Position numbers and translations under genes: made by a program
Notes under the pieces: model-generated
The model's database searches: none
What the model saw: the letters and a program-made list of their open reading frames with translations, nothing else
Told to the model about the DNA's origin: nothing
Source: Lachnospiraceae bacterium
GTDB lineage: Bacteria; Bacillota; Clostridia; Lachnospirales; Lachnospiraceae
Reading direction: 5' to 3'
NCBI GenBank assembly: GCA_022793065.1
Contig: JAAWCE010000027.1
Span: 1 to 64,000 of the forward strand
Length of the DNA stretch: 64,000 nt
Part shown: in pieces, positions 1-64,000 of the stretch
Numbering within the stretch: position 1 is the stretch's first letter
Layout: each line of letters starts with the position of its first letter

Positions 1-149
1 CTGGATTTTATGGTATATATTGAACTGGTAAAGTAGAAGAAATTCAACATAATGTGAAAGAACGGAATTGTATAGACATGGTGAAATTTCGGTTTATAGT
101 GTTCCGCTTTAATGTGTAGAGAATCCAAAGTTCCAGGGAGGTATTTTTT

Positions 150-1016
150 ATGAATGTAGGTGATATTGCATTTCCGAATTTAGGTATTTATTTAAAAGAT
201 GTACCCAAATCATTCAATGTATTTGGATTTGAAATTGCCCTGTATGGTCTGTTAATTGGACTGGGCGTCCTTTCCGGTATCTTGATGGCGGCCTATATTG
301 CAAAAGCAACAGGACAGAATCCTGATGTATATTGGGATTTTGCCATTTATGCGGTGGCATTTTCTGTCGTGGGAGCCAGAATTTATTATGTAATCTTTTC
401 CTGGGAGTACTATAAGGACAATTTGTTGGGAATTTTTAACCTCAGGAATGGAGGGCTGGCCATCTACGGCGGTGTCATTGCAGCTTTTATCACCTTATTT
501 GTCTATTGCCGGATTAAAAAGCAAAATCCTTTGTTAATGGGCGATACCGCCATGCCGGGGTTGATTTTGGGGCAGGCAATCGGACGATGGGGGAATTTTA
601 CCAACAGAGAAGTGTTTGGAGAGTATTATGATGGACTCTTTTCTATGCAGCTTCCTGTGGAAGCTGTGCGTGCAAGGGATATTTCGGAGAATATTGCCGC
701 GCACATTCCGGAAGGAGCTAACTATATCAATGTGCATCCAACATTTTTGTATGAAAGCGTGTGGAATCTACTGGTGATGACTGCGCTGCTTATCTTTCGG
801 AAGCATAAGAAATTTGATGGAGAACTATGTCTGCTTTATCTGGGAGGATATGGTCTGGGGAGGTTTGTCATAGAAGGAATCCGCACCGATACTCTGTTTG
901 TGCCAGGTACTACGGTTCCGGTATCTCAAGTATTGGCGCTGTTGATGGTTTTCTTTGCCATAGGGATAGATTTGCGGATGCGGTTGAAGTTAAAAAAAGG
1001 CAACAAGAATTCATAA
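150..1016 (+). CDS. lgt: Prolipoprotein diacylglyceryl transferase
   Basis: This membrane enzyme moves a diacylglyceryl group from phosphatidylglycerol to the lipobox cysteine of prolipoproteins, the first step of lipoprotein maturation. The 288 residues hold about seven hydrophobic segments and the Lgt signature GRWGNFTNREVFGE from about residue 145, with the loop motif HPTFLYES further on. The length is normal for the family. The start is supported by GGGAGG about nine bases upstream. Two lipoprotein candidates in this window (DUF4349 protein and the 210-residue protein before glyS) would be substrates. A rho-independent terminator follows, so it appears separate from the division cluster downstream. 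Confidence 0.96.
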   Translation: MNVGDIAFPNLGIYLKDVPKSFNVFGFEIALYGLLIGLGVLSGILMAAYIAKATGQNPDVYWDFAIYAVAFSVVGARIYYVIFSWEYYKDNLLGIFNLRNGGLAIYGGVIAAFITLFVYCRIKKQNPLLMGDTAMPGLILGQAIGRWGNFTNREVFGEYYDGLFSMQLPVEAVRARDISENIAAHIPEGANYINVHPTFLYESVWNLLVMTALLIFRKHKKFDGELCLLYLGGYGLGRFVIEGIRTDTLFVPGTTVPVSQVLALLMVFFAIGIDLRMRLKLKKGNKNS

Positions 1017-1087
1017 AACTTGAAGCCGAGGTTATGCAGTTAGCATATTGAATCATATCCATCAAAATCAAATATTGTCACAGCGTT

Positions 1088-1126
1088 AGAGCATATAGAA
1101 ACTGAAAGCTGTATGCTCTTTTTTTG
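1088..1126 (+). terminator. Rho-independent terminator after lgt
   Basis: An 8-bp stem (AGAGCATA pairing with TATGCTCT) is followed directly by a run of seven T. It ends the lgt transcript. Confidence 0.8.
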
Positions 1127-1150
1127 CTGTAAAGGAGGATGTTTTTACTG

Positions 1151-1188
1151 AAAAAGGTACTTTGTAGTACTTTGCAAAGTACCTTTTT
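1151..1188. terminator. Second, bidirectional hairpin between lgt and mraZ
   Basis: A perfect 14-bp inverted repeat (AAAAAGGTACTTTG and its complement) surrounds a 10-base loop that repeats part of the stem (GTACTTTG). A-run and T-run flanks would let it end transcription in either direction. It insulates the division cluster from lgt. No gene is visible between 1017 and 1410; the region holds this hairpin, the lgt terminator and the MraZ boxes. Confidence 0.6.
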
Positions 1189-1250
1189 GTAATTTAAGGG
1201 CAGAAACTTTTTCTTGCAAAATCTTTAAAGTTATATTAAACTTTAGTAAG

Positions 1251-1310
1251 AAGTGGGATGAATATGGCATAAAATACCAAAAAGTGGGATGAAAATCCAA
1301 AAGTGGATAA
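1251..1310 (+). promoter_or_regulatory. Repeated MraZ-box-like sites upstream of mraZ
   Basis: Three near-identical direct repeats are visible: AAGTGGGATGAA at 1251, AAAGTGGGATGAAAA at 1281 and AAAGTGGATAAAAA at 1300. They resemble the GTGGG/AAAGTG repeats that MraZ binds upstream of its own operon in other bacteria (established knowledge). The spacing of the GTGG cores is 31 and 19 bases, close to whole helical turns, as expected for a ring-shaped oligomer binding several boxes. Autoregulation of the division cluster is therefore inferred. Confidence 0.7.
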
Positions 1311-1410
1311 AAATCCTGGAAACAGAGTGAAATGATGAGTTTAATGGATGATTCCCCTGTATTTAATGCATAGTCTCATAAAGAACCCGCTTTGAATGGT
1401 GGTGATTGCG

Positions 1411-1842
1411 ATGTTTATGGGCAGATACAATCATACAATTGACCCTAAGGGCAGGTTGAGTATTCCTTCAAAATATCGCGAGATTCTGGGAGATGAATTC
1501 GTGGTATCAAAAGGAATGGATGGCTGCTTATTTGTGTATGCCGATGAAGATTGGAAAGCTTTTGAGGCAAAGCTGGCGTCGCTGCCATTGATTAATGAAG
1601 ATGCAAGACAGTTTGCGAGATTTTTTTTATCGGGTGCGCAATATGTAACTGTGGACAAGCAGGGACGTATTTTAATGCCCCAGGACTTAAGAGATTATGC
1701 CGGTCTGGAGAAAGATGTGGTTCTGGCCGGTACGGGTGGACGAATTGAGATATGGAGTCTTGAGAAGTGGAATGAAAATAACAGCCAGGTGGATATCGGT
1801 AAGATTTCAAAAAGTATGGCAAGTCTGGGATTGACTATTTGA
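1411..1842 (+). CDS. mraZ: MraZ, transcriptional regulator of the dcw cluster
   Basis: MraZ is a DNA-binding protein of the SpoVT/AbrB fold that forms rings and controls the division and cell wall operon. The 143 residues begin MFMGRYNHTIDPKGR and carry two copies of the fold, marked by DPKGR near residue 11 and DKQGR in the second half. The ORF track starts five codons earlier at 1396, but the conserved family start and the GGTGGTGAT Shine-Dalgarno-like stretch favour 1411. It is the first gene of the cluster and sits just after three MraZ-box-like repeats. Confidence 0.95.
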   Translation: MFMGRYNHTIDPKGRLSIPSKYREILGDEFVVSKGMDGCLFVYADEDWKAFEAKLASLPLINEDARQFARFFLSGAQYVTVDKQGRILMPQDLRDYAGLEKDVVLAGTGGRIEIWSLEKWNENNSQVDIGKISKSMASLGLTI

Positions 1843-1913
1843 GTCCCCGACGGGAGGAACAAGGATGAGGCGGTTGTTTTTGCCAAAATGGCAAAGGAAA
1901 GGATATCCTAGAG

Positions 1914-2855
1914 ATGGAATTTGGGCATTATTCCGTACTTCTTGCGGAAACCATAGAACAACTTCAGGCAAAACCGGATGGTATCTATGTGGATGGAACT
2001 TTAGGCGGCGGAGGGCATGCTTATGAAGTCTGCAAACAACTTACCACCGGACATTTATACGGAATTGATCAGGATGAAGATGCCATTAGGGCAGCAAGTG
2101 AAAAACTTGCCCCATTTGGCGAGAAAGTGACGCTGTTTAGAGATAATTATTGCAATATGAAAGCAATCCTTCTGGCAAAGGGAGTTGAAAAGGTGGATGG
2201 TATTCTGCTTGATCTGGGAGTATCTTCTTATCAGCTTGACAGGCAGGAGAGGGGGTTTTCCTACCGTTTTGACGCGCCCCTTGACATGCGTATGGACCGA
2301 AGGAGAACGTTGACAGCCAAAGAGATTGTCAATCAGTACTCAGAAAGCGATTTATATCATATGATTAGGGATTATGGTGAAGAGCGCTTTGCGAAAAATA
2401 TTGCAAAACACATTGTCAAAGCCAGGAAGGACAAGCCCATTGAAAGTACATATGAATTGAACGAGGTGATCAGAGCGGCAATCCCGGCGAAAATGCGCAG
2501 AGACGGACATCCTTCCAAACAAACATTTCAGGCGATTCGTATTGAGTGTAACGGAGAATTGGAGGTACTGCAAAATTCGCTGGATGATTTTATTGATATG
2601 CTCAATCCGGGGGGAAGATTATGTGTCATTACCTTCCATTCCCTGGAAGATCGAATTGTTAAAACAGCATTTCGCAGAAATGAAGTTCCCTGTACCTGTC
2701 CTCCGGAATTTCCGGTGTGTGTGTGCGGGAAAGTGTCAAAGGGAGAAGCGGTAACGAGGAAACCAATTGTTCCAGCAGAGAAGGAACTAACGGACAACAG
2801 CCGTTCCAAAAGTGCGAAGCTACGTGTTTTTTGTGCGGCGGACACTAATTTATGA
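1914..2855 (+). CDS. rsmH: 16S rRNA (cytosine1402-N4)-methyltransferase RsmH
   Basis: RsmH (MraW) methylates N4 of C1402 in the 16S rRNA decoding centre using S-adenosylmethionine. The 313-residue length is typical. The start HYSVLLAET and the SAM-binding [10 protein letters not shown] lie within the first 35 residues; [13 protein letters not shown] and the C-terminal [12 protein letters not shown] are also family hallmarks. It follows mraZ, as in nearly all dcw clusters, and the next gene begins 16 bases after its stop, so the two are co-transcribed. The stretch [14 protein letters not shown] near the C-terminus is cysteine-rich, as in many RsmH proteins. Confidence 0.96.
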
Positions 2856-2871
2856 AAAGGCGGGTGACATT

Positions 2872-3384
2872 ATGAGTCGGAACAGCAGAATGGAAAAGCA
2901 GCATAGACAGACTACATATGATAGAGATAGTCGGAACAGAAGGGACATTGAGAGAAACGGGGGGAGCGATTACGTCTATGGAAACGTGGTACGTAAAGCG
3001 GAACCTGAGAGACGCTGGGAAGAAACGCCGGTAAGGAAGCCTCATCCGGAGGTGAAAAAGAACCGTGAGAAAGTACACCATATGAATGCAGGATATGTAT
3101 TTTTTCTCACCGGCGCACTGTGTATGTCTGCTTTTATACTGGTTAATTTTATTCAGACTCAGGCGGAACTGACCACGCTGACCAAAATTGTAGCCAATAA
3201 GGAGAGTGAGCTGAACCATTTGAAGCGTGCCAATGACGAAGAATACAATCGCATTACCAACAGTATTGATTTGGAAGAAATCAAACGGATTGCCATGGGA
3301 GAATTGGGAATGGTGTATGCCCAAGAAGGACAGATCATTACTTACGAGAGTGAAAGAAATGATTATATGCGTCAAGTGAAATAG
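2872..3384 (+). CDS. FtsL-like cell division protein
   Basis: This 170-residue protein has the topology of FtsL/DivIC: a charged cytoplasmic N-terminus of about 70 residues, one membrane segment (around residues 72-95, YVFFLTGALCMSAFILVNF), and an extracytoplasmic coiled-coil stretch (TTLTKIVANKESELNHLKRANDE). FtsL bridges FtsQ/DivIB and the septal PBP in the divisome. Position between rsmH and the PBPs is the canonical ftsL place. The ORF track starts at 2812 inside rsmH; ATG at 2872 preceded by GGCGGGTGA is better and avoids overlap. FtsL is weakly conserved, so the call rests on topology and location. Confidence 0.82.
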   Translation: MSRNSRMEKQHRQTTYDRDSRNRRDIERNGGSDYVYGNVVRKAEPERRWEETPVRKPHPEVKKNREKVHHMNAGYVFFLTGALCMSAFILVNFIQTQAELTTLTKIVANKESELNHLKRANDEEYNRITNSIDLEEIKRIAMGELGMVYAQEGQIITYESERNDYMRQVK

Positions 3385-3396
3385 CAGAGGTGTAGT

Positions 3397-6273
3397 GTGG
3401 AAAAAGATAATGATGTCAGGCGCGTAAGCAGAAGTGGCGGCGGAAAAAGAAATTTGGGAGAGGGCGGTTTTGGAGATAACGGAACCAGAAATAGAAACCA
3501 AAACAGAAATCCTGAAAATAGAAGAAGTGATAACAGAGATGGGAACAGAGAGCGCGGAGGACGAAGCAGCCGTGACAGGGAGGCAGACATAAGGAGCAGC
3601 CGAAGCAGAGACGTCAGCGCCCGAAGCGGCCGTGACAGGGAGGCAGATGTAAGGAGCAGCCGAAGCAGAGACGTCAGCGCCCGAAGCGGCCGTGACAGGG
3701 AGGCAGACATAAGAAGCAGCCGAAGCAGAGACGTCAGCACCCGAAGCGGCCGTGACAGAGATAGGAATAGCCAAGGCAGGGATGGCGGCAATAGAACCAG
3801 TCAAAGCCGGGATATGGAAGCCGGAGTGGGAGGAAATAGAAAAAGCAAAGATAGAGGAAATACAAAGAGCGGAAGAAAGAGCCGCAAAGGAAATCAGGAC
3901 AATCGAATTATACAAATAGCAGAACACAGGGTTAAAAAGAATAAGGAACAGAAGAATAAATTTTCCATAAAAATGCAAAAAAAGCTGGCGGTGCTGTATA
4001 TGATGGTTTTGCTGGCGTTTTCCGGCCTGGTATTCCGACTTGCATGGATTACGAGGGAAAATGGCGCCAGGTATCAGAAACAGGTGCTTTCACAGCAAAA
4101 ATATGAATCTTCTGTGCTTCCTTTCCGACGAGGCGATATTGTGGATGCAAAGGGAACCAGGCTGGCCACCAGTGAGAAGGTGTATAATCTTGTGATTGAC
4201 GCTAAAGTCATGACAAGTGAAGTGAGAGGGAAGCAGATTTATCTGGAACCTACACTGCAGGCCCTGGCGGATAATTTTGATTTGGATATCAATGCAATTC
4301 GGGAATATGTTACGACACACAAAACTTCCTCTTATTATGTGCCTTTAAAGCAGCTTACCTATGAACAGATCAGTGGGTTCCTGGAGGCAAAACAGAATGA
4401 GGGAAAGACGGAAAACCAGGACACCAAACAGGACGTGGAGCCCACACAAAAGCAAGGCGGAGAGCAAGATTCGGACCAGTCGCAAAAAACAGATACAGGC
4501 CAGACGGAAAAAGGAGAGGAAGATAAGGAGGAAGAGCAGACTGTAAAAGGCAGCATAAACGGCGTTTGGTTTGAGGAAGAATATAAGCGCATTTATCCTT
4601 ATGATTCTCTGGCGGCGGATGTGATTGGCTTTTCCGGCAGGGATAATGTGGGAAGCTATGGACTGGAGGAATTTTATAATGATACGCTCAATGGCATTAA
4701 CGGCAGAGAATATGGTTATCTGAATGATGATCAGGCATTGGAGAGGACATTGAAACCGGCAATCGACGGATACAATATTCATTCCACCATTGACGCAAAT
4801 ATTCAGATGATTGTGGAAAAGTATCTGAAGAAATTTAATGAAGAGCACCAAAACGAGATTGTGCAAGGAAATGGAGCGGAAAATATCGCATGTATTATTA
4901 TGGGAGTAAATACCGGAGAAATTCTTGCAATGGCAGAATATCCGGGATATAATTTAAACGATGTAAGGAACCCTGAAAGCCTTATTGGCACCAGGATGGT
5001 AGAGCTTGTAACTAACGCCAACGGCTATGAGGAACTTAAGAAGACGGACACTTATATTACGGAAGAAGTGCTGGCCAATATGGACAGCGATCAGTTATAT
5101 CTGAATCTGAATAATCTGTGGAAAAGTTTCTGTATTACGGGAACCTATGAACCCGGTTCCACGGCGAAGACGTTTACAGTGGCGGCAGCGCTGGAGGAAG
5201 GGGCTATTTCTGCCAGCGATACTTTTGAGTGCAACAGTCTTGTGGAGGTGGGCGGTCATATGATGGGCTGCCATAACAGAGTGGACGGTGTGCTGACGCT
5301 GGAACAGGCAGTGGCGAAGTCTTGTAACGTTTCCATGATTAAGATTTCACAGATATTGGGCAGCGAAGCTTTTTGTAAGTTTCAGCAGATATTTAACTTT
5401 GGGCTGAAAACAAATATTGACCTTGCAGGGGAGGCAAGAACCGCCAGTTTCGTATATACGGCGGATAAGATGGGGCCTACGGATTTGGCTACCAATAGTT
5501 TTGGGCAGAATTTTAATGTGACCATGATAGAAATGATTGCAGGGTTCTGTTCACTGATTAATGGGGGGAATTATTATGAACCTCATTTGGTGAATAAGAT
5601 TACCAATGCAAACGGATCTACCATTACGCATATTGAACCCAGAGTATTGAAACAGACTGTCTCTGCGTCTACATCCGAGGTAATCAGGAGATGCTGCAAT
5701 GCGGTGGTTTCCAATGGTACAGGGCAATCGGCCAGACCGGCGGGTTATGCCATAGGAGGTAAGACGGGTACTGCGGAAACCATTGACCCTAATACTCATA
5801 AGCGATCTAAGACAGAGTTTGTGGTGTCTTTTCTGGGATACGCACCGGCGGACGATCCACAGATTGCCATTTATGTAGTGGTGGATAGACCAAATGTGGA
5901 AAAACAGAGTAATTCCGAGTTTGCCAAGGGGATTGTGCGGAATATTTTAACAGAAGTACTTCCCTATTTGAATATTTTCATGACGGAAGAGGTAACGGAA
6001 GCCGAGAGGCAGGAGCTGGATGCGCTGCAGTTAGACATTACCAATCATTATGGCCGTCCTTCGGAAGGAGATGAGGAAGATGAGGGGGAGGACCAGGATG
6101 AACCGCCAAATGCAGATCCCACAGGAACCGGAATGAGTTTCCCAATTGACCCGGAGACAGGGTATCGGGTGGACCCGGAGACGGGAGACAGATATGATCC
6201 GAATACCGGATTTGCAGTTGACGGCGCGGAATCTGTGCCAAATCCTGATCTTCCGCTAAATCCCAATCTGTAA
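3397..6273 (+). CDS. Class B penicillin-binding protein (FtsI-type) with Arg/Ser-rich repeat tail
   Basis: This is a peptidoglycan transpeptidase for septal wall synthesis, 958 residues, well above the usual 600-750. A GTG start follows AGAGG. Residues 1-190 are a basic, low-complexity cytoplasmic tail with three 20-residue repeats (RDREADIRSSRSRDVSARSG). One membrane segment follows at about 197-219 (LAVLYMMVLLAFSGLVFRL), then the dimerisation domain containing a Q/E/K-rich insert at about 330-385, and the transpeptidase domain with serine nucleophile S588 in STAK, SCN at 642-644 and KTG at 789-791. The C-terminus has an acidic stretch and three 8-residue repeats (DPETGYRV type). No PASTA domain is seen. 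It is the first of two class B PBPs in tandem; by position this would be the divisional one, which is inference. Confidence 0.92.
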   Translation: MEKDNDVRRVSRSGGGKRNLGEGGFGDNGTRNRNQNRNPENRRSDNRDGNRERGGRSSRDREADIRSSRSRDVSARSGRDREADVRSSRSRDVSARSGRDREADIRSSRSRDVSTRSGRDRDRNSQGRDGGNRTSQSRDMEAGVGGNRKSKDRGNTKSGRKSRKGNQDNRIIQIAEHRVKKNKEQKNKFSIKMQKKLAVLYMMVLLAFSGLVFRLAWITRENGARYQKQVLSQQKYESSVLPFRRGDIVDAKGTRLATSEKVYNLVIDAKVMTSEVRGKQIYLEPTLQALADNFDLDINAIREYVTTHKTSSYYVPLKQLTYEQISGFLEAKQNEGKTENQDTKQDVEPTQKQGGEQDSDQSQKTDTGQTEKGEEDKEEEQTVKGSINGVWFEEEYKRIYPYDSLAADVIGFSGRDNVGSYGLEEFYNDTLNGINGREYGYLNDDQALERTLKPAIDGYNIHSTIDANIQMIVEKYLKKFNEEHQNEIVQGNGAENIACIIMGVNTGEILAMAEYPGYNLNDVRNPESLIGTRMVELVTNANGYEELKKTDTYITEEVLANMDSDQLYLNLNNLWKSFCITGTYEPGSTAKTFTVAAALEEGAISASDTFECNSLVEVGGHMMGCHNRVDGVLTLEQAVAKSCNVSMIKISQILGSEAFCKFQQIFNFGLKTNIDLAGEARTASFVYTADKMGPTDLATNSFGQNFNVTMIEMIAGFCSLINGGNYYEPHLVNKITNANGSTITHIEPRVLKQTVSASTSEVIRRCCNAVVSNGTGQSARPAGYAIGGKTGTAETIDPNTHKRSKTEFVVSFLGYAPADDPQIAIYVVVDRPNVEKQSNSEFAKGIVRNILTEVLPYLNIFMTEEVTEAERQELDALQLDITNHYGRPSEGDEEDEGEDQDEPPNADPTGTGMSFPIDPETGYRVDPETGDRYDPNTGFAVDGAESVPNPDLPLNPNL
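3571..3758 (+). repeat. 60-bp tandem repeat in the PBP coding sequence
   Basis: Three in-frame 60-bp units run from 3571 to 3750, followed by the first eight bases of a fourth. They differ at only a few positions, so the duplication is recent or kept uniform. Each encodes the 20-residue arginine/serine/aspartate motif of the cytoplasmic PBP tail. Confidence 0.95.
6148..6219 (+). repeat. 24-bp coding repeat at the PBP C-terminus
   Basis: Three in-frame units of 24 bases encode DPETGYRV, DPETGDRY and DPNTGFAV. They lie outside the membrane after the transpeptidase domain and an acidic stretch (GDEEDEGEDQDE). The function is unknown. Confidence 0.85.
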
Positions 6274-6394
6274 GCCGTTTTTGCCGCAAGGTTGTGAGCA
6301 GGTTTGCAGCCATATTGATATTTTTTCACCGGAGGATTCATAACCTCATAAGAATGAGAATAAAGTATAGTAATCCTTTTTGGTGAGGTTTGGC

Positions 6395-8140
6395 ATGCTC
6401 ACGGATAACAACAAAATATTCCATAGAAAGAAGATTTTGGCTGTTTTTATTATCTGTACAGGTGCTTTTATAGGTTTATTTGGGCGGCTTGTCTATCTTT
6501 GTGTATGGCAGGCGGAACATTACTCCAGAATGGCCACGGAGCTGCATGAGAGGGAGCGCAGTATTAAAGCCGCCAGAGGGCGGATACTTGACTGTAACGG
6601 AAAAGTGCTTGCGGATAATAAGACTGTCTGTACTGTATCGGTTATTTACAACCAGATAGAAGAGCCGGACAGAGTGATTGAAATTCTCTGTAAAGAGTTG
6701 GAGCTTTCAGAAGACTATGTAAGAAGGCGGGTGGAAAAATACTCTTCCATTGAGAGAATCAAAAGCAATGTGGATAAGACCATCGGGGACAGAATCAGGG
6801 AGTATGATTTGGCCGGGGTAAAGGTGGATGAAGATTATAAGCGCTATTATCCTTATGATGATCTGGCAAGTAAGGTGTTGGGTTTTACCGGCGGCGACAA
6901 TCAGGGAATCATAGGATTGGAAGTCATCTACGATACATATCTGCAGGGGGAACCGGGAACGATTTTGACGGTGACCGATGCAAAGGGGATTGAAGTGGAA
7001 GCGGCAGGAGAGAGGCGCATTGAGCCTGTGAGCGGTTTGGACCTGTGTATCAGTCTGGATATGAATATTCAGTCTTACGCTACACAGTTGGCGAACCAGG
7101 CGCTTGCCACCAAAGAGGCGGACAGCGTATCCATCCTGGTGATGAACCCGCAAAACGGTGAGATTCTGGCCATGGTCAACGTACCGGAATTTGACTTAAA
7201 TCATCCCTACGATTTACCAGAGGGCACGGCGGAAGATATTACTTCGGAAGAAAAGCAGAACATCCTCAACGGTATCTGGCGAAACGGCTGTATTAATGAC
7301 ACTTATGAGCCAGGTTCTACGTTTAAGATTATCACGGCGGCAGCAGGATTAGAAGAGGGGGTGGTGACACCAGAAAGTTCTTTTCATTGTCCCGGATACA
7401 TTATCGTGGATGACAGAAAGATTCGCTGTCATAAAGTTGCGGGGCATGGAAGCCAGGATTTTACCCACACTATGATGAACTCCTGTAATCCGGCATTGAT
7501 AACAGTAGGACTTCGATTGGGACTGGACAGCTATTATAGTTATTTTGAACAATTTGGATTAAAGCGTAAGACAGGTATCGATTTGCCCGGCGAAGCGGGA
7601 ACAATTATGCACAAAAAGGAAAATATGGGAAATGTGGAACTTGCCACTGTGGCGTTTGGCCAGTCCTTTCAGATTACACCCATACAACTTTTGACCACAG
7701 CATCATCTATTATAAACGGGGGAAGGCGGATTACGCCTCATTTTGGCGTCAAAACCTGTGATAGGGACGGCAATGTGGTAGATGTATTTGAGTACCCGGT
7801 GGAAGAAGGAATTGTATCCGAAGAAACCAGTGCAACCATGCGCAAAATTCTTGAAATGGTGGTTGCAGAGGGCAGCGGCGCCAACGGAAAGGTGGCGGGA
7901 TTTCGGGTGGGCGGCAAGACTGCTACCAGTCAGACCTTGCCTAGAGGAAGCGGACGTTATATTGCGTCTTTTGTGGGCTTTGCTCCGGCGGACGACCCAC
8001 AAGTGATTGCTCTTGCCATTGTGAACAATCCTCAGGGAGTGTACTATGGAGGGCAGGTATCCGCTCCGATTATCCGACAGCTTTATGAAAATATTCTTCC
8101 CTATTTGGGTATTGAGGGGGATCAAAATGAACAAAATTAG
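6395..8140 (+). CDS. Second class B penicillin-binding protein (SpoVD/FtsI-like)
   Basis: A 581-residue class B transpeptidase with a short N-terminal tail, one membrane segment (ILAVFIICTGAFIGLFGRLVYL), a dimerisation domain and a transpeptidase domain. The nucleophile is in STFK (S308) and the second motif is SCN. The third motif reads GGKTATSQT, so KTG is replaced by KTA at 508-510. The ORF track begins at a TTG at 6380, but ATG at 6395 has GGTGAGG six bases upstream. Tandem PBPs before mraY match the pbpB-spoVD arrangement of Bacillus, so a sporulation cortex role is possible; there is no PASTA domain to confirm SpoVD. It overlaps mraY by 14 bases, indicating translational coupling. Confidence 0.9.
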   Translation: MLTDNNKIFHRKKILAVFIICTGAFIGLFGRLVYLCVWQAEHYSRMATELHERERSIKAARGRILDCNGKVLADNKTVCTVSVIYNQIEEPDRVIEILCKELELSEDYVRRRVEKYSSIERIKSNVDKTIGDRIREYDLAGVKVDEDYKRYYPYDDLASKVLGFTGGDNQGIIGLEVIYDTYLQGEPGTILTVTDAKGIEVEAAGERRIEPVSGLDLCISLDMNIQSYATQLANQALATKEADSVSILVMNPQNGEILAMVNVPEFDLNHPYDLPEGTAEDITSEEKQNILNGIWRNGCINDTYEPGSTFKIITAAAGLEEGVVTPESSFHCPGYIIVDDRKIRCHKVAGHGSQDFTHTMMNSCNPALITVGLRLGLDSYYSYFEQFGLKRKTGIDLPGEAGTIMHKKENMGNVELATVAFGQSFQITPIQLLTTASSIINGGRRITPHFGVKTCDRDGNVVDVFEYPVEEGIVSEETSATMRKILEMVVAEGSGANGKVAGFRVGGKTATSQTLPRGSGRYIASFVGFAPADDPQVIALAIVNNPQGVYYGGQVSAPIIRQLYENILPYLGIEGDQNEQN

Positions 8141-9083
8141 TATGATGGCAGTTATGGTTTCCTTTTGTATCAGCGCAGTGTGCGGGCCGCTTCTGATTCC
8201 GTTTCTGAGATGGTTAAAATGCGGTCAGACAGTGAGAGAAGAAGGCCCGGCTGCACATTTGAAAAAGTCCGGTACCCCTACTATGGGAGGTATTTTGATT
8301 CTGGTAAGCGTGGTACTGACCTCCGTGTTGTTTGTGAAAGATTATCCCAAAATTGCACCGGTACTGTTTTTGACCGTAGGATTTGGGCTTGTGGGCTTGA
8401 TGGATGATTATATTAAGATAGTGTGCAGACGGTCCATGGGTTTGACGCCGCTGCAGAAATTAGCGGGACAATTGGCCGTCACAGGTATCTTTGCCTGGTA
8501 CCTTACCAACTATACCGACGTAAACCTGGCGATGAAAATTCCTTTTCTGCAGGACAGATATCTGGATTTCGGTGTCTGGAATGTGCCGATTTTGTTTTTT
8601 ATTGTTCTGGGAACGGCAAATGGAACTAATTTTACGGATGGATTGGATGGACTGGCGGGAAGCGTTACACTGATGGTAGCGGTATTTTTTTCGGTGGTTG
8701 CCATTGGTACGGCGGGGGGAATTGAACCTGTGACCTGTGCGGTAGCGGGGGCGTTATTGGGATTCCTATTGTTTAATGTATATCCGGCTAAGGTTTTTAT
8801 GGGAGATACAGGATCTTTGGCGTTGGGAGGTTTTGTGGCGGGCTGTGGGTATTTGCTTCAAATGCCTCTGTATATAGCGGTGATTGGCATTATTTACCTG
8901 GTGGAAGTATCTTCCGTTATTTTGCAGGTTGGGTATTATAAAATTAGCGGCGGAAAAAGAATTTTTAAAATGGCGCCCCTTCATCATCATTTTGAACTCT
9001 GTGGATGGTCTGAAACCAGAATTACTGCGTTGTTTACTATAATTACTGCATTGATGTGCCTGGCGGCGTTGGCCATGTTGTAA
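8127..9083 (+). CDS. mraY: Phospho-N-acetylmuramoyl-pentapeptide-transferase
   Basis: MraY transfers phospho-MurNAc-pentapeptide from UDP to undecaprenyl phosphate, making lipid I at the inner face of the membrane. The 318-residue form from ATG 8127 has about ten hydrophobic segments and the family motifs LMDDYIKI, NFTDGLDGLAG, GDTGSLALGG and the histidine loop APLHHHFE. The longer ORF in the track begins inside the PBP and is discarded, because MNKISMMAV is the natural start. It overlaps the preceding PBP by 14 bases. Confidence 0.96.
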   Translation: MNKISMMAVMVSFCISAVCGPLLIPFLRWLKCGQTVREEGPAAHLKKSGTPTMGGILILVSVVLTSVLFVKDYPKIAPVLFLTVGFGLVGLMDDYIKIVCRRSMGLTPLQKLAGQLAVTGIFAWYLTNYTDVNLAMKIPFLQDRYLDFGVWNVPILFFIVLGTANGTNFTDGLDGLAGSVTLMVAVFFSVVAIGTAGGIEPVTCAVAGALLGFLLFNVYPAKVFMGDTGSLALGGFVAGCGYLLQMPLYIAVIGIIYLVEVSSVILQVGYYKISGGKRIFKMAPLHHHFELCGWSETRITALFTIITALMCLAALAML

Positions 9084-9209
9084 AATAAGAATGAGGCGTT
9101 TTGAACCGCAAGAGTTGAGGACCATGGGAAATGAGATAATCGGTGGAGCCCTTTGGGAAAAAGATACGTTGACCAGGGAAGAGAGGATTCCCCAAAAGGG
9201 GAGACGGAG

Positions 9210-10616
9210 ATGAAAATGGAAGGAAAGCATTTGACAAATACAAAGAGTTTAAGAGGAGAAAAGTGCCTTGTGGTTGGTTCCGGTATCAGCGGGATTGGGT
9301 CAGTGGGACTTTTGGAGCATATGGGGGCTGACGTAGTACTCTATGACGGTAAGGAAGGGCTGACGGAAGCCGAACTACGAACAAAGCTGCCGGAGAAAAG
9401 TAAGGCTGTCTGTAAGACGGGAGAGATTCCTCCACAGATCATAAAGGAAACGGCAACTGTGGTTCTGAGCCCCGGAGTTCCCGTAGATATTCCCCTTGTC
9501 AATGATTTCAGAGCGGAAGGAGCGGAAATCATCGGCGAAATTGAACTGGGTTATCGGGAGGAAAAAGGCAGAGTAGCCGCTATAACGGGCACCAATGGCA
9601 AGACCACCACTACCACTTTGGCAGGAGAGATTATGAAAGCCCATTGGGGGGAGGAAAATGTGTTTGTGGTGGGAAATATCGGCAATCCATATACGTCGGA
9701 ATGTTTGAAAACCACATCGCAAACAGTGACGGTGGGAGAAATCAGTTCTTTTCAGCTTGAGACCATTCAAATGTTTCATCCTGTTGTGTCCGCCATATTG
9801 AATATAACGCCGGATCATCTGAATCGTCATCATACCATGGAAGCATATGTGGCCGCAAAGGAGGCCATTGCACGAAACCAGACAAAGGAGGATATCTGCG
9901 TTCTGAATTATGAGAACGGATATACAAGGGATTTTGCCGCCAGATGTCCGGCCAGGGTGGTATTCTTTTCTTCCGAAAGGGAGTTGGATGAGGGTTATTT
10001 CCGACGAGGGAATAAGATTGTAAAGGCGAGCGGGGGACAGGAAGAGGAATTGCTTGACATTTACACTGATATGAATTTGGTGGGAATGTGTAATGTGGAA
10101 AATGTAATGGCTGCCATTGCCATCTGCGAGGGAATGGGTGTACCGATGGATACCATCCTGTCTGTGGTGAGGAAATTTCATGCGGTGGAGCATCGAATTG
10201 AATTTGTTGCCGTCAAAAAAGGGGTGGATTACTACAATGATTCCAAAGGGACCAATCCCGACGCGGCAATTCAGGGAATTCGTGCCATGAGTAAACCCAC
10301 AATTCTCATTGGGGGAGGATATGACAAAGAAAGTGAATATGACGAATGGATTGAGAATTTCGATGGAAAAGTAAAGTGGTTGGTGTTAATTGGCCAGACA
10401 AAGGAAAAAATTGCGGCCTGTGCAAGGCGGCATGGATTTGAAAGAATCTGTTTTGCAGATACCTTTGAGGAATGTCTGGAACTTTGCACACAGCTTGCAG
10501 AACAGGGTGACGCGGTACTGTTGTCACCGGCCTGTGCAAGCTGGGGGATGTTTCCAAACTATGAGGTGAGGGGAGAGAAATTTAAAGCGTATGTAAATCA
10601 ATTACCTTCCACATAA
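9210..10616 (+). CDS. murD: UDP-N-acetylmuramoylalanine-D-glutamate ligase
   Basis: MurD adds D-glutamate to UDP-MurNAc-L-alanine in the cytoplasm, using ATP. The 468-residue protein has an N-terminal nucleotide-binding motif (VVGSGISGIGS), the ATP loop GTNGKTTTTTL and the Mur ligase signature HRIEFVAVKKGVDYYNDSKGTNPDAA. ATG at 9210 follows GGGGAGACGGAG and is preferred over the track start at 9153, which adds an unrelated 19 residues. The other Mur ligases (murC, murE, murF) are not in this cluster. Confidence 0.95.
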   Translation: MKMEGKHLTNTKSLRGEKCLVVGSGISGIGSVGLLEHMGADVVLYDGKEGLTEAELRTKLPEKSKAVCKTGEIPPQIIKETATVVLSPGVPVDIPLVNDFRAEGAEIIGEIELGYREEKGRVAAITGTNGKTTTTTLAGEIMKAHWGEENVFVVGNIGNPYTSECLKTTSQTVTVGEISSFQLETIQMFHPVVSAILNITPDHLNRHHTMEAYVAAKEAIARNQTKEDICVLNYENGYTRDFAARCPARVVFFSSERELDEGYFRRGNKIVKASGGQEEELLDIYTDMNLVGMCNVENVMAAIAICEGMGVPMDTILSVVRKFHAVEHRIEFVAVKKGVDYYNDSKGTNPDAAIQGIRAMSKPTILIGGGYDKESEYDEWIENFDGKVKWLVLIGQTKEKIAACARRHGFERICFADTFEECLELCTQLAEQGDAVLLSPACASWGMFPNYEVRGEKFKAYVNQLPST

Positions 10617-10681
10617 GGAGACGTAATCGTATCTACGGATTCTGGTTCCGGGTGGCTGGTAACTTCGGATAAGGAGTGCTT

Positions 10682-11968
10682 ATGGCAGCAAATGCAAAAA
10701 GAAATCTGCGTGAAAAAAAGGACTATCGCGCTAAAAGTGATTCCCATGAAAGAAATGATGCTCAGGAAAAAATAGATTCATATGAAAAAAATGCTTATGG
10801 CGAGAGAAGCCGCAGAAGCACCAGGCAGAAGAAAAAAGAACAATCCGAATACTTCTTTGATTACAGTCTCCTTTTTATCGTATTATTTTTAATGGGGTTC
10901 GGACTGGTGATGATTTATTCAGCCAGTTCTTATCAGGCATTTCTTGAATTTGAGGATTCGGCTTATTATCTGAAGAAACAGTTGATTGCCAGCATTATAG
11001 GACTTGTGGTGATGATTGTGGTTGCCAATATTCCATATCATTTTTGGGAAAGATTTTATATACTTGGCTATGTGGTTTCTGCCGTTATGGTGCCGATGGT
11101 ATTGACCCCCCTTGGAGTGGAGTCCCATGGCGCCCGTCGGTGGATTGCCATTCCGGGAATCGGGCTCAACATCCAGCCGGCAGAGGTGGCAAAACTTTGT
11201 ATGATTCTTTTCCTTGCGGTAATGGTGTGTAAGATGGGGAAGGGAATCCGCACCATGAAAGGTTTTTGCGTCATGGTGGCGTTTCCGCTTCCTATTGTAC
11301 TGGAAGTTTATATGATTACCAAAAATTTGAGTTCGGCAATTATTATTCTTGGGATTTCTATCCTGATGGTCTTTGTAGCCAGTCCGGATTATAAGAAATT
11401 TATCGTTATGGCATTGCTGGTTTTTGCCGCCGCCGCTTTGGTGGTTTATCTGGTGGTATCCGGAAACGACTTTATGGCATTCCGCGGCAACCGTATCCTT
11501 TCATGGCTGGATCCGGAGAGTGATCCTACGGATACAGGCTTTCAGACGTTGCAGGGGTTGTACGCCATAGGAAGCGGAGGAATTTTTGGCAAGGGACTTG
11601 GGCAGAGTATGCAGAAGCTGAGCTTTCTGCCGGAGGCTCAGAATGATATGATCTTTTCCATTATCTGTGAAGAACTGGGGCTGTTTGGCGCAGTTGCAAT
11701 TATATTAATGTTTATTATGTTGCTTTGGCGTATGATGGTGATTGCCAACAATGCGCCGGACCTGTTCGGTGCAATGCTGGTGGTGGGGGTGATGGGACAT
11801 ATAACCATACAGGCCATTTTAAATATTGCCGTGGTGACAGCCACCATACCCAATACGGGTATTTCCCTTCCCTTTATCAGTTACGGAGGTTCCTCCGTTA
11901 TGTTTCTGCTCATTGAGGTGGGGCTGGTCTTAAGTGTGGCAAGGCGGATACAACTGAAAGAATTGTAA
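10682..11968 (+). CDS. ftsW: FtsW-type SEDS peptidoglycan glycosyltransferase
   Basis: SEDS proteins polymerise glycan strands from lipid II and work with a class B PBP at the septum. The 428 residues contain a charged 60-residue cytoplasmic N-terminus and about nine to ten membrane segments. Family motifs include GVESHGARRWI, PAEVAKL, the loop FLPEAQNDMIFSIICEELG and PFISYGGSS near the end. ATG at 10682 has AAGGAG at a spacing of five; the track GTG at 10676 overlaps that site and is less likely. Position after murD favours FtsW over RodA, and the partner would be one of the two PBPs upstream. Confidence 0.92.
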   Translation: MAANAKRNLREKKDYRAKSDSHERNDAQEKIDSYEKNAYGERSRRSTRQKKKEQSEYFFDYSLLFIVLFLMGFGLVMIYSASSYQAFLEFEDSAYYLKKQLIASIIGLVVMIVVANIPYHFWERFYILGYVVSAVMVPMVLTPLGVESHGARRWIAIPGIGLNIQPAEVAKLCMILFLAVMVCKMGKGIRTMKGFCVMVAFPLPIVLEVYMITKNLSSAIIILGISILMVFVASPDYKKFIVMALLVFAAAALVVYLVVSGNDFMAFRGNRILSWLDPESDPTDTGFQTLQGLYAIGSGGIFGKGLGQSMQKLSFLPEAQNDMIFSIICEELGLFGAVAIILMFIMLLWRMMVIANNAPDLFGAMLVVGVMGHITIQAILNIAVVTATIPNTGISLPFISYGGSSVMFLLIEVGLVLSVARRIQLKEL

Positions 11969-12071
11969 TCGTTAAAGGCAGTTCTGCATAGAATTATGTG
12001 AAACAAGGTACATATGGGGCCCGGTGTTCATAGGATAGAATATGTTAATTAAATAAGCCGGATGGTGCTTT

Positions 12072-13322
12072 ATGGATTCTATTCGTATTCAGGGCAGAAT
12101 TGCCCTACAGGGAAAGGTTCGTATACAGGGCTCGAAAAATGCTTCGCTGCCTGTCCTGGCGGCAACAATTTTGACAGGGGATGTCTCTGTCATCAGGAAT
12201 TGTCCCAGGATAGCGGATGTACATTCCATGGTGAGCCTGTTAAAAAGCCTTGGCTGTAGTGTACACTGGCAGGAAAAGGGACTTGTTATTGATTCTTCAC
12301 AGGTGAGAAGGGATGAGATGCCTGAGGATGCGGTGACGGGAATGCGTTCTTCCCTCTGTCTGCTGGGTGCGTTAATCGGCAGATGCAGGGAAGTGATTAT
12401 GGAACATCCGGGCGGCTGCGTCATCGGTGAGCGTCCTATTGATCTGCATTTGTCCGCACTAAAGCAGATGGGAGTAGAATTTACGGAAAAAGGCAACAAG
12501 CTTATGGCCAGAGTGTCAGGGCTTCACGGGACTAAAATCTGTCTTCCGTTTCCCTCCGTGGGTGCAACGGAAAATATTGTACTGGCAGGGGTGATGGCAG
12601 ATGGAGATACCATTTTGGAAGGAGCTGCATTGGAGCCGGAGATTTCGGCGCTGTGCCGGTATCTGTGCTGCTGCGGTGCCTGTATTGAAGGTCAGGGAAC
12701 CGGTCGGCTGGTAATTCATGGGGGAAGGAAACTTAGGGGAACCGAATATACCGTTCCGGCGGACAGAATTGTGGCCGGCACGTACCTGTTTGGCTGTATT
12801 GGGGTGGGAGGATGCGTTCTTCTGGAACAGGCGCCGGGGAAGGAAATGGCTGCCGTTCTCAATACTGCGGAGCAAATGGGAGGACATGTGTATTGTACGC
12901 CGGAGGGAATTTATGTACAGGCGCCCATAAGGCCAGCGCCCATAAGGATAGTCACCAAACCTTATCCCGGATTCCCCACAGATCTTCAATCGGTGGCATT
13001 GGCGGTGGAAACCATGGGAAGGGGATGCAGCAGAATAGATGAGGCTATCTTCGAGAATCGTTTTCGGATTCTGGAAGATTTGGATAAAATGGGTGCGGAT
13101 ACCTGTCAGAAGGACTCCCATAGTGTATTGATTCGGGGTGTGGAGATGCTGCACGGCGCAAGCGTATGTGCAAAAGAGTTGCGGGGCGGCGCCGCGTTGG
13201 TGGTTGCGGGCCTGATGGCGGAAGGAGAAACCGTTGTGAGCGGATGCTCATATATATACCGCGGATATGAAAATATCTGCAGGGATTTCAGAGAATTAGG
13301 AGCGCGGGTGGTTAGTGTATAA
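12072..13322 (+). CDS. murA: UDP-N-acetylglucosamine 1-carboxyvinyltransferase
   Basis: MurA transfers enolpyruvate from PEP to UDP-GlcNAc, the first committed step of peptidoglycan synthesis. The 416 residues show the repeated EPSP-synthase-like fold, the GSKNASLPVLAA substrate loop near the N-terminus, and the catalytic cysteine C116 in HPGGCVIGERPIDLH, so the enzyme should be fosfomycin-sensitive. The ribosome binding site is weak. It overlaps ftsQ by eight bases. Many Firmicutes have two MurA copies; which this one is cannot be told from the window. Confidence 0.94.
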   Translation: MDSIRIQGRIALQGKVRIQGSKNASLPVLAATILTGDVSVIRNCPRIADVHSMVSLLKSLGCSVHWQEKGLVIDSSQVRRDEMPEDAVTGMRSSLCLLGALIGRCREVIMEHPGGCVIGERPIDLHLSALKQMGVEFTEKGNKLMARVSGLHGTKICLPFPSVGATENIVLAGVMADGDTILEGAALEPEISALCRYLCCCGACIEGQGTGRLVIHGGRKLRGTEYTVPADRIVAGTYLFGCIGVGGCVLLEQAPGKEMAAVLNTAEQMGGHVYCTPEGIYVQAPIRPAPIRIVTKPYPGFPTDLQSVALAVETMGRGCSRIDEAIFENRFRILEDLDKMGADTCQKDSHSVLIRGVEMLHGASVCAKELRGGAALVVAGLMAEGETVVSGCSYIYRGYENICRDFRELGARVVSV

Positions 13323-14049
13323 GAGCAAAAGAACGCATGTTGCCATATTGATCATTGTCGTCCTGGCAGTATTATTGGGGGTGGGAAATTACATCAAAAC
13401 AAATTATACTGTCCGGACGGTTTATGTGGAAGGAAATATTCATTATACAGAAGATGAAATCAAGAGAATGGTCATGGACGGGATACTGGGAGATAATTCA
13501 CTGTATCTTTCCTTTAAATACAAGAACAAAGATGTCAAGGGGATTCCTTTTGTGGATGTGCTGAATGTGGATATATTATCTGCGGACACAATCAAGATTA
13601 CGGTATACGAAAAAAGTCTCACTGGATACGTAAAATATCTGGATACTTATGTATACTTTGACAGGGATGGCTATGTGGTGGAAAATTCTAATATCAAGAC
13701 CGTTGGGATCCCTCAGGTGACAGGGCTGGAATTTGACCATATTATTGTAGGTGAGCCGATTCCGGTGGAAGATAAGGAAGTTTTTCAGAAGATTTTGGAT
13801 ATTACAAAGCTTTTGAACAAATACAACTTGATATCGGATAAAATTTATTTTAATAAATCGGGAGAAATTACAGTTTTTTTTGAAAATGTAAAGGTAGCGC
13901 TGGGAGGAGACAGAGCTACCCTGGAGGACAAGCTTATGCTGCTTCCAAAGCTGTTACAGGAGCTTTCGGGAAAAAAAGGGACGCTGCAGATGCAGACTTA
14001 TGATGAGGATAGCGGAAAATATACATTTCAGCCGGAAAAGTCCGGTTAA
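13315..14049 (+). CDS. FtsQ/DivIB-type division protein
   Basis: This 244-residue protein begins with GTG inside the end of murA. It has one N-terminal membrane segment (VAILIIVVLAVLLGVGNYI) followed by a POTRA-like stretch (VRTVYVEGNIHYTEDEIKRMV), the topology of FtsQ/DivIB. That family links the FtsZ ring to septal wall synthesis. Its position between murA and ftsZ matches the usual place of ftsQ. The C-terminal part is poorly conserved. Confidence 0.85.
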   Translation: MYKSKRTHVAILIIVVLAVLLGVGNYIKTNYTVRTVYVEGNIHYTEDEIKRMVMDGILGDNSLYLSFKYKNKDVKGIPFVDVLNVDILSADTIKITVYEKSLTGYVKYLDTYVYFDRDGYVVENSNIKTVGIPQVTGLEFDHIIVGEPIPVEDKEVFQKILDITKLLNKYNLISDKIYFNKSGEITVFFENVKVALGGDRATLEDKLMLLPKLLQELSGKKGTLQMQTYDEDSGKYTFQPEKSG

Positions 14050-14071
14050 ATAATCTTTTTTCAAAAAATAG

Positions 14072-14100
14072 TTGCGAAATTCTTGAAAAAATTATATGAT
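14072..14100 (+). promoter_or_regulatory. Sigma-A-type promoter for ftsZ
   Basis: TTGCGA and TATGAT are separated by exactly 17 bases, 18 bases before the ftsZ start. This would let ftsZ be expressed apart from the long upstream operon. Confidence 0.6.
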
Positions 14101-14117
14101 AGTAGATATGGAGTGAA

Positions 14118-15326
14118 ATGGTAAAGAAAAAGGAGGAAATACCTTTGCTGGAAATTAAGACAAACGATGCTGAATCTGCTGCTAAGATTATTGTGGTCGG
14201 TGTAGGTGGCGCAGGTAATAATGCTGTAAATAGAATGGTAGAAGAACAAATTAACGGTGTGGAATTTATTGGTGTAAATACGGACAAGCAGGCATTACAG
14301 TTGTGTAAGGCACCGAAGCTTTTGCAGATAGGAGAGAAGCTGACGAAAGGGCTGGGAGCCGGAGCGAAGCCGGAAGTGGGCGAAAAGGCTGCGGAAGAAA
14401 GTGCGGAAGAGATATCATCTGCGTTAAAAGGGTCCGACATGGTGTTTGTCACTTGCGGTATGGGAGGCGGCACGGGAACCGGAGCTGCGCCCGTGGTAGC
14501 AAAACTGGCAAAGGAAATGGGAATCCTGACAGTGGGAGTGGTTACGAAACCATTTCGCTTTGAAGCCAAGACCCGAATGGTAAATGCAAATAATGGCATT
14601 GAGCGTATCAAGGAGTATGTGGATACTTTAATTGTCATACCCAATGATAAACTATTGGAGATTGTGGACAGGCGTACCACCATGCCGGAGGCGCTCAAGA
14701 AAGCGGACGCTGTATTGCAGCAGGCAGTGCAGGGGATTACAGACCTGATTAACCGGGCGGCTTTGATTAATTTGGATTTTGCGGACGTACAGACGGTTAT
14801 GAAGGACAAGGGAATCGCGCATATTGGTATCGGCGAGGGCAAGGGCGACGACAAGGCTTTGGCTGCGGTGAAAATGGCGGTGGAGAGTCCTTTGTTAGAG
14901 ACCAATATTACCAGTGCAACAGATGTCATCCTCAATCTGTCAGGGGATATTACATTGCCGGATGTAAACGATGCTGCGGAATACATTCAACAGTTTACCG
15001 GTGAGGATATTAATATTATCGTGGGCGCTATGTATGATGAGTCCGCTACGGATAGCTGTACGGTTACTGTGATTGCTACGGGGCTGGACGAATCTCTGAA
15101 CAATCCTCCGCTGCAATCGCGGTTTGGAATGAGTTCCCCCTACAGACAACAGAACGTGTCCAATTCGATCAAGAATCTGAATGTGCAGCCTACCACAGTA
15201 CAGCCTCAGCCTGTGGTGGAACAGCAAGTGCAGGTACAACTGCAAGGAGTACCGAAACCAGTGGATATCCGTGCTAACGTTGTGGAGAAGACATTGAAGA
15301 TTCCGGAGTTCCTTCAAAGAAAATAA
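14118..15326 (+). CDS. ftsZ: Cell division GTPase FtsZ
   Basis: FtsZ is the tubulin homologue that forms the division ring. The 402 residues carry the N-terminal nucleotide motif [17 protein letters not shown], the tubulin signature [12 protein letters not shown] and the synergy loop [12 protein letters not shown] variable Q/P-rich linker leads to a conserved C-terminal tail KIPEFLQRK, the site that binds membrane anchors. GGAG lies upstream of the start. ftsA, the usual neighbour and anchor, is not adjacent, so the anchor here may be SepF or another protein encoded elsewhere (inference). Confidence 0.97.
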
Positions 15327-15348
15327 AATTCTATATGGCAGTCTTGTA

Positions 15349-15378
15349 AGCCGGGCAATGGTAAGCCCGGCTCTTTTT
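15349..15378 (+). terminator. Terminator after ftsZ
   Basis: AGCCGGGC pairs with GCCCGGCT around an eight-base loop, followed by CTTTTT. It closes the division cluster. Confidence 0.9.
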
Positions 15379-15442
15379 GTCGAAAATTTTTATGGAATCC
15401 ACACTCTATTTGACAAATTCTTAAGTCCAATCCCCTTATAAT
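15378..15442 (+). promoter_or_regulatory. spoIIG-type promoter with Spo0A boxes and long spacer
   Basis: A perfect TTGACA (15410) and perfect TATAAT (15437) are 21 bases apart, four more than optimal. An exact 0A box, TGTCGAA, lies at 15378, and a second 0A-like heptamer (TGTCAAA, reverse strand) overlaps the -35 element. This is the architecture known for the Bacillus subtilis spoIIG promoter, where Spo0A activates sigma-A polymerase at a 22-base-spaced promoter. The start codon lies about 16 bases after the expected transcription start. Confidence 0.75.
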
Positions 15443-15464
15443 AATTGTGAAAAGGATGATGCTC

Positions 15465-16355
15465 ATGTACTATGAACTTTATGTGGACAGTTTGTTTTTA
15501 CTCAATTTCATTATGAACCTTTATCTTTTGATACTGGTAGATCGCAGTACGCTTCGTAGCGCGAAAACCGGGAGAATGATTGCAGGCGCCGCTTTGGGAG
15601 CGATTTGTTTTTTGCTGCCTTTTCTGGGGACGGCGCCTGTTATTTTGAAACTGACGGTAGGATTGGCGGCCGGGTGTGTGGGAATGATTTGCATTACTTT
15701 TCCTGTAAAAGGCTTAAGAATGTTTCTTCAGTTGTTGGAAAGACTTGCACTATATTCTTTTGGGATGGGAGGGGCTTTGCTTTTCCTGGTCAGGATTGCA
15801 GGACCCGCAAGAAAAGCAGTTACCGGTGTCATTGGAATTGCGGGAATGGGAGGGGTGGTGTTCCTGTTGTTTCTGAGGTTCAGATATGGGTTGAAGGCAA
15901 AGGACAGTCTGTGTAGGGCGAAACTGCTCTGGGACGAGAGAGAAGCAGCCGTATGGGCTTTGGTTGATTCAGGCAATAGTCTGGTGGAACCAATCAGCGG
16001 GCAACCGGTCTGCATTGTGGAGAGGGAAGTATTTGACAGGATTCGGAAGGATGAAGAGAAGGGATTTCGCGTCATACCCTACCACAGCATCGGTAAGAAA
16101 AGAGGAATTTTGCCAGGGTATCTGCTTCCGGAGCTGCTTTTAGAGTTGGATGGAATGAAAATGTCATTTAAGGACATTTACATAGCCGTCAGTGATGAAG
16201 AAATTTCCCATGCAGAAAGTACCGGAGAGGAATCCGTGAAAATGATTATTAACCCAAAGCTCTTTGCGGAGCATAAAAAAGGGAAGCCGAAGAAACGGCA
16301 GAATGTGAGGCGTAATGATTCTGAAAGTGACGATACCAGGCAAAATGCAGTTTAA
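15465..16355 (+). CDS. spoIIGA: Sigma-E processing peptidase SpoIIGA
   Basis: SpoIIGA is the membrane aspartic protease that removes the pro-sequence of sigma-E in the mother cell after the septum forms. The 296 residues begin [18 protein letters not shown], a family hallmark, followed by about five membrane segments. The soluble part contains the catalytic [12 protein letters not shown]. The track start (GTG 15447) adds six residues; ATG 15465 has AAAGGATG at good spacing. It overlaps sigE by 41 bases, so enzyme and substrate are translationally coupled. Confidence 0.93.
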
Positions 16356-17052
16356 AATGATACGCAGAGAAAATTTCCTTCTGCACAGGAAAGGGGACAT
16401 CCATTATATCGGTGGAGCGGAGGTATTGCCCCCGCCTTTGGAGGTGGAGAGAGAAAGTCAGGTAATCGGTGACCTGGGAACGGAATATGATGATGAAGCA
16501 AAGGCAATTCTGATAGAACACAATCTCCGTCTGGTAGTGTATATTGCAAAGAAATTTGACAATACCGGTGTGGGGGTGGAAGATTTGATATCCATTGGCA
16601 CCATTGGGCTGATTAAGTCCATTAATACCTTTAAACCTGATAAGAATATTAAATTGGCAACTTATGCGTCCAGATGTATTGAAAACGAGATATTGATGTA
16701 TCTGCGCAGAAATAATAAGACGAAGCTGGAAGTGTCTATTGATGAGCCCTTGAATGTTGATTGGGACGGCAATGAATTGCTTCTGTCGGATATTTTGGGA
16801 ACGGATGACGACGTGATCTATCGGGATATTGAAAATGAAGTGGAGCGCAAGTTATTATTGGGAGCTGTCAGCAAGCTTTCGGAGAGGGAAAAGAAAATTA
16901 TCAGTTTGAGATTTGGATTGGGAACAAAGGATGGGCAGGAAATGACACAGAAAGAAGTGGCGTCTCTGCTGGGAATCTCCCAGTCATACATATCCCGGTT
17001 GGAAAAAAAGATTATGCGGCAGCTCAAGAAGGAAATGAGCAACAATATTTAA
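16315..17052 (+). CDS. sigE: Pro-sigma-E, mother-cell sporulation sigma factor
   Basis: Sigma-E drives early mother-cell gene expression during sporulation. The 245 residues include a pro-region of about 30 residues before [14 protein letters not shown], close to the SpoIIGA processing zone of known pro-sigma-E. Region 2 reads [12 protein letters not shown] and [25 protein letters not shown]; region 4 ends in a helix-turn-helix ([22 protein letters not shown]). The start at 16315, inside spoIIGA, has GTGAGG just upstream and gives the expected pro-region length; the internal ATG at 16357 would remove half of it. Confidence 0.95.
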
Positions 17053-17184
17053 TTTAGGGGTTTTCAGTTGGGAGGAAATGGGGTATAATATTCACACATA
17101 AGGGCTTCGATTCATGCGTGCCGAAGGGCGCGAAAGTAAGAAATAAATGCTGACAACATCCTATGTCAGGTTTGGAAAGGTATT

Positions 17185-17499
17185 GTGGCGGCGTTGATTG
17201 GGCGTGATGATATATTATCAATGGAATATCTCAAGAAGACAGAATTTACAGGGTGTCATCAGGGAATGCGCTATCGGCTGGAGGGGATTTCGGCACAGGA
17301 TGGGGATAAGAAACTGCGCTGTACCATATGGCCGGAGCCGTTTAATTTTTTTAAGACGCCTGATGAAGAGAAAGAATCTGCAGAGTTCCCTTTTGCGGAG
17401 GAAGGAATTGTGGAGGCTGTGGCATGGATGAATGGCAGGCTTTCGGAGGAAAAGGGTAAATGGGAGCATGCAGGAGAGAGCTGGGAGAAGTATCGGTAA
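17185..17499 (+). CDS. Hypothetical protein between sigE and a VanZ-like gene
   Basis: I do not recognise this 104-residue protein. It has a GTG start after GGAAAGG, no membrane segment, and a mix of charged and aromatic residues (TIWPEPFNFFKTPDEEKE, EAVAWMNGRLSEEKGKW). An ATG at 17221 would give a 92-residue form but has no ribosome binding site. It shares the plus strand with sigE (gap of 132 bases) and with the VanZ-like gene (58 bases). A TATAAT at 17083 could be part of a separate promoter, without a convincing -35. Confidence 0.6.
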   Translation: MAALIGRDDILSMEYLKKTEFTGCHQGMRYRLEGISAQDGDKKLRCTIWPEPFNFFKTPDEEKESAEFPFAEEGIVEAVAWMNGRLSEEKGKWEHAGESWEKYR

Positions 17500-17557
17500 A
17501 GTCAAAAGATAGACTGGCCGGGCTGTGACAAGCAATGACAATGGAGAGCATGTTAAA

Positions 17558-18076
17558 ATGATACATTATATATATATGGATATGTTATCCATGATACAGT
17601 ATCTTCCCTATGGAATGATGGTAGGGATTCCCATAATTGCCATTCTTATGTATGTGGTATGCAAAATGGGAAAGTGTGAAAATATGAAACCGGCAGCAAT
17701 GTTGCCGGTTGTTTTCTTTGGCTTTTATTTTGCCATGATGATTGTGATTACCTTTCTGTCAAGGGAGAGTGGCAGCAGAAACGGCATGGATTTAAAGCTT
17801 TTTTCCACCTGGGGAATTAATACCAGAAATAACGCTTATGTGGTGGAGAATGTGTTGTTGTTTATTCCGTATGGCTTTTTCGGCAGTCTGGCGTTTGGCA
17901 GGTTAAGGCATTTCTTTGCCAGCCTGGCTTTGGGAACGGCCACCAGTCTAGGAATTGAATGTATGCAGCTTGCAACCGGTCGGGGATTTTTTCAGACAGA
18001 CGACATATGGACAAATGTGTTGGGAACCATCATAGGTTTTTGGATGTTTCGTCTTATTTTTCGTAAGAAAGTCTGA
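17558..18076 (+). CDS. VanZ-like family membrane protein
   Basis: A 172-residue membrane protein with about four hydrophobic segments and the VanZ-like pattern: LFSTWGINTRNNAYVVENVLLFIPYGFFGSL, IECMQLATGRGFFQTDDIWTNVLGTIIGFW. VanZ raises teicoplanin resistance in enterococci, but most VanZ-like proteins are chromosomal and of unknown role, so no resistance is implied. ATG 17558 has GGAGAG nine bases upstream; the track start at GTG 17525 adds 11 residues without support. It converges on nrdR with a shared terminator between. Confidence 0.85.
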   Translation: MIHYIYMDMLSMIQYLPYGMMVGIPIIAILMYVVCKMGKCENMKPAAMLPVVFFGFYFAMMIVITFLSRESGSRNGMDLKLFSTWGINTRNNAYVVENVLLFIPYGFFGSLAFGRLRHFFASLALGTATSLGIECMQLATGRGFFQTDDIWTNVLGTIIGFWMFRLIFRKKV

Positions 18077-18098
18077 CAAGCTTAAATGTAGTGTGAAT

Positions 18099-18132
18099 AT
18101 AAAAAGAGACGGAATATGCCGTCTCTTTTTAT
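18099..18132. terminator. Bidirectional terminator between the VanZ-like gene and nrdR
   Basis: A 14-bp stem (ATAAAAAGAGACGG and its complement) surrounds a six-base loop between convergent genes. The A and T flanks serve both directions. Confidence 0.9.
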
Positions 18133-18145
18133 ATATGAAAGTATA

Positions 18146-18598
18146 TTAGGATTCAAGCAGTTTTTTAAGTTCATCCATAAAGGTATTGACATCTTTAAAT
18201 TCTCTGTACACTGAGGCAAAACGCACATATGCCACAGGGTCCAAATCTTTTAATTTGTTCATGAGCAATTCCCCGATCATCTGGCTGGATATTTCCTTTT
18301 CCCCCAAACTGAAAATTTCGTTTTCCACTTCGTCCGCCAGCAGAGCTATTTGCTGTGCACTGACAGGTCTTTTGTGGCAGGCGCGGATAAGTCCGCCTTC
18401 AATTTTGGAGCGGTCATAGGTTTCCCGGTTGTTGTCTTTTTTTATAACAATCAAGGGAATGGTCTCGATTTTCTCATAGGTGGTAAATCGTTTTCCACAC
18501 TCGTCACAAACCCGCCGACGGCGAATGGAATTGTTATCCTCTGCCGGTCTTGAATCAATGACTCTTGTATTTTCATGGTTACAAAAGGGACATTTCAT
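18146..18598 (-). CDS. nrdR: Transcriptional repressor NrdR
   Basis: NrdR senses ATP and dATP and represses ribonucleotide reductase operons. The 150-residue length is standard. The N-terminus MKCPFCNHENTRVIDSRP contains the first half of the zinc ribbon (CPFC), completed by CDECGKRF, followed by an ATP-cone (IVIKKDNNRETYDRSKIEGGL). The ORF track adds nine residues; the zinc-ribbon methionine has GGAGGAA upstream and is the true start. A TTGACA lies upstream on this strand at 18670-18675, inside the end of the next gene. Confidence 0.96.
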   Translation of the reverse strand: MKCPFCNHENTRVIDSRPAEDNNSIRRRRVCDECGKRFTTYEKIETIPLIVIKKDNNRETYDRSKIEGGLIRACHKRPVSAQQIALLADEVENEIFSLGEKEISSQMIGELLMNKLKDLDPVAYVRFASVYREFKDVNTFMDELKKLLES

Positions 18599-18658
18599 GA
18601 AGTTTCCTCCGCCGTATGGCTGCACCGTAATATTTATACTTCTATTAACGTATCATAT

Positions 18659-18892
18659 TCAGCAGTGAATGTCAACGAGAATAATATCAGGTCCTATTTG
18701 TCTGATATCTTTATACGGAATTACGATATTTGGTTCACAGTTTAGGAAACCCAGTATGCGATTGCAGCCCGGAACCATAATTTTGCAGATACAGCCGGTG
18801 CACTGGTCAAATTCCATGTCACAGACCCGGCCAAGTTTTCTGCAATCTTTTATGTTGATGACATCTTTACATCTTAATTCTGAAAAAAGCAT
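18659..18892 (-). CDS. YlmC/YmxH family PRC-barrel protein
   Basis: A 77-residue PRC-barrel protein of the YlmC/YmxH sporulation-associated family, recognised from LRCKDVINIKDCRKLGRVCDMEFD and IVIPYKDIRQIGPDIILVDI. The biochemical role of the family is not known. GGGAG lies seven bases before ATG 18892. The track ORF extends 40 residues further with hydrophobic sequence that is not part of the family, so that part is rejected. It is divergent from sigG, consistent with a sporulation link. Several cysteines in the middle (CTGCICKIMVPGC) are unusual for the family. Confidence 0.8.
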   Translation of the reverse strand: MLFSELRCKDVINIKDCRKLGRVCDMEFDQCTGCICKIMVPGCNRILGFLNCEPNIVIPYKDIRQIGPDIILVDIHC

Positions 18893-19125
18893 TTCTTTCA
18901 TCTCCCAAAGTGTTCTGCCCTCTTTATTACAAATATGCGGAAGGTCAATAAATGATAACAAAAATATCAAACTCAAAGCAGAGAGGGGAATATTTTCCGG
19001 CGTGGGGCACATACTAGCATTAAGTTAAGAGGCTCAATGTGCCGGCTGAACTGTACCGGCCGCAGAGAGAAGAATAACAGTCGCACCGACACAGGAATCT
19101 GTATAGAAATGAGGAAAGAAAAGAA

Positions 19126-19905
19126 ATGACACAGGGTAAAGTGGAAATCTGCGGAGTAAATACTTCCAAACTACCATTGCTGAAAACGGAGGAGAAGGAG
19201 GCGCTTTTCCAACAAATTGAGGCCGGGGACACAAAGGCACGAGAAGCTTATATAGAAGGGAATCTGCGTCTTGTGCTCAGTGTCATTAAACGGTTTTCTT
19301 CCAGCAATGAGAATGTGGACGACCTGTTTCAGATCGGATGCATCGGACTCATCAAGGCCATAGATAATTTCGACTCATCCCTGAATGTAAAATTTTCAAC
19401 CTATGCGGTCCCCATGATTATAGGAGAGATCAGGCGTTTTTTGCGGGACAACAGCACCATGCGCGTTTCCCGTTCTCTCAAGGACACCGCCTATAAGGCA
19501 ATTTATGCAAGAGAGTCCCTGACCAGGAAAAACCTGAAGGAACCCTCCATCGAAGAAATTGCCACTGAAATAGGTATTTCCAAAGAGGATATTGCCTATG
19601 CACTGGATGCAATTCAGAATCCAATGAGCTTATATGAGCCCATTTTTACCGATGGGGGCGATACCCTTTATGTTATGGACCAGATCAGCGATAAGAAAAA
19701 CAGAGAAGAAACCTGGGTGGAACAACTTTCTTTAAGCGAAGCAATGAAAAGGCTCAACGACAGGGAACATGAAATTATCTCCATGCGTTTTTTTGAGGGC
19801 AAGACACAAATGGAAGTTGCCGAAGCAATCGGTATTTCCCAGGCTCAGGTTTCCCGTTTGGAGAAAAACGCCCTTCGCGCTATGCGAAATTATCTCACCG
19901 CCTAA
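19126..19905 (+). CDS. sigG: Forespore sigma factor sigma-G
   Basis: Sigma-G drives late forespore gene expression. The 259 residues begin with the family-specific KVEICGVNTSKLPLL, followed by region 2 (EGNLRLVLSVIKRF, FSTYAVPMIIGEIRRFLRDN) and the forespore hallmark MRVSRSLKDTAYKA. Region 4 ends with a helix-turn-helix (TQMEVAEAIGISQAQVSRLEK). The spoIIGA-sigE-sigG order is conserved in endospore formers; here three genes are inserted between sigE and sigG. The 230 bases upstream should hold a sigma-F promoter, but I could not pick one with confidence. Confidence 0.96.
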   Translation: MTQGKVEICGVNTSKLPLLKTEEKEALFQQIEAGDTKAREAYIEGNLRLVLSVIKRFSSSNENVDDLFQIGCIGLIKAIDNFDSSLNVKFSTYAVPMIIGEIRRFLRDNSTMRVSRSLKDTAYKAIYARESLTRKNLKEPSIEEIATEIGISKEDIAYALDAIQNPMSLYEPIFTDGGDTLYVMDQISDKKNREETWVEQLSLSEAMKRLNDREHEIISMRFFEGKTQMEVAEAIGISQAQVSRLEKNALRAMRNYLTA

Positions 19906-19926
19906 AGGGATGTATGTAGAGGGCTG

Positions 19927-21258
19927 TCAGTCCTGATGCTTTTTAAGAAAGCGAAACAGATATACCAGATAGAGAACTCCAAGGGTCAACTGGCTGACAA
20001 GCAGTCCCCAGAGATATCCGGTGATTCCAAAATGAGGAATTGCCAGAAGGACAAAGCACAGACGCAGCAGCATACAGATTACATTCATGGTAAAAATATG
20101 TCCCGCCATACCCAGGCCCTGAAGGATACTGGACAATGTGGTGTCCAGGTAGAGGAAAGGACAGAGGAAACCCAGGGTGGTGATAAAATATCCGGCCAGG
20201 GGGCTGTGGAATAGAGAGGTTCCCATCCATCTGCCCAGTAAGACAAAAATGCCCATGCAGATAAATCCTAACAGACCACAGTATTTTACCGTTCGCAGCG
20301 CGGCCCTTTTTACGGATTTCATATCTCCCAAAGCATAGCTTTCTGAAATCATAGGAAGGAGAAGCACGGCCAAGGATCCGGTCAAAGCGTTTGGAAAGAA
20401 GATAAAAGGCATTGCCATACCAGTGAGTACACCGTATACGCTGAGAGCGGTTACTTTGTCATATCCATAAAGCCTGAGCCGTGAGGGAATGGAGATGGAT
20501 TCCACACTTTGCAGCAGGTTTAAAATGATGCGGTTGGCGGTTAAGGGCAGGGCCATAGCAAGCAATTTGCCGTACAGCATCCTGGCGGTTTCTGTGCCCG
20601 GCTGTAGCAGGGAGAACATTTGCTTCCTGGGGGATAAGGCAAGCACCGCCATAAGCATTGAGAAAAATTCCCCAATGGTAAGTCCTAAAATTGCTATGCC
20701 AATGGAAGGCGTCCGGCCCTGGGACAGACTGTGGATGGAAATTATGTATACGCTGCCCACTCTGACTATTTGTTCTAAAAGCTGGGAACCCGCAGGGATA
20801 CCGGCTTTTTTGATGCCATAGAAATAGCCGTTGAAACAAGCGTGGATAGCGCTTAAGGGAACGGAAAAGGACAAAATGCGCAGCATGGAAGCAGTGCGCG
20901 CTTCATGTAACAGTCGAATGGAAATGGGTTCCGCGAAAAAATACAGAACGGCGTTACACAATAAGGACAATGGCAGGGAAAGACTTAGTCCTAACAGAAC
21001 AGGGCGGAAGGACGGGCGTCTCTGGGTAGCGGTCTGTTCGGCTACCAGTTTGGAAATGGCAGTCTGGTAGCCGGCTGCAGTCAGCGAAAAGGATAGGGAG
21101 AGCACAGGACTCAGTAATTGGTAGATACCCATTTCTTCTTCTCCGAACAGACGGGAAAGATAGATTCTGTAGAAGAACCCAATGAGCCGGCTGATAAATC
21201 CGGTGGCGGTCAAAATGAAGGTACCTACAATCAGGGGATGACGTTGTCTTACTTTCAT
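19927..21258 (-). CDS. SpoVB/MurJ-like polysaccharide flippase
   Basis: A 443-residue integral membrane protein with about 12-14 hydrophobic segments. Its N-terminus (GTFILTATGFISRLIGFFYRIYLSRLFGEEEMGIYQL) matches the MVF superfamily, to which SpoVB, YtgP and MurJ belong. These export lipid-linked sugars; SpoVB acts in spore cortex synthesis. The gene lies next to sigG on the opposite strand and ends 21 bases after it, so the two converge. The sporulation role is inferred from sequence and location; a vegetative lipid II flippase is the alternative. Confidence 0.85.
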   Translation of the reverse strand: MKVRQRHPLIVGTFILTATGFISRLIGFFYRIYLSRLFGEEEMGIYQLLSPVLSLSFSLTAAGYQTAISKLVAEQTATQRRPSFRPVLLGLSLSLPLSLLCNAVLYFFAEPISIRLLHEARTASMLRILSFSVPLSAIHACFNGYFYGIKKAGIPAGSQLLEQIVRVGSVYIISIHSLSQGRTPSIGIAILGLTIGEFFSMLMAVLALSPRKQMFSLLQPGTETARMLYGKLLAMALPLTANRIILNLLQSVESISIPSRLRLYGYDKVTALSVYGVLTGMAMPFIFFPNALTGSLAVLLLPMISESYALGDMKSVKRAALRTVKYCGLLGFICMGIFVLLGRWMGTSLFHSPLAGYFITTLGFLCPFLYLDTTLSSILQGLGMAGHIFTMNVICMLLRLCFVLLAIPHFGITGYLWGLLVSQLTLGVLYLVYLFRFLKKHQD

Positions 21259-21469
21259 AACTTTTATAACCTTTATTTCTCTGAGCCACAGCCGGCGCCG
21301 TGATAATATTTGTGGCGGGCTGTCGCTTTTTCATTATTATATTCCCCTGAGATGGTTGACAGAACAATAAGGAAATGATACACTCCTGTTAAAATTTGGG
21401 CAGACTTCCGATAAAATAAAATTTCAGCTTTAGAAGAAAGAGAGGAAGCTGCGGCAAAGGGGGATAAAA

Positions 21470-22630
21470 ATGATTTACTTAGATAATGCGGCCACTACAA
21501 AAACTTTGCCGGAGGTGGTGGAGGCCATGCTGCCGTTTTTTATGGAGAATTATGGGAATCCCAGCGCTTTATATGCTTCCGGCATTGCCGGTAAAAAGGC
21601 CGTCAATCAAGCCAGGAGAGATGTTGCAGAGGTGATAGGGGCAAAGCCGGAAGAGATCTATTTTACATCCGGAGGCACGGAGGCGGATAATTGGGCGCTG
21701 ACGGGGGTTGTGGAAAGTTATCGGCAAAAAGGCAGACATATCATTACCACGAAAATCGAGCACGCCGCCATTTTGCGTACCTGTGAGGCCCTTGAGAGGA
21801 AAGGGGTGGAGGTGACTTATCTGGATGTGGATGAGGAGGGCGTGATAGATTTGGGGCAGTTGGAAGCGGCTATTCGTCCGGACACCATATTGATCAGCAT
21901 AATGTTTGCCAACAATGAAATCGGTACGCTGGAGCCTGTGGCAAAAATTGGCAGACTTGCGAGAAAACGGGGCGTTTTGTTTCATACGGACGCGGTGCAG
22001 GCTTTTGGTCAGATACCCATTTGTGCGGAAGAGCTGGGGGTGGACCTTTTAAGTGCCAGCGCACATAAACTCAATGGGCCCAAAGGGGTTGGAATACTTT
22101 ATATTCGGACAGGGATAAAGCTGGGCGCTTCTTTCCATGGCGGAGGGCAGGAGCGGAATCGAAGGGCGGGAACGGAAAATGTGCCGGGGATTGTAGGGTT
22201 TGGCCGGGCAGCCCTGTGGGCTTTACATACGATGGAACAAAGGGCAGCAGCGGAGAAAAGACTTCGGGAATATTTGATTGAAAGAATAGAAGCGGAAATT
22301 CCTTGCTGCCGTCTTAACGGTCACAGAGAAAAAAGACTTCCGAATAATGTAAATTTTTCATTTATGCAGGTGGAAGGAGAGGCGCTGCTTGTGATGCTGG
22401 ATATGAAGGGAATCTGTGCTTCCGGTGGTTCTGCATGTACTTCCGGCACCGCCAATGCTTCTCATGTGCTGCGAGCCATAGGATTGAAGGAGGATGAGGC
22501 CAGAGGATCTCTTCGGCTTACGCCTTCCTGGGAAAATACGAAAGAGGAAATGGATGTTGTGGTGGACCATTTAAAACAAATAGTGGCAAAATTGCGTAGG
22601 CTGACCTCCGCGTTGCCGTCAACGGAGTGA
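21470..22630 (+). CDS. Cysteine desulfurase (NifS/IscS family)
   Basis: A PLP enzyme that takes sulfur from cysteine and passes it on for Fe-S cluster or tRNA thiolation. The 386 residues start MIYLDNAATTKTLPEVVEAM; the PLP lysine is in SASAHKLNGPKGVG and the sulfur-carrying cysteine in SGGSACTSGTANASHVL. The length and loop are of the IscS/NifS (group I) type. Neither a scaffold gene (iscU/nifU) nor thiI is adjacent, so its acceptor cannot be named from context. TTGACA at 21356 may belong to its promoter, but the -10 is weak. Confidence 0.93.
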   Translation: MIYLDNAATTKTLPEVVEAMLPFFMENYGNPSALYASGIAGKKAVNQARRDVAEVIGAKPEEIYFTSGGTEADNWALTGVVESYRQKGRHIITTKIEHAAILRTCEALERKGVEVTYLDVDEEGVIDLGQLEAAIRPDTILISIMFANNEIGTLEPVAKIGRLARKRGVLFHTDAVQAFGQIPICAEELGVDLLSASAHKLNGPKGVGILYIRTGIKLGASFHGGGQERNRRAGTENVPGIVGFGRAALWALHTMEQRAAAEKRLREYLIERIEAEIPCCRLNGHREKRLPNNVNFSFMQVEGEALLVMLDMKGICASGGSACTSGTANASHVLRAIGLKEDEARGSLRLTPSWENTKEEMDVVVDHLKQIVAKLRRLTSALPSTE

Positions 22631-22677
22631 TCAGTAACAAGGATTTTGCAGAATCAGGAAAAAACTGTAAATAGGGA

Positions 22678-22706
22678 TAGATTTCATGGGGAAAATAAGC
22701 TATAAT
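22678..22706 (+). promoter_or_regulatory. Candidate promoter for the HD-GYP gene
   Basis: TAGATT and a perfect TATAAT are 17 bases apart, about 40 bases before the start codon. The -35 is only a partial match. Confidence 0.5.
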
Positions 22707-22748
22707 GAAAAGAGACTCTTAAGATGCTGATGAGTATTGGAGAAGCCA

Positions 22749-23846
22749 GTGATACGAAGAAGATATATAAGTACAAGAGCTTTAAAAGATGGTATGGTGA
22801 TTGACCAGGCGATTATGGACAAGACTGGCCGTATTTTGATTGCCCGAAAGACAACGCTGGATGATTTTCTGATTGACGCATTAAAGAAAATGGGCATATC
22901 CGCCGTGTATATTCGGGAGGGCGAGGAAGATCCGGAAGAGGCTATAGTTGAGACTTTGCCGGAAGTGCAGGAGAAAATAGAGAAGTTAAAGGTGGCGGAC
23001 CGTGCAAGAGTGGATTTATCCGAAAGCGTGAAAAAGCGCGTAACAGAGGGAATTAAATTTCTATACAGCCACACGGCGTCAGTGGATCTGACAAACAAGG
23101 CTGCAAGCGTGACGGGGAATTTAATGGATTCCATTATGGAAAATGATGCAGTGGCGCTGAATATAGACGCATTGAAGGTCAGCGATGAGTATACGTTTAA
23201 ACATAGTGTGGATGTGGCGGCCATATCCATGCTTATTGCAAAGAAAAGCGGTTTTTCGGAGGCGGAGATTGAAAAGATCGGTATGGCTGGGCTGCTGCAT
23301 GATGTGGGCAAGTCCAAGATACCAAACCAGGTTTTGAATAAGGCGGGGAAATTGACCGAAGAGGAATTTGGGATTATGAAAAAACATTCCTTTTATGGCT
23401 ATCAAATTTTGAAAGAGAAAAAAGATATCCCCCAGGATGTGTTGTTTGGAGTGCTGCAGCATCATGAAAAAATAAATGGAAAAGGCTATCCCATGGGGGT
23501 GTCGGCAGAACAAATTTCCGATTTTGCCAAGATTTTGTCTATTGCGGACATTTATGACGCCCTTGTGACGGAGCGGCCCTATAAAAAGGCGTTTTCTCAA
23601 CAGGATGCCATTGAGATGATTATGGCTAAGACGGACGAGCTTGATATTAATTATATGAGGGATTTTCTTGCGATTATCATTTTATATCCTGTGGACAGTG
23701 TGGTTACACTGAGCAATGGGGAGAAGGCGAAGGTAGTGGCAAATAATCCCCAGTATCCTTTACGGCCTAAAGTGGTGGGATTGAAAACGGGAATGACTTA
23801 TGATTTGTCCAACGATATCAAATGTGCAAGTCTGATTATTGAGTGA
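22749..23846 (+). CDS. HD-GYP domain phosphodiesterase
   Basis: HD-GYP proteins usually hydrolyse cyclic di-GMP. From GTG 22749 the protein has 365 residues. The first 130 or so resemble the DUF3391-like region seen before many HD-GYP domains (TRALKDGMVIDQAIMDKTGRILIARK). The HD-GYP domain contains LLHDVGKSKIP (HD) and HHEKINGKGYP (HHExxNGxGYP), so metal-binding and catalytic residues are kept. GGAG sits six bases before GTG 22749; the TTG used in the track overlaps that site. It precedes a two-component pair, but the gap and lack of overlap do not prove a shared operon. Confidence 0.9.
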   Translation: MIRRRYISTRALKDGMVIDQAIMDKTGRILIARKTTLDDFLIDALKKMGISAVYIREGEEDPEEAIVETLPEVQEKIEKLKVADRARVDLSESVKKRVTEGIKFLYSHTASVDLTNKAASVTGNLMDSIMENDAVALNIDALKVSDEYTFKHSVDVAAISMLIAKKSGFSEAEIEKIGMAGLLHDVGKSKIPNQVLNKAGKLTEEEFGIMKKHSFYGYQILKEKKDIPQDVLFGVLQHHEKINGKGYPMGVSAEQISDFAKILSIADIYDALVTERPYKKAFSQQDAIEMIMAKTDELDINYMRDFLAIIILYPVDSVVTLSNGEKAKVVANNPQYPLRPKVVGLKTGMTYDLSNDIKCASLIIE

Positions 23847-23893
23847 TGTGCCGGTCTGACAGAGGAATCAGGGGATATGCAAAGGGTGTAACG

Positions 23894-24577
23894 ATGAAAT
23901 ATAAATTGTTGGTGGTGGAAGATGATGGAGTGATTGCGGAAGAGGTGAAACATCATCTGGAAAAGTGGGGGTATGAGGTAAGGTGCGTGCAGGATTTTCA
24001 AAATGTTATGGGAGAATTTGCCGCCTGGGGACCTCAGTTGGTGCTAATGGACATCGGCCTCCCTTTTTTTAATGGTTATTATTGGTGCGCGCAGATTCGG
24101 CAGGTTTCTCAGGTGCCGATTATTTTTGTGTCTTCTGCCGGTGATAATATGAATATTGTAATGGCCGTAAATATGGGTGGGGATGATTTTGTGACAAAGC
24201 CCTTTGAATTGGAGGTATTGGCTGCCAAAATCCAGGCAATGCTGCGCAGGACATATGCGTTTCGGGGACAAACGAATGTGATGGAATATGATGGTATGGT
24301 TTTGGATTTAACGGATGCTGTGCTTTATGTAAACGAGGAAAAACTGGATTTGACCAAAAATGAATTTCGTATTCTGCAGATTTTATTTGAGAATGCTGGA
24401 AAGACAGTGTCAAGAGAAGCCATTATGAAGCGATTGTGGGATAACGATTGTTTTGTAGACGACAATACCTTAACGGTAAATATGACAAGATTAAGGAAAA
24501 AACTGGAGGCCGTGGAGCGAGGACAGATGATTCACACGAAAAAGGGATTGGGATATTGCATCGGAGAAGTGGGATGA
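23894..24577 (+). CDS. OmpR/BceR-type response regulator
   Basis: A 227-residue regulator with an N-terminal receiver domain (phosphorylation aspartate in LVLMDIGLPFFNGYYWC) and a C-terminal winged helix (LTKNEFRILQILFENAGKTVSREAIMKRLWDNDCFVDDNTLTVNMTRLRKKL). The pattern is that of BceR-like regulators of cell-envelope antibiotic responses. The ORF track adds 17 residues; MKYKLLVVEDDG is the natural start. The stop overlaps the kinase start by ATGA, so the pair is coupled. Confidence 0.93.
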   Translation: MKYKLLVVEDDGVIAEEVKHHLEKWGYEVRCVQDFQNVMGEFAAWGPQLVLMDIGLPFFNGYYWCAQIRQVSQVPIIFVSSAGDNMNIVMAVNMGGDDFVTKPFELEVLAAKIQAMLRRTYAFRGQTNVMEYDGMVLDLTDAVLYVNEEKLDLTKNEFRILQILFENAGKTVSREAIMKRLWDNDCFVDDNTLTVNMTRLRKKLEAVERGQMIHTKKGLGYCIGEVG

Positions 24578-25626
24578 GATTTTGGATTCGATATATAAAA
24601 CAGTACAGGGGAGTATTGTTCCTCTATATGGCGACGATTTTTTTATTTGTAAGTGTGGGTTCTCTCTACCATTTTGAAAATTTGGAAAATCTTTTCTATG
24701 CTTCGTACCTGACTTTGGTGATATGGGCAGGGGCGGGTTTTTGTTATGGTTTGAAATATGTGAAAAAGAGCAGGCAGCTTGAGGAATTGTATTTCAATCT
24801 GACATGCGCCAAAGATGTGTTGGCGGAAATAGAATGTTCCATTGGGGAAAAAGGAATAGAGGATGCAGGATCTTTTGCGGAAGCCCAATGGATGCTTCTT
24901 TTGCGCGTCAGGGAAGCATTGTATCAAAGTAATCTGAAATGGGAGGAAAAGTCTGCGGACTATAAAGATTATTATCTTATGTGGACCCATCAGATTAAAA
25001 CGCCCATTTCCGCACTGAAGTTAATTTTGGAGAGAAATGAATCTCTGGGCAGGGATAGTTTTCTGATGCGGGAAGAATTGTTTAAGATAGAACAGTATGT
25101 GGAGATGGTGCTGACCTTTCAACGTCTTGACAGTATGGCGTCGGATTTGGTATTGGAGGAATATGATTTGTACTCTCTGATGAAAAAGGCGGTAAAGAAG
25201 TATTCCGTGCTGTTTATCAATAAGGGATTGGGCCTGGATTTACAGGAAACTCCGGTAAAAATACTGACGGATGAAAAATGGTTTGTTTTTTGTTTGGAAC
25301 AGATTCTTTCCAACAGTATAAAGTACACCGGAGAGGGTGGAATTACTGTGTATGCGGAAGAGGATTGGGAGAGTGAGAAAGTGAGGCTGTATATCCGAGA
25401 TACGGGAATCGGTATTCATCCGGAAGACTTGCCAAGGATTTTTGAGAAAGGTTTTACCGGGTATAACGGAAGAATAGAGCATAAATCTACTGGCATTGGG
25501 TTATACCTTTGCCGGCAGATTTTTATCCATCTGGGGATTCGTATGAAAGTGGAAAGCAGGGAGGGAGAGGGTACTACGGTTATTTTGATTTGGAATCAAA
25601 AAGATTCGGTGTTACAAGCGGATTGA
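24574..25626 (+). CDS. BceS-like intramembrane-sensing histidine kinase
   Basis: A 350-residue kinase with two N-terminal membrane segments and almost no extracellular loop, as in BceS, which senses through a partner ABC transporter. The phospho-acceptor is H139 in THQIKTPISALKLIL, and the ATPase domain has the N box (QILSNSIKYTG) and G boxes (DTGIGI, STGIGLYLCRQI). It is coupled to the regulator by ATGA overlap. No BceAB-type transporter gene lies beside it; the next gene is an SNF2 helicase. Confidence 0.92.
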   Translation: MRFWIRYIKQYRGVLFLYMATIFLFVSVGSLYHFENLENLFYASYLTLVIWAGAGFCYGLKYVKKSRQLEELYFNLTCAKDVLAEIECSIGEKGIEDAGSFAEAQWMLLLRVREALYQSNLKWEEKSADYKDYYLMWTHQIKTPISALKLILERNESLGRDSFLMREELFKIEQYVEMVLTFQRLDSMASDLVLEEYDLYSLMKKAVKKYSVLFINKGLGLDLQETPVKILTDEKWFVFCLEQILSNSIKYTGEGGITVYAEEDWESEKVRLYIRDTGIGIHPEDLPRIFEKGFTGYNGRIEHKSTGIGLYLCRQIFIHLGIRMKVESREGEGTTVILIWNQKDSVLQAD

Positions 25627-25718
25627 TGGGCTAACAAAGATTCAAGCATAACCCAATGCTGTCAGATTGGCGGCGAGGGAGACGAATGAAATAAGCCAAA
25701 TAAAAGGAGAAAGCACAT

Positions 25719-28700
25719 ATGCAGAAAAAATCGGAGAGTCCGAAGGAAGGTCCTGACAGACAGAACAAGGAAAACAAACCTGAATCTCAGGAAAAAGAAT
25801 TTATTGTTCTGAACCGTCAGGAAGATGAGGCAGAAGTATCAAAAAAACTTCAAAATAATGTGGAGGCCAATTGGAAACTTGCACAATATGAGTATTTTGA
25901 TTGGAAAGAAATCTATAAAAGTATGCGTGTGACCCAGGCAATTATGAAAAAGGGGGAAGCATTGTATCAAAACAATGTGATCAGTTTGGATGATGTAAAC
26001 TGTGGTTATATGGAAGGGCGCAGCGACGTGGTAGGGGAAGCTTACGGAAGCGTGGGTGAGGGAAGGACTGCTTTTCCGATGCGGCTGGTATTTGACAGAA
26101 CCTCTTCCCTTTACGCAGAATGTGCCTGTCCGGAGTGTAGAAGGCATTATTATTCCGGTTATTATCGAAGGGAGTATTGTGCATATTTGGCGGCTTTCTC
26201 TATGTTGCTGCGAGATTATTTCAAAGGGAAGAATATGGGCGATGCAACGGATCTGCGTACAATGCGGCTGCTCAGTGCATTTTCGGAACAGCGCGCCAAT
26301 CATGTGATTTCCGGCGCTGTGGGAAAAGAAGCAAGTCTTATGTTAGTTCCCCGAATTACGAAGAAAAAGGACGAATTGTCCGTTTCTTTTAAAGTGGGGG
26401 AGAAAAAACTTTATGTGGTAAAGGATTTATTTGAATTTTATGGGAATGTATTGGAATCCAAAATGGCGTTTTATGGAAGCGGCACAAGCTTTAATCATGG
26501 GATAAATCATTTTATGGAAGACTCCAAAAAGTGGATTGATTACATTGGCAGAATTGTAAAGGAAGAGCAGGCGTTTGAGAAAAGGCTGATAGAAGCAAGA
26601 AGTTATTCTAAGAAAGCTTTGTCCAAAAACGGTGAGTTGGCATTGTTTGGCTGGCGGCTGGATGAACTGTATCGTCTGGTGGACCAGCGTGGCATAGAGT
26701 ATGAAGACAGAGATTTGGAGAAGAGGGTAAAATATGTGCTGCATACGAAGGAGGAAAATCCGCATATTTCTCTTACCATACGTAAAAATATGCTCAGTGA
26801 CAGAAGGACGTTTCACGGCATAACAGTGGATTGCCGGATGCCGGCGTTGTTTTATGGCGTAGGGACGGCCTATTATATGAATGGGGAAAATTTTTGCAGG
26901 CTGGAAGAGGAATTTCAGCAGCGGATACGGACACTGGCTGCATTTTGCCCTGAGGGAGCCATAAAATTCCAGGTGGGGAGGAATAAACTGGCACAGTTTT
27001 ATTATTCGGTGCTGCCTCAGTTAGAGGGGGTAGTGGACATTATGGAAGAAAATGCGGATGAGATTGCCGCATATCTGCCGCCCCAGGCAGATATGGTTTT
27101 TTATCTGGATGCGGAAGGCAGGAATATGACTTGCCGGGTGGCGGCCAGATATGGAAGTGAAGAATTATCCCTGATTGATAATATAGATGAGGACCGCCCA
27201 ATAGAACTGTTCAGGGAACAGGAAAGAGAACGTGAAATATTGTTTCTGACGCGCCAGTGGTTTCCGTATGTAGATTTTGAAAAGAGAGAGCTGCATTGCG
27301 GGGGAGAGGAAGAATTAATGTACCAGGTGTTGGACAAAGGAATCGACATGCTTTTGTCCTTAGGAGAGGTGCGGTGTACCAGACAGTTTAGCGGTATGAA
27401 TGTGGGGCGCAGGATAAAAATGTCCGTGGGAATATCTGTGTCTAAGGATTTGTTGAATTTGAATATTGCCACACAGGACGTACCGCCGGAGGAATTGATA
27501 GACATTTTAAAAAGTTACCGAAAGAAGAAAAAATATCATCGTTTAAAAAATGGGGATTTTTTAAGTCTGGAAGAAGACGATTCGCTTCAGACTTTGGCGG
27601 AGATGATGGACGCGCTGCGCATGTCTCCGAAAGACGTGTTAAAGGGAAATGTCAAACTGCCCCTGTACCGCGCATTGTACCTGGACAATCTGCTGGAAAA
27701 AAATGAAGAAATCTACAGCAGCAGGGATAGTTATTTTCGTGAGATGGTAAAAGATTTCAAGACCTTGAAAGATGCGGATTATGAAGAGCCGGTTTCTCTT
27801 GCCAGAATTATGAGAGGTTATCAGAGAACAGGATATCGTTGGCTGAGGACATTGGAGGCATATCATCTGGGAGGGATTCTGGCGGACGATATGGGACTGG
27901 GCAAGACATTGCAGGTGCTTGCCGTACTGCTGTCTGCCAAATTGGAGGGAAAACAGGGCACTTCCCTTGTGGTGGCGCCGGCTTCCCTGGTATATAATTG
28001 GGGGGAGGAATTGAGACACTATGCGCCGGAGCTGACCTGGAATTTTATCACAGGAACCCAGGAAGAGAGACGGGATAAATTAGAACATTATAGAGAATTT
28101 GACGTGGTAATTACCTCTTATGACCTTTTGAAGCGAGATATTGCATGTTATGAGGATAAGGAATTTTATTACCAGATTATCGATGAGGCTCAGTATATTA
28201 AGAATCATACGACCGCTGCGGCAAAGGCAGTGAAGGTGATAAAGAGTCGTACAAGGTATGCGCTTACAGGGACGCCTATTGAGAACAGGCTCAGTGAACT
28301 TTGGAGTATTTTTGACTATTTGATTCCAGGATATCTGTACGGATATGATGTATTTCGGAATGAATTTGAAGCGCCCATTGTAAAGAATGAAGACCAGGGG
28401 GCATTGGAGCGTCTGCAGAAGATGACCGCGCCGTTTATTCTGCGAAGGATGAAGGAAAATGTGCTGAAAGATTTACCGGAGAAGCTGGAAGAAAACCGTT
28501 TTGTAAAATTTGAATCCGAGCAGCAAAAATTATATGACGCACAAGTGCTGTATATGAAGCAGAAAATTGTGACAGGAGATTTCCAGAGGAATAAAATAGA
28601 AATCCTTGCGGAGATGATGAAACTTCGACAGATTTGCTGTGACCCTGAACTATGCTTTGAGAATTACAAGGGAGAATCCGCAAAGTTGGAAGCCTGTGTG

Positions 28701-29186
28701 GACCTGGTTCAGAGTGCTGTGGAGGGCGGGCATAAGATATTGCTGTTTTCACAGTTTACTTCCATGTTGGATTTGATTGCAAAACGATTGGAGAAGGATG
28801 GCGTTAGCTTTTATATGATTACGGGAGCTACGCCAAAGGAAAAGCGTCTTCAATTGGTAAATGCCTTTAACAAAGATGAGACGAAGGTATTTTTGATTTC
28901 GTTGAAAGCCGGGGGCGTAGGGCTGAATTTGACAGGAGCAGATGTGGTCATTCACTATGACCCATGGTGGAATCTGGCAGTGCAGAATCAGGCTACGGAC
29001 CGCGCCCACCGCATCGGACAGACGAAAATGGTAGTGGTGTACAGGCTGATTGCCAAAGGCACCATTGAAGAGAAGATACAGGAACTTCAGGAGAGTAAAA
29101 GGGCGCTTTCGGAACAGATCATTCAGGGAGACGCCGGACAGTTGAGCGGTATGAGTAAGGAGGATTTTTTATCCTTGTTGGGATAA
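25719..29186 (+). CDS. SNF2-family helicase with a SWIM-like zinc motif
   Basis: An 1155-residue SNF2/RapA-type ATPase. Residues 130-160 carry a SWIM-like zinc motif, C135-A-C137 and C154-A-Y156, where the last ligand (normally histidine) is tyrosine. A long middle region resembling the bacterial SNF2 accessory domain follows. The helicase core begins around 690 with YQRTGYRWL, Walker A in DDMGLGKT (726-730), Walker B DEAQ (822), and motif VI TDRAHRIGQ near the C-terminus. Such proteins remodel nucleic acid-protein complexes; the substrate is unknown. A clean AAAGGAGA ribosome binding site precedes the start. An AT-rich inverted repeat overlaps its stop codon. Confidence 0.92.
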   Translation: MQKKSESPKEGPDRQNKENKPESQEKEFIVLNRQEDEAEVSKKLQNNVEANWKLAQYEYFDWKEIYKSMRVTQAIMKKGEALYQNNVISLDDVNCGYMEGRSDVVGEAYGSVGEGRTAFPMRLVFDRTSSLYAECACPECRRHYYSGYYRREYCAYLAAFSMLLRDYFKGKNMGDATDLRTMRLLSAFSEQRANHVISGAVGKEASLMLVPRITKKKDELSVSFKVGEKKLYVVKDLFEFYGNVLESKMAFYGSGTSFNHGINHFMEDSKKWIDYIGRIVKEEQAFEKRLIEARSYSKKALSKNGELALFGWRLDELYRLVDQRGIEYEDRDLEKRVKYVLHTKEENPHISLTIRKNMLSDRRTFHGITVDCRMPALFYGVGTAYYMNGENFCRLEEEFQQRIRTLAAFCPEGAIKFQVGRNKLAQFYYSVLPQLEGVVDIMEENADEIAAYLPPQADMVFYLDAEGRNMTCRVAARYGSEELSLIDNIDEDRPIELFREQEREREILFLTRQWFPYVDFEKRELHCGGEEELMYQVLDKGIDMLLSLGEVRCTRQFSGMNVGRRIKMSVGISVSKDLLNLNIATQDVPPEELIDILKSYRKKKKYHRLKNGDFLSLEEDDSLQTLAEMMDALRMSPKDVLKGNVKLPLYRALYLDNLLEKNEEIYSSRDSYFREMVKDFKTLKDADYEEPVSLARIMRGYQRTGYRWLRTLEAYHLGGILADDMGLGKTLQVLAVLLSAKLEGKQGTSLVVAPASLVYNWGEELRHYAPELTWNFITGTQEERRDKLEHYREFDVVITSYDLLKRDIACYEDKEFYYQIIDEAQYIKNHTTAAAKAVKVIKSRTRYALTGTPIENRLSELWSIFDYLIPGYLYGYDVFRNEFEAPIVKNEDQGALERLQKMTAPFILRRMKENVLKDLPEKLEENRFVKFESEQQKLYDAQVLYMKQKIVTGDFQRNKIEILAEMMKLRQICCDPELCFENYKGESAKLEACVDLVQSAVEGGHKILLFSQFTSMLDLIAKRLEKDGVSFYMITGATPKEKRLQLVNAFNKDETKVFLISLKAGGVGLNLTGADVVIHYDPWWNLAVQNQATDRAHRIGQTKMVVVYRLIAKGTIEEKIQELQESKRALSEQIIQGDAGQLSGMSKEDFLSLLG

Positions 29187-29380
29187 AAAATTATAATTTC
29201 AGGTATATTTTCCCAATCTTGTCCATATAATGGTATAAAAAGCCATATCTGCCCGGAGGTTCTTACAAAGCGTCCGTGAAATTAATATATATGGGAATGG
29301 ATGGCCGCAAGCTGGCCCACCGCTGACCTGGGGAAAGGGCGCCGGGAAATGGGATGTGGAAAGTATAAGGAGGATTTTTT

Positions 29381-29620
29381 ATGGCAAGAGGACAGCGCAA
29401 AACAATTGATGAAAAAATTATTGCAAAACAGGAACTGATAGAGGCGTTGACAACCCGTGTGGAGTCGGAGAAGCGTGAATTGGAAGAACTTTATCAGGAA
29501 AAGAGAAGAAAGGAATTGGAGGTGGTCAGTGAACTTATTGACGAATCGGGATTGGAACCCCATGAAGTGGCTGCGGTTTTACAACAGTATTTGGAAGAGC
29601 GTGAAGAAGCAGTTTCCTGA
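29381..29620 (+). CDS. Small coiled-coil protein of unknown function
   Basis: A 79-residue, strongly charged protein that is helical by composition (IDEKIIAKQELIEALTTRVESEKRELEELYQEKRRKELEVVSELI), with a short C-terminal helix (EPHEVAAVLQQYLEE). A perfect AAGGAGG lies upstream, and a strong terminator follows 20 bases after its stop, so it is a real gene. I do not know its function. It is separated from the SNF2 gene by 194 bases with no clear promoter. Confidence 0.75.
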   Translation: MARGQRKTIDEKIIAKQELIEALTTRVESEKRELEELYQEKRRKELEVVSELIDESGLEPHEVAAVLQQYLEEREEAVS

Positions 29621-29640
29621 TGGGGCACAGACTATGAATA

Positions 29641-29677
29641 AATCCGGGAGGGTGTGAGTACATCTCCCGGATTTTTT
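29641..29677 (+). terminator. Terminator after the small coiled-coil gene
   Basis: AATCCGGGAG pairs perfectly with CTCCCGGATT, followed by four more T. It separates this gene from the minus-strand gene that converges on it. Confidence 0.92.
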
Positions 29678-29691
29678 CGCTTAAAAATGAT

Positions 29692-31974
29692 TTATACTTC
29701 CCTTGCTGCAAACTTGATTTCATTTTCCAGACTTTCAGGAACCAGCGTATTGCTGTTGCGAAGCTTTTGTGCCACTGCGTTCAGATGATGTACACGCTGG
29801 GCGGAAAGAATTTTCTGACGGTGAAGCAGTTCCGCATACATGGGGTTCTGCTCCAGGCTGCTGTCCAGAGAAGCCGGGAAAGGACAGTAGGTGAATAGGA
29901 TGCGGCGGGCAACTTTATTCAGTCTTGCGGAACCGTTTGATTCAAACAATATCCATATGATGTAATCTCGTACAAACATTTCCTTAAAACTGTTTTTCGC
30001 GCGCTGCAGGCTGATAAGTAATTTTTCCTTTGCGTCCTTACTCAATTCACTGTTCTTTCTGAAGAACTGTACATAATCGAAATATTCGCTGGTAAGAGAA
30101 GCGTCCGTCACATCGTTCCAGCGGCCGCCCTGAATTCGTTTACACAATTCCCAACGGAATTCGCCTGTGAGACGTACTATGGTTGTATTTAAGTCCTCCA
30201 TGTGGAATATGGAGAATATCATACGGCTTGGACTGTTACGTTTTTTACCGTCTATTTCCTGCCACATGGCGCCTTTGATTCCCACATTGGGCATCAGGAT
30301 AATATCCGGCAGAAATTCAAAATGTACGCTTTCCTTTCCCATAATCTGCATATTATCAATATCAAGACTTTCACGATAAAATGCGGAATAATCCACATGC
30401 CGGATCATATCCAGCGCTTTTTCAATCTTGTCCGGTGTGACATAGGTAGCATGAAGATCTTTCAATACATTTTCTGCCGTAAATAAGGGGCAGAATGTGG
30501 TCACACGTCCGTAAGTAATCTTATTCACGGATGGGAACATGTTCTGTAATTCGTAACGGACACGTTCCAGAGGATTATTTTCAAGGTCGGCAATGGCAGT
30601 AGGAGATAGATTGCTTTGGCGCTTTTGCTTATGGATATAATCAGTGAAATCTTCATCTAATTCACTGCGGCTGGGACTTTTTTCACCATTGTAAATGGCC
30701 ATCAGCCAATCGTAAAAAGTATAGACGCCGGACTGTCCGGGACTTTCCACACGGTGGGCCAAACGATATAGGGTGACGCAATTATCGGCCCCTGCCAGCT
30801 CTTCGTCCACATATCCAAAATAAAGGAACATCCGCACTGCAACAGGAAGATTGGGCGTCTGGATGGAATGTTCAAAAATGTTGGTGTATAAGGTATAAAA
30901 TTCATCTGTAATAGTTCTGCGAAGACGGTTTGTGACATCTTCGGTGGAATTTTTCTCTGCTGTGGCCTTATAAGCGTTCACATGCTGCCGGAAGGAATCT
31001 TCCAGATCAGGGTCAAGGTCTGCAAAAGTCAAAATTGTATCCAGAGAACCTGATAATTCCTGCATAATGGATGGTGCGGAATCATCTTCAGGTGAGCGCT
31101 GTTTTTGGGGCGCGGAGAGTTGCTGAATTTTTTCACGGAAAGACTGGACTCTTGCGTCAACCTGGGCTGCATCCAGGTCCGGACATTCTTCCAACAATAA
31201 AATCATTCTGGAGATGTTATCATATAGCCCGTCAGATTCGTTGTTGCTCTGGCCCAGACGATAATATAACTTTGTAAGCCGGTCAAACAGGTCGTTTCCG
31301 CTTTGGCTGAAATAACAATCCATAATCTGTGAGCGATAGCGATATTGTTCGTCCAGAACGGAATAGGTCTTACGGAAATCCAGAGAACCTTTTCGGAGGA
31401 TACCCAGCGAAAGTCCCGGTTCTTGCAGCATGATTCCGGAATTTGTACTTGCATAAATATGCTGCAGTGCAATGTAATAGCTGTTCAGCCATACGTCGGG
31501 GGATTCTTCCCCTAAGTAGGCATGTATGGAATCCAGATCTGCCAACGGACGCGGCTGGATTTTGTATTTGTCGCAGAGAGAGTTGTATTTCTCTAAATCT
31601 TCCGTAAGATTTTGATATAAACTAATACTGTTCATTTCTGAAACGGAACTTTGCGACATCAGAGCGTTAAATTGGCGGAACAGGGAAAGAATAAAAAGCT
31701 TTGCGATATCAGAACGCTTTTGAAGAATATTTTCAAGGGCTTCCATATTGCTCAAAGGAAAAGTCATTATTGTGGTATCTTCCAATGTGGTATAGCCAAG
31801 AAAATGAACTTCCGAGCAGATTTCGCAGATGCCTATTACATCCCCTGTTCCCAGTTGATAAGAGCCTCCGGGATATTCGGCTTTGACACGGCCCTGGGTA
31901 ATTAGATGGAGCGCGGTCATGGGCTGTTCGCGAAGGCATATAGTCGTTGATTTTTCTACAATATTTCCTGCCAT
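29692..31974 (-). CDS. Large protein with N-terminal cyclic-nucleotide-binding-like domain
   Basis: A 760-residue soluble protein. The first 110 residues have the Crp-type cupin pattern (ICLREQPMTALHLITQGRVKAEYPGGSYQLGTGDVIGICEI, then TTIMTFPLSNMEALENIL). The phosphate-binding cassette typical of true cAMP binders (GEL..RAA) is not evident, so the ligand may differ. The remaining 640 residues are mostly helical and I recognise no domain; there is no DNA-binding helix-turn-helix. A good ribosome binding site (GAGAGGG) precedes the start. The downstream neighbour on the same strand is none; the upstream one is the CoA-activase gene 290 bases away. Confidence 0.7.
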   Translation of the reverse strand: MAGNIVEKSTTICLREQPMTALHLITQGRVKAEYPGGSYQLGTGDVIGICEICSEVHFLGYTTLEDTTIMTFPLSNMEALENILQKRSDIAKLFILSLFRQFNALMSQSSVSEMNSISLYQNLTEDLEKYNSLCDKYKIQPRPLADLDSIHAYLGEESPDVWLNSYYIALQHIYASTNSGIMLQEPGLSLGILRKGSLDFRKTYSVLDEQYRYRSQIMDCYFSQSGNDLFDRLTKLYYRLGQSNNESDGLYDNISRMILLLEECPDLDAAQVDARVQSFREKIQQLSAPQKQRSPEDDSAPSIMQELSGSLDTILTFADLDPDLEDSFRQHVNAYKATAEKNSTEDVTNRLRRTITDEFYTLYTNIFEHSIQTPNLPVAVRMFLYFGYVDEELAGADNCVTLYRLAHRVESPGQSGVYTFYDWLMAIYNGEKSPSRSELDEDFTDYIHKQKRQSNLSPTAIADLENNPLERVRYELQNMFPSVNKITYGRVTTFCPLFTAENVLKDLHATYVTPDKIEKALDMIRHVDYSAFYRESLDIDNMQIMGKESVHFEFLPDIILMPNVGIKGAMWQEIDGKKRNSPSRMIFSIFHMEDLNTTIVRLTGEFRWELCKRIQGGRWNDVTDASLTSEYFDYVQFFRKNSELSKDAKEKLLISLQRAKNSFKEMFVRDYIIWILFESNGSARLNKVARRILFTYCPFPASLDSSLEQNPMYAELLHRQKILSAQRVHHLNAVAQKLRNSNTLVPESLENEIKFAAREV

Positions 31975-32173
31975 AGGTCCCTCTCAATTTATTATATTTA
32001 CACTCTTTCACTTGTTGGGATATGCCTAAGATGTATAAACAATAAAGAGTGTTTGGAATATTGCGGCAATCTTTTCTTTCATTATAAATATTTTAATAGA
32101 AAACCACAAGATAAATCATAGTCGAAAATCTTTGGGATGTCAAGGAATTTTGCGATATAGATATTATTTGGAC

Positions 32174-32248
32174 GCCGGATATTTAGGTTCTTTCCAATCT
32201 TTGGATATAAGATTGCGATACATGGGAAAGAACCTAAAGTTTTCCGGC
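32174..32248. repeat. 75-bp two-stage inverted repeat
   Basis: GCCGGA and TTTAGGTTCTTTCC on the left pair with GGAAAGAACCTAAA and TCCGGC on the right: 20 base pairs with one small internal loop. The central 29 bases can form an inner AATCTT/AAGATT stem. It lies just after the activase stop (minus strand). The absence of a T-run argues against a simple terminator. Confidence 0.8.
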
Positions 32249-32264
32249 AGATATTAAAAATCGT

Positions 32265-35200
32265 TTAAGCTTGTTTTATAAGGTTTTTTTGCGCCGTGGA
32301 GAGCATGAGCTTTATTCGGTTCAACTGATTTACTTCGCTGGCGCCGGGATCATAATCAATGGCAACGATATTGGACTCAGGGTATGCTTTCCGCAATGCT
32401 TTGATTACTCCTTTTCCCACCACATGATTCGGCAGACAGCCAAAGGGCTGCGTACATACAATATTTGGCACGTCGTCGTGAATCAGTTCTACCATTTCTC
32501 CGGTCAGAAACCATCCTTCTCCGGTCTGATTTCCGATAGACACAATGGGTTCCGCATAGGAAGCAATTTTCCGAATGGGTGTGGGGGGTGTAAAATGTTC
32601 TGATTTTTTAAATTCTTTCACCGCGGTGCCCCGAAGGAGATGCTCAATGGCCCAGATTCCCATAGAAGATACACGGGCTGTTTTCCGGCTCATTCCAAGA
32701 CTGTCCGCCTTGTAAATCTGATTGTAAAAACAATACAGCATAAAGTCAAGCAAATCGGGCACTACAGGTTCCGCCCCTTCCGCTTCCAACAGTTCTACCA
32801 GGTGATTGTTGCCCGCAGGAGAGAATTTCACCAGAATTTCTCCCACTACGCCCACACGGGGTTTTTTGATATTTTGTATGGGAACATTGTCAAATTCCCG
32901 AATCATATCACGGCATAATTTCTTAAATTTCAGGAAATGAATATGCTTTGCGGATACAAACGTCTGCAATTTTTTCAGCCATTTTTGGTGCAGGGCGTCC
33001 ACGCTTCCTGGGGTTTTCTCATATGGGCGCATCCGATAAATACAGCGCATAAGGATATCACCGAATTGGGCAGCCATGGCGGCGCGGATCAAAAGGTCGG
33101 CGTTTAGATGGAATCCAGGGTTGGATTCAATACCGCCAAGGTTGAGTGAAATTACGGGTATCTGGGCCATATCAGCCTTTTTGAGAGCCCGACGGATAAA
33201 GCCTACATAATTGGTTGCACGACACCCGCCCCCTGTCTGGCTCATAACGATGGCTGTGCGGTTTAAATCATATTTGCCGGATAACAATGCTTCCATAATC
33301 TGCCCAACCACCAGAAGCGAGGGATAGCAGGCGTCATTGTTCACATATTTCAGTCCCACGTCCACAGAGTGCTTGTTGTCATTGTCAAGTACTACGAAAT
33401 GATAACCACAGGCATTGAAAGCCGGCTCCATAATTTCAAAATGGATGGGAGACATCTGAGGGCAGATAATGGTATAATTCTGCCGCATTTCTTCAGTAAA
33501 AACAACTTTTTCAATGGCGTCGGAACAAAGTTCCCTTTCTTTCTGTATCTTTTCCCGTACCCGGATAGCCGAGAGCAGAGAGCGCACACGGATTCTTGCA
33601 GCGCCAAGATTGTTGACCTCATCAATTTTCAGGCAGGTATATATTTTACCGGAACCGGACAAAATATCATTAACCTGGTCCGTGGTGACAGCGTCCAATC
33701 CGCAGCCAAAAGAATTCAGTTGTATCAAATCCAGATTTTCCGTGGTCTTTACATAGCTTGCGGCGGCGTAAAGGCGGGAATGATACATCCATTGGTCGGA
33801 TACGATGAGAGGTCTCTCAGGGCGGCCTAAATGGGAAATGGAGTCTTCTGTCAATACTGCTATATCAAAGGATGTAATTAATTCCGGTATTCCATGGTTG
33901 ATCTCAGGGTCGATATGGTAAGGCCGTCCAGCCAGCACAATGCCTCTTTTACCGGTTTCTTTCAAGTATGCCAGAACTTCTTCACCTTTTTTTGAGATAT
34001 CCTGGCGGGCATGATCCAGTTCTTCCCAGCCGGCTTTTGCGGCGTTACGCACCTCCTCCGGGGAAAGCTGCGTAAATTCTTTTAACAGTGCGTCTGTGAC
34101 CGTTTTTAAATCCCGGAAAGACATAAAGGGATTGCGCAGTTTCACTTGCCCGCTGCTGATTTCTTCCACATTGTTCTTGATATTTTCGGAATAAGAGGTA
34201 ACGATGGGGCAGTTATAATGGTTATTGGCGCCTTCCACTTCATCCCGTTCATAGAACAGCGCGGGATAGAATATAAAGTCTGCTTTGTGATGAATCAGCC
34301 ATGTCACATGTCCATGAGCCAGTTTTGCCGGATAACACTCGGATTCGCTGGGAATGGATTCTATGCCAAGTTCGTAAATTTGGCGGTTGGATATGGGAGA
34401 GAGTATGACCCGATATCCTAATTTGGTGAAAAAGGTATGCCAAAAAGGATAATTTTCATACATGTTTAAAACTCTGGGTATTCCCACCGTACCTCTGGGA
34501 GCCTGATCCGCTTCTAAGGATGGATAGGAAAAAATGCGCTGCAATTTGTACTCAAATAGATTGGGCACATTATGGGCGTTTTTCTGTCCGCCAATGCCTC
34601 GTTCACAACGGTTGCCGGATACAAACTGACGTCCGCCGGAAAATCTGTTGATGGTAAGTCGGCAGCTATTGCTGCAGCCTTTACATTTAGCCATGGATGT
34701 ATCATACTGTAGCGCGCAGATTTTATCATAGGAGAGCATTGAGGTTTTATAGCCGGATTCAAATCGTTCCCTTGCGATAAGCGCGGCGCCGAAAGCCCCC
34801 ATAATGCCGGCGATATCAGGACGGATTGCTTCACATCCGGCTATTTTTTCAAAACTTCGCAGTACAGCGTCATTATAAAAGGTTCCGCCCTGTACCACGA
34901 TGTTTTCTCCCAGTTCGGAGGCGTCGGATACTTTGATTACCTTAAACAATGCGTTTTTTATGACAGAGTAGGCAAGGCCGGCAGAGATATCGGAGACACC
35001 GGCGCCTTCTTTCTGTGCCTGTTTTACTCTTGAGTTCATAAATACGGTACAGCGTGTCCCAAGGTCAATGGGATGTTCGGCAAATATGGCTGCTTTGGCA
35101 AAATCTTCCACACTGAAATTCAATGATTTTGCAAAGGTCTCGATAAAGGAACCGCACCCGGAAGAACATGCTTCGTTGAGCTGTACGCTGTCCACTGCCT

Positions 35201-36518
35201 GGTTTTTAATTTTAATACATTTCATATCCTGACCGCCAATGTCCAGAATACAGTCCACTGCAGGATTGAAAAAGGCGGCGGCATAGTAATGAGCTACCGT
35301 TTCCACTTCACCGTCATCGAGCAGAAAAGCGGCTTTCATGAGCGCTTCACCGTAACCTGTGGAACAGGAACGGACGATATGCACGTCTTCCGGCAGCATC
35401 TCGTGAATTTCTTTCAGGGAACGGATGGCGGTTTTCAGAGGACTGCCATCGTTGCCTGAATAAAAGGAATAGAGTAGAGAGCCGTCTTCTCCCACCAATG
35501 CGATTTTGGTGGTGGTGGAGCCGGCGTCAATGCCAAGGTATGCGTTACCTTTGTAGTCTGGCAGATTTGAAGTCCCTACATGTGCGCGGCCATGGCGCGC
35601 TTTGAAGGAATCATACTCCTTTTGGTCGGTGAACAAAGGCTCCATACGTTCTACTTCAAATTCCATTTTAATATCGGAAGAAAGTTTTGCCGCCATTTCT
35701 TCCGTTGTAATCCCGTTTTTTGCCTGATAATCTTCAGCAGCCAAAGCGGCGCCGATGGCGGCGAACAGATGTGAGTTATCGGTATCCACAATATGTTCTT
35801 CGTCCAAATGCAAAGTACGGATAAATGCAGTTTTCAGCTCAGACAGAAAGTGCAGGGGGCCGCCCAAAAACGCCACATGTCCCCGAATGGGTTTACCGCA
35901 TGCCAGCCCGGAAATGGTTTGATTTACCACTGCCTGAAATATGGAGGCGGAGAGATCTTCTTTGGTTGCGCCCTCATTAATCAAAGGCTGAATGTCTGTT
36001 TTGGCGAAAACGCCGCATCTGGCGGCTATGGTATAGAGAGATTTATAATTTTTGGCGTATTCGTTTAAGCCGGAAGCATCTGTCTGAATCAGGGATGCCA
36101 TCTGGTCGATAAAAGAACCTGTGCCGCCGGCACAGATGCCATTCATACGTTGTTCTACATTGCCTCCCTCAAAGTAAATTATTTTGGCGTCTTCTCCGCC
36201 TAATTCGATTGCCACATCGGTTTTGGGGGCAAGTTCCTTTAAAGAAGAGGCCACCGCAATGACCTCCTGGGTGAAAGGTACGTTCAGGTGATTGGCCAAA
36301 GTTAGGCCGCCCGACCCGGTAATCATGGGGAATAATGTCAGATTTCCCAATTGTCTGTATGCTTTGTCCAAAAGCTTAGAAAGGGTCTCCCGGATATTGG
36401 CATAGTGGCGCTCATAATCGGAAAACAGAATATTGTGCCCTTCGTCCAGCATTGCAATCTTGACTGTGGTGGAACCGATATCAATGCCAAGAAATGCAGT
36501 TTTATTGGTAAAGTCCAT
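32265..36518 (-). CDS. Giant BadF/BadG/BcrA/BcrD-type CoA-dehydratase activase
   Basis: A 1417-residue protein with two ASKHA-type activase domains in tandem: [16 protein letters not shown] at the start and [16 protein letters not shown] near residue 325. Each has an ATPase glycine motif ([29 protein letters not shown]), the second with cysteines like those that hold a 4Fe-4S cluster in HgdC. A DUF2229-like domain follows ([19 protein letters not shown]), then a region resembling 2-hydroxyacyl-CoA dehydratase subunits ([37 protein letters not shown]). Activases inject a high-energy electron into dehydratases; the target of these giant fused forms is not established. AGGAAGGAG precedes the start. 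Confidence 0.88.
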
Positions 36519-36578
36519 GTGATACTCCTTCCTGAATCAATGTTACGATAGTACATAGGTGTTTCGACATTCTATGAC

Positions 36579-36607
36579 ATTATAGTATACTGTAAAGTAA
36601 AATGCAA
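36579..36607 (-). promoter_or_regulatory. Promoter for the activase gene
   Basis: On the minus strand TTGCAT and a perfect TATAAT are 17 bases apart. An exact 0A box (TGTCGAA, minus strand, 36563-36569) lies just after the predicted start point, a position where Spo0A binding would block transcription. The 367-bp gap between 36518 and 36886 holds this and the promoter at 36753, and nothing else I can support. Confidence 0.55.
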
Positions 36608-36752
36608 GTAGCCATAAAATCATACTTTTTGGAGTATATCTATGGCAATTTGCCGCTTTATTTGGGCAAAAAACAGTCCATAATATAAAACAGTGAAACC
36701 TATGAAAAGTTTATAAAATTACTGATTTTTATATTAAAATGGAAAAGTTTGG

Positions 36753-36781
36753 TTTACTTATGGAAATAGGGATGATAAAAT
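36753..36781 (+). promoter_or_regulatory. Promoter for the rhomboid-like gene
   Basis: TTTACT and TAAAAT are separated by 17 bases, about 100 bases before the start codon. Confidence 0.5.
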
Positions 36782-36885
36782 AAATATGCGGATCAGCCAT
36801 GTATCATGACGAATTGGAAATAGTTGTCTGTGTCAGAGGCGCGGCGGTTTCGCTGATTTGAGGCGAAGATGGAGGATGAATCTGG

Positions 36886-37737
36886 ATGAGTAATTTTGAA
36901 AAGAAATTTGGAAAGTATGCCATTAAAAATTTGTCGTTGGTATTAATTCTGTGTTACGTGGCCGGATATGTTATGAAGCTGATTAATGGTGATTTCCTGT
37001 CGTATCTGACCCTGAATCCCTATGCCATACTGCATGGTCAGATTTGGAGATTGTTTACATGGATTATTGTACCGCCCGGCTCCCCGGACTTTTTTACGAT
37101 CATTATGCTTTTATTTTATTACAGTATCGGAAACAGTCTTGAAAATACCTGGGGGACATATCGCTATAATGTATATATTTTGTCTGGAATATTGTTTACC
37201 ATCATAGGAAGTTTTCTGTGGATGGGGATACAATATATGATGGAAGGCGGCCATATAGATGCAGCCTACGCCAATCCGTTATTTGCCTATGACTCCATGT
37301 ATTTTAGTACTTATTATATCAATATGTCTATATTTCTGGCATTTGCGGCAACATTTCCCAATGTGCAGGTGCTTTTGATGTTTTTGATTCCTGTGAAAGT
37401 TAAGTGGATGGGAATTTTGTACGGCGTGTTGTTGGTGTATGATTTGTTCAGGGGATCTTTTGTAATCAGAATTGCCATTGGGTCCTCCCTTTTGAATTTC
37501 GTTATCTTTTTTGTTACGTCCCGAAATCATATTCATATGTCGCCGAAACAGATTCGCAGAAGGGCGGAATTTAAGCATGATATCAAGAAAAATTCCAGGA
37601 TAACAAAGCATAAGTGCGTGGTGTGCGGTCAGACGGATGAGGATGATCCGAACCTGGAGTTCCGGTTCTGTTCAAAATGCAACGGAAATTATGAGTATTG
37701 TCAGCAACATTTGTTTACGCATACACATGTTAAGTGA
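36886..37737 (+). CDS. Rhomboid-like membrane protein without catalytic residues, zinc-ribbon tail
   Basis: A 283-residue membrane protein with about six hydrophobic segments. The WR motif of rhomboids (GQIWRLFTWIIVPPG) and the following LENTWGTYRYNVYILSG are clear. The GxSG serine motif and the histidine of the last helix are absent; the matching places read FAYDSMYFSTYYINMS and IGSSLLNFVIFF. It is therefore probably a pseudoprotease. The C-terminal 70 residues are cytoplasmic and carry two CxxC pairs (CVVCGQ, CSKCNGNYEYCQQH), likely binding zinc. It heads a plus-strand run with the sigma-like gene 72 bases downstream. Confidence 0.75.
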   Translation: MSNFEKKFGKYAIKNLSLVLILCYVAGYVMKLINGDFLSYLTLNPYAILHGQIWRLFTWIIVPPGSPDFFTIIMLLFYYSIGNSLENTWGTYRYNVYILSGILFTIIGSFLWMGIQYMMEGGHIDAAYANPLFAYDSMYFSTYYINMSIFLAFAATFPNVQVLLMFLIPVKVKWMGILYGVLLVYDLFRGSFVIRIAIGSSLLNFVIFFVTSRNHIHMSPKQIRRRAEFKHDIKKNSRITKHKCVVCGQTDEDDPNLEFRFCSKCNGNYEYCQQHLFTHTHVK

Positions 37738-37809
37738 GACATGGCCGGTGGGAATGGATTTGAGGTTTTTTGATATGAAAATCATAGAGTAGGACCAGGG
37801 GGGATAAAA

Positions 37810-38652
37810 ATGGGAGATATATCTGAAGAGCTTTTGTTTGTCCGTACTTTGGAAAAGGTGCGGCAAATGGCCAGAGAACAGGGAAATTATATTCACAGCC
37901 AGCGGGTGAAAGAGGAATTTTCCGGTTTGAATTTAAACGATAGGCAGCTGCAAATGATTTTTGATTATTTGGCAAAATATAATATTCGTACAAATGATTC
38001 AGAAGCGGAAGCCGACAGCTTAAATGAAAACAAATTTTTGGCGGGAGAAGTTTCTTTGGCTGCAGACGAAGAAACAGAAGATGTTTTGACGGAAACGGAG
38101 AGAGATTACCTTCAGACTTATCTGGATGAGATTGGGTTGCTGCCAGTGTATGACGGGGAGACTTTGAATGGAGCTGTTTTAGCTGCAATGGCAGGAGATG
38201 GAGAAGCACAGAGACGTTTGATGGAGAGTGCTCTAAAAGATGTGACGGATATTGCGAAACTGTATGTGGGACAAGGGGTTTTGATTGAAGATTTAATTGG
38301 GGAAGGCAATATGGCCCTTGCAATGGAACTGCAAACCTTAGGCAATGGAGAACATAAGGGTTCTGTCATAAGTTATTCCGAATTGCGCGGAGAACTGGGT
38401 AAAAAGGTCATGGATGCCATGGAAGGGATCATCCGCGAGAATGTCCACAATGTGAAAGCGGACAAGAAAGTGGAAGAGAAGGTGAATCTGGTAGCGGATA
38501 AGGCCAGGGAGCTTGCGGAAGCATTGCGAAGGAAAGTGACGCCGGAAGAACTGGCTGAGGAGACGGATCTGCCAATAAAGGTGATATGGGATGCCATGAG
38601 GATGAGCGGCTATAAAATAGAAGATCTGGTCATGGAAGAAGGGCAGGAATAG
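37810..38652 (+). CDS. Truncated sigma-70-like protein
   Basis: A 280-residue protein that resembles parts of a primary sigma factor. Residues 5-62 look like region 1.1 (NYIHSQRVKEEFSGLNLNDRQLQMIFDYLAKYNIRT). Residues 95-130 match region 1.2 (TETERDYLQTYLDEIGLLPVYDGETL) and 131-172 regions 2.1-2.2 (LYVGQGVLIEDLIGEGNMALAM), the part that binds the beta' clamp helices. Residues 240-273 resemble region 3 (RRKVTPEELAEETDLPIKVIWDAM). The -10 recognition helix (2.3-2.4) and region 4 are missing. It may act as a sigma mimic, a competitor or a transcription modulator; it should not be called a functional sigma factor. GGGG/GGAT precedes the start. Confidence 0.75.
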   Translation: MGDISEELLFVRTLEKVRQMAREQGNYIHSQRVKEEFSGLNLNDRQLQMIFDYLAKYNIRTNDSEAEADSLNENKFLAGEVSLAADEETEDVLTETERDYLQTYLDEIGLLPVYDGETLNGAVLAAMAGDGEAQRRLMESALKDVTDIAKLYVGQGVLIEDLIGEGNMALAMELQTLGNGEHKGSVISYSELRGELGKKVMDAMEGIIRENVHNVKADKKVEEKVNLVADKARELAEALRRKVTPEELAEETDLPIKVIWDAMRMSGYKIEDLVMEEGQE

Positions 38653-38698
38653 TCTGGTTTAGTCATGGTTAAGGGAAATTTAAAATTAGGAGAATGGC

Positions 38699-39127
38699 GT
38701 GCAAAAGACAGTTTATGAAGATTATAAGTACAGCATGCAGGATACAAGTCGTGTCTATGTGGGAAGTAAATATACCCTCAGGGAATTGCTGGAGGCAGAT
38801 GAGGTTTTGTTTAAATTTCGCATGCTGGTGGAAAGGTATATTTTACCGGAAGCAGATTTGGAGGATACGCTGGAGACGCATTTGTATTATTTGTCTTCAG
38901 AAAGCTTTTTAGTAAAGCTTTATACACAGATGAAGGCAAAAGTGAAGATTAATGTGATAGAAGAGAAAAAGAATCGGTTTGGTTTGGGGCGGAATGGAAA
39001 GAAGCAATATGTGACAAAACTGCTGACAATCGAGCAGCTTGTTAAGATACCGCCGGAAGAAAAGGAAAAGAAGGGAATGGTGATTCAGGAGTTATCTGTC
39101 AGTAAGTTGGCGTTGGCCGGAATGTAA
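38699..39127 (+). CDS. Hypothetical protein downstream of the sigma-like gene
   Basis: A 142-residue soluble protein I do not recognise. It starts with GTG after TAGGAG. The first 80 residues are acidic and probably helical (YTLRELLEADEVLFKFRMLVERYILPEADLEDTLETHLYYL); the second half is basic, with KKNRFGLGRNGKKQY. It lies 46 bases after the sigma-like gene and 44 before the M16C peptidase, so the three are likely co-transcribed. Working together is inference only. Confidence 0.7.
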   Translation: MQKTVYEDYKYSMQDTSRVYVGSKYTLRELLEADEVLFKFRMLVERYILPEADLEDTLETHLYYLSSESFLVKLYTQMKAKVKINVIEEKKNRFGLGRNGKKQYVTKLLTIEQLVKIPPEEKEKKGMVIQELSVSKLALAGM

Positions 39128-39171
39128 GGAGAGAATTGCCGTTCAAAATACATGATATAAGGAGAGAGAGA

Positions 39172-42087
39172 ATGAAGGTAGAAGAACTGTCAAGTTATGA
39201 AGTCATTGAAAAAAAGGAGGTTGCGGATATCAACAGCACAACCTATCTTTGCAGACATAAGAAGACCGGCGCCAGGGTTGCGTTGATTTCCAATGATGAT
39301 GAAAATAAAGTTTTTTATATAGGATTCCGTACCACGCCCAAGGACTCCACCGGAGTAGCGCATATTCTGGAACATTCCGTACTCTGTGGGTCAAAGGAGT
39401 TTCCTGTGAAAGACCCTTTTATAGAGTTGGTCAAGGGATCATTGAATACCTTTCTGAATGCTATGACCTATCCGGACAAGACGGTGTATCCTGTGGCAAG
39501 TTGTAATGATAAGGACTTCCAGAATTTGATGCATGTGTATCTGGATGCCGTATTTTATCCAAATATTTATGAGAAGGAAGAGATTTTCCGCCAGGAGGGA
39601 TGGCATTATGAATTAAATGAAGCGGAAGAGCTAATCTATAATGGGGTGGTCTATAATGAGATGAAAGGCGCGTTTTCATCTCCCGACAGCGTGCTGTACC
39701 GGGAGATTACATCCGCATTGTATCCTCATACTACCTATGGTTGTGAGTCCGGCGGCGACCCGGCAGATATTCCGGAGTTGACTTATGAACAGTTTCTGGA
39801 TTTTCACAGAACATATTATCATCCTTCCAACAGTTATATTTATCTGTATGGAAATATGGATATGGCGGAGAAGCTTGCATTTATTGATGAGCATTATCTG
39901 TCCCGTTATGATTCATTGAATGTGGATTCCACAGTGACCATGGAGCCGGCTTTTGCCGAGCCAGCCCGCAGAGTGAGAGAATATCCTGTCAGCGAAGGTG
40001 AAGACGAGGAAGAAAATACCTACCTGTCGTGGAATTTGTCCGTGGGTGACAGCCTTGACAGGGAACTTTATATTGCGTTCAAGGTGTTGGATTTTGTGCT
40101 GTGTACGGTTCCGGGAGCGCCGTTAAAGAAGGCGCTGATTGATAAAGGGATTGGAAAGGATGTATTTAGCCTCTACGATACCAATCTCAGGCAGCCTTGC
40201 TTCAGCGTGGTGGCAAAGGGCACTTCTATAAAGCATGAAGAGGAATTTAAGGCGGTTATTGCGGAAGTTTTGTCTGATATTGTGAAAAACGGTTTTAACA
40301 AAAAAGCGTTGTTGTCCGCAATCAATCTTTATGAATTTAAGTACAGAGAAGCGGATTACGGAAGGCGTCCAAAGGGACTGATGTATGGTCTCCAGATGAT
40401 GGACAGTTGGCTGTATGATGATAGTAAACCATTTATCCATATTGAGGCCAACGATACGTATGCGAAGCTGCGGGAAAAGGTGGATGAGGGATATTTTGAA
40501 AGTCTAGTGGAGAAATATCTCCTTCATAACACCCATGCCGCTGCTGTGATTTTAAAGCCCAGAGTTGGAATGGCCGCGCAACAGGAAGAAGCGTTGAAGA
40601 AAAAGTTAGCGGGTATCAAAGGCAGTATGTCGGAAGCGCAGCTTATGGGTGTGCGCAGCATGACAGAAGCGCTGACAGCATTTCGGGAGACGGAGGACAG
40701 GCCGGAAGATATTGCCAGAATTCCTCTTTTAACAAGAGCGGATATGAAAAGGGAAGCGCTTCCTTTGAATAATGCAGAAAGAATGTTAGGGGATGTACCG
40801 GCGCTTTACCACAATGAATTTACAAATGGAATAGGTTATCTTACGCTGATGTTCAGAGTACATGATATTCCCCAGGCGTATTTTCCTTATATGGGTATTT
40901 TGGTCAATGTATTCTGCCATTTGGATACGGAACATTATTCTTATGCCGAATTGTGCAATGAGATAAATTTGGTTACGGGCGGCGTGAACAATGTGTGGAG
41001 TTCTTATGGCGACGCGGTGGACCCTGATAAATACCAGGCAATGTTTGAGGTCAATGTGAAGGCTTTGTGCGGTAATTTGGATAAGGCATTGGAATTGATT
41101 GGGGAAATGATTCTGACAAGCAATCTGACAGATACCAAGAGGCTGAAAGAGATTTTGGCGGAAAATAATTCCAGGATGCAGGAGTATATAATGGAAAACG
41201 GGCACAGTGTTGCTGTGTCGAGAGCGCTTTCATACGGTAGCCCCCAGGACGCGGCGATGGATGTATTGGAAGGAATCAGCCAGTATCGTCTGACCACAAG
41301 GCTTGAGAAGGATTTTGAACAGGAAAAAGAGCAGTTGGTGGATAAACTGCAGACTTTATGTAAGATGATTTTCCGTCCCGAAAATCTTATGGTGGATTTT
41401 ACAGGGGATGAAGAGACGTTTGGAAGCCTGGAATCTCCTGTGGCCGCGCTGAAAGAAAAATTGCATACCTGCCAAGTGGAACAGGGTGAATTTCTTCCGG
41501 ATACTTCCAGGAAAAATGAGGGATTTATGAACGCCGGACAAGTGCAATATGTGTGTCGCGCAGGTAATTTTGTGCGGAAGGGTCTTGCATATACAGGAGT
41601 GCTGAACGTATTGAAAGTCATGATGGGATATGAGTATTTGTGGACCAATATACGTGTAAAGGGCGGCGCTTATGGCTGTATGTGTGAATTTTACAGGAAC
41701 GGTTCGTGCTATTTTGTTTCTTATCGAGACCCTAATCTGGAGCAGACAATTGAAGTGTATGAAAAGGCGGCAGATTTTATTGCAAATTATCAGGCAAGCG
41801 AAAGAACCATGACCCAGTATATCATCGGGACATTTAGTAATCTGGACATACCGCTGTCGGCGGCTGCCAGAGGACGCCGTTCTAAAATGGCATATTTGAA
41901 GGGACTGACTTTTGATATGATTCAGAAAGAACGGGATGAGGTGCTGCATGTGACGCCGGAAGATATTCAGGGTACGGCTGCGTATATCAGAGCGTTTATG
42001 GACGAGAATCATTTGTGCGTAGTGGGAAATGAGCAAAAAATCAGGTCCCAGGCAGATAAGTTTATGAAAATTGAGAACCTTTTCTAA
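39172..42087 (+). CDS. M16C-family zinc metallopeptidase (PreP/falcilysin-like)
   Basis: A 971-residue insulinase-superfamily peptidase with both halves of the fold in one chain, as in PreP. The inverted zinc motif is H64-ILE-H68 (VAHILEHSVLCGS), and the distal glutamate region VYNEMKGAFSSPDSVLY follows. The C-terminal half contains the substrate-binding pattern RVKGGAYGCMCEFYRNGSCYFVSYRDPNLEQT. Such enzymes degrade short peptides in a closed chamber. There is no signal peptide, so it should act in the cytoplasm. ATG 39172 follows AAGGAGAGAG; the track start 12 codons earlier is not needed. A terminator follows. Confidence 0.93.
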   Translation: MKVEELSSYEVIEKKEVADINSTTYLCRHKKTGARVALISNDDENKVFYIGFRTTPKDSTGVAHILEHSVLCGSKEFPVKDPFIELVKGSLNTFLNAMTYPDKTVYPVASCNDKDFQNLMHVYLDAVFYPNIYEKEEIFRQEGWHYELNEAEELIYNGVVYNEMKGAFSSPDSVLYREITSALYPHTTYGCESGGDPADIPELTYEQFLDFHRTYYHPSNSYIYLYGNMDMAEKLAFIDEHYLSRYDSLNVDSTVTMEPAFAEPARRVREYPVSEGEDEEENTYLSWNLSVGDSLDRELYIAFKVLDFVLCTVPGAPLKKALIDKGIGKDVFSLYDTNLRQPCFSVVAKGTSIKHEEEFKAVIAEVLSDIVKNGFNKKALLSAINLYEFKYREADYGRRPKGLMYGLQMMDSWLYDDSKPFIHIEANDTYAKLREKVDEGYFESLVEKYLLHNTHAAAVILKPRVGMAAQQEEALKKKLAGIKGSMSEAQLMGVRSMTEALTAFRETEDRPEDIARIPLLTRADMKREALPLNNAERMLGDVPALYHNEFTNGIGYLTLMFRVHDIPQAYFPYMGILVNVFCHLDTEHYSYAELCNEINLVTGGVNNVWSSYGDAVDPDKYQAMFEVNVKALCGNLDKALELIGEMILTSNLTDTKRLKEILAENNSRMQEYIMENGHSVAVSRALSYGSPQDAAMDVLEGISQYRLTTRLEKDFEQEKEQLVDKLQTLCKMIFRPENLMVDFTGDEETFGSLESPVAALKEKLHTCQVEQGEFLPDTSRKNEGFMNAGQVQYVCRAGNFVRKGLAYTGVLNVLKVMMGYEYLWTNIRVKGGAYGCMCEFYRNGSCYFVSYRDPNLEQTIEVYEKAADFIANYQASERTMTQYIIGTFSNLDIPLSAAARGRRSKMAYLKGLTFDMIQKERDEVLHVTPEDIQGTAAYIRAFMDENHLCVVGNEQKIRSQADKFMKIENLF

Positions 42088-42108
42088 ATTTCGTCGTTAT
42101 ATAAAGAT

Positions 42109-42145
42109 AGACCGGGATGTTTGTTTCGCACATTCCGGTCTTGTT
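42109..42145 (+). terminator. Terminator after the M16C peptidase gene
   Basis: AGACCGGGATGT pairs with ACATTCCGGTCT (one G-T wobble) around nine bases. The T-run is short (TTGTT), so it is weaker than the others. Confidence 0.6.
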
Positions 42146-42246
42146 GATATGATGGGCATCCAACAGGATCCGAAAGGTTCAGGCAGGAAGGAGCAGCAGC
42201 GGGTGGATTTTGGGAAGGATGCTTGTGAAAAGGGAGGAGTGAGAGT

Positions 42247-43347
42247 ATGAAAGGTAACAGATTTCAGAGGATGGGCAACGTTATAATGGGCAAAGGCTTC
42301 AGAATGAAAAAGGGAAGGGCGCTTGCGGCGGCTTTCCTGTTGGCTGCCATAATGTGTACGGGGTGTGGGGGCAGTTATGACGCGGGCGCCCCCAGATCAT
42401 CGGAATATAATTCTTCTGACAGTGTAAATATGTCTACGGCTGTGGAAGGGGGAAGTTATGACAATGGAAGTTCCGGAATGATGCCAAAGAATGATGTGAG
42501 CACAGAAGGAATATTGGATGAACGGAAATTAATTAAGACCGTGGAACTTGAGCTTGAAACAAAAGAATTTGAAAAGACAATGACCACCATAGAAACGCAG
42601 ATTCGAGAAATGGGTGGGTATATAGAAACTATGGATACATACAATGGCAGCGCTTATTCCGGCAGCCGCTCATCCAGATATTCTAATATGACCATTCGGA
42701 TACCTTCTTCAAAAATAAATGATTATATGGATTCCATTTCCGGGGCGGGCAACATGATCAGGCGCAGCGACAAAGTGGACGATGTCACGCTGTCTTATGT
42801 AGATATGGAAAGTCGCAGGGATACGTTGCGCACGGAGCAGTCCAGGCTGTTAGAATTTCTGGAAAAGGCAGATTCTGTGGAAACCATTATTACATTGGAA
42901 GAACGTCTCTCGGAAGTACGTTATCAACTGGAAACGATGGAATCTCAGCTTCGCACCATTGATAATTTGGTGGAATACAGTACGGTAAATGTGAAAGTCA
43001 CTGAGGTGAGGGAATTGACTCCTGTGGTGAAACAAACGGCATGGGAGCGGATCAGCTTAGGATTCCTGGGCAGTCTGCAGAATATTGTAGATGGAATTGT
43101 GGAAATATGTATATGGTTTGTAATTAATATTCCGTATTTGGTTCTTTGGGCGGCGTTCATTGGGATAGTGGTATGGATTCTTCGGAAAAGAGGACGGAAA
43201 CGTCAAAAGAAAAATCAGAATGATACCTGGGAGAAAGATTTGCACAGGAGGGAGCAGACAGGTCCGGAAATAAGACAGCAAGAGAGCCAAATACCACAGC
43301 AGGAAAGTCAAATGCAGCAGCAGAATAAGGAAGACGGCACAAACTAA
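42247..43347 (+). CDS. DUF4349 domain lipoprotein
   Basis: A 366-residue membrane-anchored protein. An N-terminal signal segment (ALAAAFLLAAIMCTGC) ends in a lipobox-like CTGC, so Lgt should modify it. The DUF4349 core is recognisable: LIKTVELELETKEFEKTMTTIETQIREMGGYIE, NMTIRIPSSKINDYMDSI and a coiled coil (LLEFLEKADSVETIITLEERLSEVRYQLETMESQL). A second membrane segment near residue 285 (CIWFVINIPYLVLWAAFIGIVVWILRK) leads to a basic and Q/E-rich cytoplasmic tail with a short repeat (QQESQIPQQESQMQQQ). The family's role is unknown. A strong GGGAGGAG site precedes ATG 42247. Confidence 0.87.
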   Translation: MKGNRFQRMGNVIMGKGFRMKKGRALAAAFLLAAIMCTGCGGSYDAGAPRSSEYNSSDSVNMSTAVEGGSYDNGSSGMMPKNDVSTEGILDERKLIKTVELELETKEFEKTMTTIETQIREMGGYIETMDTYNGSAYSGSRSSRYSNMTIRIPSSKINDYMDSISGAGNMIRRSDKVDDVTLSYVDMESRRDTLRTEQSRLLEFLEKADSVETIITLEERLSEVRYQLETMESQLRTIDNLVEYSTVNVKVTEVRELTPVVKQTAWERISLGFLGSLQNIVDGIVEICIWFVINIPYLVLWAAFIGIVVWILRKRGRKRQKKNQNDTWEKDLHRREQTGPEIRQQESQIPQQESQMQQQNKEDGTN

Positions 43348-43376
43348 AGGGTTGTGAAAAAGAAAGTATTACAGAA

Positions 43377-43404
43377 TTGATTTTTCTGAAAAAGGTGTTA
43401 TAAT
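43377..43404 (+). promoter_or_regulatory. Promoter for era
   Basis: TTGATT and a perfect TATAAT are 16 bases apart, about 60 bases before the TTG start of era. Confidence 0.65.
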
Positions 43405-43466
43405 CTTAATATTCGGTTCCGTACAAAGATTGGTATGCGCACCTTAAGCGCGCAAAGGGGGTAAGT

Positions 43467-44420
43467 TTGAAAAAGGAAGATACTCAGGAAAATAATTTGG
43501 AAACTACGATTGGGGAAGACGGGTATAAATCGGGTTTTGTGACTTTGATTGGCAGACCCAATGTGGGAAAATCTACATTGATGAACAAGCTGATAGGACA
43601 AAAAATTGCCATTACATCCCAAAAGCCTCAAACCACCCGAAGTCGTATCCGCACGGTGCTGACGTTAGAAGAAGGACAGATTATTTTCCTAGATACACCC
43701 GGTATTCATAAATCCAAAAATAAACTGGGAGAATATATGGTGAATGTGGCGGAGCATACGTTAGAAGAGGCGGACGTCATATTGTGGCTGGTGGAGCCGA
43801 CGTCATATATCGGAGCGGGAGAACGTCATATCATTGAAGAATTAAAGCAAGTGAAAACGCCGGTGTTCCTTGTGATTAACAAGACGGATACGGTGAAACG
43901 GGAAGAGATTCTTCGGTTTATCGACGTTTACCGAAAAGAGCTTGATTTTGCAGAAGTGGTGCCGGTTTCTGCGCTTCGGGGGCACAATACGGATGAATTG
44001 GTAAAATGTATTCTGAAATATCTGCCTCAGGGGCCGGCCTTTTTCGATGAAGATACGGTTACGGATCAGCCCATGCGTCAGATTGTGGCGGAATTGGTCA
44101 GAGAAAAAGCGCTGCGTCTGTTGGAGGAAGAAATCCCTCATGGGATTGCGGTGGAGATTGAAGGTATGAAGGAACGAGGCAAAATCTGTCATATTGATGC
44201 GGTAATTGTCTGTGAGAAAGAATCCCATAAGGGTATCATTATCGGTAAGGGAGGACAGATGCTGAAAAAAATCGGTTCCGCGGCGCGCAGGGAGATGGAA
44301 GAGCTGCTGGAAATGCAGGTGAATCTGAAATTGTGGGTGAAGGTAAAAAAGGATTGGCGGGACAGCGATTACCTTCTGAAAAATTTCGGATATCATCAGA
44401 AGGATATTTCTGGCAGTTAA
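43467..44420 (+). CDS. era: GTPase Era
   Basis: Era is the essential GTPase that binds the 3' end of 16S rRNA and helps small-subunit maturation. The 317 residues have a short extra N-terminus of about 20, then G1 GRPNVGKST, the switch region TTRSRIRTV, G3 DTPG and G4 NKTD, and a C-terminal KH domain (GIIIGKGGQMLKKIGSAARREMEELL). The start is TTG after AAAGGGGG. Location before recO is conserved in Firmicutes. Confidence 0.96.
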   Translation: MKKEDTQENNLETTIGEDGYKSGFVTLIGRPNVGKSTLMNKLIGQKIAITSQKPQTTRSRIRTVLTLEEGQIIFLDTPGIHKSKNKLGEYMVNVAEHTLEEADVILWLVEPTSYIGAGERHIIEELKQVKTPVFLVINKTDTVKREEILRFIDVYRKELDFAEVVPVSALRGHNTDELVKCILKYLPQGPAFFDEDTVTDQPMRQIVAELVREKALRLLEEEIPHGIAVEIEGMKERGKICHIDAVIVCEKESHKGIIIGKGGQMLKKIGSAARREMEELLEMQVNLKLWVKVKKDWRDSDYLLKNFGYHQKDISGS

Positions 44421-44553
44421 AAATAAGCAGCATTGCGCATAGAATAAAGAAAAATGCAGACCCTATGAGTAAAAGCATTTGGTAGGAATGGCGGTTGGAA
44501 TTGATCTGATGTTGAGAATCATTCTAAAGTTGATACTTAAGGGGACGCGGAAG

Positions 44554-44742
44554 ATGAACACACAGGAAGAAAAATATTGGAAGAAATTTGAAAATAGCGG
44601 CAAAATTGAAGATTATCTGTCATTTATAGCAGGCGTACAGGTAAGAGAAGGCGAATATGCAGGAACATATAGAAGTAACAGGGATCATTTTGAAGCAGTC
44701 TCCCGTGGGGGAGTACGACAGACATATCAGCCTTTTGACTAA
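44554..44742 (+). CDS. Small protein between era and recO, overlapping recO
   Basis: A 62-residue ORF from ATG 44554 (NTQEEKYWKKFENSGKIEDYLSFIAG). Small YqzL-type proteins sit at this place in other Firmicutes, and the first 30 residues have a similar W/F-x-x-F-x-x-[ST]G-x-x-x-x-YL pattern. Its last 86 bases overlap recO in another frame, which is long for such a pair. The track start at 44479 adds hydrophobic residues without support. AGGGGACG precedes the ATG. Confidence 0.55.
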   Translation: MNTQEEKYWKKFENSGKIEDYLSFIAGVQVREGEYAGTYRSNRDHFEAVSRGGVRQTYQPFD

Positions 44743-45307
44743 GGAGAGGGGAAAGATATCAGCTTTTGCCAGAGGAGCCCGCAAATCGGGAAATCGTCTG
44801 GCAGCGGCCACCATGCCTTTTTCTTTCGGCAGTTTCAGGCTGTATGAGGGGAAAAACTCATATACATTGGTGGAGGCGGATATTCGGAATTATTTTGAAG
44901 AATTACATTCAGATTATATTGGCGTCTGTTATGGTATGTATTTTGTGGAAGTAACGGATTATTTTACACGGGAGAATAATGATGAGAGAGAAATGATGAA
45001 GCTTTTATATCAGTCTCTCAGGGCGCTCAGTGTGTCGGCTTTGCCCAATGATCTTGTGCGCTGTATTTTTGAATGTAAATCCATTGTGATAAACGGGGAA
45101 TTTCCCGGACCGCCCCAGAATGTGAATTTAGAGGAATCCACGATTTATGCGCTGCATTACATAGGGGCCAGTTCCATTGAGAAGTTGTATACATTTACCG
45201 TGACGGACAGCGTTTTGGCGCAGTTAAAGGATGTTTCGGCGGGATATATGAAACGTTTTGTAGGGCGGGATTTTAAGAGCTTGGAAGTTCTGAAAACTCT
45301 GTGTTGA
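44657..45307 (+). CDS. recO: DNA repair protein RecO, zinc-less form
   Basis: RecO works with RecF and RecR in loading RecA at gaps. The 216 residues have the N-terminal OB fold start (EVTGIILKQSPVGEYDRHISLLTKERGKISAFARGARKSGNRL) typical of the family. It is shorter than the usual 240-250, and the four-cysteine zinc cluster (CxxCG and its partner) is absent; the matching region reads CKSIVINGEFPGPPQNVNLEES. The start lies inside the small upstream ORF. Confidence 0.9.
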   Translation: MQEHIEVTGIILKQSPVGEYDRHISLLTKERGKISAFARGARKSGNRLAAATMPFSFGSFRLYEGKNSYTLVEADIRNYFEELHSDYIGVCYGMYFVEVTDYFTRENNDEREMMKLLYQSLRALSVSALPNDLVRCIFECKSIVINGEFPGPPQNVNLEESTIYALHYIGASSIEKLYTFTVTDSVLAQLKDVSAGYMKRFVGRDFKSLEVLKTLC

Positions 45308-45332
45308 AAAAGCTGTTGTTTTTTGATACAAT
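45304..45332 (+). promoter_or_regulatory. Promoter for the lipoprotein and glyS
   Basis: TTGAAA and TACAAT are exactly 17 bases apart, starting at the recO stop codon; the lipoprotein start is 33 bases further. It probably also serves glyS, 19 bases after the lipoprotein gene. Confidence 0.65.
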
Positions 45333-45365
45333 AATACACAGAATTTCTGGAAAGGTATATGGGAG

Positions 45366-45998
45366 ATGAAGGAAAAATTTGGATGGCTTATGGCATTGGC
45401 TTGTTTTTTTGCCGTATTTTTGACAGGATGCGGGGAAATGAAGATGCCGGAGGACGTAAGCGAACAGACTGTGTACATCAGCAGGGAAGGGCAGATTACA
45501 CTATGGCTGGTAACGGATTTTAAAGGGTTGGATTATAAAATATCGGAGCTGACCTCCATGGCGGTCCAGGAAGTGACGAAATTTAATTCCGGAAGGGCCC
45601 AGAACGATGTTGTGACGCTGGATAAGGTGGAAACGATACCGGATGACAGCAGTAAAGTTGCTGTAATTTATAAATTCGGAAATTGGAAAAGCTGCACGGA
45701 ATTTATTGGAAACGAATTGTTTTATGGGACAAACGAACTGTTTTATGGTACGGTCAGTGAGGCTTTCGCTGCAGATTATGGCAGCGGCGCCATATTAAAA
45801 GATGTGAAGGATCATTCGCTTTATACGGAGGCGCAGTTGAAGCAGGCCGCTGATAAAATGCTCATAGTCACCGATGTGAAGGCGAATGTGTACTGTCCTG
45901 GCAAGGTGGCTTATATCAGCGAGGGCTGTAAAATGAACGAAGATGGAAGTGTAAATACCTTCGAGGTAGAGGGGCTTGCATATATTTTATTAAAATGA
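45366..45998 (+). CDS. Putative lipoprotein of unknown function
   Basis: A 210-residue protein with a signal peptide ending in a clear lipobox ([17 protein letters not shown]), so it should be anchored outside the membrane. I do not recognise the mature domain ([40 protein letters not shown]). A 21-bp tandem duplication gives [14 protein letters not shown] near residue 115-129. It lies in front of glycyl-tRNA synthetase with a gap of 19 bases. Confidence 0.8.
45711..45752 (+). repeat. 21-bp tandem duplication in the lipoprotein gene
   Basis: Two copies of AACGAAYTGTTTTATGGKACR (three differences) encode NELFYGT twice in frame. It looks like a local slippage duplication. Confidence 0.9.
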
Positions 45999-46017
45999 CG
46001 AAAGGGATGATTTTGGC

Positions 46018-47406
46018 ATGGAGAAGACAATGGATAAAATTAAGGCACTGGCAAAGGCCAGGGGATTTGTATATCCCGGCTCCGAAATTTATGGCGGGCT
46101 TGCCAATACCTGGGATTATGGCAACCTGGGTGTGGAGTTAAAAAATAATGTAAAAAAGGCATGGTGGCAGAAGTTTATTCAGGAAAATCCTTATAACGTA
46201 GGGGTGGACTGCGCCATTCTGATGAATCCGCAGACATGGGTGGCCAGCGGGCATCTGGGAGGATTTTCGGACCCTCTGATGGATTGCCGGGAATGTCATG
46301 AGAGATTTAGAGCGGATAATCTGATCGAAGAGTATTGTGCCGAACATGGAATGGAACTGGGTGAGACCGTGGATGCCTGGAGCCAGGAAAAAATGAAAGC
46401 TTTTGTGGAAGAACATTCCATTCCCTGTCCTAACTGCGGAAAACATAATTTTACCGATATTCGTCAATTCAACCTGATGTTTAAGACGTTCCAGGGTGTG
46501 ACGGAGGACGCGGAGAGCGTGGTATATCTCAGGCCGGAGACCGCTCAGGGAATTTTTGTAAACTTTAAAAATGTTCAGAGGACGTCCCGTAAGAAGATTC
46601 CCTTTGGCATAGGACAGATTGGGAAATCCTTCCGTAATGAGATTACGCCGGGGAATTTCACGTTCCGTACACGGGAATTTGAGCAGATGGAGCTGGAATT
46701 TTTCTGTGAGCCGGGAACGGATTTGGAATGGTTCCAATACTGGAGGGGTTTTTGCCGTGATTGGCTGATATCTCTTGGCATCAAGGAAGAAGATATCCGG
46801 CTGCGGGATCACAGTCCGGAAGAGCTTTGCTTCTACAGTAAGGCTACCACAGACATTGAGTTCCGGTTTCCTTTTGACTGGGGCGAGCTTTGGGGGATTG
46901 CTGACAGAACAGATTATGACCTGTCTCAGCATGCGAATACTTCCGGGGAGGATATGTCATATTTTGACGATGAGAAGAAAGAGAAGTATATTCCTTATGT
47001 AATTGAACCGTCATTAGGGGCTGACCGAGTGGTGCTGGCTTTTCTATGCGCAGCTTATGACGAAGAAGAGTTGGAAGGCGGCGATATGCGTACTGTACTT
47101 CGCTTCCATCCCGCGCTGGCGCCTGTAAAGGTGGGTGTGCTTCCTCTTTCAAAGAAGCTGGGCGAGGGCGCCGAAAAGGTATATGCGGTGCTTTCCAAAA
47201 AGTATAATTGCGAATATGATGACAGGGGAAATATTGGCAAGAGATATCGTCGTCAGGACGAAATCGGAACACCTTTCTGCGTTACGTATGATTTTGATTC
47301 TGAGACAGACGGATGTGTAACCGTCCGTTTCAGAGATTCCATGGAGCAGGAGAGAGTGGCGATTGCGGAGCTGGACGCCTATTTTGCAGATAAATTTAGT
47401 TTTTAA
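46018..47406 (+). CDS. glyS: Glycyl-tRNA synthetase (single-chain type)
   Basis: This class II synthetase charges tRNA-Gly. The 462 residues are of the homodimeric, eukaryote/archaea-like type rather than the alpha2-beta2 bacterial form. It begins with [29 protein letters not shown], contains a zinc-like [11 protein letters not shown] motif, class II motif 2 in [25 protein letters not shown] and motif 3 in [14 protein letters not shown], then an anticodon-binding domain. The leader to the upstream gene is too short for a T-box. A terminator follows. Confidence 0.96.
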
Positions 47407-47419
47407 GAATTTAACGGAA

Positions 47420-47449
47420 GGGGCAGAAGGGAATCTTCTGCCCCTTTTT
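47420..47449 (+). terminator. Terminator between glyS and the J-like TPR gene
   Basis: GGGGCAGAAG pairs perfectly with CTTCTGCCCC, followed by five T. The last T touches GGAGG, the ribosome binding site of the next gene, leaving no room for a promoter between. Confidence 0.9.
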
Positions 47450-47460
47450 GGAGGAATTGT

Positions 47461-50400
47461 ATGAATCGAATGGAAGCTTTCCAGAGATTGGGGATTGAAA
47501 TCACAAAAGATGAAAGGGCAATTAAGAATGTTTATAGGCAGAAGTTGGCGGTGACCAATCCGGAGGATAATCCTGAAGGCTTTAAGTTATTGCGCGCAGC
47601 ATATGAGGAAGCTTGCAAATATGCAAGGGAGAAAGAAGAGCTTTCTTCTGTGGAAGAGCCGGCGGATACCACGCCTTCCGGTTTGTGGCTGGAAAAGGTT
47701 GTACAGGCTTATGCCAATATTCACAGTCGTCAGGATGTGGAGCTTTGGAAGGCGCTTTTTGAAGATGATATTTTTATGTCTTTGGAGGAGGAAGAAAATT
47801 GCAGGTCTAAATTTCTGCGCTTTTTGATGGAGCATTTTAAACTGCCCACACAGATTTGGCAGTTGCTTGATAAAAAGTTGAATATTGTCAGCGATGCGAA
47901 GGCCCTGAGGGAGAGATTTCCGGCCCATTTTGTACGATATATTATCGGTAAATGTGAACGCGGCGAAGACGTAGAATTTACCCAATTTGAAGGTCCGGAG
48001 GCTGGGGAGTACGATTTGTTTCTGCAATACTACGACCGTTGCTGGCAGGCGCTGCAGGAAAAAAAGATAGAAGAGGCAGAACACTGTATTAAAAGTGCGG
48101 ACAGCCTTTCCATTCGACATCCGGTTATGGAAATCTGTCGTGCCAATCTTTTGATGGAGCATGGTCAGAAAAAAGAAGCGGTTGCACTGATGCAGGAGCA
48201 GCGGCAAAAATATCCGGGAGACGCTATGATTTGCTATAATGCAGCCGAGATTTTATGGGCGGCGGGAGGAGATGCGCAAAAATTTGCGGCGGAAATGTAT
48301 CTGGAATTAAAGGAAGAAAGCGACTCCCATTATATGGCAAATGTGCGTCTGACAGAATGGTATTATCTGCAGGGACAGTATAAGGAAGCCAAAAACTGTG
48401 CGGAAAAGGTGCTGATTGCCGGCGGAGACGATGATTTTATGGAGCTTCTGGGAAAGGTCAATGCCAAGATAGAGAAGGATTTGGAGGCAAAATACCGTGA
48501 GTCTAAGACCTGGGAGCCGGCGCTGGAGCTTTGTTGGTGCTATCTGCAGGATGGAAAAATCTCAAAGGGGATCAGGCTGGCACAGGCCATTGAAGCTTTG
48601 CTGCCTTCTGAAAAGAGAACGGAGTATACAGGATTGCTTGCGAAGCTTTATGTGGAGCAGGTGGAATATGAGGATGCGATTGCTATGTCCCGGCGTTGGG
48701 AACAAATGCTCAGAGAGAGAATGGCTGACCCAAAGAGAGCGGAAAAGAGAGACAAGGACAGGCTGCGGCAGGCGCATTTGATTCGTATGCAGTGCTTTCA
48801 TAACCTGGGATTTCGGGAGAAAGAGTGCTTTTTACAGGCGATTGGGGAAGCGGAAGATGTTGTACGGGAAGGCGGGGCAAAGGATATCGGTATTCAGCTT
48901 GAAATGGCACAGGTATATATGGAGCTGGAAGAATACGAAAAAAGTTTGGAAATTATTAATAAACTGGTGGATGAATATCAAATATTTGCCGCATATGCTT
49001 CGGCGTTAGAGGTGTATAGAAGGCAGTTGAATGCCAGGGGGGTAGTGCAGTCTGCAAGCCAGTGTATCCGGTATTTTCCTGCTTTTACCAAAGCATATGA
49101 ATATCTTGCAAAGGTATATTTGGATTTGGACTATCGGGATGAACTGGAAAAGGTGTTGAAGGAAGCGGAAGAAAGCGGAGTGAAAAGTCCAATTTTGGAG
49201 GCATACCGATTTCAGATGACGCATGAGCCAATGGAAACCGGTATTTTGAATCAAAAGTTGAAAAATTTCCGCGCCGAATATCACAGATATGTGGAAGAGG
49301 GGCAGGAAGGTTGTTATGAAAAAGGGCTGCCGATTCTGACGGAACTTTTATATCATTATCCGGATGATTTTATGTTGGTAGAAAGGGCCATTTATCACAG
49401 GGCGGCGCATCATTACAGGGAAGCAAAGGAAGATTTTGAGAAAGCACTCTACATAAATCCTGCCAATCCCTATGCGCTGAACGGACTGAGTTTTGTGTAT
49501 AAGTATCTTGAAGATTATGAAAAAGCGCTGTTCTATATCAGAAAAGCCATTCTGTATATGGATGATGAAATGTCTCCGATTATATATGCGGATATGGGGA
49601 ATTTATATTCTCTTTTGGAAAATTATGAGAAGGCGTTAGATGCTTACAGAGAATATGAACGTTTGGCAGGCAAGAGTAAGAGTAACTGGTTTGGGGATAA
49701 TCTGGCGGAATTAACCATGAGAGCTGGAAAAACAGAAGATGCAGCAGCAATTTATGAACGATTTTATGGAAAAGATAAATGGATTCGTTATGAGAAGCTT
49801 GTGGAACTGTATCTCAGTACAGGGCAGGGAGAAAAAGTCTGGGAGGTAATGAGGCAGTGGAGAAATGAAATGCACTTTAGCACTGCGGCTTATACCATGA
49901 AAGCCGTCCGCAATTCTTTATCCTCCGCGGCAAAGCCAAAGCCGGAGATCATATCCTATCCCGCATATTACGCTCAAAAAGGTTGGGCGGAACTTTTGTT
50001 TGGAAGCAAAGCCGCAGCCGTGAAGGCGTTTGAAAAAATGACAAAATGCGGTTTTACGGACAATACGATGGAGGGAAAGCTTTGTGATGCTGTTTTTGCG
50101 TGTATACTCTGCGGAGACGAAAAGCGTGGGAAAAAATTTGCTGAGAGATTAAAAAATTGGCTGGAGCGGGAGAAAACATCCGGTAAGAGTAGATATTTTA
50201 ACAGGGAAAAAAAGCATCTGCAGATAGAGTTTTTGGCGGCGTATTATACAGAATCTTCCGAGAAGCTGAGGGAAATTCTGGATAGGGATGAGAAGAGTGA
50301 AATCTGCCATGAATGTATCAATTCTCTCTGTAAGGAAATGGAGAGTGTAAAACTTTTGTTTTTGCTTAGAATGGGAAAGAAAGATGAAGCAAAAGAAAGG

Positions 50401-50469
50401 CTGCATCGAAACCTGGAATCACAGCCCTGGGATAAACATTTGCGGGCAATAAAGCATGTGGCGTTTTAA
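47461..50469 (+). CDS. Large TPR-like protein with a degenerate J-domain
   Basis: A 1002-residue soluble protein. Residues 1-60 resemble a J-domain (EAFQRLGIEITKDERAIKNVYRQKLAVTNPEDNPEGFKLLRAAYEEACKYA), but the HPD that stimulates Hsp70 reads NPE. The rest is a long series of helical pairs; canonical TPR units are visible around residues 640-740 (AIYHRAAHHYREAKEDFEKALYINPANPYALNGLSFVYKYLEDYEKALFYIRKAI). It is followed by an HscC-like Hsp70 gene, so it is probably a co-chaperone or client scaffold for that Hsp70. Perfect GGAGG precedes the start, directly after the glyS terminator. Confidence 0.8.
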   Translation: MNRMEAFQRLGIEITKDERAIKNVYRQKLAVTNPEDNPEGFKLLRAAYEEACKYAREKEELSSVEEPADTTPSGLWLEKVVQAYANIHSRQDVELWKALFEDDIFMSLEEEENCRSKFLRFLMEHFKLPTQIWQLLDKKLNIVSDAKALRERFPAHFVRYIIGKCERGEDVEFTQFEGPEAGEYDLFLQYYDRCWQALQEKKIEEAEHCIKSADSLSIRHPVMEICRANLLMEHGQKKEAVALMQEQRQKYPGDAMICYNAAEILWAAGGDAQKFAAEMYLELKEESDSHYMANVRLTEWYYLQGQYKEAKNCAEKVLIAGGDDDFMELLGKVNAKIEKDLEAKYRESKTWEPALELCWCYLQDGKISKGIRLAQAIEALLPSEKRTEYTGLLAKLYVEQVEYEDAIAMSRRWEQMLRERMADPKRAEKRDKDRLRQAHLIRMQCFHNLGFREKECFLQAIGEAEDVVREGGAKDIGIQLEMAQVYMELEEYEKSLEIINKLVDEYQIFAAYASALEVYRRQLNARGVVQSASQCIRYFPAFTKAYEYLAKVYLDLDYRDELEKVLKEAEESGVKSPILEAYRFQMTHEPMETGILNQKLKNFRAEYHRYVEEGQEGCYEKGLPILTELLYHYPDDFMLVERAIYHRAAHHYREAKEDFEKALYINPANPYALNGLSFVYKYLEDYEKALFYIRKAILYMDDEMSPIIYADMGNLYSLLENYEKALDAYREYERLAGKSKSNWFGDNLAELTMRAGKTEDAAAIYERFYGKDKWIRYEKLVELYLSTGQGEKVWEVMRQWRNEMHFSTAAYTMKAVRNSLSSAAKPKPEIISYPAYYAQKGWAELLFGSKAAAVKAFEKMTKCGFTDNTMEGKLCDAVFACILCGDEKRGKKFAERLKNWLEREKTSGKSRYFNREKKHLQIEFLAAYYTESSEKLREILDRDEKSEICHECINSLCKEMESVKLLFLLRMGKKDEAKERLHRNLESQPWDKHLRAIKHVAF

Positions 50470-50599
50470 GTTGTGTTTGAGGATGAATTAAGGGGAAAGT
50501 ATACGGTCGTTGCTGCATAAATGGCGGTGGCGGCTGCTTTTTCCGGTGGGAGATTGCTTTTTTATGTTAAGGTTTTTTTTCCCAATATGAAAAAAGTTC

Positions 50600-50634
50600 T
50601 GGATATAGGAGATAATTGTGATATACTGGTATAT
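50600..50634 (+). promoter_or_regulatory. Candidate promoter and palindrome before the Hsp70 gene
   Basis: TGGATA and TATACT are 16 bases apart. The -10 lies inside a 14-bp palindrome, ATATACTGGTATAT, which could be a repressor site. No CIRCE element (HrcA site) is present. Confidence 0.4.
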
Positions 50635-50701
50635 GATAAAAAAGTTATATTGTGGTTAGACATGGTGGAAATAAAATCTGAATGAGAAATGGATGGTTTA
50701 T

Positions 50702-52387
50702 ATGATAGTAGGAATTGATTTGGGGACAACCAACAGTTTAATAGCATATTTTACGGAAGAAGGGCCTAAGATAATTCCCAACAGGTTAGGGAAGAATCTT
50801 ACTCCATCCGTTGTCAGCGTGGATGAAGAGGGCAATGTGTACGTGGGAGAGACCGCGAGGGAACGTATGAGCTTGTATCCCGACTCAGTGGCGCAGACCT
50901 TTAAGAGAAGTATGGGTACGGAGCGGGAGTATATTCTCAGTGGAAAACATTTCAAGCCAGAGGAATTATCCAGCATGGTGCTTCGTTCTTTGAAGGAAGA
51001 TGCGGAGATTTATCTTGGAGAGGAAATTACGGAAGCTGTCATCAGCGTACCCGCATATTTTGATGATAAGAGAAGGAAGGCTACCAAACGTGCCGGAGAG
51101 TTGGCGGGACTTAAGGTGGAGAGAATGATTTCCGAGCCCACCGCTGCGGCTGTGGCATATGGTTTGTATGATAAGACAAAGGATACACGGTTCCTGGTAT
51201 TTGACCTGGGAGGCGGTACTTTTGACGTGTCCATTTTGGAGTTGTATCACAATATTCTGGAAGTCCGGGCTGTGGCCGGAGACAATTATCTGGGGGGCGA
51301 AGATTTTACGGAAGTGATGGCAAAGCTGTTTTTGCAGAAGGCGAAGCTGACATTGCAGCAGCTTACGGAAAAAGAACAGGTGAGATTGTACCGACAGGCA
51401 GAGAAGACAAAATTTGCGATGAATGAATCGGACAAGGCAACCATGAGCTTTTTATACCATGAAGAGACATTGGAACAGCAAGTGACGCATAAGGAGTATG
51501 AAGAGGCGTGTGAGGAACTTCTTATGAAGATTCGGGAACCTGTGAAAAAAAGTTTGGCGGATGCAGGGCTGAAACTGGGAGATATTGATGAGGTGATTCT
51601 GATTGGGGGAGCTACCAGGCTTACAATTGTGAGGGATTTCTTAATCAGGCTGTTTCGGAAGTTCCCTGACACCAAATTAAATCCGGATGAAACGGTAGCG
51701 CTTGGGGCGGCGGTACAGGCGGCTATGAAGGAGCGAAGAGAAGAGGTAAAAGAGGTTATACTTACAGATGTGTGTTCTTTTACTTTGGGTACGGAAGTGG
51801 TGGTGGAATATGAGGAAGGAAAATATGAAGACGGAAGGTTCTGCCCCATTATTGAGAGAAATACGGTAATTCCGGCCAGTCATACGGAACGTTTGTATAC
51901 GGTGAGGGATAATCAGGAGAAAGTACGTGTGCGCGTATTGCAGGGAGAAAGTCGTTTTGCCAGAAATAATTTGTTTTTGGGAGAGTTGGAGATAGAGATT
52001 CCCAAAGGTCCAAAGGGACGTGAATCGGTGGATGTGACTTATACCTATGATATTAATTCTTTGCTTGAAGTGGAGGTTACGGTCGTGTCCACCGGGGAGA
52101 GTCGAAAAATGATTATCAAGGGACAGGACAACCAGATGACGGAGGAAGAGGTCAAAAAACGTATGGAAGAGTTGGCCTATCTGAAAATTCAGCCCAGAGA
52201 TTACGAAGAGAACCGTCTGGTACTGCTTCGGGCGGAGAGAATGTATGAGGAAGCTTTAGGGGATCGCAGGCGCAAGCTGGATCATTACATAACCGCTTTT
52301 GAAGCTGCCCTGAAACGGGGGGATCATGATGAAATTATGGATGCAAGAGAAGAATTGAGTGAAATATTGGAAGAAGAGGATGACTGA
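50702..52387 (+). CDS. HscC-like Hsp70 family chaperone
   Basis: A 561-residue Hsp70, shorter than DnaK (about 610) and close to HscC in length. The ATPase domain has phosphate 1 IVGIDLGTTNSLIA, phosphate 2 FLVFDLGGGTFDVSIL and the adenosine motif VILIGGATRLTIVRDFL. The substrate domain (NTVIPASHTERLYTVRDNQEKVRVRVLQGES) is present, and the C-terminal lid is short and acidic (EILEEEDD). ATG 50702 gives the conserved start; an ATG three codons earlier is possible. No grpE or dnaJ is adjacent. The gene upstream carries the degenerate J-domain. Confidence 0.92.
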   Translation: MIVGIDLGTTNSLIAYFTEEGPKIIPNRLGKNLTPSVVSVDEEGNVYVGETARERMSLYPDSVAQTFKRSMGTEREYILSGKHFKPEELSSMVLRSLKEDAEIYLGEEITEAVISVPAYFDDKRRKATKRAGELAGLKVERMISEPTAAAVAYGLYDKTKDTRFLVFDLGGGTFDVSILELYHNILEVRAVAGDNYLGGEDFTEVMAKLFLQKAKLTLQQLTEKEQVRLYRQAEKTKFAMNESDKATMSFLYHEETLEQQVTHKEYEEACEELLMKIREPVKKSLADAGLKLGDIDEVILIGGATRLTIVRDFLIRLFRKFPDTKLNPDETVALGAAVQAAMKERREEVKEVILTDVCSFTLGTEVVVEYEEGKYEDGRFCPIIERNTVIPASHTERLYTVRDNQEKVRVRVLQGESRFARNNLFLGELEIEIPKGPKGRESVDVTYTYDINSLLEVEVTVVSTGESRKMIIKGQDNQMTEEEVKKRMEELAYLKIQPRDYEENRLVLLRAERMYEEALGDRRRKLDHYITAFEAALKRGDHDEIMDAREELSEILEEEDD

Positions 52388-52457
52388 CATTTGCATCTAT
52401 TGGACATTTGAACATGACCTGGAATCTGAAAAGGCTTGATATTTGATCGGAAGAGAT

Positions 52458-52486
52458 GGGGGCTGTCTGAGGATTTGGACAGCCTC
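52458..52486. terminator. Hairpin between convergent Hsp70 and PHP phosphatase genes
   Basis: GGGGCTGTC pairs with GACAGCCTC (one G-T wobble) around ten bases. No T-run follows directly, so termination is likely but weak. Confidence 0.45.
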
Positions 52487-52536
52487 CGTAATTTATGTGT
52501 TTTTAGTGTATGTGGTGCTTTAAAAAAGTAAAAGGA

Positions 52537-53355
52537 TTATAGCTTGTGAAATTCGGGAGTTCGTTTCTCAAACACACAATAATAGCGGAAGCCGCATGTT
52601 TCCAGGACCGTAGCTGCTCGGTGGAAATGCGCGCCGATTTCTTTGGCATTATGGGAGTCGGAACCTATGGTGATGATTTCTCCGCCCAGCTCCCGATAAC
52701 GTTTTAGAATGTCCGTACAGGGATGCAGGTCGTGCATGCCTCTTTTGATTCCTCCGGTATTTAGTTCCACCCCTTTATCTTTTGACAACAGAAGTTTTAA
52801 AATTTCGTCTATAATATCACTATATTTTTGGTAAGTATATTCCGCATCTTGCCCAGGGGCGTATCGCACCGCATAATCCAAATGTCCATATACATCAAAA
52901 TTGGAGAATTTAGATATATTTTCCAAAATAGATTCAAAATATTCTCTCAGGGCCTCTTCCTTTGGGCGATTCTGGAAAAAGGAAGGATAGTAGGGGTCCT
53001 TTCCATGACAAATGTGGGAGGAACCGATAATAAAATCAAATTCATGGGATTTGGCAAAAATTGCATTCTGCCTTGCGGCTTCCGGCTGAAGGCCCAACTC
53101 CACACCAAAGAGAATTCGGATTTGATCTGCGTATTGGTCCTTGAGACGTGCCAGGTGATAGAGATAAGAATCCACTTGCAACAAAAAAATATCTCCTGAT
53201 TCATCGGGACCGTCCGGATACGCGAAATCGTTGTGTTCCGTAAAACACATAGTATCCAGGCCGTTTGCTATTCCCTGTAAGATCATTTCTTCCATGGGCG
53301 TATTGGAATCTCCGGAAAAAGAAGAATGTAAATGACAGTCAGATGTAATTGGCAT
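52537..53355 (-). CDS. PHP-domain phosphatase (histidinol-phosphatase type)
   Basis: A 272-residue PHP-superfamily metal-dependent phosphoesterase. The first metal motif is DCHLHSSFSGDSN, followed by CFTEHND, the conserved FGVELGLQPE, IIGSSHICHGKDP and, near the end, TIGSDSHNAKEIG. This matches HisK-type histidinol-phosphatase, which makes histidinol in histidine synthesis. No his genes are nearby, so another phosphate ester as substrate cannot be excluded. AAAGGA lies upstream of ATG 53355; the track start adds eight residues. Confidence 0.85.
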   Translation of the reverse strand: MPITSDCHLHSSFSGDSNTPMEEMILQGIANGLDTMCFTEHNDFAYPDGPDESGDIFLLQVDSYLYHLARLKDQYADQIRILFGVELGLQPEAARQNAIFAKSHEFDFIIGSSHICHGKDPYYPSFFQNRPKEEALREYFESILENISKFSNFDVYGHLDYAVRYAPGQDAEYTYQKYSDIIDEILKLLLSKDKGVELNTGGIKRGMHDLHPCTDILKRYRELGGEIITIGSDSHNAKEIGAHFHRAATVLETCGFRYYCVFEKRTPEFHKL

Positions 53356-53401
53356 AATATGATCCTTTCTTGCATACAATATGATGTGTTATTGGTTCTG
53401 C

Positions 53402-53431
53402 TTTTTTGTGACAATATTATATCACAAAAAA
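53402..53431. promoter_or_regulatory. 30-bp inverted repeat between divergent PHP and gap genes
   Basis: TTTTTTGTGA and TCACAAAAAA are a perfect 10-bp inverted repeat around an AT-only-but-one spacer of ten bases. The TTGTGA/TCACAA halves are those of Rex and Crp-type sites, but both of those use a shorter spacer. It is either an operator for the divergent genes or a hairpin. Confidence 0.6.
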
Positions 53432-53507
53432 ATCTCATGTAATTTCTTCCATTTCTAAACATTCTGTTAAATTTCCGAAAAATTGGAAATTATTTTTTAT
53501 TTACATC

Positions 53508-53536
53508 TTGAATTATGAGAAGAAATTGGGTAAAAT
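53508..53536 (+). promoter_or_regulatory. Promoter for gap
   Basis: TTGAAT and TAAAAT are 17 bases apart, leaving a leader of about 110 bases that contains a TGTC/GACA-rich segment (TTTTGACAATCTGGCAAGTCCTGTCAGG region), possibly an operator. Confidence 0.55.
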
Positions 53537-53651
53537 ATCATTGCTGATAAAATTTTGACAATCTGGCAAGTCCTGTCAGGAGTTGCAGATAGTTGTATCC
53601 TGGGACAAGGGTTGTTAAAACATATAAAATAAATTTTAGGAGGAAACTAAA

Positions 53652-54665
53652 ATGGCAGTAAGAGTAGCAATTAATGGTTTTGGCCGTATTGGCCGTCTGG
53701 CATTCAGACAGATGTTTGATGCGGAAGGATATGATGTAGTGGCAATCAATGACTTGACCAGCCCTAAAATGCTTGCACATTTGCTGAAGTATGATTCTTC
53801 TCAGGGCAAATACAAATATGCTGACTCCGTAGTAGCTGGCGAGGACAATATTACCGTAAACGGTAAGACCATTACAATTTACAAAGAGGCAGATGCTTCC
53901 AAGCTTCCCTGGGGCGAGCTGAAAGTGGACGTGGTTTTGGAGTGTACCGGTTTCTACACATCCAAGGATAAGGCATCCGCACACATTACGGCTGGCGCGC
54001 GTAAGGTTGTTATTTCTGCTCCGGCAGGAAATGATCTTCCTACCATCGTTTACAATGTAAACCACAATACCTTAAAGCCGGAAGATACCGTAATTTCCGC
54101 TGCTTCCTGTACAACAAACTGCCTGGCTCCTATGGCAAAGGCATTGAATGATTTCGCTCCGATTCAGAGCGGTATCATGACTACGGTACATGCTTATACA
54201 GGCGACCAGATGATTCTTGACGGACCTCAGAGAAAGGGTGATTTGAGAAGAAGCCGTGCGGGCGCTTGCAATATCGTTCCCAACTCTACCGGCGCTGCTA
54301 AGGCAATCGGCCTTGTTATCCCTGAGTTGAACGGAAAATTGATCGGTTCCGCTCAGCGTGTGCCTACCCCCACAGGTTCTACTACGATTCTGGTAGCAGT
54401 TGTTAAGGGCGAGGTTACAAAGGAAGATATCAATGCTGCTATGAAGGCTGCAAAGACAGAGTCCTTTGATTACAATGAGGATGAAATCGTATCCTCCGAT
54501 GTAATCGGCAGCACCTATGGTTCCATTTTTGATGCAACACAGACCATGGTTTCCAAAATGGATGATGGCAATTCTTTGGTACAGGTTGTATCATGGTATG
54601 ACAATGAGAACAGCTATACTTCTCAGATGGTTCGTACCATTAAGTATTTCAGCGAGCTTGCATAA
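53652..54665 (+). CDS. gap: Glyceraldehyde-3-phosphate dehydrogenase
   Basis: This NAD-dependent enzyme oxidises glyceraldehyde-3-phosphate to 1,3-bisphosphoglycerate. The 337 residues have the Rossmann start [19 protein letters not shown], catalytic cysteine in [15 protein letters not shown] and substrate motifs ([22 protein letters not shown]). Codon use is the strongest bias in the window, as expected for a highly expressed gene. AGGAGG precedes the start. A strong terminator follows, so it is expressed separately from pgk-tpiA. Confidence 0.98.
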
Positions 54666-54759
54666 TTGATTGTAAGTGTTACTATTCAAGATAGCACCGC
54701 GGGCTATGAGTGGTAATGTTTGGGTAGTTCATGGCTTGTTTGTGTACAGACCTATTGGG

Positions 54760-54789
54760 GGTCCGGTCTTATGGACCGGACCTTTTTTT
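54760..54789 (+). terminator. Terminator after gap
   Basis: GGTCCGGTC pairs with GACCGGACC around five bases, followed by seven T. Confidence 0.95.
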
Positions 54790-54839
54790 GTAAGGATGCG
54801 GGATTGTGGGAGCCGTTGTAAAGGTAACTGGCAGGGATT

Positions 54840-55012
54840 CGTTTTGTGAGCGTGTGAAGTGGGGAAGCTGCCGTCAAAGGCGGCTTACGGTTCGTTTCTG
54901 TGAGCGGACGGAACTGTCAGGATAAGCGGAATAAATACAGGGTGCGTTTCCGTGAACGAGCGTAATCGGAGTGCTGTTGTTATTAGTGGTTCGGGGAGCG
55001 TTTCTGTGAGCG
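54840..55012. repeat. Four-copy 53-bp periodic repeat between gap and pgk
   Basis: The core CGTTTCTGTGAGCG occurs at 54893 and 54999 exactly, as CGTTTTGTGAGCG at 54840 and as CGTTTCCGTGAACG at 54945. Start-to-start distances are 53, 52 and 54 bases, while the sequence between cores is not conserved. The 466-bp gap between gap and pgk holds the gap terminator, this array and a TTGACA at 55029 with no clear -10. No protein or tRNA is visible. Confidence 0.8.
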
Positions 55013-55131
55013 AGAGAAATGACTGTATTTGACATAAATGGATTTTGTGGCATCTGTCGCAAGGCTGTATCAAAGGGCTGTGACTTGATAAAATGAGAGA
55101 TAGTTTTTATTATATTATGGAGGTTTTAGAG

Positions 55132-56355
55132 ATGGGCTTGAATAAGAAATCCGTTGATGATATCAACGCAAAGGGAAAAAGAGTTCTTGTAAGATGTGAT
55201 TTCAATGTTCCTTTGAAGAATGGTGAGATTACGGACGAGACACGTATTGTTGCAGCGCTTCCTACCATTCAGAAGCTGATCAATGACGGCGGCAAGGTAA
55301 TACTCTGCTCCCATTTGGGCAAAGTGAAAAACGGGCCTAACGAAGGGGAATCTCTGGCGCCGGTAGCAAAGAGGCTTTCTGAGAAGCTGGGCAAAGAGGT
55401 TGTGTTTGTATCAGATTATCACGTAACAGGTGAAGCTGCAACCAAAGCGGTAGAGGATATGAAGGAAGGGGATGTTGTTCTGCTCCAGAATACCCGTTTC
55501 CGCGGCACAGAAGAGACTAAGAACGGTGAGACATTCAGCAAAGAACTGGCTGATTTGGCTGATTTGTATGTGTGCGACGCCTTTGGTTCTTCCCATAGGG
55601 CACATGCTTCCGTGGAAGGCGTTACCAAGTGCATTACCGCAAAAGGCGGAGAGAATGTAGTTGGCTATTTGATGCAGAAGGAAATTAATTTCCTGGGCAA
55701 TGCGGTAGAAAATCCGGTAAGACCTTTTGTTGCTATTTTGGGCGGTGCTAAGGTTGCCGATAAATTGAATGTTATTTCTAATTTGCTGGAGAAATGCGAT
55801 ACATTGATCATTGGCGGCGGTATGGCCTATACTTTCTTAAAGGCGCAGGGAAATGAAATCGGGAAATCTCTGGTTGACAATGAGAAGTTGGATTATTGTA
55901 AGGAAATGTTGGAAAAGGCGGAAAAACTGGGCAAAAAGCTGTTGCTTCCGGTAGATTCTGCAACCATTGCAGCATTCCCCAATCCCATTGACGCGCCTGT
56001 AGAGGTGGAGGTTTACAAGTCTTCTGAAATGCCGGCGGACAGAGAAGGATGCGATATTGGGCCGGAGACGTCAGCGCTGTATGCAGAAGCAGTGAAAAGC
56101 GCTAAGACTGTTGTTTGGAACGGACCTATGGGTGTGTTTGAGAATCCTACGCTTGCGGCAGGAACCATTGCAGTTGCAAAGGCATTGGCTGAGACAGATG
56201 CAACCACCATTATCGGCGGCGGCGATTCTGCAGCGGCAGTGAATCAGCTCGGCTTCGGCGATAAGATGAGTCATATTTCTACCGGCGGCGGCGCTTCCCT
56301 GGAATTCCTGGAAGGAAAAGTGCTTCCCGGTGTGGCGGCAGCAGACGACAAATAG
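55132..56355 (+). CDS. pgk: Phosphoglycerate kinase
   Basis: Pgk makes ATP from 1,3-bisphosphoglycerate. The 407 residues have the substrate motif [22 protein letters not shown], the HASVEGV arginine/histidine region, the hinge [14 protein letters not shown] and the nucleotide loop [12 protein letters not shown], ending with [29 protein letters not shown] 55132 follows GGAGG; the track start adds 13 residues. The last coding bases belong to a 51-bp repeat that continues past the stop codon. Confidence 0.97.
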
Positions 56356-56454
56356 AAGAAGACTGGGCAAGCCACACCGTGTGTGGCGGCAGCAGATGAC
56401 AAATAGAAGAAGTCTGGGCAAGCCACACCGTGTGTGGCAGCAGACGATAATATA
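56331..56454 (+). repeat. 51-bp direct repeat at the pgk 3' end
   Basis: The unit begins with the last pgk codons (TGTGGCGGCAGCAGACGAC) and the stop, and recurs at 56382 and, partly and with a 3-base loss, at 56433. Each spacer contains a hairpin GCCACAC-CGT-GTGTGGC (56371-56387 and 56422-56438). The array fills most of the space before tpiA. Confidence 0.92.
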
Positions 56455-56506
56455 GAATCAATGCAACAGATGGAAAAATTATAAATAGATAGTAGAGGAA
56501 ATTATT

Positions 56507-57259
56507 ATGGCAAGAAGAAAAATCATTGCCGGAAACTGGAAGATGAATATGACACCCAGTGAGGCAGTAGAATTGATCAATACTTTAAAGCCCCTTGTAG
56601 AGAATCATGAGGTGGATGTTGTTTTCTGTGTTCCGGCCATTGATATCATTCCGGCTGTGGAGGCGGTAAAAGGCACAAATATCATGATTGGCGCAGAAAA
56701 TATGTATTATGAAGAAAAGGGAGCTTTCACCGGAGAGATTTCTCCGGCAATGCTTGTGGATGCAGGTGTAAAATACGTTATTATCGGTCATTCTGAGCGG
56801 AGAGAGTATTTTGCGGAGACAAATGAGACCGTGAACAAGAAAGTTCTGAAAGCTTTTGAGCATAACATTACGCCCATCGTATGCTGTGGTGAAACCTTGA
56901 CACAAAGAGAGCAAGGTGTGACAATTGACTTTATCCGGCAGCAGATTAAGGTTGCATTTTTAAATGTAACTGCAGAACAGGCGAAGGAAGCTGTAATTGC
57001 TTATGAGCCTATCTGGGCAATTGGAACAGGTAAAGTGGCTACCACTGAACAGGCGCAGGAAGTTTGTAAGGCAATCCGTGATTGTATTGGAGAGATTTAC
57101 GACGATGCTACGGCGGCGGCAATTCGGATTCAATATGGCGGTTCTGTGTCCGCATCCAGCGCTCCGGAATTATTTGCCCAGGCAGACATAGATGGCGGTC
57201 TTGTGGGCGGTGCATCTTTGAAGGCTGATTTTGGACAGATTGTAAATTACAACAAATAG
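56507..57259 (+). CDS. tpiA: Triosephosphate isomerase
   Basis: TpiA interconverts dihydroxyacetone phosphate and glyceraldehyde-3-phosphate. The 250 residues contain the lysine in AGNWKMN, the histidine in [11 protein letters not shown], the catalytic glutamate in [12 protein letters not shown] and the phosphate loop YGGSVSA. It follows pgk by 151 bases filled by the repeat, with no clear own promoter, so it is probably co-transcribed. A strong terminator follows. gpmI and eno are not here. Confidence 0.97.
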
Positions 57260-57277
57260 GATTTTCTCAAAAAAATA

Positions 57278-57317
57278 GGGGTATCAAAGGAAATGTAAAC
57301 CTTTGATATCCCTTTTT
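57278..57317 (+). terminator. Terminator after tpiA
   Basis: A 13-bp stem (GGGGTATCAAAGG with CCTTTGATATCCC, one G-T pair) is followed by five T. The rest of the 306-bp gap to the next gene holds only the candidate promoter at 57509. Confidence 0.93.
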
Positions 57318-57508
57318 GATGTCTATGATATCCCAACAGGTTAATCAAGTGTGAGAAGGATGTATATCCATGGAGTCTTAGGAAAATGGTTATATTGGGC
57401 ATAAATTTCAGCAGAGTAATTTAGAAAAGGTCTTTATGCAGCCGATATGTATGTAATGAAACAAAGTTAAGCATGATGATGTTAAACAAATCTTAAAGAA
57501 TTATCTGA

Positions 57509-57537
57509 TTTAATTTTAAAAAAGTATTTGCTACAAT
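57509..57537 (+). promoter_or_regulatory. Candidate promoter for the VanR-like gene
   Basis: TTTAAT and TACAAT are 17 bases apart, 28 bases before the start codon. Confidence 0.4.
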
Positions 57538-57565
57538 TATTTTGTTCACTTTTGGGAGGAAAAAC

Positions 57566-58255
57566 ATGTACAATATTTTAATTTGCGATGATGAAAAAGA
57601 CATTGTGAACGCTCTGAAAATTTATCTCAACAATGTGGAGTATACTTTGTATGAAGCATTTAACGGAAAAGAAGCGGTGAAAGTGGTGGAGGAACATGAA
57701 ATTCATTTAGTATTGTTGGACATTATGATGCCGGAAATGGACGGAATGGAAGCTATGGTCCAAATTCGGAAGAAAAGTAATGTGCCTGTTATTTTGCTCA
57801 CTGCTAAGTCCGAAGATTCAGACAAAATATTAGGACTTACGGTTGGGGCGGACGACTACATAACAAAGCCATTTCATCCTATGGAAGTAGCGGCCAGGGT
57901 AAAGTCTCATCTGCGCAGGTATATGCAGCTCGGTTCGGGTAATTTGCCTTCTCAAGTGCTTCGATGCGGAGGGATTGAATTGGACGATACTCAAAAAAAG
58001 GTTATGCTGGATGGAGAAGAAGTGTCTTTGACACCTACGGAGTATGAGATATTGCGGCTTTTGATGGGACATCCGGGCAAAGTCTTTTCACCAAAAGAAA
58101 TATACCAAAAGATATGGAATGATTTGCCCTATGGCAGTGAAAATACAGTGGCAGTTCATATCAGGCATATTCGAGAAAAATTGGAAATCAATCCTGCAGA
58201 GCCCAGATATTTGAAAGTGGTATGGGGACAAGGGTATAAGTGTGTTTTGCGCTGA
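57566..58255 (+). CDS. OmpR/VanR-type response regulator
   Basis: A 229-residue regulator: receiver domain (ILICDDEKDIVNALKIYL, phosphorylation aspartate in LVLLDIMMPEMDG, switch lysine in YITKPFHPME) and a winged-helix output domain (VSLTPTEYEILRLLMGHPGKVFSPKEIYQKIWND, VAVHIRHIREKLE). It resembles VanR-like regulators common in Lachnospiraceae. GGGAGG precedes ATG 57566; the track start adds eight residues. The partner kinase starts 82 bases downstream. Confidence 0.93.
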   Translation: MYNILICDDEKDIVNALKIYLNNVEYTLYEAFNGKEAVKVVEEHEIHLVLLDIMMPEMDGMEAMVQIRKKSNVPVILLTAKSEDSDKILGLTVGADDYITKPFHPMEVAARVKSHLRRYMQLGSGNLPSQVLRCGGIELDDTQKKVMLDGEEVSLTPTEYEILRLLMGHPGKVFSPKEIYQKIWNDLPYGSENTVAVHIRHIREKLEINPAEPRYLKVVWGQGYKCVLR

Positions 58256-58337
58256 TTGTTTGTGCCGCCGGAAGCAGTATGACAAGAAATGTGAAAAGCG
58301 GTTATAAATTATAAGAAGGAAGGGGTGGAGGATAAAG

Positions 58338-60512
58338 ATGAGAAGGCAGTGGAGGTATAAGACAAGGGTGGGGAAAGATGTGGAAGAGTTCGCGAAACAG
58401 TGGGAGGAAGAAGAAAAAAGGGCGGGAAAGAAAGTGCAACATATGAAAGAAATTCAGGGAAAAAATCAGGATAGCAATTTGGAACATACAGAAAAATCGG
58501 AACAAGGGCAAGCTGCATATGAGGATTTTGAATGCAAAAATTGTCATGGGAAGGCAATCAATCCAATTACAGGGGCAATGACAGCGAAAATAATCGCATT
58601 TATATTGTTGATACTATCATGTTTTGCAGGATTGTGCGGAACGGGTATTCTGGTGGAGTTGTGGGAGAACGGCGCATATACTTACAGCCTGAATAAGGTG
58701 CTGAAGATGAAAATGCTTGACAGCAGCGAAGGGATCATATATCGAGTGCAAAGTTATCTTGCACGGGGAGAGTTGGATGCCGTAGAGGGATACTGTCGGG
58801 AATATAATATTGATATAGAATTGATAAAAGAGGAAGACGGAAAGGAAAATATTCTGTGGAGTACATGGAATGGGTATGAAACAGATATAAAGATGGAATC
58901 AACTATTTATTTTGAAGATAAAGTAGCATTGAGGAATATAGTGCTGAATGGTCACAAGCTGAAGGCAAATGAAGCGTATGTGTTTCGGTGCTACATAGAC
59001 CCTTCATATCCAAAAGAAGATTATTTCAAAATAATAGCGGAAGTGGTTCCCTTTTTATATCATTCCAGATATGGAATAATTGGCATTACGGCAGCAAGCA
59101 TTTTGATATGTGTGATTTGTTTTTTATTTTTAATGTGCAGTGCCGGACATCGAACAGGATACAAGGAAATTGTGCCCGGTATACTAACAAGAGTACATTC
59201 TGATGTGTTGGCGGTGTTATTTGGAGCGGGAGAGTGCCTGCTGGCAGCATGTGTTTTTGAAGTGGGGATAAATGCTTTCAGGACATGGGAATTGCTGCCC
59301 ATACTGGTGATAATTGGCATAATCACATTTGGAATTTGTCTGGGAATCATATTTTTTATGGATGTGGCAATCAGGGTTAAAATGGGCAGATTCTGGCGAC
59401 ATACGCTGATCTATGAAATATTATTATGTATGGTTAAAATGGTTGTGCTTCTGGGCAGAGTGGTTCAGTATCTATTAGACAATGTTCCTACAGTAATTGT
59501 TACAATGACAGTATGTCTTGGAATCAGTATTTTGGAATTTTTTGGTATTCTCATAGCAAGAAGCGGAGGGTTGGCCATATTATGGATATTGGAAAAGATG
59601 GTAGTGTTTCCGGTTATATTGTATATTGCGCTGACCTGTAAGAGATTGCTGCGGGCAAGCCAGGCTTTGGCAGAAGGACAGGACAGCGAGAGGGTGGATA
59701 CGTCAAGGATGTTCGGCGATTTCAAAAAGCATGGAGAAAATTTGAATAGCTTAGGCAAGGGAATTTCCATTGCTGTTGCGGAACGTATGAAAAGTGAGCA
59801 TTTAAAGACAGAGCTTATCACAAATGTATCACATGATATAAAGACGCCATTGACTTCAATTATAAATTATGCGGATTTAATCTGTGAAGAGACAGCAATT
59901 GTTTCAAATAAAGAAGTTACCGGGGAGGATATTTCTAAAATTTCGGAATATGCGGAGGTTTTGCTGCGGCAGTCCAGAAGGTTAAAAAAGCTTCTGGAAG
60001 ATTTGGTGGAGGCGTCAAAGGCTACCACAGGAAATTTGGAAATGAATCCACAACTCTGCGAAGCAGGGGTGATTTTGTCTCAGGCAGTGGGAGAGTACCA
60101 GAAGAAAATGGAGGAAAAAGGACTTGAGCTGATTGTCCGGCAGCCGGAAGAACCAGTGAAAATCATTGCGGACGGCAGACATTTGTGGAGAGTATTTGAT
60201 AATTTATTGAACAATATCTGTAAGTATGCACAGGAAAATTCCAGAGTGTACCTGAGTGTGGAATCGGAGAATGAATCTGTAAGGATTATATTCCGCAATA
60301 TGTCAAAGTATCCGCTGGAAATTCCGGCAGAAGAACTGAAAGAACGTTTTAGCAGAGGGGATAAGTCGCGCCATATGGAGGGGAACGGATTGGGTTTGGC
60401 CATTGCCGGAAGCCTGATGGAATTGCAGAACGGCAGAATGGATATTGTGACGGACGGGGATTTGTTTAAAGTTATTTTGCAGCTTCCGAGGGAATGTGAT
60501 TTGGAAAAATGA
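58338..60512 (+). CDS. Multi-pass membrane histidine kinase
   Basis: A 724-residue kinase. The first 75 residues are hydrophilic and cytoplasmic, including CKNCHG. One membrane segment (IIAFILLILSCFAGLCGTGILV) is followed by an extracellular domain of about 130 residues, then about six more membrane segments. The catalytic part has a HAMP-like linker, phospho-acceptor H499 in NVSHDIKTPLTSIINYADL, N box NNICKY and G box GNGLGLAIAGSLM. The DIKTPLTS motif groups it with VanS-like kinases. The D-x-G-x-G N-terminal G1 box is not obvious. The ligand is unknown. Confidence 0.9.
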   Translation: MRRQWRYKTRVGKDVEEFAKQWEEEEKRAGKKVQHMKEIQGKNQDSNLEHTEKSEQGQAAYEDFECKNCHGKAINPITGAMTAKIIAFILLILSCFAGLCGTGILVELWENGAYTYSLNKVLKMKMLDSSEGIIYRVQSYLARGELDAVEGYCREYNIDIELIKEEDGKENILWSTWNGYETDIKMESTIYFEDKVALRNIVLNGHKLKANEAYVFRCYIDPSYPKEDYFKIIAEVVPFLYHSRYGIIGITAASILICVICFLFLMCSAGHRTGYKEIVPGILTRVHSDVLAVLFGAGECLLAACVFEVGINAFRTWELLPILVIIGIITFGICLGIIFFMDVAIRVKMGRFWRHTLIYEILLCMVKMVVLLGRVVQYLLDNVPTVIVTMTVCLGISILEFFGILIARSGGLAILWILEKMVVFPVILYIALTCKRLLRASQALAEGQDSERVDTSRMFGDFKKHGENLNSLGKGISIAVAERMKSEHLKTELITNVSHDIKTPLTSIINYADLICEETAIVSNKEVTGEDISKISEYAEVLLRQSRRLKKLLEDLVEASKATTGNLEMNPQLCEAGVILSQAVGEYQKKMEEKGLELIVRQPEEPVKIIADGRHLWRVFDNLLNNICKYAQENSRVYLSVESENESVRIIFRNMSKYPLEIPAEELKERFSRGDKSRHMEGNGLGLAIAGSLMELQNGRMDIVTDGDLFKVILQLPRECDLEK

Positions 60513-60564
60513 GTTTGAAGCGCCGCCTTTTTGGCTTGTTCATCATATCCTTTGGGTTTGGGGG

Positions 60565-60594
60565 TTGTTGTTTTCCATACTTTTATGCTAGAAT
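60565..60594 (+). promoter_or_regulatory. Candidate promoter for the DUF362 gene
   Basis: TTGTTG and TAGAAT are 18 bases apart, 36 bases before the start codon. Confidence 0.4.
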
Positions 60595-60630
60595 AGAAGG
60601 ACATGAATAGAAGAAGGAGGCTGTGACAGT

Positions 60631-61494
60631 ATGGAAAAGGCAAAGGTTTATTTTACCAAAGAGATTACGCCGGAGGCTATGATTCGTCTCTATGAGGCTA
60701 TGGGGATAAAACTTCAGGGCAAAGTGGCCGTAAAGCTACATTCCGGTGAGGTGGGAAATCAGAATTTTCTGCGGCCGGCGTTTATGAAGCCCATGGTTGA
60801 TTATGTTAATGGAACCATAGTGGAATGTAATACAGCATATGAGGGAAAACGAAATACCACAAAGGAGCATTGGGAGACAATGAAACTTCATGGTTGGACA
60901 GAGATTGCGGATGTGGATATTCTGGATGAGGAGGGAGAAATAACACTGCCCGTACCGGAAGGACGCAGAATCAGGCAGAACTTTGTGGGAGAACACATTG
61001 AAAGATATGATTCCATGCTGGTGTTATCTCATTTTAAGGGACATCCCATGGGGGGATTTGGAGGAGCGTTGAAAAATATTTCCATTGGACTTGCATCTTC
61101 CCATGGTAAAGCATTTATTCATGGTGCGGGTAAGGTGGAAGAAATATGGACTTCCGATCATGATTCTTTCCTGGAATCCATGGCGGATGCCGCCAAATCA
61201 ATCATGGAGTATTTTGGGGGAAAGATTGTATTTATCAATGTGATGAAAAATATGTCTGTTGACTGCGACTGTTGTGCCGTTGCCGAGGACCCGGCTATGG
61301 CGGATGTGGGTATTTTGGCGTCTGCGGACCCTACGGCGCTGGACCAGGCATGCCTTGATTTGGTGTATGCTTCAGAAGATCCGGGAAGAGATCATTTACT
61401 GGAACGAATTGAATCCAGAAACGGTGTCCATACCATAGAAGCGGCCGCGCAAATAGGGGTTGGGAGCAGAGAATATGAGTTGGAGACTATATAG
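60631..61494 (+). CDS. DUF362 domain protein
   Basis: A 287-residue protein of the DUF362 family, recognised from VAVKLHSGEVGNQNFLRPAFMKPMVDYV, LSHFKGHPMGGFGGALKNISIG and a cysteine cluster (MSVDCDCCAVAEDPAMADVGILASADPTALDQA). Many family members carry a 4Fe-4S ferredoxin domain; here the ferredoxin CxxCxxC arrays are absent, though the DCDCC could bind metal. The biochemical role is not established. AAGGAGG precedes the start. It converges on pyrI. Confidence 0.85.
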   Translation: MEKAKVYFTKEITPEAMIRLYEAMGIKLQGKVAVKLHSGEVGNQNFLRPAFMKPMVDYVNGTIVECNTAYEGKRNTTKEHWETMKLHGWTEIADVDILDEEGEITLPVPEGRRIRQNFVGEHIERYDSMLVLSHFKGHPMGGFGGALKNISIGLASSHGKAFIHGAGKVEEIWTSDHDSFLESMADAAKSIMEYFGGKIVFINVMKNMSVDCDCCAVAEDPAMADVGILASADPTALDQACLDLVYASEDPGRDHLLERIESRNGVHTIEAAAQIGVGSREYELETI

Positions 61495-61608
61495 GTGGAA
61501 GCGTGTCCATGCGTATTGTGCCTGTGGAATGTAAGAATACAGAAGGAAAAAGAATGGGCTGCCCTATTGGGGGTAGCCCGCAAATATGATATTGTGAGGA
61601 GCTGCAGT

Positions 61609-62055
61609 CTATTTCAGCTCGGAACCAGAGTAGCCGGCGTATTTCTCTTCGCAGTATTTACAGCGATAAATTTCCTTTTTGGTGTCTGCCAGGTAGAAAA
61701 TATGCGGCAGTTCCTGCTCAATAGAAGTGATACATCGTGGGTTGTGACATCGGATTACATTTTTAATCTGTTTGGGCAGCGTAAGCTCTTTCTTTTCCAC
61801 GATTTCACCATTTTTAATTACATTTACGGTGATGTTGTGGTCAATCAGGGCCAGTACATCAAAATCCAACATGTTAATATCACATTCTACTTTCAATATG
61901 TCTTTTTTCTCCATTTTATTGCTGCGGGCGTTTTTAATAATAGCCACAGTGCAATCCAACTTGTCCAATTGTAAAAGATAATAAATGTCCAAACTTCGCC
62001 CGGCTTTAATGTGATCAAGCACAATACCTTCTTCCAGTCTACCTACATTCAACAT
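61609..62055 (-). CDS. pyrI: Aspartate carbamoyltransferase regulatory subunit
   Basis: PyrI binds CTP/ATP and regulates PyrB allosterically. The 148 residues begin MLNVGRLEEGIVLDHIKAGRSLDIYYLL, the nucleotide-binding domain, and end with the zinc domain whose four cysteines are in CHNPRC and CKYC. This shows ATCase here is of the regulated class B type, as in enterics and some Clostridia. It lies 86 bases after pyrB on the same strand. Confidence 0.96.
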   Translation of the reverse strand: MLNVGRLEEGIVLDHIKAGRSLDIYYLLQLDKLDCTVAIIKNARSNKMEKKDILKVECDINMLDFDVLALIDHNITVNVIKNGEIVEKKELTLPKQIKNVIRCHNPRCITSIEQELPHIFYLADTKKEIYRCKYCEEKYAGYSGSELK

Positions 62056-62141
62056 AATTTTACCTTCCTGTGCGCTTCATAAGAGGGGACAAACACTCTT
62101 CTTTGCACGTATCAATCAACATTTTAAAGTTTACTTTCAGC

Positions 62142-63056
62142 TTAACGGTCCTTTCCCAAAAGTGTCAGTATCAGCGCCATTCGCACATAGACGCCATACT
62201 GTGCCTGTTTGAAATATACGGCTCTTGGGTCGTCGTCCACTTCTACGGATATTTCATTCACCCTGGGAAGGGGATGAAGTACCAGCATATCCTTTTTGGC
62301 CAATGCCATTTTGCTTACATTCAAAATATAAAAATCTTTCAGTCTGACATAATCTTCTTCGTTAAAGAAACGTTCCTTCTGTACTCTGGTCATATACAAC
62401 AAATCCAATTCCGGCATAATCTGTTCCAGACGAATGACTTCTTCATAGGGAATTTCCTGTTCCCTGAGCATGTCAGTGATATAATCCGGTACCCGAAGTT
62501 CTTCGGGGGAAATGAATACAAAACGAATATTGTCATAGCGCACCAGGGCGTTGATCAGGGAATGAACGGTGCGGCCAAATTTTAAATCACCGCACAGGCC
62601 AATGGTGAAATTTCCCAATCTTCCCTTCAGGCTGCGTATGGTGAGCAAATCCGTCAAAGTCTGGGTGGGATGCTGGTGGCCGCCGTCGCCGGCATTGATT
62701 ACTGGAATGGAAGATTTCTCTGAAGCAACCATAGGGGCCCCTTCCTTTGGATGGCGCATGGCACAGATATCCGCATAACATGATATGATGCGGATGGTGT
62801 CGGATACGCTTTCGCCTTTGGAAGCAGAGGAAGAAGCGGCGTCGGCAAATCCGATGACTCTTCCTCCCAGCCTGGTCATTGCGGACTCAAAGCTCAGGCG
62901 CGTGCGTGTGCTGGGTTCGTAGAAACAAGTGGCAAGGATATTGCCTTCACAAGCGTGGGCATAGTTTTGGGGATTTCGTTCAATATCATTTGCCAAATCG
63001 AAAAGTCTGTCCAACTCTTGGGTTGTGAAATCAAGCGGACTCATTAAATGTCTCAT
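62142..63056 (-). CDS. pyrB: Aspartate carbamoyltransferase catalytic subunit
   Basis: PyrB condenses carbamoyl phosphate and aspartate in pyrimidine synthesis. The 304 residues contain the carbamoyl phosphate loop [14 protein letters not shown], the SSSASKGES loop, the [12 protein letters not shown] region and the [10 protein letters not shown] aspartate-binding motif. CAGGAGG precedes the start. The only visible leader is the short gap that holds a terminator hairpin of the nitroreductase gene. Confidence 0.97.
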
Positions 63057-63085
63057 GTGGATACCTCCTGATGTGTTCCGTTCTC

Positions 63086-63113
63086 AAAAAAAGTCGAAGA
63101 ATAATCTTCGACT
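63086..63113 (-). terminator. Terminator between the nitroreductase gene and pyrB
   Basis: On the minus strand AGTCGAAGA pairs with TCTTCGACT around four bases, followed by a run of T. It lies in the pyrB leader, 30 bases before the pyrB start, so it could also act as an attenuator. Confidence 0.85.
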
Positions 63114-63122
63114 AAAGATATG

Positions 63123-63662
63123 TTATGACTGGTAAGATAATAAATCTTCGACGGTTTTGCGTCTAGGTGCGTTTGGGGTCTCATCCGGATAACCGATGGG
63201 AATCAAAGCGATGAGTTCTCTGTCTTCAGGAATTTCCAACAGTTCTGCGGCGTCTTTCTCGTCATACAGACCTAAGATAACGGTGCCAAGACCCTGTTCG
63301 TAAGCGGACAGACAAAAAGCTTCACTGGCTACGCCCGCATCGTACATCTGCCATCCGCTGCCTTTCGGAGTGGAAAAAGAACCGTCTCTTTCATAGCCGC
63401 TGCGTCCTTTTACTATGGTGATTGCAATAACCATGGGCGCATTTTCAATGATGGTTCCATTGCCTGGGTAAAGTTTGGTGCATTTGGCAAGCGCAGCTTT
63501 TTTGTCTCCCTCCACAGCAATGTAACGGGTAATCTGCGTATTCTTCCAACTGGGCGCATAAGAAGCCGTTGTCACAATTTGCGCGAGCACTTCATGGGGA
63601 ACTGGCCGATTGGCAAATTTACGGATACTTCTGCGTTCTCTGATACATTCGTTTGCAGTCAT
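63123..63662 (-). CDS. Nitroreductase family flavoprotein
   Basis: A 179-residue FMN-binding oxidoreductase. It starts with TANECIRERRSIRKFANRPVP, the typical FMN-binding start, and has SYAPSWKNTQITRY, DAGVASEAFCLSAYEQGLGTVILG and IPIGYPDETP. The substrate cannot be told. AGGAGG lies seven bases before ATG 63662; the track start adds 19 residues. Confidence 0.92.
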   Translation of the reverse strand: MTANECIRERRSIRKFANRPVPHEVLAQIVTTASYAPSWKNTQITRYIAVEGDKKAALAKCTKLYPGNGTIIENAPMVIAITIVKGRSGYERDGSFSTPKGSGWQMYDAGVASEAFCLSAYEQGLGTVILGLYDEKDAAELLEIPEDRELIALIPIGYPDETPNAPRRKTVEDLLSYQS

Positions 63663-63799
63663 TTTCTCAACCTCCTGAACCGTTTTTTCTATGATACCAT
63701 GTATGGGCTTTTGTTTCAAGAATTTGTTTGGAAATGTTGTTTTAAAGATGGGAAAGAAAATAATTTACAATTTTTCCCTATAAAACATATAAAAATATG

Positions 63800-63828
63800 T
63801 AGAAAATTTATGTAAAGTGTTGTACAAT
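63800..63828 (+). promoter_or_regulatory. Candidate promoter for the partial sensor gene
   Basis: TAGAAA and TACAAT are 17 bases apart, 63 bases before the start codon. It is not a sigma-D (flagellar) type promoter. Confidence 0.45.
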
Positions 63829-63891
63829 AAAATTGATGTACTCAGCAAAATGCAATGGAATGATATGAAAAATGAAAAGAGAGGAGTTAAA

Positions 63892-64000
63892 ATGATGGAA
63901 AGAAGAAAATCAAAGGGGTTGAGAATGAAATTGCTTCTGCTGACAATAGTACCGATTGTATTAGTAGGGGTGATTTTGTTTTTAATCAGTGCCGGTTCCA
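63892..64000 (+). CDS. Start of a membrane sensor protein, probably chemotaxis receptor (partial)
   Basis: ATG at 63892 follows AGAGGAG and is open to the window end (36 codons). The sequence MMERRKSKGLRMKLLLLTIVPIVLVGVILFLISAG is a short basic stretch followed by a membrane segment. That is how many methyl-accepting chemotaxis proteins and sensor kinases begin. The family cannot be settled from 36 residues. Confidence 0.55.
   Translation, partial: MMERRKSKGLRMKLLLLTIVPIVLVGVILFLISAGS

Follow-up and report, generated by a model that had tools for sequence, protein, structure and literature searches.

A sigma-like protein family of Lachnospiraceae with predicted RNA polymerase contacts and no apparent means of promoter recognition

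Introduction

What can a protein built like a primary sigma factor do once the parts that read promoters appear to be gone? The question is raised by a gene on the forward strand at 37810..38652 of the window, by which we mean the whole 64,000-nucleotide stretch of Lachnospiraceae DNA analyzed here. The gene is a conserved open reading frame that starts with ATG and encodes 280 amino acids followed by a stop. The initial annotation had placed the frame at these same coordinates, where we found it, and had described a sigma-70-like protein that keeps regions 1.1, 1.2, 2.1-2.2, and 3 and lacks 2.4 and 4.

The distinction matters for what such a protein could do at RNA polymerase. Holoenzyme assembly is reported to begin when region 2 settles on the clamp helices of the beta' subunit and region 1.1 occupies the DNA channel; in later steps, region 3 attaches to the beta protrusion and region 4 moves into the exit channel (PMC12000874). 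Here, we compare the protein and its relatives with SigA by computation, region by region, and ask which of these contacts are likely to survive.

Results

Descent from SigA and domain anatomy

Homology between the sigma-like protein and SigA begins at region 1.1 and extends to the end of region 3.1. Its residues 19-265 match RpoD (NCBIfam PRK09210, E 1e-19), Bacillus subtilis SigA (7ckq) is matched over residues 7-265 (E 2e-15), and its C terminus falls at the point at which the 3.2 finger of SigA would begin. Among 30 diverse members of the family, Pfam matches are found for region 1.1 in 18, for region 2 in 28, and for region 3 in all 30, and from region 2.1 to region 3.1 the alignment of 54 members with 19 SigA sequences is almost free of gaps. 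Judged by the homology of regions 2 and 3, the protein is a member of the sigma70 family by descent, and the regions that had been listed as kept are indeed homologous to and colinear with those of SigA.

Alignment to SigA places region 1.2 at residues ~93-124 (38086..38181; SigA 97-123) and region 2.1 at residues 132-152 (38203..38265), while region 3.0-3.1, recognized by Pfam Sigma70_r3, spans residues 215-267 (38452..38610), all on the forward strand like the features below. For residues named after the sigma factor itself we use E. coli numbering, anchored on W433/W434/Q437 (PMC12000874); the numbers differ by a constant 242, without gaps, from those of SigA in genome G006.

Region 1.1 (residues 5-62; 37822..37995), a feature of primary (group 1) sigma factors, is present in the family, as the initial annotation had supposed for the N-terminal part. 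An hhalign comparison of family N termini with SigA N termini gave a probability of 98.8, an E value of 1.3e-16, and a score of 81, against a maximum score of 19 for 100 column-shuffled control alignments. In the window protein alone the region falls under the Pfam cutoff (E 0.2), and it is at the level of the family that it becomes clear. Two genomes, G229 and G460, hold two SigA-like matches of ~380 and ~415 amino acids together with a short sigma-like one of ~210 amino acids; as the last is matched only from region 1.2 onward, region 1.1 may be missing there.

The window copy carries a 22-residue insertion (residues ~59-80; 37984..38049) that is a gap in every other row of the alignment and is modeled with pLDDT below 50 at residues 69-79. 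A further insertion, of 6 residues at ~38356-38376, is common to locus L003, and relative to SigA the window copy has ~7 extra residues in the 2.3-2.4 segment. In a quick-method tree, the branch of the window copy has a length of 0.59, compared to 0.07 for its nearest relative. Together, the insertions and the long branch mark the window copy as an atypical, fast-evolving member.

An invariant triad at the predicted polymerase contact

Region 2.2 (residues 153-177; 38266..38340), predicted to contact the beta' clamp helices, is the most conserved stretch of the family. Its DLIGEGN motif (residues 161-167; 38290..38310) holds D403, E407, and N409, which correspond to D161, E165, and N167 of the window protein and are identical in all 56 relatives, some of them just 22% identical to the window protein. 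Across regions 1.2-3.1 of the 56 members, the only fully invariant columns are these three and a glutamate of region 3.1 (E247 in the window protein). D403 and E407 correspond to D77 and E81 of sigma-32, residues that touch the beta' clamp helices in the open complex of that factor (PMC10216364). The true sigma factors SigE and SigG of the window vary at E407 and N409 (DLISIGT and DLFQIGC), indicating that the sigma fold alone does not demand the triad. Its invariance is the strongest indirect evidence from sequence that selection preserves core binding. As Q406 is Gly in the clade of the window protein and M413 is variable, affinity for polymerase may be weak.

A fold search with the predicted structure ranks sigma factors first, the best match being a SigA-RpoC model, and a search of a viral fold library gave no match below E 1e-3. 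The whole-chain TM score to sigma structures is low, ~0.3, because the domain arrangement of the model differs.

Loss of promoter-reading features

The 2.3-2.4 segment (residues 178-214; 38341..38451) aligns to SigA almost without gaps and lacks the W-dyad and other residues that contact the -10 element. Positions matching SigA fall to 13% here, compared to 42-44% in region 2.1-2.2; the mean net charge shifts from +3.7 in SigA to -4.9 in the family (range, -10 to 0; milder in the window copy, at ~-1 by manual count), and the number of aromatic residues drops from 6 to 1. Not one of the 56 members has W at the dyad positions, T440 is replaced by Glu in 36 of them, and Q437 is replaced by Asp or Glu in 27. 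The AlphaFold model (mean pLDDT, 87.7; pTM, 0.62) places the segment inside a single long helix, residues 189-239. Because the segment aligns and is modeled as a helix, it is not right to call region 2.4 absent, as had been done. What stands of that description is the loss, on alignment, of the residues for -10 recognition and melting from a segment that is itself kept.

The absence of region 4 holds more fully. A profile of SigA from region 3.2 to region 4, run over six frames of window positions 30001-46000 and of 56 related loci, found nothing above 7.4 bits, compared to 231 bits for the SigA control, and no region-4 homologue lies within ~5 kb of the gene in the window or at the 56 loci. 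A scan of three whole genomes brought up no obvious orphan region 4, but its output was crowded with helix-turn-helix (HTH) proteins. The family is conserved and none of the members read has a region 4, a point that had been raised for checking. Most members end 0-20 residues past region 3.1, and a few divergent ones have other tails, acidic or rich in Cys and His. Those of L108, L113, L073, and L076 are His- or Cys/His-rich and metal-binding in look, and that of L110 is acidic and ~100 residues long. By the features compared, with core-contact residues retained but neither the -10 residues nor a 3.2 finger or region 4 present, the protein appears not to be a working sigma factor.

Distribution and selection

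With a diverse profile, the sigma-like family is found in at least 61 of 150 genera of the family of the window, taken as Lachnospiraceae; the count comprises 58 genera among the matches listed, a few of which are contig-edge or interrupted frames, and 3 more. The assignment to Lachnospiraceae follows from L001, a relative named as an uncultured Lachnospiraceae bacterium, which groups inside the main clade and is followed by the same gene. In a class-level sample of ~60 families outside Lachnospiraceae, no recognizable member was found, the strong matches being full-length SigA bar one at a contig edge or partial. Among congeners at least 90% complete, all 16 sampled have matches, with shortened frames in G002 and G023.

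There is about one short member per genome beside SigA in eight genomes examined. The protein is not the housekeeping sigma, as a full-length SigA is also present in the genome of the window and in the genomes examined. Between the closest congeners, dN/dS is ~0.04-0.16; these values are approximate, as synonymous sites approach saturation, and indicate purifying selection. Outside region 2.2 the family evolves fast, with branches many times longer than those of SigA, and the quick-method tree leaves the origin of the family unplaced, with long branches and SigE unresolved beside it.

Sporulation sigma genes of the SigE and SigG types lie at window positions 16315-17052 and 19126-19905, from which it follows that the organism has the usual sporulation sigmas. 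A sporulation role for the sigma-like protein was considered and rejected, since the gene is also kept in eight genomes without SigF- or SigG-level matches; it is not a sporulation accessory and is independent of those sigmas. An origin in phages or plasmids was likewise rejected: the best matches there are below 60% identity, those with annotation that we checked are rpoD, rpoS, or other sigma-70 genes, and no member of the family was recognized.

Neighboring genes

The gene is preceded by one for a hydrophobic, rhomboid-like membrane protein (36886..37737) and followed by one for a 142-amino-acid protein of unknown family (38699..39127), beyond which lies a large peptidase-like gene (39136-42087), presumably of the M16C type, all on the same strand. 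This order recurs in ~20 genera of the main clade, often with short or overlapping junctions; the membrane protein adjoins in ~20 genera and the 142-amino-acid protein in most of the main clade. Divergent members are located elsewhere and have no common neighbor, adjoining, for example, what we take to be mutY-like or CNNM-like genes. That no single neighbor is shared family-wide speaks against an obligatory partner encoded next door.

The membrane protein resembles rhomboid or Der1 proteins by eye, without an obvious GxSG serine, and has an invariant C-terminal Cys/His cluster; it matches no convincing Pfam family. The 142-amino-acid protein is modeled confidently (pLDDT, 91.6). It was considered as a separate region 4 or a known anti-sigma factor and rejected, with no match to a Pfam or HTH family and a different predicted fold. 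Its model shows only a weak similarity to molybdenum hydroxylase flavoprotein subunits (E 5e-4; TM, 0.55).

Discussion

Because relatives occur across Lachnospiraceae, we think it probable that the protein is dedicated to regulating RNA polymerase rather than working as a sigma factor. We propose that a paralogue derived from SigA turned into a polymerase-binding regulator. Its docking site on core RNA polymerase would be the beta' clamp helices, contacted by region 2.2, while region 3 could extend to the beta protrusion and region 1.1 could fit into the DNA channel. With regions 1.1, 2, and 3 kept and with -10 reading, the 3.2 finger, and region 4 gone, such a protein should occupy core without forming a promoter complex, and as no promoter complex is possible, it would take core in place of SigA. 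Initiation would then be lowered or redistributed. On balance, and with modest confidence, we regard the protein as a core-binding competitor of sigma or a polymerase-holding factor. Binding to polymerase, competition with SigA, and their timing in the life of the cell are what we infer from these comparisons. Without region 3.2 and region 4, sigma contacts that stabilize the core complex are lost, and the protein might compete poorly.

The clamp-helix site is also compatible with action at another stage. The protein might join the elongating polymerase after SigA leaves and tune pausing or termination in the manner of NusG/RfaH, since sigma and RfaH/NusG-type factors share the beta' clamp helices and the retained regions 1.1, 2, and 3 need no promoter; emphasis has been placed on how alike sigma and elongation factors are in function, acting by way of the beta' clamp helices and the beta protrusion (PMC12000874). 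However, region 1.1 is kept, and in the holoenzyme this region lies in the downstream DNA channel (PMC12000874), a space that DNA itself takes up during elongation. No feature of the sequence points specifically to elongation, and we consider this role unlikely, if still worth keeping in view. Less probable again is sigma mimicry, in which the protein would bind an anti-sigma factor or another ligand of sigma region 2, in place of polymerase, and thereby release a true sigma, by analogy with PhyR and NepR. A kept sigma-2 surface with lost DNA reading is what a mimic needs, and anti-sigma factors such as CsfB bind sigma at region 2. But the residues that are frozen here are polymerase contacts, neither a receiver nor any other regulatory domain is present, divergent members share no neighbor gene, and the gene persists in the eight genomes that lack SigF and SigG.

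The remaining explanations keep the protein as a sigma factor or deny it a function. Other residues might read a -10-like element, perhaps with the help of an activator and without region 4. Regions 1.2, 2, and 3 are in place for this, and region 2 is the minimal promoter-recognizing part of sigma; moreover, loss of the W-dyad is tolerated by nonprimary sigmas, sigma-32 having H and W (PMC10216364). Yet region 4 and region 3.2 are absent, and the basic and aromatic positions that contact DNA are now acidic or variable and differ from member to member, unlike a DNA-reading surface. An unusual working sigma of this kind seems to us quite improbable. B. subtilis provides a precedent for a split sigma, with region 4 on a separate protein, in SigO-RsoA (PMC10141391). 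We think it very improbable that the present protein is half of such a pair, given that no region-4 homologue lies within ~5 kb in the window or at the 56 loci, that the adjoining 142-amino-acid protein matches no HTH family and is predicted to fold differently, and that the scan of three genomes gave no obvious orphan, crowded with HTH proteins though it was. Just as hard to credit is a decaying, functionless duplicate. The missing domains, the long branch of the window copy, and the frames shortened in congeners G002 and G023 would fit decay, but residues are invariant family-wide, dN/dS is far below 1, and gene order is conserved in ~20 genera.

A search of the literature, with most subscription journals outside its scope, returned no description of the family and no matching region-4-less, truncated, decoy, or mimic sigma. 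The family is real, conserved, lineage specific, and undescribed in the literature searched. We put forward, tentatively, that it may represent a class of general transcription factor not described before: a paralogue of the primary sigma without promoter recognition, present at about one copy per genome in a large family of gut bacteria, that has become a dedicated occupant of core, whether as a competitor or as a holding factor that plugs the channel. If polymerase binding is true, this would be a chromosomal, sigma-derived regulator in a dominant gut family in which docking has been separated from promoter reading. It would also offer a natural test of sigma regions 1.1, 2.2, and 3 in the absence of DNA recognition and a candidate for how gut anaerobes throttle transcription.

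Comparison with known systems sets the family apart from each of them. It shares with SigA/RpoD the homologous, colinear regions 1.1, 1.2, 2.1-2.2, and 3.0-3.1 and an identical core-contact triad, but it has lost the residues that recognize and melt the -10 element, stops short of the 3.2 finger and region 4, and evolves many times faster. Like SigO-RsoA of B. subtilis, it presents a sigma-like chain without some of the usual domains; unlike that system, it has no region-4 partner in the neighborhoods of the 56 loci. PhyR-type mimics likewise carry a sigma-like domain with no transcription-starting activity of its own, fused to a receiver domain. The sigma-like protein has no match to a receiver domain, regions 1.1-3 and the insertion accounting for the whole chain, and it is kin to the primary sigma rather than to an ECF sigma, with polymerase-contact residues kept. 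NusG/RfaH-type factors dock on the beta' clamp helices, the site proposed for the sigma-like protein, but they are unrelated to it in sequence, whereas it is derived from sigma. The proposed effect, polymerase kept from promoters, would be closest to that of 6S RNA and HelD, polymerase-holding factors that are other molecules, neither of them derived from sigma.

Follow-up and report, generated by a model that had tools for sequence, protein, structure and literature searches.

The four-copy array between gap and pgk in the window (the whole 64,000-nt stretch of Lachnospiraceae DNA analyzed here) is very probably the remnant of a lineage-specific intergenic tandem repeat of the minisatellite type. 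A decayed tandem repeat was one of the readings offered in the original prediction, and it is supported by homology between whole units in a sister species (G055), by drifting steps between units, and by a changed copy number. We regard the array as real but ordinary; beyond lengthening the gap–pgk spacer it probably serves no function, and a regulatory one is unlikely. Coordinates of the array and of its surroundings are given in Table 1.

Table 1. Features in and around the gap–pgk spacer of the window
Feature	Position	Strand	Description
gap (glyceraldehyde-3-phosphate dehydrogenase)	53652..54665	+	ORF of 337 aa; relatives 92%–98% identical across the genus
Box (AGACC) and intrinsic-terminator hairpin	54743..54791	+	GGTCCGGTC..GACCGGACC with T-tract; directly upstream of the array and not part of it
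Whole lineage-specific decayed tandem array (very probable reading)	54783..55080	+	Present only in the window species and its sister G055
Unit 0	54783..54836	+	Terminator T-tract tail and following DNA, likely founder; G055 counterpart matches G055 unit 7
Core 1	54840..54852	+	CGTTTTGTGAGCG, 13 nt, one base short
Core 2	54893..54906	+	CGTTTCTGTGAGCG
Core 3	54945..54958	+	CGTTTCCGTGAACG, two mismatches
Core 4	54999..55012	+	CGTTTCTGTGAGCG
pgk (phosphoglycerate kinase)	55132..56355	+	Homologs behind gap in relatives
51-bp tandem array, 2.2–2.6 copies	56330-56457		End of pgk and pgk–tpiA spacer

The recurrence of a 14-base core at steps of 53, 52, and 54 bp was confirmed and goes beyond chance. 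Four similar 13-mers chained at a nearly constant step scored 32/39, a score reached by 0/1000 dinucleotide shuffles of the spacer (mean 22.6, maximum 27). Identity within the window was 81% for the cores versus 37% for the remainder between units, the latter being about the level given by aligned unrelated sequence; uniform neutral decay would not predict a block as sharp as this, which is a point against the repeat reading. The intervening sequence had been described as unrelated, and this nearly holds for the window taken alone, but the units of G055 are related beyond the core. Weak traces of unit homology outside the core are found in the window itself (units 1 and 2, z = 2.1; units 3 and 4, z = 2.5). 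Tandem Repeats Finder did not report the window array, whose units are alike only in the ∼14-bp core. By eye only, a possible fifth unit, very degraded, starts near 55,050.

The adjacency of gap and pgk is kept through the genus, with a spacer of 469 bp in the window versus 78–260 bp in most members. Among 138 genus genomes, G055 alone had significant matches to the array stretch (E = 2.5e-7 and 5.3e-7), positioned between gap and pgk as in the window. By gap DNA, G055 also ranks first among the relatives (92%), followed by G079 (89%) and G060 (88%), in whose gap–pgk spacers (87 and 92 bp) we found nothing resembling the array; apart from that of G055, the 28 closest spacers read in the genus are all without it. 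The comparison of gap–pgk spacers among relatives, proposed earlier as a check, thus limits the array to two sister species. Judged from this distribution, it would most simply have originated in the most recent ancestor shared by the window species and G055.

The gap–pgk spacer of G055 is 764 bp long and holds about eight units, spaced successively by 56, 54, three times about 56, 54, and 58 bp; the start positions of units 4 and 5 were obtained by interpolation. Several pairs of these units are alike over their full length of ∼56 bp (78% across 81 bp and 72.5% across 120 bp), and the unit remainders still match with the first 20 nt removed (units 3 and 4, z = 9.4; units 2 and 8, z = 7.1; units 2 and 6, z = 6.0). 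This full-length homology implies that the period is the length of a tandem duplication unit. Units 3–6 have lost the core, and units 4 and 5 are similar to each other there. The adjacent head-to-tail homologs of whole units that characterize a minisatellite are clear in G055, and are represented in the window by the core and the weak traces around it. Variation in copy number and sequence between close relatives, a second characteristic, was also found: The window has four copies at steps of 52–54 bp, G055 has about eight at steps of 54–58 bp, and the next-closest species have none. Bacterial intergenic minisatellites (VNTR-type) likewise consist of head-to-tail units of ∼50–60 bp at one locus, with copy number or sequence differing between relatives; unlike such loci, the array is so strongly decayed that the core is the only likeness left among the window units.

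The tail of the gap terminator is very likely the founder unit, as judged by sequence similarity. In G055, unit 0, which comprises the terminator T-tract and the ∼50 bp after it, matches unit 7 (z = 8.8; 0/300 shuffles), so that the sequence immediately following the gap terminator is the very likely source; the window's own units 0 and 1 resemble each other weakly (z = 2.8). We propose that, in the common ancestor with G055, a stretch of ∼54–57 bp after the gap terminator, including the T-tract tail, would have been duplicated head-to-tail several times, presumably through replication slippage or unequal recombination. The copies would later have drifted apart through substitutions and small indels, with the slowest change in a block of ∼16 bp derived from the tail of the terminator (cf. 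TTTTTCCGTAACG and CGTTTCCGTGAGCG). The step of 53 bp would then be the unit length, with no helical constraint behind it.

A different origin of the step had been suggested, namely five helical turns that place a protein on each core along one face of the DNA, forming a putative regulatory array that controls pgk–tpiA. Steps of 53, 52, and 54 bp are compatible with five turns, the window cores are better kept than the remainder, and a promoter-like TTGATA-17-TATTAT (10/12 consensus positions) lies downstream at 55,085–55,113, directly before pgk. The G055 steps, however, do not amount to five turns; spacings of 56 and 58 bp turn neighboring cores by about a third to half a turn (for a helical repeat of 10.5 bp), leaving the sites out of phase, and whole-turn spacing is not kept between the species. 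Moreover, half of the G055 units lack the core, the sites are missing at the orthologous gene in all other relatives read despite the retention of gap–pgk, and there is no exact core elsewhere in the genome. We therefore consider a regulatory array very unlikely.

Conservation of the cores between the window and G055 is uneven. Core 2 was identical at 15/15 aligned positions and core 1 at 10/15, with a permutation p of 0.006 for the two together that is post hoc, the core having been chosen beforehand as the best-kept block; for cores 3 and 4, positional alignment gave agreement at 9/15 and 6/15 (0.6 and 0.4). By way of reference, identity between the two species is 91% for the terminator box and hairpin versus 68% for the stretch preceding them. 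Alternatively, the cores might each fold into a small hairpin (CGUUU-CUGU-GAGCG) in the read-through transcript and affect mRNA stability or pgk translation. Core 2 with its flanks folds to −8.7 kcal/mol (z = −1.9), and core 3, by reading, turns a U-G pair into U-A; but for cores 1, 3, and 4 folding is no stronger than in shuffled sequence (z = −0.1, 0.3, and 1.2), the whole insert reaches a z of −1.9 only, and the distribution is equally restricted to two sister species, making a role of this kind extremely improbable. There is also little chance that the array combines both histories, as decayed copies of the terminator tail whose cores were kept as putative factor-binding sites or RNA hairpins tuning transcription from the gap terminator into pgk. 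If true, such retention would represent a new lineage-specific control array grown from a terminator tail.

The genome-wide count of the core called for in the original prediction confined it to the gap–pgk site. Exact matches in the 4.0-Mb genome were copies 2 and 4 only. Allowing one or two mismatches gave 25 matches (three in the array) versus 15 for a reversed-pattern control, with no second array in the genomic contexts read around them, and a relaxed pattern (CGYTTNNNTGARCG) gave 10 matches (three in the array) versus three for the control, the contexts read being mostly coding in appearance. A BLAST search of 54,790–55,095 against its own genome returned, besides itself, nothing below E = 0.04. 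Rfam had nothing at gathering score (a weak PyrR match, E = 2.1, is at chance level), and our literature search found no account of this array. The suggested family of dispersed or mobile repeats (REP- or MITE-like), inserted several times, was rejected. The cores are short and partly palindromic, as such a family would have it, but REP/BIME and MITE elements have many dispersed copies in a genome, and here a single locus was found, with no copy in 136 other genus genomes. The regular spacing and the homology of the unit remainders in G055 also speak against it, and we give it virtually no chance. The array is not a CRISPR either, as had been anticipated: CRISPRs carry near-identical repeats of ∼23–50 bp with unrelated spacers, and these cores are 13–14 bp long and imperfect, with spacers that are mutually homologous in G055.

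Tandem duplication is not confined to the gap–pgk spacer. The 51-bp array copies the last pgk codons into the pgk–tpiA spacer, and G055 has, at the same place behind pgk, 2.9 copies of a 51-bp unit of different, internally uniform sequence, with an additional short array before tpiA. The 51-bp arrays have turned over independently in the two species, and such recurrent duplication in spacers of the lineage adds weight to an inert origin for the 53-bp array. By reading, the 51-bp unit junction forms a short hairpin in both species (GCCACAC-CGT-GTGTGGC versus CGCAAC..GTTGCG). Elsewhere in the window, positions 3562–3758 hold a 60-bp tandem repeat (3.3 copies, 94% matches, 30-bp half-period). An intergenic tandem repeat may decay to one short visible block per unit and so mimic a phased operator array; here, one close relative resolved the two.

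The conserved box and hairpin upstream of the array are of more interest than the array itself. The element consists of a box, (A)AGACC-TATnA, then a hairpin, GGTCCGGTC..GGACCGGACC, then a T-tract. Hairpins of this sequence type were present in 98/101 distinct gap–pgk spacers read, among them spacers from Lachnospiraceae, Blautia, Anaerovibrio, and Selenomonas records, and in 0/16 gap genes without a neighboring pgk (19 examined, 16 with long enough downstream DNA); the association with pgk adjacency has a Fisher p of 5e-17, which is nominal because the sequences are not independent. The window's genome has a single occurrence of the exact hairpin pattern, and 7/12 hairpin pairs show changes on both sides that preserve pairing. 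Searching 200 genomes of the phylum with a covariance model yielded 17 hits; five of these, namely the top four and one scoring 30.6 bits, map between gap and pgk, and the other twelve, all ≤33 bits, have no gap or pgk nearby.

In three genomes of family f45, gap is 78%–85% but pgk only 47%–50% identical to the copies in the window, a hint that gap may travel together with the element. Records of Xylanibacter, Prevotella, and Bacteroidaceae also contain gap proteins that share 82% identity with that of the window; together with f45, these look like either horizontal transfer of gap or contaminated bins.

No Rfam family matched the element, and our literature search on a conserved gap–pgk RNA element found nothing except the terminator of Clostridium beijerinckii. 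In the gap–pgk–tpi operon of that species, RNA-Seq coverage falls behind gap, and terminator attenuation has been proposed (PMC3271303). What the two loci share is an intrinsic terminator located after gap and before pgk, and this likeness pertains to the hairpin upstream of the array and not to the array. The box and hairpin are a candidate attenuator, and may merit their own study as one that sets the gap:pgk ratio.
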